Assembly: GCA_949358305.1 (NCBI GenBank)
Contig: OX442315.1
Span: 8,086,427-8,150,426, forward strand
Direction: 5' to 3'
Length of the DNA: 64,000 nt
DNA from: Strigamia acuminata
Taxonomy: Eukaryota; Arthropoda; Chilopoda; Geophilomorpha; Linotaeniidae
Below, piece by piece: positions 1 through 64,000 of this stretch (the stretch's first letter is position 1; each line of letters begins with the position of its first letter). A model generated the notes under the pieces. That model was not told where the DNA came from. It did no database searches and worked only from the letters and a program-made list of their open reading frames with translations. A program made the position numbers and the translations under genes.

Positions 1-6
1 CGGCAT
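1..6 (-). CDS. Start of an LRR-family gene, cut by the window edge
   Basis: The first six bases read as ATG-CCG on the minus strand, the Met-Pro that opens every member of the LRR family here. The sequence behind it (7-120) matches the upstream region of minus-strand members at 14281 and 45805. The rest of the gene lies outside the window. Confidence 0.6.
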
Positions 7-246
7 GTTCACTAGAAACACTTGCGATTGAATGAATGATCAAACTATATTGCATGTATCCAGCGAGAAACGTAGGACGAAAGTATTTACCAACGACTGT
101 CATTGGTTGTTTCAAGTTATTTGTTTTTTCAACACCCCTAGTGGGCATTTTATCATCTAATAAGTGGTTTTACACTCGTTACATCTCAGCCGCATATAAA
201 GCGCTTGGCAGAATTTCAATCATTCATTCCCAACCGATTCCATACC
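7..246. promoter_or_regulatory. Divergent promoter region between two LRR-family genes
   Basis: These 240 bp separate head-to-head start codons (6 on minus, 247 on plus). A variant of the family upstream motif (caacacccctagtgggcat, about 130-148) faces the minus gene. A TATA-like catataaa at 193-200, about 50 bp before the plus ATG, is followed by an attcattc block. The same pair of blocks recurs at 14393-14411 and 14710-14748. Promoter function is inferred from this conservation. Confidence 0.5.
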
Positions 247-1319
247 ATGCCGTTTAAAAAAGCTTCGAGTTTAGAAGAATTGTGTTTCGATGTAGTTGTA
301 GCGAATTTTGATAAACTGCAAAACAAATTAGGCGACCAATCTAACATATTTATCGACAAACTATAAAAACGAATGAGTGAGCACGATCCGTATCGAACTG
401 TTTGTTAATAAAATTACTTTGAATTTAACAAGTTAGTGTGTGCGTCGCGGACCAGCGGGTCCGCCATTTTGTTTATTTGGAGTCAGCTTTTAATAAGTTT
501 ACAATTCTGTCATAAATACCCGCAATTACGGCGTCTCAAACTGTGGTTTTGCACCGAAATCACGGATACCGGGCTTCGGTCGTTACGTCGTTGCAAGAAA
601 TTCGAGTACTTGAATGTACGCCGTACAAAAGTCACGCACGACGGGTGTTTCGCAATATTGAACCAACTGCCCCTTTTAAAAACGTTTAAAAATGACTGCT
701 GGCGTGGGATATTCAATCTGTTGAAACGCCAATTTATACAAAACAAAACGTTGCGCACGAAGTAGGAATATATTCCATTCTTCAAGAAGACATCACCTTC
801 ATGACGAACACTTTCCCAAAAGTACGAGGTTTATTTATTTCAGAAACTCTGAATACTCTGGATTCTGTGTTGGAACTTAGTAACGTAATGCACAGACTGA
901 CGACTCTGTATCTGAGCAGTATTGAGTCAGTCGATGTCGATGTTTCTCTTGTCTGTGCTTCTTGCCCAATATTACGGAAATTAACGTTGTGGCAATGTAC
1001 GATTTCAGACGAAACTGGCAGTGCCGTGTGTGTAAAAGCAACATTAGAAAAGTTAAACTTGATTTTTTGTCCGTCAGTTGGGGATGAATCGATTTCGCAA
1101 GTATTTAAGTTGGCAGCACTTAAAAATGTGACTTGTTTGAAGCTTCGTGCGTGCGACTCAATTAGTAAATATTCGATTATGGAGTTGTTAGCGAAACCGA
1201 GTCCTTTGAAGAAGTTGGTCGTTACGGGTTGTGAGAATATTTTCGGTTCAGATTACGACGAAATTGTAACTTATGTTAGGAGTAACATTTTGGATTTGAA
1301 GTTCAAATATAGTCAGTAA
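247..1319 (+). pseudogene. Broken BC-box/LRR gene
   Basis: The ATG at 247 opens a family N-terminus with the BC-box pattern S-L-x3-C-x3-V (one residue earlier than in other members). An in-frame TAA at about 364 ends it after some 39 codons. LRR-coding sequence resumes near 510 and runs to about 765 through the family motif around NQLPLLKTF. A one-base frameshift near 765 moves the frame into the final ORF, whose last 170 residues end at 1319 with FKYSQ. This is one of the most divergent copies, with at least two inactivating lesions plus an unclear stretch at 370-510. It could still be transcribed. Confidence 0.8.
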
Positions 1320-1494
1320 CTGACCAAAAATGTCATTTATCAATAAATATATATTACAAATTGAAATCATTTGAATTTTATTTCTTATTACCTGTATTTA
1401 AATATTCCTTTCTATACTTCATTATCCAAATCGCCAATATTTCGACAATTTAATCAATTAATCAAATCAAAAAGAACAAGTTCTTAGTAGCTGA

Positions 1495-1635
1495 AAGGTC
1501 CCAAAGGGGCGCTGAAATCTCTATTAATAAATACCGTATGACAAACATACGTTCGTCTTACGTTTTCCTCTGGGTATACAAATAGTTTGTTCGTGAAAGT
1601 TTCATAATTCATTCAATCGTAACTGTTTAGTCAAC
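1495..1635 (+). promoter_or_regulatory. Upstream cassette of the LRR family
   Basis: Contains ccaaaggggcgctgaaatc at 1501-1519, then an acgttcgtcttacgttttcc block and a gtttgttcgtg block before the ATG at 1636. The same order of blocks precedes most paralogs. Function is inferred from conservation only. Confidence 0.5.
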
Positions 1636-3308
1636 ATGCCGTACAGGAAATCAGTTCCGAGTCTAGAAGAAAGGTGTTTAGATACCATAACCAATAATTT
1701 CGGTGCGATAAAACATAAATTAGCGAATCAACCTTCCCTGTTTACGACGGGTCCCATCACTTCTTCGAATGTCATCTCTTCGAAAATTCTTAATTTTCGG
1801 TTGTTTCTTCGAATTTTTTTTACTTCGAAATGTAACTAGGAGGTCCATTTTCAAGGGGGCCATTTCTCTCATATTCAGTTCTCGAATAGGTCAGCTCTTC
1901 GAAATTGACTTCTTCGAATTGGTTATCTCTTCGAAATTGACCACTTAACGACTGAGAGGCGCACAATGTCTTCACTGGCTTTTATTCGTGGCATTGCCCA
2001 CAACTTTGCAAAGTTTGATTAAAATTGAAAATGAATTAAAATTTGGTTAAAAGAATTAAAAAAAATTGTATTATACATTGTTGGAAGTTTGAATTTAGGG
2101 GATTACTTCTCAGACGATCACTTCTCGAATGGGTCGTTTCTCAGACAAAAAAAATACAGAGAAACGACCCATTCGAGAAGTGGCATCTGAGAAGTGATTT
2201 TCTGAGAGGTGAAATTCGAAGAGGTGAACTGACTTCGTTTACGAATATGATATACAAACATATGTGTCAGCATTCTCGATGGGTCGTACTACCCGAATTA
2301 TTCATTCATTCCGGCACCGATTCACTCCAGAATTTGTACATGTTTCATCTCTCCACGGTTTTTTTATTGGACAAAATAGGCCGCATTTGTAAAAACCTCG
2401 TAGGTTTACACATTGATCCGTTAGATCGAGGAATTCGTTCGCAATCTCTACTCAAAATGTTGCAAAATTTACCACGACTTCAGCATTTATCCCTGCACGG
2501 CGTAAAGTGCACGGATCAAATTCTATCCGCAATCGGTCAAAATTGTGCGCAATTGACGCGCCTCTCTTCCAACGATTTTGCTGCAGTTACAGGCGCAGGA
2601 GTTCGCTCGTTAAGCGAGTGCACGAAACTTACGTTTTTGGACGCCGGTTCCTCTAGACTCTCGGTCCAAGTGTGTTTATGTATTCTGGACCAACTGCCTC
2701 TCTTGAAAGTGTTTAGAAGTCAGTGCGGGCGCGAACTATTTCGTCTTCTAGAACAGCGTTCAAGCACAACGTATTTGTTGGAGGATATGCCACAGGTGAT
2801 GACAATTGTCACTGAGCACGACATGATGTTTCTGAATGCCAGTTTTCCGAATTTACGAAGTTTAGGAGTTTGGTCTAGTTTAGAAAATGTGAGATCGGTG
2901 TTGGCAATGAGCAGCATCAATGTCAACTTAACGCAACGATTAACCAGTCTAACTTTGTATTGTAGCGACATGGTGATTGCAAATATTCTTACTGAATTGC
3001 AATTGAAAATGCTTCTAGTGCAATGTGAGAATTTAGAATCGTTGTTGATTTTAAGTTGTAGGGCGTTTAGTGACGATTTGGTTGTCGAGCTTGTCAAATT
3101 GAATTGTTTTAAGCATTTGAGAGTTTTGGAATTGCATCGTTGCGGTTTGGTTAGTCTGGGGTCGATCGTGACCTTGTTAGAAATGCGTAATCCGTTGAAG
3201 GAGTTGAAGCTCTACTATTGTGCTCGTATTGACTCGTCCGATTGTGTAACAATCGAAAGTTATGTGAAAAAACATAACTTAGATGTGAAGGTTGGTTATT
3301 TAGTTTAG
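1636..3308 (+). pseudogene. BC-box/LRR gene split by a MITE
   Basis: The N-terminal exon-like piece (1636-1747) starts MPYRKSVPSLEERC and carries the BC-box. The reading frame is interrupted after about 37 codons by a 489-bp insertion and resumes at 2245, continuing to FTNMIYKHM, the LRR block and the C-terminal YVKKHNLDVKV, with a stop at 3308. The coding sequence on both sides is otherwise open, so the insertion looks like the only lesion. The 3' flank has a conserved poly(A) signal region (gacaataaaattatt near 3404). It is closest to the copies at 9581 and 41181 (SLQERCLDTI type). Translation from an internal start would lose the N-terminal box. Confidence 0.85.
1748..2236. mobile_element. 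MITE-like insertion with 8-bp target duplication and a long hairpin
   Basis: Bounded by direct repeats GTTTACGA (1740-1747 and 2237-2244); removing one copy and the insert restores the LRR reading frame. The insert is full of short cttcgaa or cttctcgaa motifs. Near its right part, two arms of about 25-29 bases containing cgaatgggtcgtttctc and its complement form a hairpin around an A-rich loop (about 2120-2185). An 8-bp duplication is typical of hAT-type elements, but I see no clear terminal inverted repeat, so the superfamily is unassigned. It has no coding capacity. Confidence 0.7.
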
Positions 3309-3436
3309 GCCGATACACAAATTTGGACACATGAGGTGAGTACCGACCAATTCTTGTACCTATTACGTCGGTGTGTAGTCCAAACATTCTTTTCTTTCTG
3401 TAGACAATAAAATTATTATATAATAAAGGCAACTTT

Positions 3437-3560
3437 GGTAATTTAGTCTTTGAACTGGTTATGTTGAACGCGCTTGCGAGTCTGAAGCATTTATCAGTTG
3501 ACGTCGTTGGCCGTCAATTCGACCGAGCTCGGTCGTCGAGTTGTTGCAAGTGATGCCAAG
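3437..3560 (-). repeat. Interspersed repeat R1 copy
   Basis: Shares blocks such as gttgaacgcgcttgcgag, gaagcatttatcag and gagttgttgcaagtgatgcc with sequences near 6340-6440, 7225-7312, 46285-46660 and 55495-55610. Some copies end in A-runs after gggctcttaattt. The family is not identified; a SINE or a 3' fragment of a longer element would both fit. Confidence 0.55.
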
Positions 3561-4137
3561 TTGTAAGCTTGAATATTTGGAAGAACTTTTGAAGATTTAA
3601 GATTTTGTACAAACTAACATTTATATTTTTATTTATATACAGTAGATTAATTAATAAATTAAAAAATGTAAATTTTTTTATTAGATTTTCTATTTGCAAC
3701 GGAAGAATCTTAAGTTATGTGTAAAATATATATCTGTAGAATACTAAACTAGACTCATTTAGCCACTTATCTGCAGTTCACCCACTCTCTAAACTGTTGG
3801 TGCAATTTTAACACTAAGTTGATTTACAGTTGTTGTTGTGAGAAATTTGATTGATTGTAGGTTGCCGTCACGGCAACGGTGTTGTATTGTTTCGCAGCTC
3901 ATTCGCAGAATGAGAGAATTAAACCTTTCTTCTTCATTACGTTACTAAAAGAGATGAGACTTATTTCAAATATCCAACAAGTAAGATCCAACAGTAGGAT
4001 GGTTACTTGGATAAGGAAAGAAATAAGAGCCGGAAAGGAACAAAAACCGCAAGTTTTTTAATCAAAAATTAGGCTAAAAGAGCAGAATCTAACAATAGCC
4101 CTTCTTTTTCACGTTTATTGTGAATTTTCGACATGAG

Positions 4138-4361
4138 ATGGCGGGGGCAGCTGTGAATGTTAACGTCTCATCTACATCGACGGTGATCGAGAGATTAACG
4201 GACAAGAATTACTTTTTATGGAAATTAAGAGTCCCTGCAGTATTGAAGAGTAAACAGCAAAGACAACCATTGAGACCGATGAGCCGGAAAAGGGTCGCCT
4301 AGGACTGGCGAATTATGCACAAATGCGTGCGATTTGGGATGATTGGAAGAAAAAAACCTAG
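4138..4361 (+). pseudogene. Remnant of a Copia-type gag
   Basis: The ATG at 4138 opens a peptide with LTDKNYFLWKLRVP, the conserved N-terminal Gag pattern of Copia elements (leucine, then NY, then W). After about 45 codons the frame is lost, but a shifted frame continues with ANYAQMRAIWDDW to about 4361, again Gag-like. No protease or polymerase follows. It differs from both other Copia families in the window, so a third family is represented. No LTRs were recognised. Confidence 0.6.
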
Positions 4362-4817
4362 AGAATAATAGTGGGAGGAAAAAGAGTAGGTGGCACTGTC
4401 CAATTGGTGAGTGAAAGACACCTAGATGGAAGTTGTAAGATATGGAATTTAGGGTGAGAAGGTAGGAGATATAATTTATACACGAATTTGAGAAAACAAA
4501 TTGGGTTTCTAAAATTGAGATAAAAAAAATGCAACAAACACTGGATAATACAAAATCGGAAAATAATAAAATTTAGGAAATATAAAAATGGCACTTCAAA
4601 TAGAATTAAAATCAATAAAACTGCATTTGAGTAAAACGCTCAGTTTTCACAAAACGCCAGTTATGTGAAAACTGTTGTACAATTAGGATGAATACATCTC
4701 CGCATTTCTAGAAAAAGAAATGGACAAAATTTGCTTTTGTTAAAATATTTAATTTTATTACCTATAACAGAAAGGATGTTTGGAAAATACTGAAATAGGA
4801 ATAAGTATTGGTCTACA

Positions 4818-5999
4818 TTAGGTTAAATTATAGAGAAATTTAACTTTCAGACGCAAGTTATGATTTTTTACATATCTTTTAATTGCTTTAGCTTCGGACT
4901 GGCCTAAATTCAAACAACTTGTGAACCTCATCACCTTCAAAGGACTTCGCATTTCTATCAACTTCATGATCGATGTCAAACTAACCGAATTACACCACAT
5001 TAATTTCAAAATATTGAGTTTTGCAAAACCATCTGACTTGACCAGATCGAGAACCAAATTGTCAGTCAACGCATCACAATTTATAAGAACCAAACTTTCC
5101 ACGTTCTCACACTTCACCACAAAATTTCTCATCTGCAATTCACTCACAACAAATGTATGAAAAAAATGCAAACGAACGCTGGTCAATTGTTGCAACATAT
5201 TCACGTTGTCCCCGCACAACGCCAACACAGAATTCACAAGCCAAGACGAAACAGACAAACTACGTAAATTCGGAAAAATGGTGTTCAGAAACGCGATGTC
5301 TTCCTGATTGACATCTACCATTGTTTGCGACGTGTCCTCCAGTGAATAAGTGCGCAATCTTGTGCCTGACCGTCGGCGCAGAAGACGAAACATCTGGCGC
5401 CAGCACTGATTTTTAAACACCTTCAAAAGCGGCAATTCGTCTAGAAGGAACAAACACACCTCGGCTGTGGCTGCAAAATTACCACCAGAAATTTTCAAAT
5501 AAATTAGCTTCGTGCAGAGGCTTAAGAAACGCAATCCAGCGTCTGGAACTGTGGTACAAAGATGCGTCAATAGTGGACAGTTTTGACTGATTGCAGCCAT
5601 AACGTGACTCGTGCACTCGATGCCGTCCAAGTTTAGAATCTGAAGTCGTGGTAAATGTGGCAATAGTTCGATTACGGATTGTTCACGAATTGCTGGATTT
5701 TTTTCACTAAATTGTAAATTTGTAAGGTTTACGCAAACGCGACCTATTTTGACCATTAAATTGTCCATGTCGAGGTCAAACATGTGTAGTTTTTGTACTG
5801 ATTTCGTGCCGGAGTGTATGAATATGTCTGGCAGCAAACATCCATTTTTTCGTGGAAATTTCCGACGCATACGTTTGTATATGAGATTAATAAACGCGAA
5901 CGGTTGGTCCACTAATTTATCTTGCATCGCGTCGAAATTAGTGGTTATCGTGTTTAAGCATAATTTTTCCAGGCTGGGAGCTGATTTCCGGTTCGGCAT
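4818..5999 (-). CDS. BC-box/LRR protein, putative cullin-ligase substrate receptor
   Basis: Intact 393-residue single-exon gene. The BC-box pattern is at S9-L10, C14 and I18, followed by P33, F36 and I40 in a Cul2-box-like spacing. Residues about 60-200 and 250-385 are LRRs of the cysteine-containing type (NCPLLTHL, CTKLIYL, CENVESLVLINC). Between them lies a non-LRR family segment (DELPLLKVFKNQCW, then TYSLEDTSQ). No signal peptide or membrane segment is seen, so the product is expected in cytoplasm or nucleus. It starts MPNRK rather than MPYRK, a subgroup shared with the broken copy at 12491. It is convergent with the gene ending at 3308 and has a family upstream cassette at 6000-6145. The biochemical role is inferred from motif fit and its substrate is unknown. 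Confidence 0.85.
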   Translation of the reverse strand: MPNRKSAPSLEKLCLNTITTNFDAMQDKLVDQPFAFINLIYKRMRRKFPRKNGCLLPDIFIHSGTKSVQKLHMFDLDMDNLMVKIGRVCVNLTNLQFSEKNPAIREQSVIELLPHLPRLQILNLDGIECTSHVMAAISQNCPLLTHLCTTVPDAGLRFLSLCTKLIYLKISGGNFAATAEVCLFLLDELPLLKVFKNQCWRQMFRLLRRRSGTRLRTYSLEDTSQTMVDVNQEDIAFLNTIFPNLRSLSVSSWLVNSVLALCGDNVNMLQQLTSVRLHFFHTFVVSELQMRNFVVKCENVESLVLINCDALTDNLVLDLVKSDGFAKLNILKLMWCNSVSLTSIMKLIEMRSPLKVMRFTSCLNLGQSEAKAIKRYVKNHNLRLKVKFLYNLT

Positions 6000-6145
6000 G
6001 TTGACTAAACAAGAACGATCGAATCGATTATTGAACTCCCACGACCAAACTGCTTTTATCTAGCCGACGGGAACGTAAAACAAACGTATTTGCAACGTTC
6101 GAGAAATGTTGTTTGGGTTTTCAGCGCCCCCATTGGGCATGATCC
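6000..6145 (-). promoter_or_regulatory. Upstream cassette of the LRR family
   Basis: Carries tcagcgcccccattgggcat at 6121-6140, about 125-140 bp before the ATG at 5999, with a catttcgtcc-like block replaced by gacgggaacgtaaaac nearer the gene. The same core precedes the genes starting at 10777, 12491 and 18444. Confidence 0.5.
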
Positions 6146-7335
6146 ATTACCTATTAATGCAGCTGGAACGCATTTTTATGAATAAATCAGCCATTGGTAA
6201 TGTGTGTTACAGTTAAGAACCGAACCGACGATGTTTCTCTATTATTAATAAAAGGGCAAAACATTTGAAACAATTCTCTGTAATGCGCTATACACATAAA
6301 AAAAGAAATTTCAACAATTTTAATTGTTGAATTATTATTTCTTCTTCACAATCCAAATAGTCCATATTCAAGGTTGCGACTTGGCATCACTTGCAACAAC
6401 TCAACGATCGAGCTCGGACGGATTGGCAGCCAAACTAGTTGCGTTCCTGCGAATCCAATTGACTTTTGTTCAACACTAAATTTATATTTGTCTTTAAAAT
6501 GGGATTTTTGGTGTGCGAGAAGCTCCGGCGTTCTTCTGTGGAAAGCAGTTGAATGCCGTAACAAAGGACTTCTATCGGTTTAGTTTTAGCCGCGCTAAAA
6601 CAATGGCGTCTAGGGAGATATTCTCGAAATAAAGGTTAAACTAATTATGATCAAATAAAACATAGTTCCAGTTTATTAATTAAGTGAAATACAAGGTTCA
6701 ACTGAAGATAATGACAATAATATAGGTTCTATCAGTACTATGTCGTCCGCGTAGAAGGGTACGTGCTCGAAACAGCGTGGGACTTCGGCGGGCGGGAAAA
6801 AACAGTGCAGAAATGGCGACTCAACGCCGCGCAAACTCTGCGAAGTTGGAAAGGAGGCGTGAAGTTAAAGGACTTCACGAAGCGGTTCGGCGGTTAGGCC
6901 GAAACAAACGGGAAATCTTGGGCTAAACCCTAGATTACAGCGGGAGATTTCCGACAAAGACAAGTAGTCAAACAGCGGGTACGCTTCGGCCCTAGCAACG
7001 GTGCAAAATTCGGGGTTTGACATAGCAACGCCCCAATCCAGGGCTCAAAATGCCAGGGCAGCCGTTCAACAACTCCTGCGCCAATTGCCCAAAAGCGCAA
7101 CAGGTGCATGGCAAAAAACACAATTCTAATCGTAACATTCTGTAATAATAAATTATTAAAACAAGTAAATACGGGAATTTCACCCAAATTATGTGAACAG
7201 TTTGGAATCACAACAAACTTGAATTGATAAATGCTTCAAACTCGCAAGCGCGTTCAACCAGTTCAAAGACTAACCTAGCGTCGACTGCTTCCGGGCTCTT
7301 AATTTAAAAAAAAAACCAAAAAAAAACAGCTTTTT
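6146..7335. other. Gene-free stretch with R1 fragments and a GC-rich LTR-like block
   Basis: R1 repeat pieces lie at about 6340-6440 and 7225-7312; the second ends gggctcttaattt plus an A-run. Between about 6740 and 7120 the sequence turns GC-rich, unlike its surroundings, after an AT-rich stretch with tttattaatt. This resembles the composition of Gypsy LTRs in this window, but I found no termini or target duplication. No gene is supported here. Confidence 0.4.
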
Positions 7336-7415
7336 CACTTGTCTTTAATATTTAACTTTAATGTCAACGGAAAGAAAATAATGTTTGGTAATTAAGTACA
7401 GGAGTTGGTCGATAC
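7336..7415 (-). other. Orphan 3' flank of an LRR-family gene
   Basis: The bases around ctttaatatttaacttta and gaaagaaaataatgtttgg match the 3' flank of the gene at 9581 (near 9457-9530), including the minus-strand poly(A)-signal area. No LRR coding sequence adjoins it; it abuts the truncated end of the Copia-2 gag. This marks a deletion or rearrangement junction. Confidence 0.55.
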
Positions 7416-8227
7416 TCACTTGCCAATATCATGTGTGAAACGACCGCCGTGATGTACGCCTTGCCAGCAGGTTTGTCCTTTTCTGATTCCGCCTCCTTCG
7501 TGGACAATTTTACGCGACAGTCCACTTTTCTGTGTCCAAGTTTGTGACACCTAAAGCACTTTATACGTGACAAATCGCCGCCGTCGTTACGTCGCGCACG
7601 CCCATGGCCTCCAGTGCCCGAATTGGCACGTCCATTATTTCCAGTGCTCGAACTGAATGCGGCGCTCATAATTTCCTTTTCCCGGCGCTGTGACTCTTGT
7701 AAAAGTCGCACTTTGACGTATTCCGCCGTAATTTCTGTCCCACAGTTCTCAATTGCCATTATCATTGGCTTAAATTCTTCCGGCAAAGTGGCAAGTAACA
7801 TTGCTGCCATCATTTTATTGTCTACCTTGTATCCGATGTCGGTTAGTTGCTGCCCAATCGTCACTTTTCGTGCAACATATTACGCCATGTCCTTGCACTC
7901 CTCGTACTTGATGCTAATCAGGTCCGTCAGAAGCGAAACTTGACTCCGTAAACTTTTATTTTGGTAAAGCTTACCCAAATTTTCCCACGCTTCTTTCGCG
8001 GTTTTGAAGCCTCGCACCTCTTGGTACACGTGCTCCTGGACTCCGAGCGCTATCGTGGCCAGCGCGAGTCGACTCTTTGTTGCATCAGTTTTAGTCCCAG
8101 CAACATACTCCCACAAATTCTCTCGCACCAGCTGCATCTCCATCGCAAATTTCCAGCTATTATAGTTCGAAATCCCCTCCACTAGAACTGCCAGAGGGGT
8201 CGTTGGTTCTGGTTGCGCATCTGCCAT
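7416..8227 (-). pseudogene. Copia-2 gag, truncated and with a stop
   Basis: ATG at 8227. The N-terminal region has the Copia Gag pattern (SNYNSWKFAMEMQL, then TAKEAWENLGKLY). The zinc knuckle CFRCHKLGHRKVDC lies near 7530-7570. An in-frame TAA at 7880-7882 breaks the frame after 115 codons; translation would otherwise continue without shift. Sequence is lost just after the knuckle, before the protease, where it joins an LRR 3' flank. The 5' LTR is at 8396-8568, with a half-tRNA-Met-type priming site beside it (tctggacccataacc, about 8381-8395). Confidence 0.8.
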
Positions 8228-8395
8228 CGTACTCGAAATTCAAATCCAAACTTCGTTTCCACGTGTTCCGCAAATGTTCCGCAATTTTCACACAAAAAGT
8301 TTCTTGTTAGAAAAACTTTCAACAATCGAAAAAGTCACCTTAGCGATATATGCAGTCAGCGCGCAGTATTTTAAAACGTTTCTGGACCCATAACC

Positions 8396-8568
8396 TGTTG
8401 TAGTTTTGAGGATTGCAGGAGATTGATGTAGGGAGACACAAAAAACTCGACCATACCGTATAAGGGTTACTACGGAAGTCCCGTTACAATTTTATTCAAA
8501 CGTTAAAGACGCTGAACGCCAGGTGGCGCTCTTACAAAAGTGTCATCACAGAATCTCATATTTCAACA
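8396..8568 (-). repeat. 5' LTR of Copia-2
   Basis: Runs tgttgtagtttt to atttcaaca, 173 bp. A near-identical copy stands alone at 46364-46536 with a 5-bp target duplication, which fixes both ends. The primer-binding sequence adjoins its left side, so this is the 5' LTR of the minus-strand Copia-2. The matching 3' LTR is missing. Confidence 0.75.
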
Positions 8569-8725
8569 CATGAAATTGGTGGAAATGCGAAGTCCGTTGA
8601 AGAAGTTGATATGGGAACAGATGAGCGATTTTATGGGAGATTCCGCTTATGTATCCATCGAAAATTACGCGAAAAATCACAACTTGGATTTGAAGGTTGC
8701 TTTATTCTTCGAGTGGTACCGGTAA
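8569..8725 (+). pseudogene. C-terminal fragment of a BC-box/LRR gene
   Basis: Directly after the Copia-2 LTR the sequence encodes the family C-terminus, from MKLVEMRSPLKKL to AKNHNLDLKV, stopping at 8725. The upstream part of the gene is gone; Copia-2 sits where it should be. It most resembles the C-terminus at 53734-54706. Confidence 0.75.
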
Positions 8726-9034
8726 TTTATTTTCGGCCAATACACAATTTTGCAAATCGACCAATTTTTGTTTCTATTTCAGTATTTTTCAAACATCTTT
8801 TTTTGTAGACAATAAACTTAAATATTTTAACAAAAGCTACTTTTACCCACATTTTTCATTTATTTCTGATAATTTATGACAATTCTTGTACACTTCTGGT
8901 TCTGCGTCATCCAATATCGTCCAAATCCAAAACCTCTTCTGAATGTTGACTCTTTTACTCACCAATGATTGATTTCGCACTCTCTTTTTAAACTCCAGTT
9001 ATGTGGAAAAAAGGGACATTTTAACACTACCGTA

Positions 9035-9169
9035 GCTGCATTCAAAAATAAAAATAACATTTTTAGTTTAAGTATATTTTAAGTTTAAACAAGGGTTAAA
9101 CAGGAAATGATGTCATTTTTGGTTTAAAATTGAAGTAAAACATAAAATATTTTAGTTTTTGAATGCAGT
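9035..9169. mobile_element. Short TA-flanked MITE (first copy)
   Basis: A 135-bp element with inverted ends ctgcattcaaaaa and tttttgaatgcag, flanked by TA on both sides (9033-9034, 9170-9171). A second copy lies at 40972-41107. TA duplication and short inverted repeats suggest Tc1/mariner-type mobilisation. Non-coding. Confidence 0.7.
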
Positions 9170-9218
9170 TAGTGAAATGAACACATCTCTGCATCTTTTG
9201 ACAACACACTTCCACATT

Positions 9219-9428
9219 TAGTGGACAGTTTTGACCGATTGCAGCCACAACGTAACTCGTGCACTCGATGCCGCCCAAGGATAGAATTTGAAGTCGCGGT
9301 AAACGTGGCAACAGTTCGATGACGGATTGTTGACGACTTTCTGGATTTCTCCGACTAAATTGTAAATTCGTAAGGTTTTTACAAACGCGACCTATTTTGG
9401 CCATCAAATTGTCCATGTTGAGATCAAA
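9219..9428 (-). pseudogene. Internal fragment of a BC-box/LRR gene
   Basis: Encodes about 70 residues from the middle of the protein (LNMDNLMAKIGRVCKNL to VVAAIGQNCPL), closest to the 4818-5999 and 11281-12491 subgroup. Both ends stop abruptly: one in unrelated sequence near the MITE, the other in the 3' flank of the gene at 9581. It is a captured or left-over segment, not a gene. Confidence 0.7.
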
Positions 9429-9580
9429 GATGACTTTACACACGGCAAAGTTGCCTTTAATATTTAACTTTATTGTCGGCAGAAAGAAAATAATGTTTGG
9501 AAAACACACCGACCTAATTATATACAAGAATTGGTCGATATCATGTGTGCAAATTTGTGAATCGGTCTAAACTTTAGAAC

Positions 9581-10777
9581 TTACCGTATAACCTTCACAT
9601 CCAAGTTATGTTCTTTCACATAACTTTTAATTGTTTCACAAACGGACCAGTTAATACGAGCACAATAGTAGAGCATCAACTCCTTGAACGGATTTCGCAT
9701 TTCTAACAAGCTCATGATCGACCTCAGACTAACCGAATCGCAACGATACAAGTTCAAAACTCTCAAATGCCGAAAACAATTCAATTTGACAAGCTCGACA
9801 ACCAAATCGTCACTAAACGCCCTACAATTTTTAATCAACAACGATTCTAAATTCTCACATTCCACCAGAAGCATTTTCAATTGCAATTCAGTAAGAATAT
9901 TTTCAATCGCCATTAACGTGTCGATACAATACAAACTTAGACTGGTTAATCGTTGCGTTAAGTTGACATTGATGCTGCGCATTGTCAACAAACAACTTAC
10001 ATTTTCAAAACTAGCCCTAACGCGTAAACTTCGTAAATTCGGAAAACTGGCATTCAAAAACATCATGTTTTGCTGAGTGACAAGTGTCATCTTGTGTGAC
10101 ATTTCCTCCAACAAATACGTGCGCAATGTTCTTCTTGAACGTAGTTCTAAAACCCTAAGTAGGTCGTCCCAGCGTCCATTTCTAAACACCTTCAAAAGAG
10201 GCAGTTGGTCTAGGATGAATAAACACATTTGCACCGTGATTCGAGAGTCACCGATGTCCAAAAACGTGAGTTTCGTACACCCGCTTAACGAGCGAAATCC
10301 TGCGGCTGTAACTGCAAAACAATCATCGCAAGAGAGGCGCGTCAATTGCGCACAATTATGACCGATTGCCGATAGAATTTGATCCGTGAACTTTACGTCG
10401 TGCAGGGATAAATGTTGAAGTCGTGGTAAATTTTGGAACAGTTCTAGTAGAGATGGCGAACGAATTTCTCGACCCATTAGATGAATGTGTAAACCTACGA
10501 GGTTTTTACAAATGCGGCCAATTTTGTTCAATAAAAGATCCATGGGGAGACAAATAGTGTGCAAATTCTGGAGTGAATCGGTGCCGGAATGAATGAATAT
10601 TTTGTGGATTGAGAACCATCGACAGTTATCTGGAGCATGCTGACACATATGTTTGTATATCATATTCTTAAACGGGGGTGGTTGATCCGCTAATTTGGGT
10701 TTTATCTCACCGATATTATTAATTATTGTGTCTAAACACCTTTCTTGCAGACTCGGAACTGATTTCCTGTACGGCAT
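9581..10777 (-). CDS. BC-box/LRR protein, putative cullin-ligase substrate receptor
   Basis: Intact 398-residue gene. The start at 10777 gives MPYRKSVPSL, as in the paralogs; the frame is open eight codons further upstream, but those residues are not conserved. BC-box at S9-L10, C14, I18. LRRs include NLPRLQHLSLHDVKFTD and CTKLTFLDIGDSR; the family middle segment is LDQLPLLKVFRNGRW. The stop at 9581 follows DVKVIR. The 3' flank has AATAAA about 110 bp downstream on the minus strand. It belongs with the copies at 1636 and 41181. Soluble by composition. Its target is unknown. Confidence 0.85.
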   Translation of the reverse strand: MPYRKSVPSLQERCLDTIINNIGEIKPKLADQPPPFKNMIYKHMCQHAPDNCRWFSIHKIFIHSGTDSLQNLHTICLPMDLLLNKIGRICKNLVGLHIHLMGREIRSPSLLELFQNLPRLQHLSLHDVKFTDQILSAIGHNCAQLTRLSCDDCFAVTAAGFRSLSGCTKLTFLDIGDSRITVQMCLFILDQLPLLKVFRNGRWDDLLRVLELRSRRTLRTYLLEEMSHKMTLVTQQNMMFLNASFPNLRSLRVRASFENVSCLLTMRSINVNLTQRLTSLSLYCIDTLMAIENILTELQLKMLLVECENLESLLIKNCRAFSDDLVVELVKLNCFRHLRVLNLYRCDSVSLRSIMSLLEMRNPFKELMLYYCARINWSVCETIKSYVKEHNLDVKVIR

Positions 10778-10915
10778 GTTGACTACACACTTACGGTTCA
10801 ATGAATTGTTTCACGACCAAACTATTTGTATATCCAGAGGAAGACGTAAAACGAACGTGTGTTTGTCATACGTTAGGGATTTCAGCGCCCCTTTGGGACG
10901 TTTCAGCTACTAAGA
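10778..10915 (-). promoter_or_regulatory. Upstream cassette of the LRR family
   Basis: Has ttcagcgcccctttgggacg at 10881-10900 and a gaagacgtaaaacgaacg block at 10838-10860. Same arrangement as at 6000-6145 and 18445-18600. Confidence 0.5.
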
Positions 10916-11280
10916 ACTTGTACTTTGCCCTTGTACCTGTGGCATTTTTATTTCCATCAAACTGGTTAGTCATTCACACTGTTCACACTGTTCGTCCAAG
11001 GGTCAAGTTTGTAAGTCAACTTATTAGATGATAAAAAAAAAATAGACCAAAACACCAGAATTGCATCAGATGTCCAGACATTGCAATCGATTACCTATTG
11101 TTAGAAAAAGCTGGTTTTTGTTTTTTAATTAAGAGTCCGAAAGGACTCGACACTAATGCAAAAAAATAAAAAATAAATAGACAAAATTTGCTTTTGTTAA
11201 AATATTTTAACTTTATTACCTATAATAGAAAGGTTGTTTAGAAAATAATAAAATAAGAATAAGTATTGGTCTCTATTAGA
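10916..11280. other. Gene-free spacer
   Basis: Contains a short repeat near 11126-11160 (taattaagagtccgaaaggactcg) shared in part with 7290-7310 and 39527-39560. Nothing else is recognised. Confidence 0.4.
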
Positions 11281-12491
11281 TTAAATTAAGCCAAAGTCAA
11301 ATTTAACCTTCAGACGCAAGTTGTGATTTTTCACATAACTTTGAACCGCTTCAGAAGCGACACGGCCTAAATTCAAACAACTTATGAACCTCATCCCCTT
11401 CAAAGGACTTCGCACTTGTATCAACTTCATGATCGACGTCAAACTAACCGAATGACAAGACTTTAATCTCAAAAACTTCAGTTTTGCAAAACCGTCCGAC
11501 TTGACAAGATCGAGAACCAAATTGTCAGTCAACGCACAACAATTTATAAGAGACAAACTTTCCAAGTTCTCACACTTCACCAAAAACCTTCTCATCTGCA
11601 ATTCACTCACAGCAAATATATCCAAAAAACAATGCAAACGAACACTGGTCAGTCGTTGCAATATATTTACGTTGTCCCCGCACAACGCCAACACAGAATT
11701 CACATTCGCATTAACAGACAAAACAGACAAACTGCGTAAATTCGGAAAACTCGTGTTCAAAAACGCGACGTCTTCCTGATTGACATCCACCATTGTTTGC
11801 GACGGTTCTTCCAGTGCATAAGTGCGCACTGTTGTGCCTGACCGTTGTTTCAGAAAACGAAACACCTCGGCCCAGTGATCGTTTCGAAACACCTTCAAAA
11901 GCGGCAATTCGTCCAGAATGAACAAACAAACCTCGGCTGTGACTGCAAAATTGCGAACAGAAATATCCAAATATATCAGTTTCGTGCAAGCGCTTAACGA
12001 ACGAAATCCATCGTCTGGTTCTGTAATTCGATACGTATAAATACAAAGATGCGTCAATAGTGGACAGTTTTGACCGATTGCGGCTACAATGTTACTCGTG
12101 CACTCGATGCCACCCAAGAATAAAATTTGAAGTCGTGGTAAACGTGGCAAGAGTTCGATGACGGATTGTTCACTATTTTAGTTTCTAGATTATTTTTACT
12201 AAATTGTAAATTTGTAAGGTTTTCGCAAACGCTACCTATTTTGATCAGCAAATTGTCCATGCTGAGATCGAACATGTGTAGTTTTTTTAATGATTTCGTG
12301 CCGGACTGAATGAATATGTCTGGCCGCAAACAGCGATTGTTTCGTGGAAATTGCCGGCGCATGCGCTTGTATACGAGATTAATAAACACGAACGGTTGGT
12401 ACACTAATTTATCTTGCATCGCGTGGAAATTGGTGGTTATCGTGTTTAAGCACAATTTTTCCAGGCTGGAAGCTGAGTTCCGGTTCGGCAT
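11281..12491 (-). pseudogene. Frameshifted BC-box/LRR gene
   Basis: The start at 12491 opens MPNRNSASSL with the BC-box (S9-L10, C14, I18). The first frame runs through SGTKSLKKLHMFDLS and then shifts near 12172, where family sequence (EQSVIELL in paralogs) continues in another frame. The second frame is open to the stop at 11281 through LRRs and the segment DELPLLKVFRNDHW. One small indel separates it from an intact gene. It is the closest relative of the 4818-5999 gene. A sequencing error at the shift is possible. Confidence 0.8.
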
Positions 12492-12640
12492 GTTGACTAA
12501 ACAAGAACGGTTGAATCGATTAAACTCCCACGACCAAACTAGTTTTATCCAGCCGACGGAAACGTAAAACAAGCATATTTGCAACGTTCGACATATGTTA
12601 TTTGGGTGCTCAGCGCCACCTCTGGGCGTGATCCAGCATC
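12492..12640 (-). promoter_or_regulatory. Upstream cassette of the LRR family
   Basis: The core is present as cagcgccacctctgggcgtg at 12611-12630. Alignment with 6000-6145 extends over the whole interval, suggesting that coding region and promoter were duplicated together. Confidence 0.45.
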
Positions 12641-14012
12641 TATTAATGCAGCTGTAACGCTTTTTTACGTATAAGCAGTTTCTAATCATTTATATTTGTG
12701 CCAGTTGTATAAAATGGTGCTCTGGGCACGTCCACTTGTATTTTTAATCCCTATTTAAGATATTTTTGTTTTAAAAATATAACTATCGGTGATTTTGAGT
12801 CATTTATTGGCTCTTTAACATTAGGCATGTTTGTTAAATTTTACAAAAATTAAAAATCACTTCTCAATGTATTGGATGAGCACTAGTGGGTTTAGAGAAG
12901 AAGGGACAATGTTGCCAGTAATTATAAATTCAAAATTCAAAAATTTTCTGTGCTTGATCGAATACTTTTTTCCTCAAAGGTGTCAACAAAAATATCTGTA
13001 ACTTTTTTTAAATTTTGGTCAATTTTTTCATATTGTCACTAAATTGTAGCATTTGGATTGGGCTTTGCAGTGAATAAAATGTTTTGTTTAAAAATTGTGA
13101 CGATTCTACTTTTGGCTGAATAATTAGCCATTTTAAGAGATAAATCGGTTTAGACAAGACGTTGCTAAATCTAGCAATAGCAACCACCTAACCGAGATAA
13201 GCTACGGAAGTCTGTACAACGTGAATATGTGATCAAATAGAATAACTTACGATTTTAGTGTGATACAATACATGTTTATTAACATTACAACTGGAATGGG
13301 GTTCTGGATAAGTGTAACGGCGGCTACACTGGTTGAGGATCCGGGCGATGCTCGAAGGGTGCGGCTGACTTTGCGGCATCGTCACAGTTAGCGCTACGGA
13401 GACGTATTCGGTCCCGCAGCTCGGATATCTATTAATGCGAAGAGTCCTTCGCATTTGGATGGGAATATTCGTTAGAATATTCCAAAATCTAGTTGACAAA
13501 ACATTATTAGTTTAATATAGCAAATGAATTGTTATATTGTTATTCTTTGGGCGGGGACAGTCACGACAGTCGAGGGGACCATCGCGGGAGTTGTTGAGGC
13601 TCCATCCGCCAGCATGCCTTACGACGACAAGATCTCGTGATCAGGCGCCGGGTATTTGTTTGTGTGCGACAAGTCGCTTTCAGTGGTACCAACCACTGGG
13701 TAAACAGTTCCTGGGGGACTACCAGTGCGGCATTACCAATAACCGAGTATTTGTTTTGCGCAAGGTATGAATGCAATTGCTCACGGGCTACCAACCTGGT
13801 GTGTTACCTGTAAATAGGCCCTTTACCGACCTTTAACATACGGAAGGACCAATGCGCTGCATTGGACCCTGAGGAGATGGGTGGCCCATATTTGTTTAAC
13901 GGGTTCGACTTCCCGTTTATGTCACAAAATTATTACTTAGACTGCAAAAAAAAATTATTTTGAGTTTGAATCAGCTCATGCGGTGGCTGATCGGATACTT
14001 TTTGCCAGGGGT
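12641..14012. other. Long stretch without a recognised gene; GC-rich LTR-like block
   Basis: Bases 12641-13200 are AT-rich with no coding signal. From about 13210 to 13925 base composition shifts to GC-rich with tttattaacatt near its start and gtttatgtcaca near its end, reminiscent of the Gypsy LTRs here. I could not find a target duplication or a second copy. Several overlapping ORFs on both strands have no recognisable domains. Confidence 0.35.
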
Positions 14013-14281
14013 TGTAAGTTCTCACACTTGAACAGAAACGTTTTCATTTGGAATTCACTGACAACAAATATATCCAAAACACAATGCAAACGAAGACTGG
14101 TTAGTCATTGCACAACGCTAACACAGAATTCATACTTGCATATTCATATTTGTAATTTAAATACGGGTAATGAAAAATAAAATGTCTGATCCCCTAATTT
14201 GTGTTCCAGCGTAACGAAATTGGTGGTTACGGTATTTAAACACATTTCTTCCAGACTCGCAACTGATTTCCTGTACGGCAT
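14013..14281 (-). pseudogene. Deleted BC-box/LRR gene (two fragments)
   Basis: An N-terminal piece starts at 14281 (MPYRKSVASLEEMC, BC-box present) and fades after about 30 codons. A second piece at 14013-14140 matches a C-terminal LRR region. The roughly 200 residues between are missing. Head to head with the intact gene at 14764. Confidence 0.65.
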
Positions 14282-14763
14282 GTTTACTAGAAGCACTTAC
14301 GACTGAATGAATGATCAAACTGTTTGCATTTATCCAGCGACAAACGTAAGACGAACATATTTACCAACGGCTGTCATTGGTTATTTGAGTTTTCAACACC
14401 CCTAGTGGGTATTTTATCATCTAATAAGTGGATTTAAAAATTAAACCAATCACTCAACTGTCTTGTCCACATCTCGTACAAGAAATCACCCCTAGAACTG
14501 CAGATTTTTACTTTAAATCGTGCATTTTATCAAACTAAATGTTAAATGTGTGGTAAATTAAATGATTTTGAGGAGTTTGTCAATGCTGGGACAAGAAAAT
14601 TCGTGTTTTCAAACAACGTTTTAAAACTCGTTGAACAACGTTGAACAACCGTTACCGAGACTCGCCATTCCACATTCGTAACGTACGTACCACGTACATC
14701 TTAGTCGCACATATAAAGTGTTTGGCGGAATTTCAATTATTCATTCACAACCGATTTTTTACC
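14282..14763. promoter_or_regulatory. Divergent promoter region with TATA-like box
   Basis: The minus-facing cassette includes caacacccctagtgggtat (14393-14411). The plus-facing part has catataaagtgtttggcgg at 14710-14728 and an attattcattc block, about 50 bp before the ATG at 14764. Both parts match 7-246. The centre (about 14440-14650) holds nothing recognisable. Confidence 0.5.
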
Positions 14764-15930
14764 ATGCCGTACAGGAAATCAGCTCCGAGTCTGGAAGAAA
14801 TGTGTTTAAATACCGTAACCACTAATTTCCTTGCGTTGGAACACGAATTAGCGGATCAGCCAGCCGAAATTATCCGCATGATACACGAACGAATGTGTTG
14901 CAAATATGGGGTGTTCAATATAATGTCTCCGGAAATCTTCATCAATTCCGGCACCAGTTCACTACGAAATTTGCACAACTTTGGTCGGTCCATCGATCTC
15001 ACATTGGATAAAATAGGCGTCGTATGTAAAAACCTCTTAATCTTAGATTTAGATAGTATTACATTCTTCGAACCACATGGAAGTTTACAATCTGTAACCA
15101 AACTGTTGACACTTCTACCACGACTTCAACATTTCTCCTTGAGCCGCGTAAAATGCACGGATGAATTAGTAGCCGCAATCGGTCAAAGTTGTCAGCAATT
15201 GGTCAAATTGTCTCTTACTAAATACCACGGACGCAAAAGTGAAGCATTTAGTCCATTAATCCGGTGTACGAAACTGACCTTTTTGGAACTCACGACTACC
15301 AGGCTGACAGTCGACGAGTGTTTGTTCCTTCTAGACGGACTGCCTCTTTTGAAAAAGTTTACCATTAATGACTGCTGGAGCGCGATAATTGTTGCTTTAA
15401 AACGACGATCAAACCCAACATTGCGCAAATACTTTTTGGAGGAAATGTCACACAATTTCAATCTGGAAGAAATCATGTTTGTTAACACCACTTTCCCAAA
15501 TTTACGTGAGTTATCTATCCGTGTAATAGACGTGAATTTTGCCTCGGGACTGTGCAGCAACAAATTAAACGTACTTCAACGACTAACCACTCTGCAACTG
15601 CATCACATTGGAGATGGTATCAGTGAATTGCAATTGACAACGCTTCTGCAGCAGTGTGAGAATTTAGAAGTTTTAGATGTTTTAAATTGTGGTGTTCTAA
15701 CTGACGATGTGATTCTAGATCTGGTTGGATCGAATGGCTTTAAACATCTCAAAGTTTTGAAGTTAATTGGTTGCCATTCGGTTAGTTTCACCTCGATGAT
15801 GAAATTGATAGAAATGCGAAGTCCGTTGGAAAGGTTTTACATGAGAGTTTGTAGTAATTGTGACGAATCCGATCGTAAAAAAATTATGCGTTATGCGAAA
15901 ATTCAAAACTTGGATTTGAAGTTCCGATAA
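14764..15930 (+). CDS. BC-box/LRR protein, putative cullin-ligase substrate receptor
   Basis: Intact 388-residue gene. The start at 14764 (MPYRKSAPSL) was chosen because it matches all paralogs; the frame is open 41 codons further upstream without conservation. BC-box at S9-L10, C14, V18, then P33, I36 and I40. LRRs include LPRLQHFSLSRVKCTDE, CTKLTFLELTTTRLTVD and CENLEVLDVLNC; the middle segment is LDGLPLLKKFTINDCW. The C-terminus is IQNLDLKFR, shorter than in most copies. A conserved 3' flank with caataaac lies near 16031. It groups with the copies at 17272, 44630 and 53734. No membrane segment. Confidence 0.87.
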   Translation: MPYRKSAPSLEEMCLNTVTTNFLALEHELADQPAEIIRMIHERMCCKYGVFNIMSPEIFINSGTSSLRNLHNFGRSIDLTLDKIGVVCKNLLILDLDSITFFEPHGSLQSVTKLLTLLPRLQHFSLSRVKCTDELVAAIGQSCQQLVKLSLTKYHGRKSEAFSPLIRCTKLTFLELTTTRLTVDECLFLLDGLPLLKKFTINDCWSAIIVALKRRSNPTLRKYFLEEMSHNFNLEEIMFVNTTFPNLRELSIRVIDVNFASGLCSNKLNVLQRLTTLQLHHIGDGISELQLTTLLQQCENLEVLDVLNCGVLTDDVILDLVGSNGFKHLKVLKLIGCHSVSFTSMMKLIEMRSPLERFYMRVCSNCDESDRKKIMRYAKIQNLDLKFR

Positions 15931-16104
15931 ATTTCCACTTCTGGTCATTTATTTTAGGCCAACACACAATTTTGCATACCGACCAATTTTTCTTTCCATT
16001 TCGTAATTTTTCAATCATCTTTTTTTATAGACAATAAACTTAAATATTTTAACAAAAGTTACTTTTTTCCACATTTTTTTCTGTCTTCTGCGCTGTGTGT
16101 GTTA

Positions 16105-16530
16105 AAACTGGTGTTTAAAACGGAGAAATTGGAGGCGGCGCCGTGTATTCCCAATATTATCTTTCAAATATCGAATATTTCCTGTGCATAAAAATCTGAC
16201 TTTTGAATTGGTCCTAGAAGTAACCACGTCAGCCGACGCAGGTGCAGATATTTCCAGCTTTGTGGATGCCCAACCATCGGTGCACCACGTAAATAAAGGC
16301 AAAAATTCCTCCAATTTCAACGCGAACTCGCACGAAGGTGGCAAACGGTTCTTGAGGGGCACCACCGATCACCAACAAGAGCAGTCGGACCAACCACAGT
16401 ACGACGAAGCCAAGTGCAAATCGTGCAATGGCACCGGTCACCAACCACATTTCAGCGACAGAAAATGCAGATAATGCGGACAGACTGGACACCACAGAGA
16501 CAACTGCAAACATCGTCAAAAGTAATATAA
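16105..16530 (+). pseudogene. Retroelement gag remnant with two zinc knuckles
   Basis: One frame (16184-16474) encodes CKSCNGTGHQPHFSDRKC, then a stop, then in the same frame CGQTGHHRDNC. Two consecutive CCHC-type knuckles are typical of Mag-like and related Gypsy Gag proteins. Upstream, 16105-16160 is a copy of repeat R2 (ttggaggcggcgcc). No polymerase follows. Confidence 0.5.
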
Positions 16531-17271
16531 AAGTAATACATTTCCAAATGAATTAGATACAGGTAAAGGATAATAAGATAAAGTAATAACGTCGGCAAAC
16601 GTCTTCACGGCGTTGAATCCTCACGGTTGCGGTCCTAAGATGGCGGCGCCTGAGCACGGGTTTTGACAAAGCACGCTCGATGCCAAAATCCCCTCAAAAC
16701 ACACAGGAAAAGACTGTGATCACTTTCAGTAATCAAAGCAAAGATGCTATTCTGTTTAAGTTGGCACAGACCAGCAAGTTAAATGTCAATTCTTCCAGTT
16801 ACCACGGATCACACTTAGCAGTTTTGGCATAAGTTTGAACAGTTGTGGAGTTGTTGGAAGTCGAATCAAGAGTAATTAAAGTGCACCAAAACGGTTTGGC
16901 CCATCCTAAATTCTGCGCAGAACCACAAAATTGGGGCTGTGACTAAGTGGAAATTTAATTTGAAATTTTTCATTAGTGGAAACGTGATTTCCTTATTTCT
17001 AGGTAACATGAATTCTGATACACCCTGTATATGTAGAAGTAAAACTGAATTGTCAATATTAATACAAAAATCCGTAAGGACTCGGTTTTGCTAACAATGT
17101 TATACATTTTCAGACAAGTGTTTGCACATGGCGCAGAAGACTGACAAAAATGTGGAAAAAAGTAGCTTTTAGTAAAATATTAAAGTTTATTGTCTACAAA
17201 AAAGATGTTTGAAAAATATCAAAATAGAAACAAAATTTTGTCGATTTCGATAAGCAAGATTGTGTGTTGGT
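16531..17271. other. Gene-free spacer
   Basis: Mostly non-coding. Possibly decayed retroelement sequence in its first 400 bases; nothing I can identify. The last part (about 17100-17271) is the 3' flank of the minus-strand LRR gene, with its poly(A)-signal region near 17190. Confidence 0.4.
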
Positions 17272-18444
17272 CTAAAATATGTGTAAATTGCACTCCAAAT
17301 TCAAGTTGTGATTTTTCGCATAACTTTCAATTTCTTCATAAGCGAATTGGTCAATATTAAGACAATTTGTCAAATTCAACTGTTCCAACGGACTTCGCAT
17401 TTTTAACAATTTCATCATCGAGGTCAAACTAACCGAATCACAACGAAATAACTCCAAAACTTTCAGATGTTTAAAGCCATTTGATCCGGCAAGATCTAGA
17501 ATCAAATTGTCAGTAAGAATACCACAATCTTCAACATTTAATGCTTCTAAATGCTCACACTGCTGCAGAAGCATTTTCATTTGCGATTCACTCATATCAT
17601 CCCCAATGTGATGCAGTTGCAGAGTGGTTAGTCGTTGAAGTAAGTTAATGTTGTTGCTGCACAGTACCGAGGCAAAATTCACGTCCATTCCACGAATAGA
17701 TAACTCACGTAAATTTGGGAAAGTGGTGTTAACAAACATGACATTTTCTAGATTCAAATCGTTTGACATTTCCTCCAATAAGTAGGTTCGCGATGTTGGG
17801 TTTGATCGTCGTTTTAAAGCACCAAATATCTCGCTCCAGCAGTCATTAATTCGAAACTCTTTCAAAAGAGGCAGTCCGTCTAGAAGGAACAAACACTCGT
17901 CGACCGTCAGCCTGGAAGTCGAGAGTTCCAAAAAGGTCAGTTTCGTACACCGGATTAATGGACGAAATCCTGCACTTTTGCGTTCGGTGTAATTAGTAAT
18001 ACACAATTTGACCAATTGCTGACAACTTTGACCGATTGCGGCTACGAATTCATCCGTGCAGTTTATGCCGGACAAGGATAAATGTTGAAGTCGTGGTAAA
18101 AGTGTCAACAGTTTGGTTACAGATTGTAAACTTATATCTCGTTGGAAGGATGTAATAGAATTTAAATTTAAGATTAAGAGGTTTTTACACACGCCTATTT
18201 TATCCAATGTGAGATCGATGGACGGACCAAAGTTGTGCAATTTCTGTAGTGATTTGGTGCCGGAATTGATAAAGATTTGCGGAGAAATATTGGTATACGG
18301 AAATTTGCAACACATTTGTTCGTATATCATGCCGATAATTTCGGCTGGCTGGTCCGCTAATTCGTGTTCCAACGCATCGAAATTGGTGGTTACGGTATTT
18401 ATACACATTTCTTCCAGACTCGGAACGGATTTCCTGTACGGCAT
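17272..18444 (-). CDS. BC-box/LRR protein, putative cullin-ligase substrate receptor
   Basis: Intact 390-residue gene; the start at 18444 gives MPYRKSVPSLEEMC. BC-box S9-L10-x3-C14-x3-V18; Cul2-like P33, I36, I40. The acidic/alanine patch LEHELADQPAE follows the box. LRRs include LPRLQHLSLSGINCTDE, CTKLTFLELSTSRLTVD and CEHLEALNVEDCG. The segment LDGLPLLKEFRINDCW separates the two LRR blocks. Upstream cassette at 18445-18600. Very similar to the gene at 14764, which is in the opposite orientation. Soluble protein by sequence. The substrate is unknown. Confidence 0.87.
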   Translation of the reverse strand: MPYRKSVPSLEEMCINTVTTNFDALEHELADQPAEIIGMIYEQMCCKFPYTNISPQIFINSGTKSLQKLHNFGPSIDLTLDKIGVCKNLLILNLNSITSFQRDISLQSVTKLLTLLPRLQHLSLSGINCTDEFVAAIGQSCQQLVKLCITNYTERKSAGFRPLIRCTKLTFLELSTSRLTVDECLFLLDGLPLLKEFRINDCWSEIFGALKRRSNPTSRTYLLEEMSNDLNLENVMFVNTTFPNLRELSIRGMDVNFASVLCSNNINLLQRLTTLQLHHIGDDMSESQMKMLLQQCEHLEALNVEDCGILTDNLILDLAGSNGFKHLKVLELFRCDSVSLTSMMKLLKMRSPLEQLNLTNCLNIDQFAYEEIESYAKNHNLNLECNLHIF

Positions 18445-18600
18445 GTTTACTAGAAGCACTTACGATTGAATGAATAATCAAATTATTTGCATATATCCAG
18501 CGAGCAACGTAAGACAAACATATTTGCAACTTCCAACACGCGCTCATACGTTATTTGGGCTTTCAGCGCCCCCATTGGTCATTTTATCATACTAGTTCCC
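18445..18600 (-). promoter_or_regulatory. Upstream cassette of the LRR family
   Basis: The core tttcagcgcccccattggtc is at 18561-18580, with an acgtaagacaaacatattt block nearer the start codon. Its distance to the ATG (about 120-135 bp) is the same as in the other cassettes. Confidence 0.5.
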
Positions 18601-18639
18601 TCAATTAATTTTCTAGTCGTAATGTTGAGATTAATATAT

Positions 18640-18805
18640 GTATAATCATGATCGAGTTCAAACTAACCGAGTCACAAATAGATAAATCTAAAACTTGTTT
18701 TTGAAATCAAATTGTCAAGCAACGCATCTAAGTTTACAAGCTGTAATATTTCCAAACGCTGAAACCGGCGAAAAACGTTTTCAATTGCAATCCAGAAACG
18801 GCATT
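18640..18805 (-). pseudogene. Highly decayed C-terminal fragment of an LRR-family gene
   Basis: Minus-strand sequence resembles the family C-terminal LRRs (atgatcgagttcaaactaac corresponds to the SLxSIM region) but has lost its frame. It lies just left of the Gypsy-2 insertion. Confidence 0.45.
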
Positions 18806-18913
18806 TCCATCCACAGTAAAAATGTTTTCTCCTCCTAAATTCTTAAATCCAATATCGGTATGAGTTGAAACTGGCGTTGTGTAATTGGCTAGTGTTACGT
18901 ACGTCGTACATAC

Positions 18914-19544
18914 TGTCGTGATTCGACTTTGTGGTTAAAGATAATAAATAATACACTCGGGAATACAATATATTTCAAATACTGCTTTATTAAAACACGC
19001 TTACTAATACAAATATAAGTCAAGATGTTTCCTGTGTTGGTCCTCGGATTCGGCTGCGAATACGAGTTGCCGCTAAACAATGGCGGATCCAATTGTTTAG
19101 TCCTACGCGTGGTCTATGTTTGTTGTCTAGGGTATTTCCACGTGTTATTATGAACACGCGAGAATTCGCTTTCTCGTGCGAATTAAACGAATATCGTTCG
19201 AATATTTATTCTAGCGTAGATTGGCTACGCTAAATAAATGTGGCTGTTGTACAGTTGAAATGGTCAGCGGGCACCGGTCCTCGATCAATCCGTGAAACGG
19301 CCTGAAAGGTGAGGTAAATGGTGCTCTTGCTGAAATGTGGTAACTGTAGTGTCGTTTCCGGTCAAGCATTGGCTATATATATTAACCGGAAATGACGTCA
19401 TATGCAAATCCTTCTGATTATGCAGGTTCGCAGAAACACGCGACTAGTCAGTCTAGTCGGTATTTCTAGCGCGCTCTAGTGGCGAGTATTAGTAACACAA
19501 TAATCACCGCTAATTACTTCTTCAGGTGATGCTGAATCACCACA
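18914..19544 (-). repeat. 3' LTR of Gypsy-1
   Basis: On the plus strand it runs tgtcgtgattcgac to gaatcaccaca, 631 bp, apparently identical to 30045-30675. Contains a tatatata stretch near 19375. Confidence 0.93.
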
Positions 19545-19560
19545 CGTCCCTCCCCGAGAA
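19545..19560 (-). promoter_or_regulatory. Polypurine tract of Gypsy-1
   Basis: The minus strand reads tctcggggagggacg immediately before the 3' LTR, a standard plus-strand priming tract. Gypsy-3 has a similar tract at 60050-60062. Confidence 0.7.
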
Positions 19561-19738
19561 TAAATCATCGGGGCCCCCCCTTTAAATAAAGGTGGAGCAG
19601 TATCTTTAATCATAAATAATCTTTTTATTAAATAATGATGAATGATGAACAAAATATTTTACATTCTTGAAATTGATACATAAATAATTTCAGGGTTTTT
19701 TAGAGAAGACAGTCTTCTCGTTATGAATATGTAATTAA

Positions 19739-22700
19739 TTATTTCTTCAAGTTATCGGCGTAACTTGGCTTATCTTCCGAACTTGGTTCGTCCAGGTTGG
19801 GAGATGTGGTCAATTTTGAAGAGTAGTCCGAGGGGTCTTCGCTCTCGTTCAAGTAGAAACGTAAGTGACCTGGTGCTTCCAGCGGATTCCCCGTTCGTTC
19901 GTGGGCCCAAATTGGCGGCAAAAAGGGCGACATTCCCTGATTGGTGTGATGGATTCTTTGGGCCTCGGCAATGCTGGTTGGCGCGCGATGGGCTCGGAGT
20001 AGTCGTTGATGCTGGATGAAGCGATCGCCTCCGGCTCCAGCTTCGATAGCGTTCTTCATCCAGACATAAAGAGAATAGCCACGGTCTGGGGTTTGGAGTA
20101 ATTTTGTTTCAGTATCCTTCGTCAAGGACAACCCCGGGAAGTACATCCGGAGTCTGGCGGCGATCTGAGGTTCGGCCGTCTTTGAAGCTTTCATGCTCGA
20201 TTTTGGGCGGAGCAATTTTCCTTTTGTTTCCTTCTTTTTGAGCGAGACTGGTTCGGCCAGTGGTTCGGAAGGTCTATTTTCCTTCGGCGGAGGCGGAGGA
20301 GGAGGCGTCGGATCCCTGGGAGCCGGAGTTTCCACGACGGGTGTGGTCACTGAAGACGACGGGCGTGGGTGTTGGATGATCGCTCGAACGTTCTGATAGG
20401 AGGTCTCTGGATCCGGGTCCTGGGCCACCATTTGGGCTCGAATTACTGCCGCAGAGGGCACTAGGCGGGTCCAGCTGTCTACGAGAGCCGGCGGGACTTG
20501 GAAACCCTCGTGGGCCACCACGATCCAGGCTGCCACAGCAACACGTGCGTTTCGGAAGGTGGCGGCGGCCAGCAAAATCGACATCAAGTCGGTAATGGCA
20601 ACCACGATCCTCGTATTCCAATTTGGATGATCCCGATTTTTGTTCTGCGTATATTCAATCGAGATCCGCTGAAGGTTCGTGATGACGTTTTGGATCACGT
20701 TTTGTTGGTAGGAGTCCATCTCGCACAAAAGCGCTCTAGCTTGCTCCACGGTCGTTACCTCCAGAAACTGTTGCAACGTTACCTCCGAAGGGTTGATTGG
20801 AGTCGAGGCTTGGATGACTGCTGGGGCTGGCAACATCGGATTGGGTCCCGTGGATGTCGTTGGCTGAGGCACAGATCTGACCAGACGTCTTGATTTTTCC
20901 GGTTCGGGCTTGTCCCAAACGATTGGAGTTCTCGTTGAAGTTGAGGCTTCGGGGATAGTTGGGAGAGGTTCGACTTTGGCCGGTCCAAAGCGAGCTTCTC
21001 GATGTCTGAGTTGTTCTTCAGAACTCAGTGTCGGTGCGCCGATTATCACTTTCTTGCGAAAGGCGCTTGGGAGGCTGACGCTGGATGTTACGCTTCTCGT
21101 CTGCGAGAGTTCCGGCTTGATGAAAGCACTTGGCGCCGTCTCTAGACTCGAGGCGGTCGAGGGAGTCGGGCGGTAGACTGGTTTCGGCTGCATTTGTTGG
21201 TATTGCATAACTACCGCGAGGAGGTCCGCCTGAGTATACATCTTCTTTTGCTCGGGGACCTCGTCGATAATTACCTCATCGTCGATCTTCATTGGTTCGG
21301 GACTGTCCCGAATTGATCGTGTATCTTCGCAGCGCCTCCTATCTCGCTGTCGAATTTCTTCTTCACGATACGCTTTCCATGAACGTGCGCGACTCTCCGA
21401 TCCTCTCCTTCTTCGTTCGTCTTGTAGACGGAGGTTCTCTCGTTCACGTCGGGCTCTTTCATCACGTTCGCGCAGGAACTCCTCTCGGTGTCTATTCCAG
21501 GATTCCTTGTTTTCTTCCCGCCGTCGGAAGTAATTTCTACGATAATCGTCCCAATTTTCTTGGTTCCTATCGCGTCGGCGTTGATCTTCTCGGCGGTCGG
21601 GGCGTTCGCGTACATTTTCTCTTCTTCGGCTGGTTGACGGGGCATCCCTGGATTGAAATCGCGATGTTTGTGGGATCTCCGTCTTTCCCAGGCGAGAGAG
21701 AGCGCTTGGTTTGGCCAGGCGTTTCTCTGTCGCGGGTTTCTTATTCTGCGCGCTGCTGGAAGTGCTTGGCTTGTCCAGGCATGGTTTCTTCGCTGAGCAG
21801 CCTGCTTCGTCGTGCTCGTTGGAGAGACGTTTCTCGGCCTTCTGGCGTTTGCGACCAAAGAAGCCCAAAAAATGCAATTGATGCATTGCTCGTTGCGAGG
21901 TGATGAAACCGTGTCTCGGTCTCCAATCTGGGCGGTCGGGCCGGTCTTCGCGGATCTGAAGGAGCCAAAACCTGATTTCCTCGGTCGAGTAACCGTCCGG
22001 CTGTAGATAATTGAAAACCTCGTCATGTGCGGTCCGCCTTACTTCTTCGTAATATGCCATATGAATCTGGTGTTTTCCTTCATCTGTTTCGGCGTCGCGC
22101 CATTGTTCGTAAACGTCCCATCCTCGCTGGTCGTCAGGAAAGGCGGCTCGGATTAGTGGATTCGGGATTGGCGCTGGCGGGTCCATATTTCTCGAGATAA
22201 CTGCCCGTAAAGCTGCTTGATATTGGCGCGGCATGTAGTGGATCAACGTTTGCTGGCTGGACCAGTAGCGGCTGATCGCACGGGACAATAAAAGGCGAAT
22301 TTTCCATGGTTCAAAGTCGACCGCTTCTTCGAGCGCTTGTCGGAACAGTATGGGGATTACTTCGCGCCATAAGCTGCCTGCGGAAACTCTTTTCGGGTCG
22401 ATTTGCCCCCACGTAGTGCGATATCCGTCCTAAATATTAGAATATTAATAAATATATTAGGATCGTTGATTAATTTGTCATATTTTTGTAGAGATTCTTT
22501 CGTCTAACACAAGATGGCGTCATGGTCGGCCATGTGCTTTTCGACCACGTGTCTTGAAGTTAATTTTTCTTTCGGTATTTGATTAATTTTGATAATTTGT
22601 CACTTAAAGTTAAATTATTTCTTCGTTTGTGGTCAGTCCACGAACTTATTTCGTATTTTTGATTATCGATAATTGAATTTTTTCTATTTTTTACTTACGT

Positions 22701-22848
22701 CGGGTTGGACATCGGGTTCATTGGGTTCGTCCCAATTTCCCTCTTCGTTGTTTACAATGATTTGTAACAAATCCACTTGATCTTCATCGTCATCCTCGGA
22801 AGCGTTGTTTACGGCCCGTTCAATTTCTTTCTTCCAATCATTTCTCAT
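19739..22848 (-). CDS. Gypsy-1 ORF3: large hydrophilic protein of unknown function, spliced
   Basis: Proposed exons 22848-22699 (50 codons, ATG at 22848, very acidic) and 22429-19739, joined in phase 0 for about 946 residues. The intron has GTAAGT at its 5' end and TTTAG at its 3' end, with an in-frame stop right before the second exon. The product has an N-terminal helical part (to about residue 260), a long Arg/Glu-rich, probably disordered middle, a Pro-rich stretch, and a C-terminal domain (motif LRMYFPGLSLT, residues about 835-930). It lies where env would be, but I see no signal peptide, transmembrane segment or cysteine pattern. The 60102-62894 protein shares the architecture and C-terminal domain. 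Function unknown; a virion or RNA-binding role is conceivable. Confidence 0.7.
22430..22698 (-). other. Putative intron in Gypsy-1 ORF3
   Basis: 269 bp, GTAAGT to TTTAG, AT-rich, with stops in all three frames as far as checked. It separates two open segments in phase 0. Its Gypsy-3 counterpart is 270 bp, also phase 0. Confidence 0.65.
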
Positions 22849-23026
22849 TTTTCGGAAACTAATTTGATTTCACGGCTGTCTCGAGGTGATCGTTGCTTAG
22901 TCGGAGATGACAGTGATAAGTGTGGGTCGGGTTAGAGGTTAACTATTAGTCTCATGTCATCTTTGATTGGTTTGGCCAATTAAGACGCATTGTGGGACGT
23001 AACAGGTGTCCCCCCTGTGGTTGTTT

Positions 23027-26000
23027 TTATCGATTGTTTGAGACAATGGCCGGAGTCGCTTTTTGTTTTCCGACGAGTTTCCCGTCTTTTATGAACGGGT
23101 TTGGCTTGTGTCGGCGCATACCGTATATTTTATCAGGTTTGGGGATTCCTGTAGTCTTCTTTTTGTTTGATTGCTTTCCTTTTTTAGGAGATTCTGCGAC
23201 TATTTCCTCCCTCCCCGAAATCTCATCCGGGGCGTCGGCCACTTCGAGTAACTCATCTTGAACTAAATTGGTTGGGCCAGTTTGTTCATCTAAAAACATG
23301 TCGCGAATAATTGGATTTTTCGCTGGTTTCGTCTGATATTCCGTCCAAGCCTCTTGAGGAAACTCAGGTAAGTATGGAGTTAATTCTCGGGCGTGGATCG
23401 ATCTAAAATTAACGTTATCTGCCAATCTTTTTAGCTTGAAAGCGTTTCCGCCGTGGGCTTCGAGTATGACGTACGGGCCGTCGCGTTTGTCTGCTAAGCC
23501 TGCGTGGATCCCCTTATCGGCGCTGGACTGAATATGTGTGTCTTTCCAGACGAGGTCATTGACTTTAAAATTGCAGAAGGGCCGATCCTTTCCAGCAATG
23601 CTAATACGATCTCTCATGTCGAATATGTGTGACATCATGTGCTGATAAGTGGCCGAAATTATTTGCTCCAGTCTGTCGACATAAATATGAGGCTTCTCAG
23701 GATCAATTTCCAGTATTTCCTCCGGTATTCGTGGGTCCCAGGGTACTCTGAGTTCCCGAGCGAAGTTTAGAAACGCGGGAGAAAATTTGCGGTTCCTTGA
23801 GATCGTTGTGCGGATGCTGAAGGCAATTTCACGAAGATATTCGTCCCAGCTGGAGTGAACATCGGTGAAAATTGCTAGTGCATATTTTATATCGCGATTT
23901 AACCTTTCGACGGGATTGGCCCGTGGATTATAGGTTGATGTATATGATGTCTCGATGTCGAATTTTTTACAGAAGTCTTTATACAAATTTGACGCGAATT
24001 GTGGTCCATTATCGGAGATTAATTTTCGAGGGAATCCAAAATGAAGCGCCACTTCGTACAAACATCGAATGATTTTTTGCTTAGTTGGTCTCTCCATTGG
24101 AAAGAGTTCGGGCCATCCAGTCGCGACATCCATGATTACTAATATATATTTGTTTTTATTGGATGACGTGGGTTTTGGGCCCATTAAATCCACGCTCCAG
24201 CAATCGAAGGGTGCGAAAGGGCCAAGTGAGATTCTCTCGTAGTTCTTGGGCGTCCTCGGCTTGCACGCTTGGCATCTGGGGCAGTGATGAATAAAACGAA
24301 CAATATCTCGGGTCATTTTTGGCCAGAAATAAAGTTGATTTGCTCGGTAGATCGTTCTGGCCACTCCAGAATGTCCGGCGAGCGGGTGTCCGTGGACCAT
24401 CCACAGAAACCTTGTCAGCAGACTCCTGGGTATAACGACTTTCATCGAAGTTCCTGTCTCCGTCAGATCATCGCGGAAATTCGGGTGGTGTTTTAGTAGA
24501 AGTCCATCCTCGATTAAGTACGTGGAGGCTTCTCTTTCGAATTCTTCACGTTGGATTTCGTCGAAATTCTCGTCGGGAAATATTTTATCTGTGATGAAGT
24601 CTCGATAAGTTTTACAGAAGTCGTCTGCCATCTGGGCGGCTATTAATTCGTCCCTGGTGGGCGGTTTGCTATTCGTCCCCTTGCTTACGTGGGCGACGAA
24701 TGCTCGAACGTACTTGTCGGAGATTCGAGGTTCTATTGTTAGCTCATAATTTGGGTGAGCGTCCTTGACCGACTGGTACGCTCGGAGCCAATAACTGTAA
24801 TAATTCTGGTCTCCTGACTCGAGTTTCTCCTTGGGTAATTCGTTTAGCTTTTTAAATTCCCATTTTCGGACGGGGTTCGGACAGTAGAAGAGGCGTGAGT
24901 CGTCCTCTCCGCAGTCGGTCTCGTCTTCGGGGTCTGAAGCTGGGGCTCGTGAGAGGGCGTCTGCCACGACGTTGAATTTTCCGGGTCGGTATTCAATGAT
25001 TAAGTCACAAGCCATTAATTCTAGCTGCCAGCGAGCCATTCTTCCGGACGGTTCCTTCAACGCCATTAACCACTTTAGTGCTTCGTGGTCAGTTTGTACG
25101 TTGAACTTGGTAAATTCCAGGTATGGTCTGAATTTTCGGATTGCCCAGACGACGGCTAGACATTCTAACTCTGTCGCATTATAATTCTTTTCGGCTGCTT
25201 GTAATTTCCGGCTGATGAACATCGTCGGGACCTCTAACACTACTCCGTCGATGTCATGCTTTTGAAGCAACGCAGCACCTAGGCCAATTCGACTGGCGTC
25301 GGTGTGAAGAGTGAATTCTCGATTAAGATCTGGTAGGGGAATTCGTTTTACATCGATCAGCATTTGTTTTATTTTGTTAAACGATGTTTCGCAGTGGTCA
25401 GTCCACTCGAAATCTTTATCGTTGCGTAACAGATCTGTGATGGGCGCCGCGACGTCTGCCAAATTTGGGAGCAATCGATTGAAGAAATTCACCATGCCCA
25501 TGAAACGTTGGACTCCTTTTACATCTTCCGGGGCGGGGAACTGGCTAATCGCCTGGGTCTTTTTCGGGTCGATGGATAGGCCACCTGTTCCGACTGTGTA
25601 ACCCAGGAATGCCAATTCTTTGCGGCAAAATTTACTTTTCCCTGGATGAATGTTTAGACCGGCTTTTGTGAGTCGCTCCATGACGTCATTCACGTGTATC
25701 AGGTGATCTTCAAAAGTTTGGGAGACTATGACTATATCATCGAGGTAAGCCCATGCGTATTTGTGTAAGGCATCGCCGAGAACTTTTTCTATTAGTTTTT
25801 GAAAGGTGGCGGGTGCGTTTACTAACCCGAAGGGCATTACATTAAACATCAGTCGACCCTGTGGTGCCCAAAAAGCTGTTTTCTCTTTATCCTCTTCCCG
25901 CAATTCAACCTGCCAGTAACCCTTGGACAAGTCCATGGTCGTGACCCAGTTAAATGGGGCGAGCTCCCGTAGAATCGCTTCTATTGACGGCATTTGGATG

Positions 26001-27109
26001 GGGTCGATGACGGTTATGGCGTTTAAAGGTCTATAATCGATGCAGAGGCGCGGTTCGGAGCCTGGTCGCATGACGAGGACAATCCTCATTCCATATTCTC
26101 CGATGGCGTGCGACACGATCCCTTTTTCGAGCAACTCGTTGCACATCGTTCTTACGATATGTCTCTTTTGGGGATTCATAGTTTTAAAAGGTACTCGCAC
26201 CGGTTTTCCCGTAACCAATTCGATCTCGTGCATTACGTAACTAGTCTTTCCTGGATCTTTATTTAAGTTCTTCGAGTGCTTCTTGAGCATTTCCTCGAGG
26301 AGTTTCGTTTGTTCTTCTCCAAGATTGGCGTCCATGGCCAGATTATGTATTAAATTCTCCTCTTGGAGGATAGTATTAAACGACTTAAAATTATAGTCTT
26401 GGATGAACTTCTTAATTTCGCCTCCTCCCCATTCCTCGTCGTCCTTAGCTTTGTCTAGGAGTTCCGGAGGTATTATGGGTAGTCGTGGGTCCTCGTGGTT
26501 GTCGATGTAATTCCACGAACGTGTGACTGGGTTGGGCTGGATGTTCATCCGTTCCATCAAATCCATTCCTATCAGCAGGATTGTGTCTCGGGTTGGTAAC
26601 ACGATGAAGAAATGCTTAATCGTGCCTCCTTCCCATACAAAATCGGTTGATAACGTCCCCACTGCTCTAACTTCTCCCGCTGCTGTAAGAACTCGAATAT
26701 TCTCGTTCATTCCCCGTAATTTTTTCTGTATTTTTTCTTCGAGTGATTCGAATAAGTCGGTGGAGATAAACGACTGATCCGCTCCCGAGTCGAGTAGTCC
26801 CATTAACACCTTTTTGCCGAAAGAGACTGGTATTTTAGCCAGTACGCTCTTCGCTTCTGTTGATAGGTTGCAACGAAGTATTCGCTTTTTAAGAGGATTG
26901 GCCCCTTGGTCAAGCGGCAAAGTCATGAAAGCGTTGGCTATACCGTCTTCGTCTCTAATTTCGAATTTCCGTTTTTTGGTTGGAGTTGTGACTTCCTCGT
27001 TGGCAGCTTCCTCGAAGAATTCCAACAATTTTTTCATTTCTTTAATTTGTTTTTCCACCAGTGTAAGGTCCATCGTTTTCGAAGTTATCGCGAGCGGATG
27101 TGGAATCAC
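23027..27109 (-). CDS. pol: Gypsy-1 Pol polyprotein
   Basis: Open for 1360 codons. Domains in order: aspartic protease (LLDSGADQSFIS, about residue 104); reverse transcriptase (CIDYRPLN, then MPFGLVNAPATFQ, then YLDDIVIV near 452); RNase H (HTDAS near 603); integrase with zinc-binding HPLAGHSG and CPRCQAC (about 911-945), DLMGPK, SDNGPQF (near 1032), the catalytic Glu in NPVERLNRD, and a GPY/F-type tail (KRDGPYVIL). All catalytic residues are present. The frame begins on a GTG overlapping the gag stop by four bases, so expression probably uses a -1 frameshift or re-initiation; an ATG exists at 27073. Protease-RT-RNase H-integrase order places it in Gypsy (Ty3-like) elements. Confidence 0.93.
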   Translation of the reverse strand: MIPHPLAITSKTMDLTLVEKQIKEMKKLLEFFEEAANEEVTTPTKKRKFEIRDEDGIANAFMTLPLDQGANPLKKRILRCNLSTEAKSVLAKIPVSFGKKVLMGLLDSGADQSFISTDLFESLEEKIQKKLRGMNENIRVLTAAGEVRAVGTLSTDFVWEGGTIKHFFIVLPTRDTILLIGMDLMERMNIQPNPVTRSWNYIDNHEDPRLPIIPPELLDKAKDDEEWGGGEIKKFIQDYNFKSFNTILQEENLIHNLAMDANLGEEQTKLLEEMLKKHSKNLNKDPGKTSYVMHEIELVTGKPVRVPFKTMNPQKRHIVRTMCNELLEKGIVSHAIGEYGMRIVLVMRPGSEPRLCIDYRPLNAITVIDPIQMPSIEAILRELAPFNWVTTMDLSKGYWQVELREEDKEKTAFWAPQGRLMFNVMPFGLVNAPATFQKLIEKVLGDALHKYAWAYLDDIVIVSQTFEDHLIHVNDVMERLTKAGLNIHPGKSKFCRKELAFLGYTVGTGGLSIDPKKTQAISQFPAPEDVKGVQRFMGMVNFFNRLLPNLADVAAPITDLLRNDKDFEWTDHCETSFNKIKQMLIDVKRIPLPDLNREFTLHTDASRIGLGAALLQKHDIDGVVLEVPTMFISRKLQAAEKNYNATELECLAVVWAIRKFRPYLEFTKFNVQTDHEALKWLMALKEPSGRMARWQLELMACDLIIEYRPGKFNVVADALSRAPASDPEDETDCGEDDSRLFYCPNPVRKWEFKKLNELPKEKLESGDQNYYSYWLRAYQSVKDAHPNYELTIEPRISDKYVRAFVAHVSKGTNSKPPTRDELIAAQMADDFCKTYRDFITDKIFPDENFDEIQREEFEREASTYLIEDGLLLKHHPNFRDDLTETGTSMKVVIPRSLLTRFLWMVHGHPLAGHSGVARTIYRANQLYFWPKMTRDIVRFIHHCPRCQACKPRTPKNYERISLGPFAPFDCWSVDLMGPKPTSSNKNKYILVIMDVATGWPELFPMERPTKQKIIRCLYEVALHFGFPRKLISDNGPQFASNLYKDFCKKFDIETSYTSTYNPRANPVERLNRDIKYALAIFTDVHSSWDEYLREIAFSIRTTISRNRKFSPAFLNFARELRVPWDPRIPEEILEIDPEKPHIYVDRLEQIISATYQHMMSHIFDMRDRISIAGKDRPFCNFKVNDLVWKDTHIQSSADKGIHAGLADKRDGPYVILEAHGGNAFKLKRLADNVNFRSIHARELTPYLPEFPQEAWTEYQTKPAKNPIIRDMFLDEQTGPTNLVQDELLEVADAPDEISGREEIVAESPKKGKQSNKKKTTGIPKPDKIYGMRRHKPNPFIKDGKLVGKQKATPAIVSNNR

Positions 27110-29952
27110 TTTTGTTCCGCCCGCGAGTTCCAGTTTTTTGTCATACTGTCGAATTTGGCGGTGAGTTCCTTCAAGATTTTTTCTTGTTCCTTCGCGAGCA
27201 ATTTCACTAGTTCCTCACGCTCTGCGGCCTTGTCGTCGGCTTTTTTCTTTGCCAGTTTTGGGCAGGCCTGACGCCAGTGGCCGTCTTCGTTACAGAAATT
27301 ACAAGGGCTTTTCTTCTTTCCCTCCCGCTCAAAAGGTTTTTTGGGGTAGTCCTTCTTCTCGGAAGTCGCCTCTGTTTTCGGGTTGTGGTGTTCCGATTTT
27401 CTGGACTTCATCTGAGGTCGGTAGCTGGGCGCCAGTTCCTTCCCCATGTTTGCGTGTACCACATCGTTGATACCTTCGTCAGCCTCATCGCTTTCCGAGA
27501 ATTGCTCAGAGTCTTCGCTTACTTCGTCTTCCGACTTTTCCTCGGCGGCGTTAGTTTGCGTGCGATAGGCCTTATTCGGAGGTGGTAAAGGGTTAGAAGC
27601 TTGTTGGTTTTTCTTTGAGGGGAGTGGCTCTATACTTCCGTTTAGATAATTTCGCGATTGGAGCAGCTTAGTGGAGTCTATGCTGCGCTCCTGTATTCGT
27701 TGCTGTCGGGCCACTCCTAGAGCTCGCTCTTCTTTTGTCAGATTTTCGTTATACCGAGCATTTACTTCGGTGTGTTTCTTCTCGACGAAAGCTAGGATGG
27801 CTTTGAAATTATCCCCTTTAGGAGCGTTCATTTCTCGTAGGACTTTGGTTGCGGTTTCGTTTAGTCCTTGTTCGAAGAGAGCTTTCTGAGCGTGTTGGTC
27901 AAATGGTTTGTCCATTTCACGGAACAGGCTGTCGGCTCGTTGTACGTATTCCCTCAGAGTTTCCCCGGGAGCTTGCTTCATAGAGCTTACTCTTTTCTGG
28001 ATTTCTTGGCTCGTCTCGCCATATTGATTGTGGAACTTTATGACGAAATCTTCCCAGTTTCGGGGTTGGACATCAGCGTACCAGTTTCGGGCCCGGTTGA
28101 TCAGCATTTCTGGTATTCCGCGTGCAACCATTTCGTCGGGTTCCGCTCCTAAGCGATTAATCGTCAGGGCGACTTCGTCCAAAAACAAGTTGCCGGCGTT
28201 CCAGGATCCGTCGAACTTAATTAGTCTCAGGGTCGTCCACTTGATGTTGTTATCCTTGCGAGAATACAGCCATCGGTCTGCGGAGTAACGTTTCAACAAT
28301 CCTTCGCTTCGATCGTCCTCCTCGGTCTCTTGGCCACGGCTTTGTTGAAGTTTTTGGTCCATGGCCTGAAGGAGTTCGTCTTTCATCGTCCGTAGTTGGT
28401 TGCTTAGCGAGTCAGTCTCACTAAGCAGCGGTGATGATCGTGGATTGTCGGAAGGGAGGCTTGGGTAATGCGTACCGTTGCCCGTCAGTCCGAACTGATT
28501 GTGTTGGAACGACGTTTTCCCTGATGATCCCGCGGTGTTCGGGTTATTCGTGAGGTCTTGCGCTATGGTTGAGTTATCTGGGTTCGCTTTCTCTGGAGCG
28601 GAGGTTTGGCTCAACTTTGTTCCGGGCGGTATCAGATCGTCCAGTCGGGTCCCCGTGAGGCCTTCGTTCGTTTTTTTGATAAAAACGTAGGAATCTCTCC
28701 CAGCATACGCTTCGGCGGCGTGTTTCTTTTCGAGGTGATTTTTAACTGCGTTAATCTCCTCGAGCGTCGGCATGGCCAGTTTATTTTGACCTACTTCGTT
28801 GCGTATTTGATTCTTCTGATTTATACATCTGATTAGCTCTGCGTTAGGGTCGCCTGGGTTGTTATTACTGGTTTGGCCAGTTTTCATTGCGAATGAGTTT
28901 TTTACTGCCCATGATTGTGCGCCCTGATTATTCCTCCTATCCTGTATAAACGCCTCGTACAGTTCTCCTTTGACTTCGTCCGATTCGTTCAAGATGCTAT
29001 CTAGTCCGTTGACTCGGATACTGCCGTGAGATGCTTGAGAGTCGATACTTTCGCTGTCTGACGTTGCTTCGCCGCCTGTCTCGGACTGTTGTCGATCTGC
29101 TCCGACCCGACGTCGTTTCTCTCCGCGTCTGGCCGTGTTATCTGCCGATCGTTTTTCAGTCCTCTGATTTACTAGGTCGATTACTCGGCTTAGCTCTGCG
29201 TAGGGATCCTTGTCCTGGTCGATCTCGATGCCGTGTGCGCAAGCTACCCGAGTTACTTCTATTGCTTTGGCTACCAGCTCCTTAGCTGTGTGAGACCGTT
29301 CTGGGGAGCTCTGTACGGAGTTTGGCTCCGAATGCTGGCTTAACCCGTTGCTTGGCGGCCGGATCTGGCAGTCCTTTGCCATTTCTCGTTCGATTATTTT
29401 CTGCTTCGCGAGCAATTCTCGAGCCAGCTCGCGCTCCAGTGCCATTTGTTTAGCTTGGTGTTCTTGTGCCAAGCTCTGTTCCATGGCAGCTAATTTCTCG
29501 CGATGCTCTCTGGCTAAATCTTCCATCAATTCGTTTTTCTTCTTCTCTAACGCGACTGTTCTTGCTTGGTCTGCGCGGGCAGCCTCGTTGATAATTGCGG
29601 CACTTGTGTTTGCCGCTTTATTTAGAAGAGTCATTAGATCCATTTCACTGGGATCCTTTTCGACTGGTCTTGGGCTTTTCAATCCGAATCGAGGGTTTTC
29701 GAACGATTTATTTAGTCCGTTTTCTTCGTGAGAGCTTCCTGATCCTTCGAATTCGCCTCCCGTAAACGGAAGTTGTCTTGCAAGGGGAAGGCTTTCACTT
29801 GATGATTCCGTTGAAACTTTAGTCGAGTTAGTCTCGACTTCTGGTTCCACGTGGTTCGCTTCTTCCGCTTTTTGGCGTTCGATTTCTTCGGCTTCTTTTC
29901 TATCCTTTTCGTCGTTACGCCTTTTTCTATCTTCTGCGGTAGTTTTTGTCAT
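27106..29952 (-). CDS. gag: Gypsy-1 Gag-like protein
   Basis: 948 residues, longer than most Gypsy Gag proteins. The N-terminus is Lys/Glu-rich and probably coiled coil (residues about 1-220, with repeated REHREKLAAMEQ-type heptads). A capsid-like region lies at about 570-770 (motifs LINRARNWYADVQPRNWEDF and LREYVQRADSLFREMD, a retrotransposon-Gag pattern). One CCHC knuckle (CNFCNEDGHWRQAC) is near residue 884, then a basic tail. The stop overlaps the pol frame. ATG at 29952, 93 bp inside the 5' LTR edge. It forms the particle and packages RNA by family analogy. Confidence 0.88.
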   Translation of the reverse strand: MTKTTAEDRKRRNDEKDRKEAEEIERQKAEEANHVEPEVETNSTKVSTESSSESLPLARQLPFTGGEFEGSGSSHEENGLNKSFENPRFGLKSPRPVEKDPSEMDLMTLLNKAANTSAAIINEAARADQARTVALEKKKNELMEDLAREHREKLAAMEQSLAQEHQAKQMALERELARELLAKQKIIEREMAKDCQIRPPSNGLSQHSEPNSVQSSPERSHTAKELVAKAIEVTRVACAHGIEIDQDKDPYAELSRVIDLVNQRTEKRSADNTARRGEKRRRVGADRQQSETGGEATSDSESIDSQASHGSIRVNGLDSILNESDEVKGELYEAFIQDRRNNQGAQSWAVKNSFAMKTGQTSNNNPGDPNAELIRCINQKNQIRNEVGQNKLAMPTLEEINAVKNHLEKKHAAEAYAGRDSYVFIKKTNEGLTGTRLDDLIPPGTKLSQTSAPEKANPDNSTIAQDLTNNPNTAGSSGKTSFQHNQFGLTGNGTHYPSLPSDNPRSSPLLSETDSLSNQLRTMKDELLQAMDQKLQQSRGQETEEDDRSEGLLKRYSADRWLYSRKDNNIKWTTLRLIKFDGSWNAGNLFLDEVALTINRLGAEPDEMVARGIPEMLINRARNWYADVQPRNWEDFVIKFHNQYGETSQEIQKRVSSMKQAPGETLREYVQRADSLFREMDKPFDQHAQKALFEQGLNETATKVLREMNAPKGDNFKAILAFVEKKHTEVNARYNENLTKEERALGVARQQRIQERSIDSTKLLQSRNYLNGSIEPLPSKKNQQASNPLPPPNKAYRTQTNAAEEKSEDEVSEDSEQFSESDEADEGINDVVHANMGKELAPSYRPQMKSRKSEHHNPKTEATSEKKDYPKKPFEREGKKKSPCNFCNEDGHWRQACPKLAKKKADDKAAEREELVKLLAKEQEKILKELTAKFDSMTKNWNSRAEQK

Positions 29953-30022
29953 TTCTTACGATATAATGATCGATCGAAAGATCCCGGTTATTATTTAAAG
30001 TATTGTCTTAAGGTTAGCAAAT

Positions 30023-30042
30023 CTATCCCGGACAGACCCCCA
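30023..30042 (-). promoter_or_regulatory. Primer-binding site of Gypsy-1
   Basis: The plus strand reads tatcccggacagaccccca, ending two bases before the 5' LTR. It resembles the 3' end of tRNA-Pro with about three mismatches out of 18, from memory of animal tRNA-Pro. The tRNA assignment is tentative. Confidence 0.55.
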
Positions 30043-30044
30043 CG

Positions 30045-30675
30045 TGTCGTGATTCGACTTTGTGGTTAAAGATAATAAATAATACACTCGGGAATACAAT
30101 ATATTTCAAATACTGCTTTATTAAAACACGCTTACTAATACAAATATAAGTCAAGATGTTTCCTGTGTTGGTCCTCGGATTCGGCTGCGAATACGAGTTG
30201 CCGCTAAACAATGGCGGATCCAATTGTTTAGTCCTACGCGTGGTCTATGTTTGTTGTCTAGGGTATTTCCACGTGTTATTATGAACACGCGAGAATTCGC
30301 TTTCTCGTGCGAATTAAACGAATATCGTTCGAATATTTATTCTAGCGTAGATTGGCTACGCTAAATAAATGTGGCTGTTGTACAGTTGAAATGGTCAGCG
30401 GGCACCGGTCCTCGATCAATCCGTGAAACGGCCTGAAAGGTGAGGTAAATGGTGCTCTTGCTGAAATGTGGTAACTGTAGTGTCGTTTCCGGTCAAGCAT
30501 TGGCTATATATATTAACCGGAAATGACGTCATATGCAAATCCTTCTGATTATGCAGGTTCGCAGAAACACGCGACTAGTCAGTCTAGTCGGTATTTCTAG
30601 CGCGCTCTAGTGGCGAGTATTAGTAACACAATAATCACCGCTAATTACTTCTTCAGGTGATGCTGAATCACCACA
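30045..30675 (-). repeat. 5' LTR of Gypsy-1
   Basis: 631 bp, apparently identical to the 3' LTR at 18914-19544. The primer-binding site adjoins its left side. It ends ccaca at 30675, followed by the ATAC duplication. Confidence 0.93.
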
Positions 30676-30809
30676 ATACGTACGACGTGTCCTGATTGGT
30701 CAGCTGTTACTGACCAGTCGTATATATGTTACCTGTTTTCATTTGAATAAACACTTGTTAGTTAACCATTGAACTGATCAGTCATTCATTCGTCATTCCT
30801 GATAACACA
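30676..30809 (+). repeat. Right part of the split 5' LTR of Gypsy-2
   Basis: Matches the 3' part of the whole LTR at 34848-35013. The left 36 bp are at 18878-18913. ATAC is present on both sides of the nested element. Confidence 0.93.
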
Positions 30810-30868
30810 TGGTGGCAGCGGTTAAACCGACTTAAATAACTCAAATTATTCGTAGAATTCTTGCTACG

Positions 30869-33800
30869 ATGACAACTATGGCACACGCCACTCCTTTTCC
30901 CGAGCCATTCGACTTTTCGACCGCATCCGATTGGCCGCAATGGAAAAAGAGGTTCGTACGATTTTTAAACTTCTCGGGACTCCGCGAGAAATCTGACGAA
31001 GACAAGATCGACGGATTGTTATACTGCATGGGTAGGAAAGCGGAGGACATTCTAACAAAAGCGAATTTGACTCCGAAACAATTAAAAAAGTTCGATTCCG
31101 TCATCGCCGCGTTCGATGGATTGTTTATCGCGAAGAAAAACCTTATCTTCGAAAGGGCGCGTTTTAACCAGCGGGTCCAGCAAGAAAACGAACCGGTGGA
31201 CGATTTCATCACCGCGTTATACGCAATGGCCGACATTTGCGAATTGGATAAATTGACCAGCAAAAACATCCGTGAGACACTGATCTGCGATCGTATCGTC
31301 GTTGGCATGCGGAATCGTCAATTATGCGAAAAATTACAATTGGTGGAAGATTTGACGCTGGCGAAAGCAATTAATACGGTTCGGATGAACGAACAAGTTC
31401 GACGACAACAAGGAGAACTACAACCATCGTTCGACGTCAAATCGGAGGTCAAAACCGAAGTGGGACGCGTTCACCAACCGGAGAAAAAACACCAAGGAAA
31501 AACAGCGCGACCGACTTCGAAAACAAAAGACAACAGCGGACCGTGCGGAAACTGCGGATACGATACGCATTTTACACCCAAATGCCCTGCTATCGCGTCG
31601 AAATGTGCGAATTGTAAAAGGGTGGGACATTATTCACGTATGTGCCGATCAAACAAATCAGCGACGGTTGAGATTATACACGCGGACGACGAAACGCCTG
31701 AATATCATTTTTTGGGGCACATTTCGACCAAAAAACCAGTACAAAGAACAACTCGATGGAACGTTTCTGCCGAGATAAGAAACGTGCGGTTATCATTTCG
31801 GGCCGACACTGGAGCGGACGTCACGTGTATTTCACTTGAAACTTTTAACGATTATTTTTCAGCGATCACATTACGTAAACCCGAGAGACGATTGAAAGGC
31901 GCGGATCAAAATGCTTTAGAAACGGTTGGAAGTTTCTGGGACGACATTTTATATCGGGGAAAAACGAAATTAACGGAGATATTTGTGGTCAAAAACCTCG
32001 GCCGACCATTATTGGACGGCGACACATGTGAGGATTTAGGGATCGTGAAACGCGTACAACACGTAAAAACGACGGAGACAAGTCACACTTCAGTACGACC
32101 GGAAATCGAATATCCTGAACTTTTCCAGGGTCTTGGACGTGTCAAAATCCCGTACAAAATTCGATTACGAGATGGAGCGATTCCGCATGCTTTGACCACA
32201 CCGCGTCGTGCCCCGATTCCGAAATTGAACGAGATTAAGAAAAATGTGGATAAAATGTTACTGTTGGGCGTTATTGTACCAGTGGACGAACCAACCGATT
32301 GGTGTTCTGGCCTCGTTACAGTTCCGAAACCAGATGGGACCATCCGCATGTGCGTCGACTACGTCCCACTCAATGTTTACATCAAACGCGAAATTTTTCC
32401 GATGCCAAACACAGAGAATTTATTCGGACGCCTGGGAAAAGCGAAATATTTTTCGAAATTAGATGCGAATCATGGATTTTGGCAATGCGAGTTGGACAAA
32501 GAATCCCAACTCCTCACCACGTTTATAACGCCATTCGGACGTTTTAAGTTTACTCGTTTACCATTCGGGATCACGGCAGCTCCAGAAGCTTTTCAAAAAC
32601 GGATGACAGAGATTCTTGAGGGACTGATGGGTGTCCAATGTAACGTCGACGACATTTTAGTTTACGGAGACACGATCGAAGAACACGACGAACGATTGCG
32701 GGCTGTTTTAAAACGATTATTTGAGAAAAATGTAACGATGAACAAAGAAAAATGCGTTTTCGGCGTAACGAGCATTAAATTTTTGGGCCATGTTATCGAT
32801 TCCAATGGAGTACACATCGACGAAGATCGAATCGAGGCAATAGCAAAAATGGCCGCACCGCAGAACAAATCGGAACTTCGTAGTTTTCTTGGCACGATTA
32901 ATTACTTGGGACGTTTCATCCCACATTTAGCTACGGTAGCTCATCCGCTGAACGAATTATTACGAGAGAAAAACGAATACTTGTGGAGCCCGATACAAAA
33001 CGAGGCGTTTGTGAAATTAAAACTCGCACTATCGGCTAAACCTGTCCTTGCGTGGTTCGATCCAAAGAGAGAAACCGTAATCTCTTCCGACGCATCCAGT
33101 TACGGAGTTGGAGCTGTTTTGAAACAAAAACAGGATAGCGGCGAATTTCGACCGATTGCATACGCGGCAAAAACATTTACATCAGCTCAAACGAATTGGG
33201 CACAAATTGATAAGGAGGGGTACGCGCTCACTTGGGCGTGCGACCGCTTCCAAGATTTCATTACAGGTATTCCTATTCGATTAGAGACCGATCACAAGCC
33301 GCTCGTCCCGATCTTTATGACGAAACCACTGGACGAATTAACTCCGAAACTCCAGAGGATGCGCTTACGGTTACAGCGTCATGCTTATACGGTAGTTCAT
33401 ATTGCGGGAAAAGATTTAGGGCTAGCCGATACTCTCTCTCGCCGACCAATCGAAAGAACTGGAGACGATTACGATTTGGATCAAGAAATTGTCGCTTACG
33501 TACGTTTGGTGGCCGAGTCGTTTCCAACCACGGACGAACGACTGCAGCAGATTGTGAAAGCACAACGGGACGACGAAATTTGCAAACATTTGATCCAATT
33601 TTCACGACATTGTTGGCCGCCGAAAAACGAAGTTCCTCCGCTACTTAAAGATTACTGGCAACATCGAACGGATCTGACAGTCGACGAGGGAATTTTACTC
33701 AAAGCATCTCGTATTGTAATTCCGCCAGCTCTTCAGAAGGAAACATTGGCAAAAATTCACGGTGCCCATCTCGGAATAACCAAATGCAGAGCATTGGCAA

Positions 33801-34819
33801 AACAATCTGTTTGGTGGCCTGGTTTGTCAACACAACTTGAAAAATTAGTTAAGAATTGTCCGGAATGCATCAAAGAGACGATAAATCGACACGAGCCATT
33901 AATGCCATCCGAATTCCCGAAACGGCCATGGCAAAAGATTGCGATGGATTTGTTTAAACTCGAAAACAAATGGTACCTCCTCGTCACCGATTATTTCTCG
34001 CGATTTCCATTTATTTACCCAATGTCAAGTCTTCACGAGCGGACAACAATAACACATTTAAAATCTTTATTCTCAGAGCAAGGATCACCGGAAATTGTTT
34101 ACAGCGACAACGGGACACACTTTGGACCATTGTTAAACTCCGAATTTAGAGAATTTGCCAAAGAATGGAAGTTCACACACGTTACGAGCAGCCCCGGATT
34201 TCCTCAAAGTAACGGATTTGTCGAAGCTGCGGTAAAAATTATAAAACGGAGTTTAAAGAAAGCAGACGATGGATATCGGGCACTGCAATTATATCGCGCG
34301 ACTCCCCTCGCAAATGGATTCTCACCTGCCGAACTTCTAAATGCCATTCGAAATTTATCAGTCCCAGTCATCAGCTCAAAACTGATCCCAAAAACACCTG
34401 ACGAATCAATATTACTTCGAAAAGAAGAAGACAGACGGAACGCGCAAAAGAAAAATTACGATAAACATCACGGAGTCCGAGAATTAATCCCACTAAAAGT
34501 CGGTGAAGATGTCTGGATCACCGATTTGCGACGAGAAGGACGGATTAAACAACTCGATTCATCACCCAGATCGTACATCATTGAAACTGATAAACGAACA
34601 ATTCGACGGAACCGATTCCATTTATTACCACTTCCCAGCGTTACTCTGGAAACCGAGAATGAGGAGGCGATTCCCGAAGAAAAAGAAGAAGAACCAATTA
34701 ACACAGATCACTCAGCAGCTCCTAACAAAGAAGTCACTTGTCCTAGGGCTCCCACAGGATCTTCGTACGTTACTAGATCAGGCAGAGGAGTAAAGCAACC
34801 GAATCGTTTGAATTTATGA
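30869..34819 (+). CDS. gag-pol: Gypsy-2 Gag-Pol polyprotein (Mag-like)
   Basis: Single intact frame of 1316 residues from ATG 30869. Gag opens PFPEPFDFSTASDWPQWKK, a Mag-type start. Two zinc knuckles follow: CGNCGYDTHFTPKC (about 224) and CANCKRVGHYSRMC (about 246). Protease RADTGADVTCIS is near 312; RT has CVDYVPLN (about 494), LPFGITAAPEAFQK and NVDDILVYG (about 591), the usual Y of YVDD being N; RNase H SSDASSYG (about 738); integrase HGAHLGITKC with CPEC, MDLFKLENKW, YSDNGTHFG (about 1077) and the Glu in SNGFVEAAVK. One fused Gag-Pol frame is usual for this clade. Its own promoter (5' LTR) is now disrupted by Gypsy-1, so it is probably silenced or driven by a neighbour. Confidence 0.93.
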   Translation: MTTMAHATPFPEPFDFSTASDWPQWKKRFVRFLNFSGLREKSDEDKIDGLLYCMGRKAEDILTKANLTPKQLKKFDSVIAAFDGLFIAKKNLIFERARFNQRVQQENEPVDDFITALYAMADICELDKLTSKNIRETLICDRIVVGMRNRQLCEKLQLVEDLTLAKAINTVRMNEQVRRQQGELQPSFDVKSEVKTEVGRVHQPEKKHQGKTARPTSKTKDNSGPCGNCGYDTHFTPKCPAIASKCANCKRVGHYSRMCRSNKSATVEIIHADDETPEYHFLGHISTKKPVQRTTRWNVSAEIRNVRLSFRADTGADVTCISLETFNDYFSAITLRKPERRLKGADQNALETVGSFWDDILYRGKTKLTEIFVVKNLGRPLLDGDTCEDLGIVKRVQHVKTTETSHTSVRPEIEYPELFQGLGRVKIPYKIRLRDGAIPHALTTPRRAPIPKLNEIKKNVDKMLLLGVIVPVDEPTDWCSGLVTVPKPDGTIRMCVDYVPLNVYIKREIFPMPNTENLFGRLGKAKYFSKLDANHGFWQCELDKESQLLTTFITPFGRFKFTRLPFGITAAPEAFQKRMTEILEGLMGVQCNVDDILVYGDTIEEHDERLRAVLKRLFEKNVTMNKEKCVFGVTSIKFLGHVIDSNGVHIDEDRIEAIAKMAAPQNKSELRSFLGTINYLGRFIPHLATVAHPLNELLREKNEYLWSPIQNEAFVKLKLALSAKPVLAWFDPKRETVISSDASSYGVGAVLKQKQDSGEFRPIAYAAKTFTSAQTNWAQIDKEGYALTWACDRFQDFITGIPIRLETDHKPLVPIFMTKPLDELTPKLQRMRLRLQRHAYTVVHIAGKDLGLADTLSRRPIERTGDDYDLDQEIVAYVRLVAESFPTTDERLQQIVKAQRDDEICKHLIQFSRHCWPPKNEVPPLLKDYWQHRTDLTVDEGILLKASRIVIPPALQKETLAKIHGAHLGITKCRALAKQSVWWPGLSTQLEKLVKNCPECIKETINRHEPLMPSEFPKRPWQKIAMDLFKLENKWYLLVTDYFSRFPFIYPMSSLHERTTITHLKSLFSEQGSPEIVYSDNGTHFGPLLNSEFREFAKEWKFTHVTSSPGFPQSNGFVEAAVKIIKRSLKKADDGYRALQLYRATPLANGFSPAELLNAIRNLSVPVISSKLIPKTPDESILLRKEEDRRNAQKKNYDKHHGVRELIPLKVGEDVWITDLRREGRIKQLDSSPRSYIIETDKRTIRRNRFHLLPLPSVTLETENEEAIPEEKEEEPINTDHSAAPNKEVTCPRAPTGSSYVTRSGRGVKQPNRLNL

Positions 34820-34847
34820 GAAAAAAAAAAGAGCTTAAAAGGGGAAA

Positions 34848-35013
34848 TGTGTAATTGGCTAGTGTTACGTACGTCGTACATACGTACGACGTGTCCTGAT
34901 TGGTCAGCTGTTACTGACCAGTCGTATATATGTTACCTGTTTTCATTTGAATAAACACTTGTTAGTTAACCATTGAACTGATCAGTCATTCATTCGTCAT
35001 TCCTGATAACACA
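34848..35013 (+). repeat. 3' LTR of Gypsy-2
   Basis: 166 bp, preceded by an A/G-rich tract (about 34820-34847) that would prime plus-strand synthesis. The palindrome acgtcgtac-atac-gtacgacgt at about 34870-34892 is intact here and shows the empty target of Gypsy-1. Confidence 0.93.
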
Positions 35014-35018
35014 GGCGT

Positions 35019-35367
35019 TCAAAAAAGGACGTAAATAAAAGGGGGTTCGGAGGTGACGCCATGTTTGCCCAGTATGTTAAATGGGAAAGTCTGTTTGGGT
35101 AATTGGGACAGGAAGTGTATTTTGCATATCTTGTTTTTTGAATAAATGATCACTGCTTTCAATGTAACACTGGCGTACCCGAATAAAACTATTTTTGATT
35201 GAAAACTGGTTGAAAACTGTCTAAACTAAATGCATTCTGACTCTGTTAAAGATTTGTGTGCTATCCGTAACCTTTCCTGCAGCACCCACAATGCGTGCAA
35301 CCAGGTCCTCTACAGATAAAACTATTACAGAGTATAAAATTATCTGAACACGCTGTTTGTAGTCGAC
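35019..35367. other. Right half of repeat R2 and upstream region of an LRR fragment
   Basis: ggaggtgacgccatgtttgcc near 35049-35069 matches R2 copies at 16130 and 54910; Gypsy-2 inserted inside this R2 copy. The rest has no gene. The last 30 bases resemble the leader of the 38170 gene (gtttgtagtcgacatgccg). Confidence 0.45.
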
Positions 35368-35556
35368 ATGCCGTACAGGAAATCATCTTCAACTCTTGAA
35401 GAAATTTGTTTGCGTACGATAACCAATAATTTCGGTGCGATTTCGTATAAATTAGCGGAACAATCACTCACCTTTCTTGATATAATATACGAACGTATGT
35501 GTCGGCAATTTTCGTCCACCGATCGATGTTTAGCGGTTGGAGATCAGTTCAATTAA
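35368..35556 (+). pseudogene. N-terminal fragment of a BC-box/LRR gene
   Basis: Encodes MPYRKSSSTLEEICL with the BC-box, then the P33/F-type pattern and IIYERMCRQF, and loses family sequence after about 57 codons, next to the Mutator-like element. A C-terminal fragment lies on the other side (37080-37310), but the roughly 250 residues between are absent. Confidence 0.8.
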
Positions 35557-35580
35557 ATTAAATTTGGCAAGCGTTATTTC

Positions 35581-37079
35581 GGCAGAAATTCTGCCGAAAT
35601 AACCACGGGTTAAAACGGCAGAAATTCTGCCAAAATAACCACGGGTTAAAATGGCAGAAATTTTGCCGAAATAACCACGGGTTAAAACGGCAGAATTTCT
35701 GTAGGTTCCACAGAAAGATGTAAATTCCTGGAAGGCTTGGAAGGCTTGGAAGGCTTGGTAATTTTTCTAACAACACAGCCCGAAAAGTCTTTAGGATTGT
35801 CTAGCCACGTTTCGAGTCTTGAGCGATTTGGAATTAATGTCGCTTCAAATAATTCAACGTCTACAAATTTCCTCACAGCAAAAATATGTTTACAGGGCAG
35901 TCTGTGCATTTGATGAAAACTGCAGTCACACGTTGATACTGAAGCTATTCTGAAATGAGATTGAACTAAAAACATTACCGAATACTTACCTAACTGTCCA
36001 TCTGTGACCGTACTTTCATTATCCATAAAAGAACGAAGCTGTTCAATAATTAGGTTTGCAACATTTTTTGGAGCACATTCGTAGACTTTAGAAATCGAAT
36101 TATCAATCGAACTGTCCCCTGTAGTCGTGCGAAATTGTTTCTTAATCCGCGTATAAAATTTGGCATGGTCGTGTATTCCATCTATGCTTGTCAGAAAAGT
36201 ACGAAATGCCTTGTAAAAGTCATGCAGTTTGGAATTTCGCTTGACGATTCCCTTGATTTTTTGATTTAGACATTCTAGTCTGTTATTAGTCGTATCCCCT
36301 AAATTAAAGTGCGTGTATCTGTGACACAAGACCCACATGTGTTTAATAGGCGCCCAGTTTGTTTCGTAGTATTCTTTCAACTTGGGATGATCACATAAAA
36401 CGCTCCGATAAAATTCACTCTCCAATTCCAACAACGCTTCTTCAGTCTTGCAATACGCCATTTTCTGAAAAAGTTCTTTCGCCACAACATCAGCGTCAGC
36501 CGGCATACGCAGTTCCCCGATTCGCTTTCTCACAGCTTTTAACACGTGAAATAAACAAATTTCGATATGTGCATTCGGCATTCGGGAACGTTTCTTTCAG
36601 CACAACGATCTCGGTCATGTCCTTATCAACCATCACAGTTTCGATTAAATCACTACTTACGTTTTCTTTCTCGAAAGTATTCATGAAATTTTGTATAGTT
36701 GGTTTGGTTGCCACGTGAAGTTTGGAGATTTATATACCTCAATAATGTCACGTTTCATGTACAGTACATAAGAGGTCAATCGCCCAATCAGTGTCGAGTT
36801 GACCAATATATTCCAAAAATAGAAAATCTATACTAATTTCCGATTATGATCAACATCCCTATTGGATGTTGCGCTCTGCAGGTATGCAGATCGTGTAGGT
36901 GCTATGCAGCGAAGTAAATACAAGTTTATTAATGTTTTAATGAACAGATAAAAATAATTATATGTGTTCGGAATTTACATCTTTCTGTGGAACCTACAGA
37001 AATTCTGCCGTTTTAACCCGTGGTTATTTCGGCAGAATTTCTGCCGTTTTAACCCGTGGTTATTTCGGCAGAATTTCTT
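35581..37079 (-). mobile_element. Decayed Mutator-like DNA transposon (MULE-1) with tandem-repeat ends
   Basis: Each end is an inverted array of a 36-bp unit (ggcagaaattctgccgaaat then aaccacgggttaaaac): about three units on the left (35581-35688), about two on the right (36998-37079). Beyond the units the inverted repeat continues for roughly 43 bp (gtaggttccacagaaagatg). Inside is a SWIM-type transposase pseudogene. No target duplication was found, perhaps because the flanks have been rearranged. It sits between two pieces of LRR genes. Confidence 0.75.
35682..36714 (-). pseudogene. Mutator-like transposase fragment with SWIM zinc finger
   Basis: The first frame (36714 to about 36585) reads VMVDKDMTEIVVLKETFPNA and shifts into a second frame (about 36581-35682) beginning NAHIEICLFHVLKAVRKR, the MULE catalytic-domain pattern. 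The SWIM finger CDCSFHQMHRLPCKH lies near 35890-35945. The N-terminal third of a normal transposase is missing and one frameshift remains. The C-terminal codons (NLHLSVEPTEILPF) lie inside the left inverted repeat. Confidence 0.8.
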
Positions 37080-37310
37080 ACTGACAATGTGATTCTAGAT
37101 CTGGCCGCATCGAATGGCTTTAAACATCTCAAAGTTTTGAAGTTAATTCGTTGCCATTCGGTTAGTTTAACCTCGATGATAAGATTGATAGAAATGCATA
37201 GTCCGTTGGAAAAGTTTTACTTGAGAAATTGTCGTAATTTTGACCGATTCGCTCGTACAGAAATTAAAAGTTATGCGAAAATTCACAACTTGCATTTGAA
37301 GTTCCATTAA
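37080..37310 (+). pseudogene. C-terminal fragment of a BC-box/LRR gene
   Basis: Starts directly at the right edge of MULE-1 and encodes LTDNVILDLAASNGFKHLKV to IHNLHLKFH. Closest to the C-terminus of the 14764 gene, whereas the left fragment (35368) resembles the 38170 subgroup. The two are unlikely to be halves of one original gene. Confidence 0.75.
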
Positions 37311-37446
37311 ATTTCCACTTATGGTCATTTATTTTAGGCCAACACACAATTTTGCAAATCACACAATTTTTGTTTCCATTTCGGTATTTTTCAAACATCT
37401 TTTTTATAAACAATAAACTTTAATATTTTAACAAAAGCAACTTTTT

Positions 37447-37540
37447 ATTTATCTAATTCACCTTTCAACACTCCGAAATCAGCCGACACAGCTTGTAAAC
37501 ACAATTCTTCTAGAGACGGAGCTGATTTCTTGCACGGCAT
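37447..37540 (-). pseudogene. N-terminal fragment of a BC-box/LRR gene
   Basis: Start at 37540 encodes MPCKKSAPSLEELCL (BC-box kept) and ends in a stop after about 30 codons. It resembles the 42356 gene start (MPCKKSAPSL). Confidence 0.7.
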
Positions 37541-37597
37541 GTCGACAAAAACTGAATGAATGAAGGGCCACGCTGTTAAATTAGATGAATAAGTGAC

Positions 37598-37710
37598 CAA
37601 AATATTCCTTCATTCCGGATTGAAATCACTCAAAAATTTTAACTTGTTTGATATGTCGATGGATCTTTTATTGCTCGACACACAGAGAATGGATTTTGTT
37701 GATTTTACAA
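37598..37710 (+). pseudogene. Internal fragment of a BC-box/LRR gene
   Basis: Encodes about 35 residues (IFLHSGLKSLKNF, then FDMSMDLLLLD) matching residues about 63-97 of the 42535 gene. No N- or C-terminal continuation. Confidence 0.6.
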
Positions 37711-37836
37711 CAAATTTAAATAATGGTTTCTACTAATTTACGAAATAAATCGAATGACTGAATGAATGAGTTGGGAAAAACAAGTTTATGTTTGTTAAAA
37801 AATATATTGTGTAGTTTTATTATTTAGTATAAACAT

Positions 37837-38058
37837 TTAAAGCGTAAAATAGTGTTGATTCTCCAAATCCACGCTGTTGCTTTTCACAAACCTTTTAATT
37901 ACTTCATAAGCGGCATCGCCAATATTACGCCAATTTTTGCACTTGAGCGTATTCAACGCATTTCTCGTTTCTAACAATTTCAAGATCGAGTCCAAACTAT
38001 TAGAAGAATATAATTCTAGAATTTTTAGATGGGGGAGTGCATTAGATTTGTAAATCAT
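37837..38058 (-). pseudogene. C-terminal fragment of a divergent LRR-family gene
   Basis: About 70 residues ending ENQHYFTL, with the LRR HLKILELYSSNSLDSILKLL and the family YEVIKRFVKSN near the end. It lacks the upstream parts. Confidence 0.6.
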
Positions 38059-38059
38059 C

Positions 38060-38169
38060 TTATTAAACTGGCCACTGGGGGCGCAGCAAATCCAAAAGAC
38101 GTGTGACCAACGACCTACATTTACAAACGTGCTTGAATTACCGTCATTCGATCGCTGTTTGTAGTCAAC
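38060..38169 (+). promoter_or_regulatory. Upstream cassette of the LRR family
   Basis: The core gccactgggggcgcagc is at 38071-38087, about 85-100 bp before the ATG, with gacgtgtgaccaacgac and tcattcgatcgctgttt blocks following. Nearly the same sequence precedes the gene at 48363. Confidence 0.5.
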
Positions 38170-39381
38170 ATGCCGTACAGGAAATCAGTTTCAACTCTTC
38201 AAGAATTTTGTTTGCAAACGATAACCAACAATTTCGATGCGATGTCGTGCAAATTAGCGGAACAACCACTCACCTTTCGCGGTATAATATACGAACGTAT
38301 GTGTCGCCAATTTCCGAACACCGGTCGATGTTTGCCGCCGGAATTATTTATTCATTCCGCCACCAAATCACTGAAGAATTTGTACATGTTCGATCTGCCC
38401 CTTGATTTTTTAATGGTCAGAATAGCCCGCCTTTGTGAAAACCTTGTGGATTTAAACATTGAACGATTCAATCCAGAAATTTGTCAACAACTTCTAACGA
38501 AAGTGTTGCCGCGTTTACCACTTCTTCAACGGTTGTCTTTGTGCGTAGAATGCACGGATCGACTCGTAGCGGCAATCGTTGACAATTGTCCGTTATTGAC
38601 GTATCTTTCTATTCATTCCGTCAGTTCAATTACGGATGCAGGATATCGTTTATTCGGCCGGTGCACGAATCTAACGTCTTTGACTATCTACTTTCCCTCA
38701 ATGACGGCCGAAAAGTGTTTAATCATTCTCGACGAATTGCCCCTTTTGAAGGAGTTTAGAAATCACTGCTGGCCCGCGCTATTTCGTCTTCTCAAACAAC
38801 GTTCAAGCACAACATTGCGCACGTATTTGTTGGAGGAAATTTCGCGCCAGATCAGATCTGTCACTCCGGACGACATCATGTTTTTGAAAGCCAGTTTTCC
38901 GAATTTACGACGTTTATGCGTTTGGCCTAGTTTTGAAGATGTGAGCTGTTTGTTGTCAATGTGCAGCATCAATGTCAACATAGTGCAACGATTAACCAGT
39001 CTAAGTTTGTGTTGTAGAGACACGGTCGTAATGGATCAAAATTTTCCTACTGAATTGCAATTGAAAATGCTTCTGCTGGAGTGTGAGAATTTAGAATCGT
39101 TCTCTATTGATAGTTGTAGTGCGTTCAATGACGATTTGGTTGTCGAGCTTGTCAAATTGAATTGTTTTAGGCATTTGAAAGTTTTGGAATTGTTTGATTG
39201 CGATTTGGTTGGTCTGTCGTCGATCGTGTGCTTGTTAGAAATGCGAAATCCGTTGGAGGCGTTGTTTCTCACCTACTGTGCTCGTATTGACCGGTCAGTT
39301 GGTGAAACAATTGAAAGTTATGTGAAAAAACGTAACTTGGATTTGAAGGTTATAGTTAAAAATGTTTACATACCGGTATGA
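38170..39381 (+). CDS. BC-box/LRR protein, putative cullin-ligase substrate receptor
   Basis: Intact 403-residue gene starting MPYRKSVSTLQEFC. BC-box T9-L10, C14, I18; P33, F36, I40. LRRs include LPLLQRLSLCVECTDRL and CTNLTSLTIYFPSMTAE; the middle segment is LDELPLLKEFRNHCWPALF with LKQRSSTTLRTYLLEE; C-terminal LRRs run to KKRNLDLKVIVKNVYIPV. Belongs to the SVSTLQEF subgroup with 46743-47939 and 48363. Conserved 3' flank with caataaag near 39448. No signal or membrane segment. The target is unknown; variable residues are concentrated in the LRRs by eye. Confidence 0.87.
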   Translation: MPYRKSVSTLQEFCLQTITNNFDAMSCKLAEQPLTFRGIIYERMCRQFPNTGRCLPPELFIHSATKSLKNLYMFDLPLDFLMVRIARLCENLVDLNIERFNPEICQQLLTKVLPRLPLLQRLSLCVECTDRLVAAIVDNCPLLTYLSIHSVSSITDAGYRLFGRCTNLTSLTIYFPSMTAEKCLIILDELPLLKEFRNHCWPALFRLLKQRSSTTLRTYLLEEISRQIRSVTPDDIMFLKASFPNLRRLCVWPSFEDVSCLLSMCSINVNIVQRLTSLSLCCRDTVVMDQNFPTELQLKMLLLECENLESFSIDSCSAFNDDLVVELVKLNCFRHLKVLELFDCDLVGLSSIVCLLEMRNPLEALFLTYCARIDRSVGETIESYVKKRNLDLKVIVKNVYIPV

Positions 39382-39813
39382 TATCGACCAATTCTTGTAC
39401 CTAATAACGTCGGTATGTATTCCAAATATTCTTTGCTTTTTGCCGACAATAAAGTTAAATATTAAAGGCAACTTTGGCGTGTAAAGTCATAAGTGACAAA
39501 ACCTTATTTTTTTAATTTTTTTAATTAAGAGCCCGGAACGACTCGACGCTAATTTAGTCTTTGAACTGTTTTTCTGTCTTCTGACTTAATTCAGATGATG
39601 GGATGAGTTAAGGAAAACAACTTTTCGTCTAAAACTTTATTTTCTTATACTTAAAAAATAAATGTTTAACACTCACGTCCGATTGGGAGCACTGAAAGAG
39701 CAAATAACGTATGACGTAATAAATATGTTGGTCTTACGGTTCTATCGGGTAGATAAACAAAAGGTTTGGTCGTTTTAATCCATTCAGTCGTGATTGTGAC
39801 TGTTTTCTTCAAC
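39382..39813. other. Spacer with 3' flank, short repeat and upstream sequence
   Basis: Contains the poly(A)-signal region of the gene before it, an R1-related piece (gagcccggaacgactcgacg, about 39527-39546), and an upstream cassette without a clear GGGGGCGC core (gggagcactgaaagagc near 39687). Confidence 0.4.
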
Positions 39814-40706
39814 ATGCCGTACGGGAAATTAGTTTCGAGTCTGGAAAGTTTGTGCTTAGCTACGATAACCACCAATTTTGACGTGATGAAATACAAATTA
39901 GCTGATCAACCGCCCGAATTTATCAATATCATATATGAAAGAGCGTGTTCGGAATTTTTATATACTTCCCGGTGCCTACCTCCGGATGTATTCGTTCATT
40001 CCGGCACCAAATCACTAAAAAAAATTGTACATGTTTCATCTGACCGTGGATCCTTTATTGGACAGAATAGGCCGCACTTGTAAAAATCTTACGGAATTAG
40101 ACTTTAATCTATTTTTTGAAATGGATCCGCATTTACCACGGCTTCGACATTTAACGTTGAAGGGCGTAAAACGCACGGATCAAGTTGTAGCTGCAATCGG
40201 GCTAAATTGTCCGCTATTGACGCAACTCTCAATCGTTTCATCGATTGTAATTACCGAATTGTCGAAATTTGTGGGTCCGGTCGAATTATACAAATCTGGA
40301 TTCTGTGTTGGTGCTGTGGGGCAACAACGTAAATATATTGCAACGACTAACCAGTGTGCGTCTGTATTGTGTTGTCGATGCAAATGTTATTGCTGAATTG
40401 CGGCTGAAAATGTTTCTGGTGCAGTGTGAGAATTTGGAAACACTACGTCTTGTCAAGTGTCATTCATTTACTGACAATTTGATCCTGGATGTTACCAAAT
40501 TGAATGGATTTTCAAATTTGAAAGTTTTGAAATTACTGTGTTGTGATTCGGTTAGTTTGACATCGATCATGAAATTGCTGGAACTGCGAAATCCTTTAAA
40601 GACGTTGGTATTAGAAGGTTGTCTTAATATACCCGTTTGTACTCATGAAGCAATTAGAATTTATGCGCAACGTCACAATTTGGATTTGACCTATCCGAAA
40701 GTATGA
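39814..40706 (+). pseudogene. BC-box/LRR gene with frameshifts and an internal deletion
   Basis: Starts MPYGKLVSSLESLC with the BC-box (S9-L10, C14, I18). A run of eight A's near 40020 marks a frameshift; family sequence continues in the next frame as MYMFHLTVDPLLDRIG. Around 40265-40300 the frame changes again, and about 90 residues of the LRR and middle segment are missing. The C-terminus is intact (LQRLTSVRLYC to HNLDLTYPKV). Confidence 0.8.
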
Positions 40707-40971
40707 GCGGGTTGAGGTAAAGTGTTTTTTTTTTAAGATTTATTATACGATTTAATTTAATTTTATGTCCACGATCCTTTGATGCCAAATAAAATCATTA
40801 AAATCCATATACCTTAAAGTTTAAAATTGTACAATGCACACAAGAGAACAGTGCCATTATTTGTTGATGATAAATAAAAACAACTGCATAGTTTTATTAT
40901 CTGTAGAAAAAATTCAAAATGTAAGATCATGTAAAACCTCCAAAAATGTATTTCTTTGTTGTATTTCACTA

Positions 40972-41107
40972 ACTGCATTCAAAAATGAAAATAAAAATTT
41001 TAGTTTAAGTGTATTTTAAGTTTTAACATGGGTTTAAACAGGAAATAATGTCATTTTTGGTTTCAAATTGAAGTAAAACACAAAATAGTTTTGTTTTTGA
41101 ATGCAGT
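40972..41107. mobile_element. Short TA-flanked MITE (second copy)
   Basis: 136 bp, actgcattcaaaaa to tttttgaatgcagt, flanked by TA (40970-40971, 41108-41109). Clear homology to 9035-9169 along its length, including ggaaataatgtcatttttgg. Confidence 0.75.
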
Positions 41108-41180
41108 TACTGTTATTTTTCTTCGGAAAATGCACGTGCCAATGTCGAATACGCAAATTTCTGTATTGGTTTAAACTAAA

Positions 41181-42356
41181 CTAAACTGCTAGGGTGGTGA
41201 GTAACTTAACTTTGAAATCCAAGTTGTTATTTGTCACATAACTTTTAATTGCTTCGTAATCGGCATCGCCTAAATTTGAACAATGTTTGATCGTCACTTT
41301 CTTCAACGGACTTCGCATTTCTATCAACTTCATGATCGACGTCAAACTAACCGAATCACACCACCGTAATTTCAAAACTTTCAAACGTGCAAAACAGTTT
41401 AATCTGGCAAGCTCCAGAATTAAATTGTCAGTAAATGCCGCACAACCTAAAACTGAAAAATTCTCTAAATTCTCACACTGAAGCAGAAGCATTTTCATTT
41501 CCAATTCAGCAACATCACAATGCAGACTCAGACTCGTTAGTCGTTGCAGTATGTTGTTGCTGCACAATGCCGAAACAGAATTTGCATCATGAAACACAAC
41601 ACCTAAAGTACGTAAATTTGGGAAACTGCTACTCAGAAACGTAAACTCGTCCTCATCCATATCTGACATCATGTACGATACTTCCTCCAACAAATAAATG
41701 CGCAAACTTCTGCTCGAACGTTGTTTTAAAACGTGAAATAGCTCCGACCAGTATTGATTTTTAAACACTTTCAAAAGAGGCAGTTGGTCGAGAATGAATA
41801 AACATACATTGACCGTGATTCGAGAGTCACCGGTGTCCAAAAACGTGAGTTTAGTACACCCACTTAACGAGTGAAATCCTGCGTCCGTAACCGCAAGACA
41901 ATCATCGCAAGAGAGGCGCGTCAATTGCCGACAATTTTGACCGATTGCGGATAGAATTTGGTCCGTGCACTTTACGCCGTGCAAGGATAAATGTTGAAGT
42001 CGTGGTAAATTTTGCAGCAGTTTGAGTAGAGATTGCGAATGAATTCCTACATCTAATGGATCAACGTGTAAACCTACGAGGTTTTTACAAACGCGGCCAA
42101 TTTTGTCCAATAAACGATTTATGGAGAGATCAAACCTGTGCAAATTCTGGAGTGAATCGGCGCCGGAATAAATGAATATTTCGTGAAGTAAGAACCACCG
42201 ACCGGTATCTAAAGAATGCTGCAACATATGTTTGTATATCATATTCGTAAACAGGGATGGTTGATCCGCTAATTTGCGTTTCATCGAACCGAAATTATTG
42301 GTTACTGTATCTAAACACATTTCTTGCAGACTCGGAGCTGATTTCTTGCACGGCAT
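41181..42356 (-). CDS. BC-box/LRR protein, putative cullin-ligase substrate receptor
   Basis: Intact 391-residue gene, start at 42356 (MPCKKSAPSLQEMC). BC-box S9-L10, C14, V18. LRRs include NLPRLQHLSLHGVKCTDQ and CTKLTFLDTGDSRITVN; the middle segment is LDQLPLLKVFKNQYWSELF and RSLRIYLLEE; the end is NNNLDFKVKLLTTLAV. Head to head with the 42535 gene, only 178 bp apart. The N-terminal half resembles the 9581 gene, while the C-terminal half (after about residue 240) resembles the 4818 and 44630 types, so it may be a recombinant. No membrane segment. Confidence 0.87.
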   Translation of the reverse strand: MPCKKSAPSLQEMCLDTVTNNFGSMKRKLADQPSLFTNMIYKHMLQHSLDTGRWFLLHEIFIYSGADSLQNLHRFDLSINRLLDKIGRVCKNLVGLHVDPLDVGIHSQSLLKLLQNLPRLQHLSLHGVKCTDQILSAIGQNCRQLTRLSCDDCLAVTDAGFHSLSGCTKLTFLDTGDSRITVNVCLFILDQLPLLKVFKNQYWSELFHVLKQRSSRSLRIYLLEEVSYMMSDMDEDEFTFLSSSFPNLRTLGVVFHDANSVSALCSNNILQRLTSLSLHCDVAELEMKMLLLQCENLENFSVLGCAAFTDNLILELARLNCFARLKVLKLRWCDSVSLTSIMKLIEMRSPLKKVTIKHCSNLGDADYEAIKSYVTNNNLDFKVKLLTTLAV

Positions 42357-42534
42357 GTCGACAAAAATCGAATGAATGAAAGACCACGTTGTCAAATCCG
42401 TTTATTAGATGAATAAGTGGCCAATGGGGGGCGCTGAAAATCCAAATGACGTATAAAGAACGTCGAAACGGTTCCTTAAATACCAAATAGTTTGGTCGTG
42501 GCTAAATTAATTCAATCGTAAGTGTTTCGTCAAC
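42357..42534. promoter_or_regulatory. 178-bp bidirectional promoter between two intact LRR genes
   Basis: One core motif, ccaatggggggcgctgaaaa at 42421-42440, lies near the middle, oriented toward the plus gene, followed by aaatgacgtataaagaacg. The minus side has only a short tcattcattc leader. Both genes are intact, so this is the best place in the window for a minimal shared promoter. Confidence 0.55.
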
Positions 42535-43725
42535 ATGCCGCGCAGGAAATCAGCTTCGAGTCTGGAAGAATTGTGTTTAGTTACGGTTTCAACAAATTTT
42601 CGCGCGATAAAACACAAATTAATGGATCAACCATCTCTATTTATTGATGCAATATATCAACGAATGTGTCGCTACTATTCTCTCAACAATGGATGCTTGC
42701 CTACAAAAATATTCCTTCAATCCGGATTGAAATCACTGAAAAATTTGCACATGTTTGATCTGTCGGTTGATCCTTTATTGCTCGACGCAGACCGCATTTG
42801 CAGAAACCTTGAAGATTTGCATTTTAAATTATTCGATTCAAAACAGTGTTTAAAAATTCTAATCAAACTGTTGACACATTCGCCACGACTTCAACATTTA
42901 TCCCTCACACGGATGAACTGCTCGGATCAAATTGTTGCTGCGATCGGTCGCAATTGTCCGCTATTGACGCGTCTCTCTATGCATCGATGCGTTGATTTAA
43001 CGGACGCAGGAATTCGCTCGATCGGCGGTTTCACCAAATTAACGTTTTTGGATATCTACGGCAGCGGAGTCACAGCCGTGGACAGTTTATTCATTCTAGA
43101 CCAACTGCCGTTTTTGAAAATGTTTCGAAATGATCACTGGAGCGAGTTATTTCGTATTCTAAAACAACGTTCGTGCACAACTTTGCGCACTTATTTATTG
43201 GAGGAACTGTGTCAACCGATGAAAGATTTCGACCAGGACGACGTCACGTTTCTGAAAACCAGTTTCCCCAATCTACGTGTTTTGTGTATTTGGGCAACTG
43301 GTACGAATCTGAATTACTTCAGAGAAAAATACGGCAAGAATATGAACTTACTGCAACGACTGACCACTCTGTGTCTGCATTGTGTAGATGGAGATGGAAA
43401 TGTTATTATGACCGAATTGCAGGTGAAAATGTTTCTGCTGCAGTGTGGGAAATTAGAAGTGTTGTATTTTACCGGTTGTCGAGCTTTAACTGACAATTTG
43501 GTTCGCGATCTTATTAAGTCGAATACTTTCGCACATGTAAGAGTTTTGAAGTTTATGTGTTGTGATTCGATGAGTTTGGCCTCGATCATGAAATTGTTGG
43601 AAATGCGAAATCCGTTGAAGGATTTGGTATTCCAAAATTGTCTTCATGTAAGCGATTTGGCTTTTAAAGAGATTGAAAGTTATGTGAAAAACCACAATTT
43701 GGATTTGAAGGTTTTAAACTTGTAG
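42535..43725 (+). CDS. BC-box/LRR protein, putative cullin-ligase substrate receptor
   Basis: Intact 396-residue gene starting MPRRKSASSLEELC. BC-box S9-L10, C14, V18; P33, F36, I40. LRRs include HSPRLQHLSLTRMNCSDQ and FTKLTFLDIYGSGVTAV; the middle segment is LDQLPFLKMFRNDHWSELF, LKQRSCTTLRTYLLEEL; end KNHNLDLKVLNL. A distinct subtype, with R3 instead of Y3 and a Cys-rich set of LRR asparagine/cysteine positions (CGKLEVLYFTGCRAL). Shares a 178-bp divergent promoter with the 42356 gene. Confidence 0.87.
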   Translation: MPRRKSASSLEELCLVTVSTNFRAIKHKLMDQPSLFIDAIYQRMCRYYSLNNGCLPTKIFLQSGLKSLKNLHMFDLSVDPLLLDADRICRNLEDLHFKLFDSKQCLKILIKLLTHSPRLQHLSLTRMNCSDQIVAAIGRNCPLLTRLSMHRCVDLTDAGIRSIGGFTKLTFLDIYGSGVTAVDSLFILDQLPFLKMFRNDHWSELFRILKQRSCTTLRTYLLEELCQPMKDFDQDDVTFLKTSFPNLRVLCIWATGTNLNYFREKYGKNMNLLQRLTTLCLHCVDGDGNVIMTELQVKMFLLQCGKLEVLYFTGCRALTDNLVRDLIKSNTFAHVRVLKFMCCDSMSLASIMKLLEMRNPLKDLVFQNCLHVSDLAFKEIESYVKNHNLDLKVLNL

Positions 43726-43949
43726 TAATTTTGTTTAACCAATACAGAAATTTGCATATCAATTTTGGTATGTAAACCCTAGACGTGTTTATGATTTTTT
43801 ACTATCAAACTGATGTACGCTATACTTTCTTGAGTGTTAAATAAATAAATAAATGTTCCAAACATTCTGTCTGCAGATATAAGATTAAATATGTTAAAAA
43901 CAAAAACATCTCCATCTTAAAAGTTCTACAACTACAAATGTCGCCGATT

Positions 43950-44035
43950 TTACCAACAGAAATATTTATTCGTTCCAGCATCAAATCACAAAAACATCTG
44001 AACATGTTTGACGTGCCAACTGCTGCTTGCTTCAA
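43950..44035 (+). pseudogene. Short internal fragment of an LRR-family gene
   Basis: Encodes PTEIFIRSSIKSQKHLNMF, matching residues about 60-80 of the family (PPEIFIHSGTKSLKNLHMF). About 28 codons only. Confidence 0.5.
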
Positions 44036-44629
44036 CTAATCTAAAGTCTAAAATTGTACAATGCACAATGAACGTGCTATTATTTGTTGATGATAAATGA
44101 ATTTATCAGTTGGGGAAAACAATTTTTCGTTTGTATAAAAACTTCAAAATGTAGAATGATGTAAAACCATCCAATCCAAGTTGTTACTTTGCAGTTGCAC
44201 ATACTGTAGTAAATCGCCATTTATCTGGGAAAAAAACGGTCATTTGTGTTACAATTCATTTATATCAGGAATATTTTGAAATGGCATGAAGTTGTTATTT
44301 AACACCTGATTTCACTCGAATAAATTTTTCATACTGTATAGTTTTATTTTGCATAAAATGGAATTTTTGGTGCATATTTTATGCTCATAAAACAAATTTT
44401 ATTTTGCATAAATATCAGATAATTACGAATAATAATTAGTGATACCGATGTTTATACATTTTTAGACAAATGTTTGCATATGGCGCAGAAGACAAAAAAA
44501 AAATGTGGAAAAAAAGTAGATTTTCCTAAAATTTTTAAGTTTATTGTCTATAAAAAAGATGTTTGACAAATACCGAAATAGAAACAAAAATTAATCAATA
44601 TGCAAAATTGTGGATTGATCTAAAATAAA
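44036..44629. other. AT-rich gene-free spacer
   Basis: No gene or known repeat recognised. The last 100 bases are the 3' flank of the minus-strand LRR gene, as at 17160-17271. Confidence 0.4.
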
Positions 44630-45805
44630 TTACCATCTCCCCTCGGAAATTAAAGCAACTTTCAAATCCAAGTTGTGACTTTTCGCATAACTTTTCATTG
44701 AATCATAAGCGAAATCCCCCAAATTAACGCAATCATTCCACATCAACTCCTTCAACGGACTTCGCATTCCCACCAATCTCATGATCGAAACCAAACTAAC
44801 CGAATCGCAACGAATTAACTTCAAAACTTTCAGATGTTTAAATCCATTCGATCCGGCAAAATCCAGAATCAAATTGTCAGTAAGAATAACACAATCTTCA
44901 ACAAGTAAAACTTGTAAATTCTCACACTGCTGCAGAAGCGTTTTCATTTGCAATTCACTCATATCATCTCCAATGTCATACAATTCTAGAGTGGTTAATC
45001 ACTGCAGTAAGTTAATGTTGTTGCTGCACAGTACCGAGGCAAAATTCAAGTCTATTATACCAAAACAGATCTCACGTAAATGTGGGAAAGTGGTGCTAAC
45101 AAACATGATGTCTTCCTGGTCGAAATAGTCGAACATTACCTCCAATAAGTAGGTGCGCGATGTTGGGTTTGATCGTTGTTTTAACGCACCAATTATGTCG
45201 CTCCACCAGGGCGATGTTTGAAACTCTTTCAAAAGAGGCAGTCCGTCTAGAAGGAACAAAAACACGTCGACTGTCAGCCCGGAACGCCGGAGATCCAAAA
45301 ACGTCAGTTTCGTGCACCCGATTAATAGACGAAATCCTGCATCGACGACTTCAGAATCATCACAAATAGAAAGTTTGGTCAATTGCGGACAATTTTGACC
45401 GATTGCGGCTACGAATTGATCCGTGCATTTTATGTAGTCCAAGGATAAATGTTGAAGTCGCGGTAAATCAGCCAACACGTTGATTACAGATTGTAAACGA
45501 ATGGATGGGTATAATACATTTAACTCTAAGGTTAAGAGGTTTTTACACACGGTGCCTATTTTATCCAATACGAGATCGATGGACGGAACAAAATTGTCCA
45601 GATACCGCAGTGATTTGGTGCCGGAATGAATGAAGATCTCCGAAGACAATTTGGTTTTCGGAAATTGCCAACACATTCGGTCGTATACCATGTCGATAAT
45701 TACGGATTTCTGATCCGCTAGTTCGTGTTCCAACGCATCGAAATTGGTGGTTACGGTATTCAAACACATTTCTTCGAGACTCGGAACCGATTTCCTGTAC
45801 GGCAT
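44630..45805 (-). pseudogene. BC-box/LRR gene with a single stop codon
   Basis: Full-length frame of 391 codons from 45805 (MPYRKSVPSLEEMC) to 44630, broken only by a TGA at 44999-45001, codon 269, where paralogs have CGA (Arg in LQRLTTL). One C-to-T change explains it. N- and C-terminal halves otherwise keep all family features: BC-box, LRRs such as LPRLQHLSLDYIKCTDQ, and segment LDGLPLLKEFQTSPWWSDI. Closest to the 17272 gene. It may be a recent or polymorphic pseudogene; a truncated 268-residue product with the N-terminal box could still be made. Confidence 0.85.
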
Positions 45806-45960
45806 GTTCACTAGAAGCACTTACGACTGAACGAACGATCAAACTATTTTCATTTATCCAGCGAGAAACGTAAGACGGACATATTTACCAACGACTGTCA
45901 TTGGTTATTTGAGTTTTCAACACCCCTATTGGGCATTTTATCAACTAATAAGTGGATTTA
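45806..45960 (-). promoter_or_regulatory. Upstream cassette of the LRR family (variant)
   Basis: Has ttttcaacacccctattggg at 45914-45933, the variant core also seen at 130-148 and 14393-14411, plus atttatccagcgagaaacg near the gene. Confidence 0.45.
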
Positions 45961-46284
45961 AAAATTAACCAATCATTGCACTGTCTTGTCCACATCCCGC
46001 GAGTACTAAATAAGCAAGGTTACTTGAATACTATACTATACTAAATAAGTGAACTGATCTTCAACCGTACAAAGAAGATAACTGTTGTAGTGTTTACAGT
46101 GATCCAAATTGTGATAGTATTCAACTAGACTGAACAATCGTTGCTATAATACAACATTCCAACAGTCTTCGCAGTAAACAAGATTTAAATAAAATTATTG
46201 AATTGAAAATTCTAAAAAGTAAACAAATAATATTTCAACAGAGTAAATTTAATTCCACGCGAAACTGTTATTCCTTTAAACAAA
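45961..46284. other. Gene-free spacer
   Basis: AT-rich; nothing recognised. Confidence 0.35.
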
Positions 46285-46660
46285 AGTGCTAATTATTTCT
46301 TCTTCGCAATTCGAATAGTCCATATTCAAGATTACGACTTACAATGGACTTGGCATCACTTGCTGTTGTAGTTTTAAGGATTGGGGAAGATTGATGTAGG
46401 GAGACACAAGAAACTCGACCATACCGTATAAGGGTTACTACGGAAGTCCCGTTACAATTTTATTCAAACGTTAAAGACGCTGAACGCCAGGTGGCGCTCT
46501 TACAAAAGTGTCATCACAGAATCTCATATTTCAACACTTGCAACGACTCGACGATCGAGCCCGGACGAATTGGCGGTCAACGTCAACTGATAAATGCTTC
46601 GGGCTCGGTAACGCGTTCAACTTAACCAGTTCAAAGACTAAATTAGCAAAGTTGCCTTTA
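46285..46660 (+). repeat. R1 repeat copy interrupted by a solo Copia LTR
   Basis: The longest R1 copy. Its left part (cgaatagtccatattcaag) matches 6352-6372, its right part (tgataaatgcttcgggctcg, then cagttcaaagactaaattag) matches 3437-3510 and 7225-7275. The solo LTR at 46364-46536 interrupts it. Confidence 0.6.
46364..46536 (-). repeat. Solo LTR of Copia-2
   Basis: 173 bp, tgttgtagtttt to atttcaaca, with direct repeats CTTGC on both sides (46359-46363 and 46537-46541). Nearly identical to 8396-8568. It results from LTR-LTR recombination of a once complete element. Confidence 0.88.
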
Positions 46661-46742
46661 TTATATTAATTTTATTGTCTATAGAAAGAGAAGAATGTTT
46701 GGAATACACACCGACGTAATTAGGTGCAAGAATTGGTCGATA

Positions 46743-47939
46743 TCATGTGTACCGGGTAACTTTCACATCCAAGTTACGTTTTTTCACATGACTTTCAATT
46801 GCTACACAAACGGACGAGTCAATACGAGCACAAAGCTGGAAGTCCAAGTCCCTCAACGGATTTCGCATTTCTAACAAGCTCACTATCGACGTCAGACCAA
46901 CCAAATTGCAACGACACAAGAACAAAACTCTCAAATTCCTAAAACAATTCAAATTGACAAGCTCGACAACCAAATCGTCGGTGAACGCCCTACAATCTGA
47001 AACAACCAAAGATTCTATATTCTCACACTCCAGCAAAAGCATTTTCAATTGCAATTTAGTAGGAAAATTTGGATCCACCACGTCCGTGTTTCTACAACAC
47101 AAACCTAGATAGGTTAATCGTTGCGTTAAGTTGACATTGATGCTGCGCATTGCCAACACCGATCTCACATTTCCAAAAGTAGAGCAAAAGTATAAACGTC
47201 GGAAATTCGGAAAACTGGCATTCAAAAACATGATGTCCTGCTCAGTGACAACTGTCATCGTGAACATCATTTCCTCCAACAAATACGTGCGCAATGTTGT
47301 GCTTGAACGTTGTTTTAGAAGACGATATAGCTCGCGCCAGCAGGTATTCCTAAACACCGTCAAAAGAGGCAATTCGTCGAGAATGAATAAACACTGCTCG
47401 GCCGTGGTTGAGTGAAAGAATATATCCAAAAACGTTAGATTTGTGCACTGGCTGAATAAACGATATCCATCCTCCGTAATTGAACTGCTGGATTGAATAG
47501 TAAGGTGCGTCAATAGCGGGCAATTGTCAACGATTGCCGCTACGAGTTGATCCGAACACTCTACGAACAAAAACAGATGTTGAAGTAGTGGTAAACGCGG
47601 AAACAGATTGGATAGAAGTTGTGGACAACTTTCTCGAGTGAATCGGTCAATGTGTAAATCCACAAGGTTTTCACAAACGCTGGCTATTCTGACCAATAAA
47701 AGATCAAAGGGGAGACTGAACATATGCAATTCCTTGAGTGATTTGGTGGCGGAATGAATGAATAATTCCGGCGGCAAACATCGATCGATCTTCGAAAATT
47801 GCCGACACATACGTTCGTATATCATACCACGAAAGATGAGTGATTGTTCCGAAAATTTGTGCGAAATCGCGTCGAAATTATTGGTTATCGTCTGCAAACA
47901 AAATTCTTGAAGAGTTGAAACGGATTTCCTGTACGGCAT
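46743..47939 (-). CDS. BC-box/LRR protein, putative cullin-ligase substrate receptor
   Basis: Intact 398-residue gene. The start at 47939 (MPYRKSVSTLQEFC) was chosen over the more distant in-frame ATG because the extra 47 residues lie in the promoter cassette. BC-box T9-L10, C14, I18. LRRs include LPLLQHLFLFVECSDQ and CTNLTFLDIFFHSTTAE; the segment is LDELPLLTVFRNTCWRELY; end KKRNLDVKVTRYT. Head to head with the Copia-broken gene at 48363, its close relative. Soluble by composition. Confidence 0.87.
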   Translation of the reverse strand: MPYRKSVSTLQEFCLQTITNNFDAISHKFSEQSLIFRGMIYERMCRQFSKIDRCLPPELFIHSATKSLKELHMFSLPFDLLLVRIASVCENLVDLHIDRFTRESCPQLLSNLFPRLPLLQHLFLFVECSDQLVAAIVDNCPLLTHLTIQSSSSITEDGYRLFSQCTNLTFLDIFFHSTTAEQCLFILDELPLLTVFRNTCWRELYRLLKQRSSTTLRTYLLEEMMFTMTVVTEQDIMFLNASFPNFRRLYFCSTFGNVRSVLAMRSINVNLTQRLTYLGLCCRNTDVVDPNFPTKLQLKMLLLECENIESLVVSDCRAFTDDLVVELVNLNCFRNLRVLFLCRCNLVGLTSIVSLLEMRNPLRDLDFQLCARIDSSVCVAIESHVKKRNLDVKVTRYT

Positions 47940-48362
47940 GTTGACTGCAAACAGCGATCGAATTAATTCAAGCACGACCAAACTGCACGTATATCCAGCT
48001 GAGGAAAACGTAAGACGTTCGTCAAACGTCGTTTGGCTTTCCTGCGCCCCCAGTGGCCAGTTTAATAAGTAGATATACAAACTTGATCATTTATTCATTC
48101 ATTCCTTCATTTTTTGCCGTTCAGGAAATCAGTAAATAAAATTATTGAATTAAAAAGTAAACAAATATGACACCAGCATTTATTTCAATATTCCACGCGT
48201 AAAAAAAAGTTTGTAAATCAACTTATTAGATGATAAACTGGCCACTGGGGGCGCAGGAAACCCAAACGACGTTTGACGAACGTCTTACGTTTTCCTCAGC
48301 TGGATAGACAAACAGTTTGGTTGGACGTGCTTGAATTAATTCGATCGCCGTTTACAGTCAAC
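47940..48362. promoter_or_regulatory. Divergent region with two opposed cassettes
   Basis: tgcgcccccagtggccag (48043-48060) faces the minus gene; gccactgggggcgcagga (48241-48258) faces the plus gene. Both are followed by gtttg and acgt-type blocks in mirrored order, so the two cassettes form an inverted repeat around about 48150. Confidence 0.55.
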
Positions 48363-48931
48363 ATGCCGTACAGGAAATCAGTTTCAACTCTTCAAGAGTT
48401 TTGTTTGCAGACGATAACCAATAATTTCTATGTGATTAAGTGGAAATTAGCGGAACAACCACTCGCCTTTCATGATATAATATACGAGCGAATGTGTCGC
48501 CAATTTCCGAACAGCGATCGATGTTTGCCGCCGGAATTATTCATTCATTCCGCCACCAAATCACTCAAGAACTTGTACATGTTCGATCTGCCCTTTGATC
48601 ATTTAATGGTCAGAATAGACCGCCTTTGTGAAAACCTTGTGGATTTAAACATTGAACGATTCAATCCAGAAATTTGTGAACAACTTCTAACGAAAGTGTT
48701 GCCGCGTTTACCACTACTCCAACGGTTGTCTTTGCACGTAAAGTGCACGGATCGACTCGTAGCGGCAATCGTTGACAATTGTCCGTTATTGACGCATCTT
48801 TCTATTCATTCCTGCAGTTCAATAACGGAGGCAGGACATCGTTTATTCGGCCGGTGCACGAATCTAACGTCTTTGACTATCTACTTTCCCTCAATGACGG
48901 CCGAGCTGTGTTTATTCATTCTCGACGAATT

Positions 48932-49146
48932 TGTAGTTTTTGTTCTAATATGTTGGAGGCATAAAAATGGAGACGCGTGGTTTTTTGGTGAAATATTAAC
49001 AGTGATGGTTTTAATCTAAAACAGATGTTTAAAAGTGCGCGGAGCACTAAATACAAAACAGGGCACTGATTGGTCAGTGCCAAATACAGGTGCACAGGTG
49101 GTAAAGACACCTGGCGGACAGGAATATAACATTCAATAAAACAACA
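48932..49146 (-). repeat. 3' LTR of Copia-1
   Basis: 215 bp, tgtagtttttgttc to aataaaacaaca on the plus strand. An internal inverted repeat (cactgattggtcagtg) is present. Same sequence as 53174-53388. Confidence 0.93.
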
Positions 49147-49267
49147 CTTCCCCTGAATGGCAATATTCCTACATTTCAAAATTCAAAACATTTTTCTTAA
49201 GCAATTTAGACATTTAAACATTAAAGTATTCATTCACAAACAATTCAAATATTAAAAACAATATTTC

Positions 49268-52200
49268 TTAAACAATTTCCTTCAATCCAAATTGGGCGAT
49301 CAACTCTTCGTGTTTTGGCTTAAAAAGCCCCTTGGTCAACACATCGGCGACCATCTTCTCACTCTCCAGGAATTCTATGTCGATATCTCCCCGCTCACAT
49401 GTTTCTCGAACGAAATGGTGGCGAATGTCAATGTGCTTGGTCCTGGAATGAAAAATTGGGTTTCGCACCAATTTGTGTGCCCCCTGATTATCGCTATAAA
49501 TGAGGGTCGTTTCTTTCTTCTTGTTGATGTATTTAATTTCGTCTAGGAAGTTTCGCAAGTAGATTGCTTCTTTTGACGCGTCGGCCAACGCCATATATTC
49601 TGCTTCGGTCGACGAGGTTGCGACGGTCTTCTGCTTTCTTGCTTCCCAGCATATTGTCGCGTTCGCGAGTTTAAAGCAGTAGCCGGTGTACGAGCGACGG
49701 TCGTCCAAGTTTGCTCCCCAATCTGCATCCGTGTAGCCGACTAAGTCTTTTCCGGTCTTTTCGAATTTTAGCCCGAGATTCGATGAATGCTTCAAATATC
49801 TTAGGACGCGTTTTGCTGCTGTCCAATGAGTTCCGGTGAAACACGTATTATATTGACTTAATGCGCTGACGGTGTAGGAAATATCGGGTCGAGTGCAAAC
49901 GGCGAGGTACATGAGTGATCCGATTAAACTTTGGTATGGGAATTTTTCCGGATCCAGTAGCTCTTCATCGGTCCCATCTTCTTTTTTCTTATTTTTCTGC
50001 AACTTCTGATTGATTTCGTCTTTTCGTCCTGTTTAAACTCGATTCCCAAACAGTAGTGAATTTTTCCTAAATCCTTCATTTTGAACTCGCTCTTCAATTT
50101 CGATTTTAGTTTTTCCATGTTGCTCATGCAATTCGTCGCCGGTGATTTTTTCTAACGTCTCGGGAATGTCCATATATATTTCTTCCTCGATGTCACCGTT
50201 CAAATAAGCCGTCACGACGTCCATCTGGTGCACCGTCAATCCCAGTTCCGCAGCGATTGCCATTACTGTTCTAATTGATGCTGGTCGTGCGACAGGTGCA
50301 TAAGTTTCAAAATAATCGACTCCTGGCTGCTGTGCGTAGCCCTTCGCGACTAAACGTGCCTTTCTTCGCTCGACCGATCCCTTTTCGTCGAACTTCGTGC
50401 GCAAAACCCATCTACTTCCGATTGTCTTTCGATTTTTCGGTCGGTCGCACAAAATCCACGTCTTATTTTCGATTAGTGCGTCGAATTCTGCTTTCAATGC
50501 TTCCTTCCATTCTTGCGAATTTTCTCCAGTCAACGCCTCATCTGCAGTGTTCGGGTCGTCAGGGGTGGCGATGTGTGCGACTTCGTCTTCGATCATTTGT
50601 TCCACATTCTTTCTTGTGGTGGGTCCCCGTTTCGATTTGGATATGGCTTTGGCGTTCTGGATGATCGTCGTGGAATTATTTGCGCGTTTTCATTCTGACG
50701 AGGTTCGGCTTCTTCGTGTTGCGTATTATCTTCGTCTTCATTGTCGGGCTCGTTTTCGTTTGCGCTCTCGATTTCATTCTCGGAATTTTCGGTTCCGTCC
50801 TCGACTGGATCTGTTCTGGAATCGGTGAAATTGTCATTAAAATTATTATTATTATTGTTTTCTTCGCATTCTTCATTCGTCTCATTTTTCGATTTTTCGA
50901 CAAATTTCACATCTCGACTTTTTATGATTTTATTTTCGCTTTTTGACCACAAGCGATATGCCTTCGATCCTTCCCAATATCCGATAAGAATACATTCTTT
51001 TGATTTCGGTTTGAACTTCCCCTTGTTCGGCTTCTTGTCCAGCGCGAAAACTCTGCTTCCAAAAACTCGAAAATAGTCGACATTCGGTTTTCTTCCGGTC
51101 CAGACTTGATGCGGGATTTCATTTTCCAAACTTCTAGTCGGGCATTTATTTCGGATGTGGCACGCAGTGTTGATTGCTTCCGCCCAATATGAGTTAGGCA
51201 ATTTTGCTTGCAGTAACATGCATCGTGCCATCTCGATCAAAGTTCTATTCATTCTTTCCGAGACGCCATTTTGTTCCGGGGTTCGTTCGACGCTGGTTTG
51301 GCGCTTTATGCCGTTTTCTTGTAAATATGCGTCGAATCTCTTATTTACATATTCTTTCCCGTTGTCCGATCGTAAAACCTTGAGCGCGCATCCAGTTTCC
51401 TTCTCGCAAAAAGTTTTAAACGACTTGAATGCCTCGAAAACTTCACTTTTGTGTTTCAAAAAGTACACCTTGCACCATCTCGATTTATCGTCGGTAAACG
51501 TCACGAAAAACCTCGATCCATTCATGGACTTCGTTGGCATTGGTCCGCATACGTCCGAGTGCACCAACTCCAATAGTTTTTCACTTTTTGACACGGAAAT
51601 GGGAAACTTTTTACTTGCGTGCTTCCCCTCGATGCATGTCTCACAAGTCGGCAGCTTTGCGTCCTTTTCAAAGTCAATTCCGTTTGCCTTTTCGTTTAGT
51701 ATTTTCAGACTTGACTCGTTCAGGTGCCCAAGTCTTTTGTGCCATTCTTGTATTTTCGTACTTGCGGGTTTTGCAGGTTTTGATCCGGTTCCGACTTCGA
51801 TTTCCGCTGCAGTCGCAGCATCCTCGGTCACGTCGACGATGTAGTACAATCCGTTCCTTTTTTCGGCGGTGAATACGATTTCTCCCTTCGGATTTATCAC
51901 CTCTGCTGATTTATCATCGAAAATCACCTTGTGTCCCCGTTCTGTGATCTTCCCGACTGACATCAAATTCGTTCTCAAATCTCGTACCAAAAGAGTCTCT
52001 GCCAAATCCAACTTCATATTTCCGTCCCCAGTCTTGACGACGATTTTCGCGGTTCCTTTTCCGTCGATATTCGTGCTCGCCTTGCTGGCCAAATTCAGCT
52101 TCTGGTTTTTCAGGAGTTCGATCGTCGAAAATGTTGAATCGTTCGAGCACATGTGGGAGCTGGCGCCGCTGTCCAAACACCAATTTTTTGGTCGTGACGT

Positions 52201-53052
52201 CTCGCTTATCAGTGCTGTCTCGATTTGCTCGCAGAAAAATAATTCGTACTTGGATTTCTCGGCTCTTGATGCGCTTTCCTTCTTGCTTTTACTTCGACAA
52301 TCGGCGATTTTGTGGCCAATTTTTCCGCAACCGTGGCACTTGTATTTAAAAGCTGGTTTCTCGGTCGAATTCGAATTTTCGTCGCCGTATTTCTTTGGTT
52401 GCTTACGTTTTTGGAACGTTTTTCTGGCCATCATGGCGTCCGATACGTCTTCTTTTCCTTTTCCGCGGGCGATCGACTCGTCTTTGATCTTTCCCTCCAA
52501 AACTTCCAGCGATGGCAATTTATCTTGGGATTCTATTGCGCATCGAAAGTTGTCGTAGGAATTTGGCAAACTCAGTAGCAGTAGAATCGTTGTGAAATCT
52601 TCGGGCATTTTAAAATCCATGTCTAGCAATTTGTCTACTAGTTCGAAGAATTCTTTTAGGTGACTCTCCACGTTTTCTCCGTCCGCCATCTTGTGTGTCG
52701 CGAGTCGTTTTAACAACGTGATTTTTCTTGCCGGTCCTTTCGATTGGTACACACTATGCAACTTCCTCCACAATTCATTTGCGGTGCTGCAATTTTTGGC
52801 CATTCGAAGTTCAGATTGCTTTATATTTAGCAAAATGTCATTTTTGGCTGTTCGATCACTTTTCTCCCACGTCTCGATCTCCTTCATACGTTTCGCGTTG
52901 CCTTCAATGGTCTCTGGTCGTTTCGACGTACCTTCCGCGTGCACGAGTAGGTCCCGTTGATCCAAAATTGCTTCCATCTGGATCTTCCATGTGTCGAAGT
53001 TTTCCTTTCCCAACGCCTCGATTCGAGCTGAATTTCCGCCGCTGTTCGCCAT
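49268..53052 (-). pseudogene. Copia-1 Gag-Pol, RT core deleted
   Basis: The first frame (53052-50593, 819 residues) has Gag (KENFDTWKIQMEAIL), knuckle CHGCGKIGHKIADC, protease CLDSGASSHMC, and integrase with HKRLGHL, CETCIEGK, HSDVCGP, SDNGKEY and PEQNGVSERMNRT. A one-base shift near 50600 leads to the RT start (NKTWILCDR to VTAYLNGDIEEEIYM). There, near 50130, the frame jumps to MEKLKSKLKSEFKMKDLGKI: roughly 80 residues, including the catalytic YVDD box, are missing. A second gap near 50005 removes about 30 more. RNase H follows intact (YTDADWG, SSTEAEYMAL). It cannot encode a working RT. Confidence 0.88.
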
Positions 53053-53143
53053 CGTTTCTTAGTTCTGTTTCTTGTGGAATGTTCGTGTTAAATTCGTTTT
53101 TAACTTCCTCGAATGTTCCGGTACAAAACTTGATGATTTTTAA

Positions 53144-53173
53144 GCGCAGTGGAAGCGTGCTGGGCCCATAACC
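53144..53173 (-). promoter_or_regulatory. Primer-binding site of Copia-1: half initiator tRNA-Met
   Basis: The plus strand of these 30 bases (gcgcagtggaagcgt then gctgggcccataacc) equals the 5' half of animal initiator tRNA-Met ending in the anticodon loop, directly beside the 5' LTR. Copia elements are known to prime from an initiator tRNA-Met cut in the anticodon region. The match is unusually long. Confidence 0.8.
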
Positions 53174-53388
53174 TGTAGTTTTTGTTCTAATATGTTGGAG
53201 GCATAAAAATGGAGACGCGTGGTTTTTTGGTGAAATATTAACAGTGATGGTTTTAATCTAAAACAGATGTTTAAAAGTGCGCGGAGCACTAAATACAAAA
53301 CAGGGCACTGATTGGTCAGTGCCAAATACAGGTGCACAGGTGGTAAAGACACCTGGCGGACAGGAATATAACATTCAATAAAACAACA
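53174..53388 (-). repeat. 5' LTR of Copia-1
   Basis: 215 bp, apparently identical to 48932-49146. Confidence 0.93.
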
Positions 53389-53733
53389 GAATTGCCCCTT
53401 TTGAAGGTGTTTGTAAATCATTGCTGGTTTGAGCTATTTCGTCTTCTCAAACAACGTTCAAGCACAACATTGCGCACGTATTTGTTGGAGGAAATTTCAT
53501 TCAATATCAGATCTGTCACTCAGCACGACATCATGTTTTTGAATGCCAGGTTTCCGAATTTACGACGTTTAAGGGTTTGGTGTAATTTTGAAAATGTGAG
53601 ATTGGTGTTGGCAATGCGCAGCATTAATGTCAACTTAACGCAACGATTAACCAGTCTAGGTTTGTGTTGTGACCCGTTCGTGGTGGATCCAATTATTACT
53701 ACTGAATTGCAATTGAAAATGCTTCTGCTGGAG

Positions 53734-54706
53734 CGGCACCAAATCACTACGGAATGTCGGCAACTTTGGTCTGTCCATCAATCTCGTATTGGAAAAAATA
53801 GGCGTCATGTGTAAAAACCTCTTAACTTTAGATTTATATTTATTATATCCAAACATTTGTTTACAATCTGTAATCAAACTGCTGACACTTTTACCACGAC
53901 TTCAACATTTATCCTTGGACTGCATAACATGCACGGATCAATTCGTAGCCGCAATCGGTCAAAATTGTCCGCAATTGACCAAACTTTCTATTTTTGATAT
54001 CTCTCAAGTCGTAGATGCAGGATTTCGTACATTAGTCGGGTGCACGAAACTGACGTTTTTGGATCTCTGGCGTTCCAAGCTGACACTCGACGTGTTTTTG
54101 TTCCTTTTGGACGGACTGCTTCTTTTGAAGGAGTTTAAAACATCGCTCAGGTGGAAGCACATAATTGGTGCTTTAAAACGACGATCAAACCCAACATCGC
54201 GCACCTACTTATTGGAGAAAATGTTACATTCTTTCAATCGGAAAGACTTCATCTTCGTTAACACTACTTTCCCAAATTTACGTGAGTTATCTATTCAAAA
54301 CATAGACGTGAATTTTGCCTCGTTACTGTGCAGCAACAACATTAACGTACTGCAACGACTAACCACTCTGCGAATGGTTAACATTGGAAATTATGTGAGT
54401 GAATTGCAAATGAAAATGCTTTTGCAGAAGTGTGAGAATTTAGAAGTTTTACAAGTTACAGATTGTGCTGTTCTTACTGACAATTTGATTCTGGATCTTG
54501 CAGGATCAAATGGCTTCAAACATCTGAAAGTTTTGAAGTTAATGCGATGCGATTCGGTTAGTTTGGTTTCGATCATGAGATTAGTGGAAATGCGAAGCCC
54601 GTTGAAGAAGTTGACGTGGAAACAGTGCGTTAATATGGGAGATTCCACTTATGTATCAATCAAAAGTTATGTGAAAAATCAAAACTTGGTTTTGATTGTT
54701 GATTAA
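53734..54706 (+). pseudogene. BC-box/LRR gene lacking its N-terminus
   Basis: Begins abruptly at the GTKSLRN position (about residue 67 of the family) right at the fusion with the preceding paralog, and is open in its own frame to the stop at 54706 (NQNLVLIVD). LRRs LPRLQHLSLDCITCTDQ and CTKLTFLDLWRSKLTLD; segment LDGLLLLKEFKTSLRW. No BC-box. Closest to the 44630 and 17272 copies. The junction puts it out of frame with the upstream gene. Confidence 0.85.
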
Positions 54707-55733
54707 ATTTCCGAGTACTTTATTTTAGGCCAACACACACTTTGACAAATCGACCAAATTTTTGTTTCTATTTCGCTATTTTTCAAACATCTTTTTTATA
54801 CTAACCACACCCATGTGTATAGGGCCGCGTGTATTTTTTAATGTTGCAAAAAATAAAATGGTGAAATTCAAACCCTAAAAAATGCTTTTGTAAAAACTGT
54901 TGTTTAAAGTGATAAATTGGAGGCGACGCCATGTTTCGTCGCCAGGGATCGACTCGTAGACCCACGGTGTAAATGGGATTGAGTCTATTTCGATGTAGAA
55001 AGGGGAGAGCAGTTCAAGAATTAGCATATCCTGTTTAATAAAATATTTAGTGTTCGATGTAAATCCAATGCTTACGCGTGCTTCCTTGTCAATCCAAATC
55101 AAATCAGTTTAAATCCTGTAACATCAAGTTTCCTAAGTAATTTTAAGCATTTCCAAATACAATTCTGAGTTGCATCCGCAACAGCTCCTAATCAAAACAA
55201 ATAAATGTAGCTGAAAAAACAAACATTGGGCTTTATTTAAAAAAAAAATTTTTTTTAACCTAAATGGGCCAAAAGTTATGTCCATTAGAATATGCGCAAC
55301 TTGCCACAAGTGTCTTTGGCCACCACGCTAATTGCCTTAAGTTAAGTGAGTTGGGCCGGCAGAAAAAGTTAGCACCACATTCAAAAAATTACAAAAAAAA
55401 AACTTCTCTTGCTTTAGTGCCGTGTGTATTGTCAGTCTATCAATGTTTATGTAAAACGAACCATTCTCTTGTGCTCTAGTTTCTTTCAGTGCTGCAGTGA
55501 AGCGAACAGATAACAGATCGTCGAGTTGTTGCAAGTGATGCCAAGTCGTAATCTTCAATATGGACTATTCGGATTGTGAAGAAATAGTAATTAGAACTAT
55601 TGTTTAAAAAAATAACTGTTTACGCGTGGAATTTAATTTACTCTGTTGAAATAAATACTGGCGTGTTATTTGTTCAGTTTTCAATTCCATAATTGTATTT
55701 AAACCTTTTTTACTGCAAAGACTGTTGGAATTA
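54707..55733. other. Gene-free spacer with R2 and R1 repeats
   Basis: R2 copy at about 54888-54945 (gataaattggaggcgacgcc) and a further AT-rich part to 55140. R1 piece at about 55495-55610 (gagttgttgcaagtgatgcc). A 71-codon ORF at 55264 has no recognisable features. The last nine bases (55725-55733) are the target duplication of the next element. Confidence 0.45.
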
Positions 55734-55910
55734 GGCACGTAGTAAAAGGATGAACGGCCGAACGGCCGAACGGGCCGAACGGCCCGGTACAGCGAAAACA
55801 CGGTACCGCGCGACTATGGTGCGCCGATACCGGGTCGTTCGGCCCACATTCACGCCGTGTTCGGCCACCCGTCTGCCGCTTGCGAACCTCGGCCGATCAC
55901 CGGACAAATT

Positions 55911-55949
<39 letters not shown>

Positions 55950-56275
55950 CAATACTGGGTCGTTCGGCCCACACATATGCCGTGTTCGCCCCGTGTTCGC
56001 CCCGTGTTCGACCCGTGTTCGCTCCGTGTTCGCCCCGTGTTCGCCCCGTGTTCGCTCCGTGTTCGCCGAGAGCCGAACGCCAAAAAAAAAAAAGTTTCTC
56101 TCAGAATTTTTTGGCGCGTTCAGTGAAGGGCCGAGTGGCCAAAAAAAATATGTCCAAACAAAAAATTTTTTTTTTAAATTTGTTGAAAATTGAAATTTAT
56201 TTGTATACAAATGTAAAAAAAAAAAATGTGCAATGGGGTTTATTTAGTTATTAAAATTAAAGATAACTTTACTCG
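55734..56275 (+). repeat. Left terminal inverted repeat with minisatellite
   Basis: GC-rich outer 190 bp with a self-similar ggccgaac motif, T-run at about 55917-55947, then about seven cgtgttcgcccc-like units at about 55980-56065. Inverted counterpart at 58520-59058. Confidence 0.85.
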
Positions 56276-56826
56276 GATTGCTTTGGAAAAATAAATGACA
56301 CATTTCCGCGCTTGTCCATGTGTTTGTAAACTTCGGTCCATTGAGAAGCTTCCTCGTACTGCACTTTTTGCAGTTTTATGAATACTTTGGTAGCATTAGC
56401 AATTTCAGACCATTCTGAAAATAATGCCGCATGTTTCAACTTCAATCGTTCATTTTTTACCACACGCCCGTTTTTTACACCATTGTTATTCGCACCTCGA
56501 CTTCCACCTCGACTTCCACCTCGATTCCCACCACAGCCAATCTCGGAGTCCATTTTAATCTCGGAATCTATTTCCACTTCGTAGCCGACGGGGACGAATT
56601 TTATTGCTGGGACGACGGCACTTCGATTCCTACCTCGATTCCCACCTCGATTCCTACCTCGATTCCCACCTCGATTTCCACCTCGATTTCCACCTCGATT
56701 TCCACCTCGATTCCCACTACCGCCAATCTCGGAGTCCATTTCAATCTCGGAATCTATTTCCACTTCGTAGCCGACGGGGACGAATTCCATCGCGGGAAAC
56801 ACTTTGTCAAAATTTCCAGTTTCCAT
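56269..56826 (-). CDS. Hypothetical protein with Gly-Asn-Arg repeats
   Basis: 185 codons. It contains two copies of a unit FVPVGYEVEIDSEI (residues about 15 and 75), separated by GNRGG repeats, and a conserved tail (SEWSEIANATKVF to SQWTEVYKHMDKRGNVS, IFPKQ). No known domain recognised. The tail recurs, diverged, on the opposite strand at 58360-58521. Repeat expansion may have built the middle, so whether it is translated is uncertain. Confidence 0.45.
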   Translation of the reverse strand: METGNFDKVFPAMEFVPVGYEVEIDSEIEMDSEIGGSGNRGGNRGGNRGGNRGGNRGRNRGGNRGRNRSAVVPAIKFVPVGYEVEIDSEIKMDSEIGCGGNRGGSRGGSRGANNNGVKNGRVVKNERLKLKHAALFSEWSEIANATKVFIKLQKVQYEEASQWTEVYKHMDKRGNVSFIFPKQSE

Positions 56827-57899
56827 TTCTTTGTATTTCGGATGTAGTTAATGAACGAATTGAGAGAATGATTTATTCGAATAACTAAAGGTGGTTATAT
56901 ACCTCTATACACTGTAACGTTTTATGGACGTTTCTCTAGACACTCATAACATACGATGGACGTTACGATTCACGGAGCTGGTGCAAATGTTTGATCAACT
57001 TTCTAAACTTTCTAAATTCAATTTTTTTTTAATTAACTTGTGCAGAAAAAGGACGCAGTTGAAGAAGCAATCGCTCCGTGTGAAACTGAAGATGATGTTG
57101 AAAATTGTATTTTGGAGAAGTTGACAGCTGTAAGTTGAAAATTAATTTTTAGAAAAATATACAATTTGTGGCAAAACAATTTTATTTTGGGAGACTTGTG
57201 CCGAAGTGAAGAAGTGAAGAAAGCGGTGGGATCATGAGAAAAATCATCACGACAAAAATGACAAGCTTAAATAAATTAAAAATAAATAAAATATGAATTA
57301 AATTTTTATTTTATCTTGCGATTGCTTTCCGTACAAATATAGTGTCGTGTAACAAAACCTTATGCAACTGCACGTTGTGTAATTCATGTTTGTACATCAC
57401 AAGTTTAGAATTCAATTTCAATAAGGAATTTGTTGAAAACTATTCAACATTGTTTTTACAGGTTGTGTGGAATATCCGTTGTATTATTTAATCTTTTAAC
57501 ATGCAAATCTTGTGTTTCTTTATAAAACCCCATGAAAGACTGCACGTTATGCATCTCATTTCACATTTAATATTCAATTTCTCACGAAATATTTGAATAA
57601 ATTGTAATGAAAAAGAGTATGCTGTATATCGTTCGTATAAATCACGTATAAAAAGTCATCGCACACTTTTGTAGTTTAATATTATATTCTTGATTTGTAT
57701 ATTATTTTTAAAGATATTTTAATTAATTAATTATGTGTTTTTATTTCAGAAAAAAATCTGTGAACTGCGTTGCAGTGGAGTATTGCTAGTGTAATTTAAT
57801 TCAGTTGTTTTATAGTTTTTCGCAATTTGTACATTCTAAATACAATTGTGCAATAATACAAGCAGTGTTTTGTGATGTGACCCAACCCGTTTTGACTGG
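56827..57899. other. Non-coding interior of the long-TIR element
   Basis: AT-rich, no ORF with recognisable features. Several short stretches (cctatgcaactgcacgtt and ccatgaaagactgcacgtt types) hint at old internal duplication near 57350 and 57530. Confidence 0.35.
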
Positions 57900-58403
57900 T
57901 CAGTGCATTTGACATGATTCGCATAGAAAGTAATCTGTATTTTTCAGGTCTTTTAAGGTTATTTTCACACAGCATTTGTGGAACCACTTACGACAATCAA
58001 CACACAGCAACTGTTTTTCTCCGTGGCTCTCATTTCGTTTACAGTCGGTGCTTTCACATACAGTCCAGTTGTGATCTATGTCAATTTCCTTTCGGAGCAA
58101 ATTAATCAAATGTCTAAAATTTTCTTTACCCAATATAGGAACTTTGTCTTCTGCATTATTCCTTATTTCATCTAGTGCCCGTGCTGCCTTGGTTACTACG
58201 CTATTTAAGTCCTTGCTTGGCTTTATCTTATCCCGTGAGTCACGATCACAATTGGCTTTTATAGTTTTACAAATCCATGATCTTGCTTCTGGGCTTGTAA
58301 ACTCGCAGTTTGGAATGTTACGCAATATAGCTGAAGCATAAACACAACATACGGCATTATTTTCAGAATGGTCTGAAATTCCTGATGAAACGAAAGTATA
58401 CAT
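57900..58403 (-). CDS. PHD-type zinc-finger protein in the long-TIR element
   Basis: 167 codons. The last 55 residues form a PHD-like pattern: CESTDCKRN, then CVDCRKWFHKCC and FLCESC, giving C-x4-C, C-x2-C, H-x2-C, C-x2-C. PHD fingers usually bind histone tails. The part before it (ILRNIPNCEFT to EDKVPILGKENFRHLINLL) is helical and unrecognised. The first 25 codons overlap, in antisense, the duplicated tail of the neighbouring ORF, so the true start is unsure and an upstream exon may be missing. A fragment of a larger host or element gene is possible. Confidence 0.55.
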   Translation of the reverse strand: MYTFVSSGISDHSENNAVCCVYASAILRNIPNCEFTSPEARSWICKTIKANCDRDSRDKIKPSKDLNSVVTKAARALDEIRNNAEDKVPILGKENFRHLINLLRKEIDIDHNWTVCESTDCKRNESHGEKQLLCVDCRKWFHKCCVKITLKDLKNTDYFLCESCQMH

Positions 58404-58519
58404 ACAACTGCAAATAGTGCAGTTCGAGAATACTTCGCAATGGACCGAAGTTTACAAATACATGGACAAGAACGGAAATGTGGCATTAATTTTTCCAAAG
58501 CAATACAGTAAATCCGAGT

Positions 58520-59058
58520 AAAGTTATCTTTAATTTTAATAAGTAAATAAATAAATAAATAAACCCCATTGTACATGTTTTTTTTAACAATAACGTTTAT
58601 CGTACATTATAAGTTGTAATTTAAAAAAAAAAAATTTTGTTCTGGCATATTTTTTTTGGCCACTCGGCCCTTCACCGAACGCGCCAAAAAATTCTGAGAG
58701 AAACTTTTTTTTTTTGGCGTTCGGCTTTCGGCCGAACGCGACAGACGGGTGGCCGAACGTGACGTAAGCGTGGGGCGAACACGGGCCGAACACGGGCCGA
58801 ACACGGGCCGAACACGGGCCGAACACGGAGCGAACACGGGTATCGGCAAAACAAAACAAAACAAAAAAAAAAAAATTGATAAATTTGTCCGGTGATCGGC
58901 CGACGTTCGCAAGCGGCAGATGGGTGGCCGAACACGGCGTGAATGTGGGCCGAACGACCCGGTATCGGCGCACCATAGTTGCGCGGTATCGTGTTTTCGC
59001 TGTACCGGGCCGTTCGGCCCGTTCGGCCGTTCGGCCGTTCATCCTTTTACTACGTGCC
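58520..59058 (-). repeat. Right terminal inverted repeat with minisatellite
   Basis: Reverse complement of 55734-56275 with small differences: the minisatellite has about five gggccgaacac units and the T-run is mixed with GTTTT units. It ends GTGCC at 59058, followed by the TTGGAATTA duplication. Confidence 0.85.
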
Positions 59059-59088
59059 TTGGAATTAAATTAAATTTACACAGTGGAC

Positions 59089-60049
59089 TGTGCTGCGATC
59101 CGGGTTTTTATCCACTTAATTTCTAATAAATTAAGCAGAAACCGCAGGTGAATGCTATAAAAGACTTACAATCGGCGGCCTTAAATTATCTAGGGGTTAA
59201 GTTTAAGGAAAAGAAATAAAAAGACAGTTTTATTAATAAAAATCACAAATATGTATTTATTCGTTTAAATTACAATGACTAGTTAAAAATATCACAATGG
59301 CGACAAGTCGCGAAATGAAATGAGCGGGAACAATGGAAGGGCTTGCAACGACTGTTGCAAGCTACAAAGCGCTAAAATGGCGCTTAAACAACACACAGTT
59401 GTTAGGCGAAGGCGAATTGTCTTCGTTTGCTGAACTCACGAACGATGGTCGAAGACGATGGTTCTCGTGGGCTCCTTCTACGGCTCGTGCGACGGCTCGG
59501 CGGCGGTGGTTGACGGCTGTAGGCGTCCGGCTCTCGTACGATGGCGGTGGCTGTCGTTCGCGCGGCAGCGACGGCGATGGTTCACGATCGTCGGGAAACT
59601 TCTTCTTCTCGTTTGCTGGAATTAGCTACGGCTAATTCAAGCAGAATTGCTGGCTTTGTGCTTTGGGTGGCACAAAGATAGCAGGTGAAACTGAGTTACA
59701 ACGGTCCTCTATCAATACGTATTGTCGGAGCAGATATTGCAGTGATGTTGAGGTTGTTGTTGTATTTTTCAGAGTCCCGATTTGAGCCAAGACGCGAGCC
59801 CAGCACGCTTCAATATTGCGCAGAAAACCTGCGCACTTAGCTCAAATGGGTGCAACTAGTGGTTATTACACCATATTGCACCATAACGGCTAATAACCGT
59901 TTTCACCCCGGACAACCTGGGGTGATATGTGCCTAGAGAGGATTTCTCCCCTCGGTCACATGATCTGACTTGGCGTGTGCCACAGTCAAATTAATTAGAA
60001 GATAATTAATTTAATCTTCTAAGTTGGTGAATATTTTGAGATCACCACA
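59089..60049 (-). repeat. 3' LTR of Gypsy-3
   Basis: About 961 bp; right end gatcaccaca is clear from its similarity to the Gypsy-1 end and the adjacent polypurine tract (catccccccat). The left end at tgtgctgcgatcc is inferred from resemblance to the Gypsy-1 LTR start and could be off by a few bases. Contains a GC-rich block at about 59440-59600. Confidence 0.65.
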
Positions 60050-60101
60050 CATCCCCCCATTTAAGACGAATCTTACATGGAGAGAAAATGAACGAACCAA
60101 T

Positions 60102-62894
60102 TTATGATTCGTCCATGGTCTGAGTTCGCTCAGGCGTCAACGGGCGCATCATATCCGTGGTGTCGTCCCTCGGGTTGGACCGCTCGTTAACCGTACACAG
60201 GTCGCGACCTGCGTTTGGTCCGGAGACCATTCCAGGGTTGACATGAAGCCAAACCTGGATGATTCTCGCCGAGTTCGCTCGGTTGAAAAATCCTAGCGCC
60301 GCAAACTCTATGGGATCCTCTGGCGCCAATCGTGCTCTCAGGAGTCGATCGTGGAGCACTGATGGTGGGCTTAACACCCGGATGTGGTCCTCGAGCCACA
60401 TAAACACCTGCCTCGACAACTTGTGGTTGTTGCTAAGCAGTGTTCGCGTATCCGGCGTCAAATAGAAGTGCGGATACAGGCGCATCAGGGTCTTGAAAGC
60501 CGACTCTTTTTTCAGCGGCTTGACCTTCGTCTCCGGCTTGGCTGGCGGCGGCGGCGGACGTGAGTCTTCCGTCGTGGCATCGTCAAAATGGCACTGCGGG
60601 CCCAAGAAAACCAACGCGGGTGCGGAGGTTGACGAGGGTGTGACGCCTCGTCCCGGTGCTCGACCCACACCGGGGAGCTGACGGGTTTCGACTACCCGTT
60701 GAACTCCGGCTGGAGTTTGAGAACTTCCGGCGTTCTCTGGCCAAAATGAACATCCAGCGCCCTCTTGGGCCGACTGGAAAACAGCCAGTGACGCAGCTGC
60801 TGTGGCGCTTGTAACTGGAAGCGGTGGTCTTCCGGTCATTCGCGCCGTGGCCTTCGCAAAGGACCACTCGGTTCGCAACCGAACGGCGGCCTCTTCTTCG
60901 GTCTCACCGTTTGCTACGACTTGCTTTATTAGCTCGGCTAAGATCGTAGGCGGGTCGAGCCTGAGGTGGTACCACAGCTCGACTTTCTTCTCCGACAGGC
61001 CCATCGGCGCGGTCCAAAGGTACGTAATGGCCGCTAACGCCTGTCCTGGCGAAGGAAGAACACCAGGGTACAACACCCTAGTCATCCCCGGAATTAGCTG
61101 ACGCTGAAAATCCATCAGACGGGGATCATCAATGGTATTGATGTCGGAGACTTCTAGCCTTTCAGCTAGTCTCTGCCAGTCCTTCTGCGACTCGGCGATC
61201 TGGGCGCTTTGGTATGCGTCCAGCTTCTGGAGCACTTCCTGCTGCGCTCTAATGGGTTGCTGCTCGTAGCAGGTCCATTGTGGGCCGAACGACTCACTGA
61301 AAAATGGCCGGAGTTGCAGGTTGCTAACTCCAGCCGGCAAGCGGGAAACATAACCTTGTTCGGGCAAGCGGCTAGCGTGTCCAGGTACAGGCACGCTACA
61401 GTCGGGAGAAATATCACCGACGACACGTCTCATGGCGTATGGAGTAGCCGGGTTGTCCACTTTGAACGTGGAGGCGGTTCGGCTACTTCGGGCGGACTTA
61501 ATTGTGGAGTCCGATTCGAAACTCAGCGAAGACGACGAGCCAAACGACTCTGGTGTCCGTCCTCGTCGCGACTGCGGGCGTGATGGCTGCGCGTCAGTCG
61601 AATATGGGCGTGATCGCCTCTGACGTTCCTCTCGATCGCGGCTTGATTCGCGGAACATCGGTCGGACTGGAACCGGCGGAGGGAGTTGCCCCACCCTCAA
61701 ATCCTCGTCTTGCGGCGGAGGATTGATGGCCGCTGGGGCCGGAATTCCATCTTCTTGATAAAAAGGGAGAGCGCAACGCGCTTGCTCCTCTGCCTCGTGT
61801 TCTCGAGCCAGTTGTCGATTTTCGTCGACGCGAAGCTGCACCGCGGCAGCTCGGAGTGCTTTGGACGGGAAAAATCCCGGAAAATCGTTAAAACACCCGG
61901 CGAGCGCCAACTGGTGGAGCTCGGTTTGTGTGACGGGAAGTTGTGGGTTCCCGTCACGAACGGATTTGCGATACCGTTTAACGACTTCGCGTTGTGTCGT
62001 CTTGAGGTTCTTCCTCAATTGGGTTAGAGCACCGTAATTAATTCCGGTACTCTTTAGCGCTCTTCTGCGCTCGTGACGCTCTCGTGGCGTCACTGGCCAC
62101 TGGTTGTGCAGCAACTCTGCTGCAAGCGGTCCTGGGGGGCTCTCGTCGAGCGTCCACTCGATTTCGTCGACACCGTCCACGTGAAGGCGCTCGATGAATC
62201 TTCCTTTTGCACCAAATCCTTGCAGCGCTGATCTGCTGAAGTCGTGGCGCAACTTCCACCAGGTATTGTTTGCCGTCTTCAGTCTTCTGATTTTTTCGGG
62301 CAATGCCGCTCGAAAAATCAGCGGGTGCTGAGTCGGCACGTGATCGGGAAGCGCGAATGGTGTTTCTCGATCCCTCTCGATCTATATTCGAAGAAAAATA
62401 AATAAATTAGTTTATTTAAAAATAAACAAATAATTTCTTATTTGAAATATTTTTTAAGCTTAGCGCTTGTGGCTGTGAGTCACTAAGGGATGTTGGTTGT
62501 CATGGCAACTCCCTTCGCACATGCTTGAAGCACGTGACTTTTATAGCCGCCATTTTTATTTTTTAGCGGCTTGTGTTTGAAGTCAGGAAAAGTGAAATTA
62601 CTCAATTTTTCTGACTTAAACACTTGGTAAAAATTTATTCTAATAATTTACCCGTTGTTGAAGCGTCAATTGAACGTCTTCATTTGCCCCTTCCATGGGC
62701 ATTTCTCCGTCCGCCTGGAGTTGGATCGCTTCCTCGTCCATTCTCTTTCGTTTTCCGGTAATTTCGGAAATTCTTTCGTCTTGAAAGAGAAATAATACAT
62801 AAATCTTATGTTTTATCAAATTTTTCATACAGAAAAATTACTTACGATCAGGTTGTCGAACTATTCGGGTCGTAACGTAGGCGATGCGATGCAT
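60102..62894 (-). CDS. Gypsy-3 ORF3: spliced protein, homolog of Gypsy-1 ORF3
   Basis: Proposed exons 62894-62846, 62779-62652 and 62381-60102 give about 818 residues in one frame (49 + 128 bases = 59 codons before the last exon). Splice ends: GTAAGT/TCAAG and GTAAAT/TATAG. The last exon alone is open for 759 codons. Layout matches the Gypsy-1 protein: helical N-terminal part (with VTQTELHQLALAGCF against ITSQRAMHQLHFLGFF), a Ser/Arg-rich middle, and a C-terminal domain (LMRLYPHFYLTPDTRTLL). No signal or membrane segment, so not an envelope. The first exon and its ATG are the least certain part. Confidence 0.65.
62382..62651 (-). other. Putative intron 2 of Gypsy-3 ORF3
   Basis: 270 bp, GTAAAT to TATAG, phase 0, the same length and place as the Gypsy-1 intron (269 bp). 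Confidence 0.6.
62780..62845 (-). other. Putative intron 1 of Gypsy-3 ORF3
   Basis: 66 bp, GTAAGT to TCAAG with a short pyrimidine tract (ttatttctctttcaag). It interrupts a codon. No counterpart is obvious in Gypsy-1. Confidence 0.5.
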
Positions 62895-63083
62895 ACACTC
62901 TCGAAACTTTTGAAAAAGTGACTAAGTTCGTTGATTGCAAACACGAACTTGGATTAGAGACGCTTTGTGACGTCACTAATTATAACGTATGATTAACGTT
63001 GTCATTCGAGTGGGTACTACGAATGACGTCACGAGATTGCTTTCTCGGATCTTTTGGGTAAACCCAAAAGGTGAAAGACAACA

Positions 63084-63999
63084 CTATGTCTTGGCTCGCG
63101 GAACGCGAGATCTCAAGTTGTACTTTGACTTTCGCGAAGTACAATCCAACTTGTTTAGATTGTCATCAGCATCGTCTCCAATGTCAGATGAGTTATATAC
63201 TTCATTGTTTGAAATTTTCTCTTTTTCTAAAAACATTTCCTTTTCTAGATTTTCATCAAGAGAAACATTTTCAAGTCGCTGGTTTATTTCATCGACTTCG
63301 TTATTTTTGAGTTTCGATTTTTTACTCGATTCCGTGTTTTCGACAGGAATTTTGGATAATTTAGCATCATCCAAGGTATTAACAATATTCTTTGTTTTTT
63401 GACCCACTTCCTCCCCTTCCAGCCAAATTTCTTGGTTGAAAACGGGAAAGTACGGCATTAATTCAGTGCCGTGAACAGCTGGATAAATTTTATTATCACT
63501 CAGCCGTCGAAGTTGAAAGGCGCCTCCTTGTAACCTTTTGATAATTACATAAGGCCCATTCCTTTTCGGTGAAATGCCTGCTGCTATTCCTTTAGCGGCA
63601 TTTGAGAGAATATGAGACTCTCGCCAGACTAAATCATTTTGTCTGAAGTTGTCGAATTTCTTATCTGATTTTTCAGCTTCGACACGGCGTCTCAAATCTA
63701 AGACGTGAGACATCATATGCTGATACGTCTCTGCAATTATTGTTTCTAATTTCTGAACATATAAATGCGGATTTTTTGGATCAATGACTAAAATTCCTTC
63801 CGGAATTCTTGGATCCCAAGGAATTCTTAATTCTCGGAAAAAATTTAAGAAAGCAGGAGAATAATCTCTGCCTCTTGTTACAGTTGTTCTCAAACTGAAT
63901 GCAAATTCGCGTAGATACTCATCCCATTGGTCATGAATATCTAAATAAATCGAAACTAAATATTTAATATCTCGATTGGTTCTCTCCACAGGATTGCTT
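63084..63999 (-). CDS. pol: Gypsy-3 Pol, C-terminal integrase part
   Basis: Open to the window edge. Starts within the integrase core just at the catalytic Glu (SNPVERTNRDIKY) and goes through WDPRIPEGILVIDP, TYQHMMSHVLD and the GPY/F tail (PKRNGPYVII) to a Lys/Glu-rich extension ending PRAKT. About 45-50% similar by eye to the Gypsy-1 Pol end. Protease and RT lie outside the window. Confidence 0.9.
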   Translation of the reverse strand, partial: SNPVERTNRDIKYLVSIYLDIHDQWDEYLREFAFSLRTTVTRGRDYSPAFLNFFRELRIPWDPRIPEGILVIDPKNPHLYVQKLETIIAETYQHMMSHVLDLRRRVEAEKSDKKFDNFRQNDLVWRESHILSNAAKGIAAGISPKRNGPYVIIKRLQGGAFQLRRLSDNKIYPAVHGTELMPYFPVFNQEIWLEGEEVGQKTKNIVNTLDDAKLSKIPVENTESSKKSKLKNNEVDEINQRLENVSLDENLEKEMFLEKEKISNNEVYNSSDIGDDADDNLNKLDCTSRKSKYNLRSRVPRAKT

Positions 64000-64000
64000 T

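What the first reader, a model, noticed from the sequence alone, without database searches (positions are those of the whole stretch)
19739..22848. A retrotransposon third ORF with spliceosomal introns, in two diverged elements
Gypsy-1 and Gypsy-3 both carry, after pol, a large ORF3 whose 5' exons are separated from the main exon by GT-AG introns. The phase-0 intron of 269 bp (22430-22698) and 270 bp (62382-62651) sits at the same place, and Gypsy-3 has one more (62780-62845). Introns normally vanish from elements that copy themselves through RNA. Their keeping means the genomic RNA stays unspliced while a subgenomic RNA makes ORF3, as retroviruses do for env and accessory genes. Yet ORF3 looks nothing like an envelope.
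Basis: partly seen in the sequence, partly recalled or inferred. Interest (0 to 1): 0.88.

Follow-up and report, generated by a model that had tools for sequence, protein, structure and literature searches.

The report
Retrotransposon accessory gene with real introns
Two related jumping elements in an arthropod-like genome carry an extra gene interrupted by introns; in one of them, two genomic copies that lost introns at exactly the predicted borders show that these are spliced in the cell, so the element seems normally to keep its genome-length RNA unspliced.

Summary
Gypsy-1 (window 18914-30675, minus strand) and Gypsy-3 are Ty3/gypsy elements whose env-position ORF3 is split by GT-AG introns at the stated coordinates. 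The decisive test was finding copies that had already lost them. In Gypsy-3, copy L069 lacks exactly the 270-nt intron; copy L070 lacks exactly both the 270-nt and 66-nt introns, with pol sequence still upstream and one frame open across both junctions. Against these 2, 74 places keep the exact intron-end/exon-2 string. So Gypsy-3 introns are spliced in vivo, spliced pol-containing RNA is occasionally retrotransposed, and unspliced RNA is the usual template. No Gypsy-1 copy with adjacent exons was found; its splicing is inferred. ORF3 exon 2 is under purifying selection (NG86 dN/dS about 0.1), has no Pfam match or homologue found and lacks envelope hallmarks. The proposed subgenomic mRNA (gag-pol spliced out) is not shown; no leader-joined copy was found at the junction tested. 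Closest analogue: the spliced CERV protein of C. elegans Cer1, which exports unspliced genomic RNA. A CERV/Rev-like role is the leading, untested hypothesis.

The parts
18914..19544 (-). Gypsy-1 3' LTR (631 bp)
   Evidence: 100% identical to 30045-30675
30045..30675 (-). Gypsy-1 5' LTR; ATAC flanks both ends (18910-18913 and 30676-30679), a 4-bp target-site duplication
   Evidence: flanks read
30025..30042 (-). primer-binding-site-like TGGGGGTCTGTCCGGGAT just after the 5' LTR (tRNA not identified)
   Evidence: 136 exact matches genome-wide (59 + 77)
27106..29952 (-). Gypsy-1 gag ORF (Retrotrans_gag; zinc-knuckle match below its cut-off)
23027..27214 (-). Gypsy-1 pol open frame (protease-RT-RNase H-integrase; protease matches below their cut-offs)
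22699..22848 (-). Gypsy-1 ORF3 exon 1 (ATG at 22848; acidic)
   Evidence: 4 of 5 printed B-type copies carry a 3-nt in-frame insertion
22430..22698 (-). Gypsy-1 ORF3 intron, 269 nt, GT-AG, phase 0
   Evidence: contiguous with both exons in 14 of 14 subfamily-A copies; L023, L036 and L057-L059 have lost part of it by deletions or breaks not at splice sites; no copy with exons adjacent
19739..22429 (-). Gypsy-1 ORF3 exon 2, 896 aa plus stop
   Evidence: 51 of 51 scored genome copies without an inner stop; NG86 dN/dS about 0.1
62846..62894 (-). Gypsy-3 ORF3 exon 0 (coding part from ATG at 62894)
   Evidence: joined base-exactly to exon 1 in L070
62780..62845 (-). Gypsy-3 66-nt intron, GT-AG
   Evidence: precisely absent from L070, present in L069
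62652..62779 (-). Gypsy-3 ORF3 exon 1, 128 nt
62382..62651 (-). Gypsy-3 270-nt intron, GT-AG, phase 0
   Evidence: precisely absent from L069 and L070; 74 places keep the exact intron-end/exon-2 string
60102..62381 (-). Gypsy-3 ORF3 exon 2, 759 aa plus stop
   Evidence: 59 scored copies, 1 with an inner TGA
59091..60049 (-). Gypsy-3 3' LTR (outer 5' boundary approximate); contains a donor-like GTAAGT at 59169
   Evidence: the 5' LTR lies 11,375 bp upstream
62968..63031 (-). two TGACGTCA (CRE-like, name recalled) sites between pol and ORF3 of Gypsy-3, possible internal promoter

Best explanation
Gypsy-1 and Gypsy-3 are young Ty3/gypsy LTR retrotransposons of one lineage that carry, in the env position, a non-envelope accessory gene (ORF3) split by host-type GT-AG introns. 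SHOWN (DNA evidence): in Gypsy-3 both introns have been removed exactly, as splicing does, and such RNA has been reverse-transcribed and inserted. INFERRED: the same splicing in Gypsy-1. INFERRED: most genomic RNA that is copied stays unspliced, which keeps the introns, while spliced RNA is the ORF3 message. INFERRED, weakest: ORF3 is a nuclear, arginine-rich regulator that helps the element move its intron-containing genomic RNA out of the nucleus, working like CERV of Cer1 or like retroviral Rev, without detected relationship to either.
For: Two copies with exons exactly joined; L069 lacking the 270-nt intron and L070 lacking both introns base-exactly with pol sequence upstream; L070 reads as one frame across both junctions; the search for exon 1 joined to anything but its intron found only L070. 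74 exact unspliced strings. Purifying selection on exon 2: NG86 dN/dS 0.09-0.14 over six pairs, YN00 0.15-0.22; codon-position changes 29/19/83 and 25/16/127. Two families sharing 60% identity in the integrase end share an ORF3 C-terminal domain (26%, E 5e-7 for that single comparison) and a phase-0 intron near the N-terminus. Clusters of basic residues (Gypsy-1 RKRQK and an arginine-rich stretch; Gypsy-3 KRYRK in exon 2 and KRKR in exon 1). Precedent: CERV (PMC10309623; abstract, passages, sections 9 and 15 read).
Against: No RNA data. No Gypsy-1 copy with exons adjacent. No leader or gag sequence joined to Gypsy-3 exon 1 found as integrated DNA; no donor scoring 5 or more in the leader of either element (recalled matrix). 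Basic clusters and NES-like patterns are common in disordered proteins; structure models were poor (mean pLDDT 41.1 and 56.5), so no fold supports an RNA-export role. Homology to CERV could not be tested.
Confidence: 0.6

Rival explanations
1. The introns are spliced, but ORF3 is made from its own promoter between pol and ORF3; there is no retrovirus-like subgenomic splice that removes gag-pol.
For: Two TGACGTCA sites 56 nt apart lie in the Gypsy-3 pol-ORF3 gap, and one lies in each Gypsy-1 LTR; no good leader donor in Gypsy-3; no leader-joined copy found; the Gypsy-1 acceptor before the ATG is AA in 5 of 5 B-type copies printed.
Against: Motifs were picked after the fact; L070 shows splicing in RNA that contains pol, hence from an upstream promoter; Gypsy-1 has no TGACGTCA in its pol-ORF3 gap.
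Confidence: 0.25
2. Spliced ORF3 serves another role (silencing suppressor, particle component, integration factor), and the introns merely set the ratio of spliced to unspliced RNA, as in plant Ogre elements.
For: ORF3 exon 2 has no recognised domain or homologue; Ogre and EVADE are intron-bearing precedents (PMC12786077, passages).
Against: Does not by itself explain how intron-containing RNA reaches the cytoplasm.
Confidence: 0.3
3. The missing stretches in L069 and L070 are ordinary deletions or assembly errors, and the 'introns' are chance GT-AG strings.
For: Non-splice deletions exist in the Gypsy-1 family (L023, L036).
Against: Three junctions match predicted GT-AG borders base for base with 0-1 nt of ambiguity, on two contigs, keeping frame; the deletions in L023 and L036 do not end at splice sites and have 17-nt overlaps.
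Confidence: 0.02
4. ORF3 is a degenerate or diverged envelope gene, as in insect errantiviruses.
For: Position after pol; env of insect errantiviruses is made from a spliced RNA (PMC12992720, passages).
Against: No Pfam match, few cysteines, no strong transmembrane stretch in Gypsy-3 exon 2 and only borderline ones in Gypsy-1, rich in Pro, Ser and Arg; introns lie inside the post-pol gene.
Confidence: 0.03

Closest known systems
Cer1 element and its CERV protein (C. elegans; PMC10309623)
   Same: Ty3/gypsy element; [quoted passage not shown] protein from a spliced multi-exon mRNA; unspliced genomic RNA must be kept; rapid divergence; basic nuclear-signal-like motif
Insect errantiviruses (gypsy, ZAM, idefix) with spliced env (PMC12992720, passages)
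   Same: third ORF after pol; in them the third ORF is expressed from a spliced RNA
   Different: their third ORF is a membrane fusion protein whose main exon is joined to an upstream leader or gag exon; here it is not an envelope and has introns inside the post-pol gene
Ogre and EVADE plant elements with introns (PMC12786077, passages)
   Same: functional introns in an LTR retrotransposon, used to make different RNAs
   Different: plant elements; the intron is not in a post-pol accessory gene (recalled, not read here)
Bdelloid rotifer LTR elements with captured ORF3 (PMC5408684, passages)
   Same: diverse non-envelope ORF3 types, said to be expressed from spliced messages
   Different: their ORF3s are esterases, exonucleases, coiled-coil or env-like; no such Pfam match here
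Retroviral Rev (described in PMC10309623 section 15; Rex recalled)
   Same: a protein that couples unspliced genomic RNA to export; arginine-rich and made from multiply spliced messages (recalled)
   Different: much smaller proteins (recalled); no homology shown; function here untested

Membership tests
Ty3/gypsy LTR retrotransposon | LTRs with target-site duplication and primer-binding site | tested here: met
   Gypsy-1: 631-bp identical LTRs, ATAC duplication, PBS-like site; tRNA primer not identified
Ty3/gypsy LTR retrotransposon | pol order protease-RT-RNase H-integrase | tested here: met
   Pfam order in 23027-27214; RT, RNase H, integrase over cut-off, protease below cut-off
Spliceosomal intron | GT-AG borders and exact removal in a cDNA-derived copy | tested here: met
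   Gypsy-3 L069, L070; for Gypsy-1 only borders met, no such copy found
Insect errantivirus envelope | membrane fusion protein with transmembrane region and conserved cysteines | tested here: not met
   no Pfam match; hydropathy and Cys counts of exon 2
CERV of Cer1 | spliced mRNA for a non-envelope protein in env position | tested here: met
   Gypsy-3 exons joined in L070; the RNA itself was not seen
CERV of Cer1 | first exons shared with gag | tested here: inconclusive
   no gag- or leader-joined copy found among exon-1 junctions; RNA needed
CERV of Cer1 | sequence or fold homology | not testable with these tools
   CERV sequence not at hand; models too poor for a fold search
CERV of Cer1 | required for export of unspliced genomic RNA | not testable with these tools
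   needs experiment
Rev/Rex | arginine-rich RNA binding plus CRM1 export signal | not testable with these tools
   only basic clusters and NES-like patterns seen

The most novel reading that the evidence does not exclude
An arthropod Ty3/gypsy lineage has independently evolved its own Rev/CERV-type system: a multi-exon accessory protein, made only after splicing, that licenses nuclear exit of the intron-containing genome. The ORF3 introns would be the switch that makes the element depend on that protein and that penalises intron-less copies.
Probability: 0.25. Interest if true: 0.85.

Novelty: new variant of a known kind. Interest (0 to 1): 0.62.

Why it matters
Spliced third genes are known from errantivirus env, from Cer1 CERV and, as reported, from rotifer ORF3s. 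Introns inside a non-envelope post-pol gene, kept in two diverged families while occasionally lost by retrotransposition of spliced RNA, give a natural experiment on how a retroelement balances splicing against packaging. Two intron-less copies sit in one genome with 74 exact intron-bearing places, so intron-loss rate and the fate of intron-less lineages can be measured directly. It also offers an arthropod system in which to ask whether Rev-like export proteins arose repeatedly.

Tried and rejected
Homologues of ORF3: none at E 0.001 or better among the 7991 scored candidates, with Gypsy-1 exon 2 or with the two-sequence alignment. Structure models of two ORF3 parts were too poor to search (mean pLDDT 41.1 and 56.5), so no fold search was run. 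Spliced Gypsy-1 copies: none by exact pattern. A leader-to-ORF3 acceptor at 22859 in Gypsy-1 was considered and dropped: 5 of 5 B-type copies printed have AA in place of AG. L023, L036 and L057-L059 of Gypsy-1 were examined as possible splice products and rejected: the breakpoints are not splice sites. Shared motifs in the two introns (CACGTG, shuffle chances 0.02 and 0.008; AANATGGCG, 0.001 and 0.0035) were picked after looking; two broader motifs tried in the same call had chances of 0.08-0.28, and the longest shared string in the same sense was only 9 nt. They are only a lead. Rfam: no match in the window. Pol 3'-end comparisons A versus B gave 15, 14, 16, 17 and 17 differences over 1373 nt without third-position bias, so selection on that part of pol is not demonstrated by these copies. 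Distant ORF3 families in the genome could not be reached, because near-identical copies fill the scored lists (51 scored of 3402 candidates; 59 of 1461). The exact primer-binding string of Gypsy-1 was not found near the Gypsy-3 places in the part of the hit list printed (only the first 100 or so of 136 are listed); Gypsy-3 has a slightly different string.

Full report
What is there. The window holds a complete Ty3/gypsy element, Gypsy-1, on the minus strand at 18914-30675: two identical 631-bp LTRs, ATAC on both flanks, a primer-binding-like site after the 5' LTR, gag, and pol with protease (below Pfam cut-off), RT, RNase H and integrase domains in gypsy order. After pol comes ORF3: exon 1 (22699-22848), a 269-nt GT-AG intron and an 896-aa exon 2. 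Gypsy-3 runs into the window from its right end. It has exon 2 (60102-62381), a 270-nt intron, exon 1, a 66-nt intron and an ATG-bearing exon 0, with its 3' LTR at the left and its 5' LTR 11,375 bp upstream of that. The genome (237.5 Mb, 157 contigs) is unnamed; 54 matches to the cuticle domain PF00379, with none in 14 control genomes, make it arthropod-like (reading this as arthropod rests on general knowledge, and the controls' identity was not shown).

Are the introns real? For Gypsy-3 the genome answers. I searched for the end of exon 1 and the start of exon 2 lying 0-9 bases apart. Two places match, both with gap 0. L069 (contig C3) lacks exactly 62382-62651 and keeps the 66-nt intron. 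L070 (contig C8) lacks exactly 62382-62651 and exactly 62780-62845, with 913 nt upstream (exon 0, the pol-ORF3 gap and about 670 nt of pol) identical to the window. L070 is open as one frame from exon 0 into exon 2; L069 is open from inside the kept 66-nt intron into exon 2. Border ambiguity is 0-1 nt. A search for exon 1 preceded by a base other than the intron's G found only L070 (the pattern also excluded C eleven bases before exon 1 and allowed no other mismatch, so some alternatives would be missed). The two losses may be independent or successive: both copies share a variant near the exon-2 start that the window copy lacks (its frequency elsewhere was not checked). I therefore claim at least one loss of each intron. 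For Gypsy-1 the same test found no such copy. In Gypsy-1, 14 of 14 subfamily-A copies place exon 1, intron and exon 2 contiguously; five other copies (L023, L036, L057-L059) have the intron cut by breaks that are not at splice sites.

Is ORF3 a gene? In Gypsy-1, 51 of 51 scored copies are open without inner stops. In Gypsy-3, 58 of 59 are. Both lists are capped at the best matches. Between Gypsy-1 copies, NG86 dN/dS is 0.14 (L009/L029), 0.10 (L009/L024) and 0.11 (L029/L024); YN00 gives 0.21, 0.15 and 0.18; three more pairs give similar values. Changes fall at third codon positions: 29/19/83 and 25/16/127. Of five B-type copies printed, four differ in exon 1 by a 3-nt in-frame insertion, and all five have a 7-nt insertion in the gap upstream. 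Exon 2 is more diverged from the window copy (4.9-6.3% over nine B-type copies) than the intron (1.1-4.1%), exon 1 (0-2.7%), pol end (2.1-2.7%) or LTR (1.4-4.3%); the 3' untranslated stretch is 2.1-2.6% in four of the nine and 12.4% in five. Synonymous divergence of exon 2 is 15-30% by NG86, 11-21% by YN00. The subfamilies therefore look like mosaics, recombined inside ORF3 (differences are unevenly spread along exon 2). The low intron divergence is not by itself proof of constraint.

Are the two ORF3s related? The integrase ends of Gypsy-1 and Gypsy-3 are 60% identical over 194 residues. Their ORF3s share a C-terminal domain (26% over 144 aligned columns, E 5e-7 for that single comparison) and a weakly alignable N-terminal part. 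Both have a short acidic exon 1, then a phase-0 intron of almost the same length, then the large exon. The simplest reading is one ancestral ORF3 with the intron already present (inference).

What does ORF3 do? Exon 2 has no Pfam match and no homologue found. It is rich in Arg, Pro and Ser, with 4 and 7 cysteines; Gypsy-3 has no strongly hydrophobic 19-residue window, and Gypsy-1 has three just over the usual threshold. It is not an envelope by these measures. Basic clusters are present in both families. Two AlphaFold models were all-helical but of low confidence.

Mechanism. Shown: the Gypsy-3 introns are spliced in RNA that still contains the end of pol, and such RNA can be copied back into the genome. 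Inferred: most packaged RNA is unspliced, because nearly all copies seen keep the introns although they descend from RNA. Inferred: ORF3 is translated from spliced RNA. Not shown: how ORF3 reaches the 5' end of a message. The Gypsy-3 LTR holds the best donor-like site in the Gypsy-3 stretches scanned (GTAAGT, window 59169, score 7.5 with a recalled consensus matrix). If used, it would remove the primer-binding site, so that message could not be copied by the normal route; this would fit the absence of leader-joined copies (inference). An internal promoter is the alternative: two TGACGTCA sites lie in the Gypsy-3 pol-ORF3 gap.

Comparison with the literature. Cer1 of C. elegans is the closest system: its env-position ORF is part of CERV, a nuclear protein from a spliced five-exon mRNA, required for export of unspliced genomic RNA (PMC10309623; abstract, passages and sections 9 and 15 read). 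Insect errantiviruses make env from a spliced message (PMC12992720, passages). Rotifer LTR elements have non-envelope ORF3s described as expressed from spliced messages (PMC5408684, passages). Plant Ogre and EVADE have functional introns (PMC12786077, passages). PMC7998251 (passages) concerns an ostracod gypsy element with a possible env remnant. Searches of the held library (listings cut at 20 of 29, 20 of 26 and 20 of 525) listed no paper that I recognised from title and start of abstract as describing introns inside a non-envelope third ORF of an arthropod gypsy element; most subscription papers are not in that library.

Verdict. The retrovirus-like reading is partly supported. It is a new variant of a known kind, with a CERV/Rev-like role as the leading but untested hypothesis.

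Noticed in passing
window about 1635-18459 and 35344-54770: A cluster of many diverged copies (6-7 per repeat family on each strand, roughly 60-90% identity) of one leucine-rich-repeat-like gene, in direct and inverted order, with transposons between them; Pfam LRR and F-box-like matches are below cut-off.
   Followed up: partly
30836-34819 (+): A second gypsy-type pol ORF (RT, RNase H, integrase) begins 160 bp beyond the 5' LTR of Gypsy-1, on the other strand.
   Followed up: no
50593-53058 (-): A copia-type gag/integrase ORF.
   Followed up: no
55733-55944 and 58848-59059: 212-nt inverted repeat, 97% complementary, 2.9 kb apart, ending just outside the Gypsy-3 3' LTR: perhaps a fold-back or DNA transposon next to which Gypsy-3 inserted.
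   Followed up: no
L023 and L036 (Gypsy-1 copies): Internal deletions joining pol or gag-pol sequence to points inside the ORF3 intron, each with a 17-nt overlap of the BLAST pieces, as template switching would give.
   Followed up: partly
22430-22698 and 62382-62651: Both long introns contain CACGTG and an AANATGGCG (YY1-like, name recalled) site, in different orientation and context.
   Followed up: partly
Gypsy-1 exon 2 (19739-22429), copies L009, L024, L029: ORF3 exon 2 looks like an older, recombined module: NG86 synonymous divergence 15-30% while LTRs differ by 1.4-4.3%.
   Followed up: partly
L057-L059 (C5:3.63-3.65 Mb): A cluster of rearranged, partly inverted Gypsy-1 fragments.
   Followed up: no
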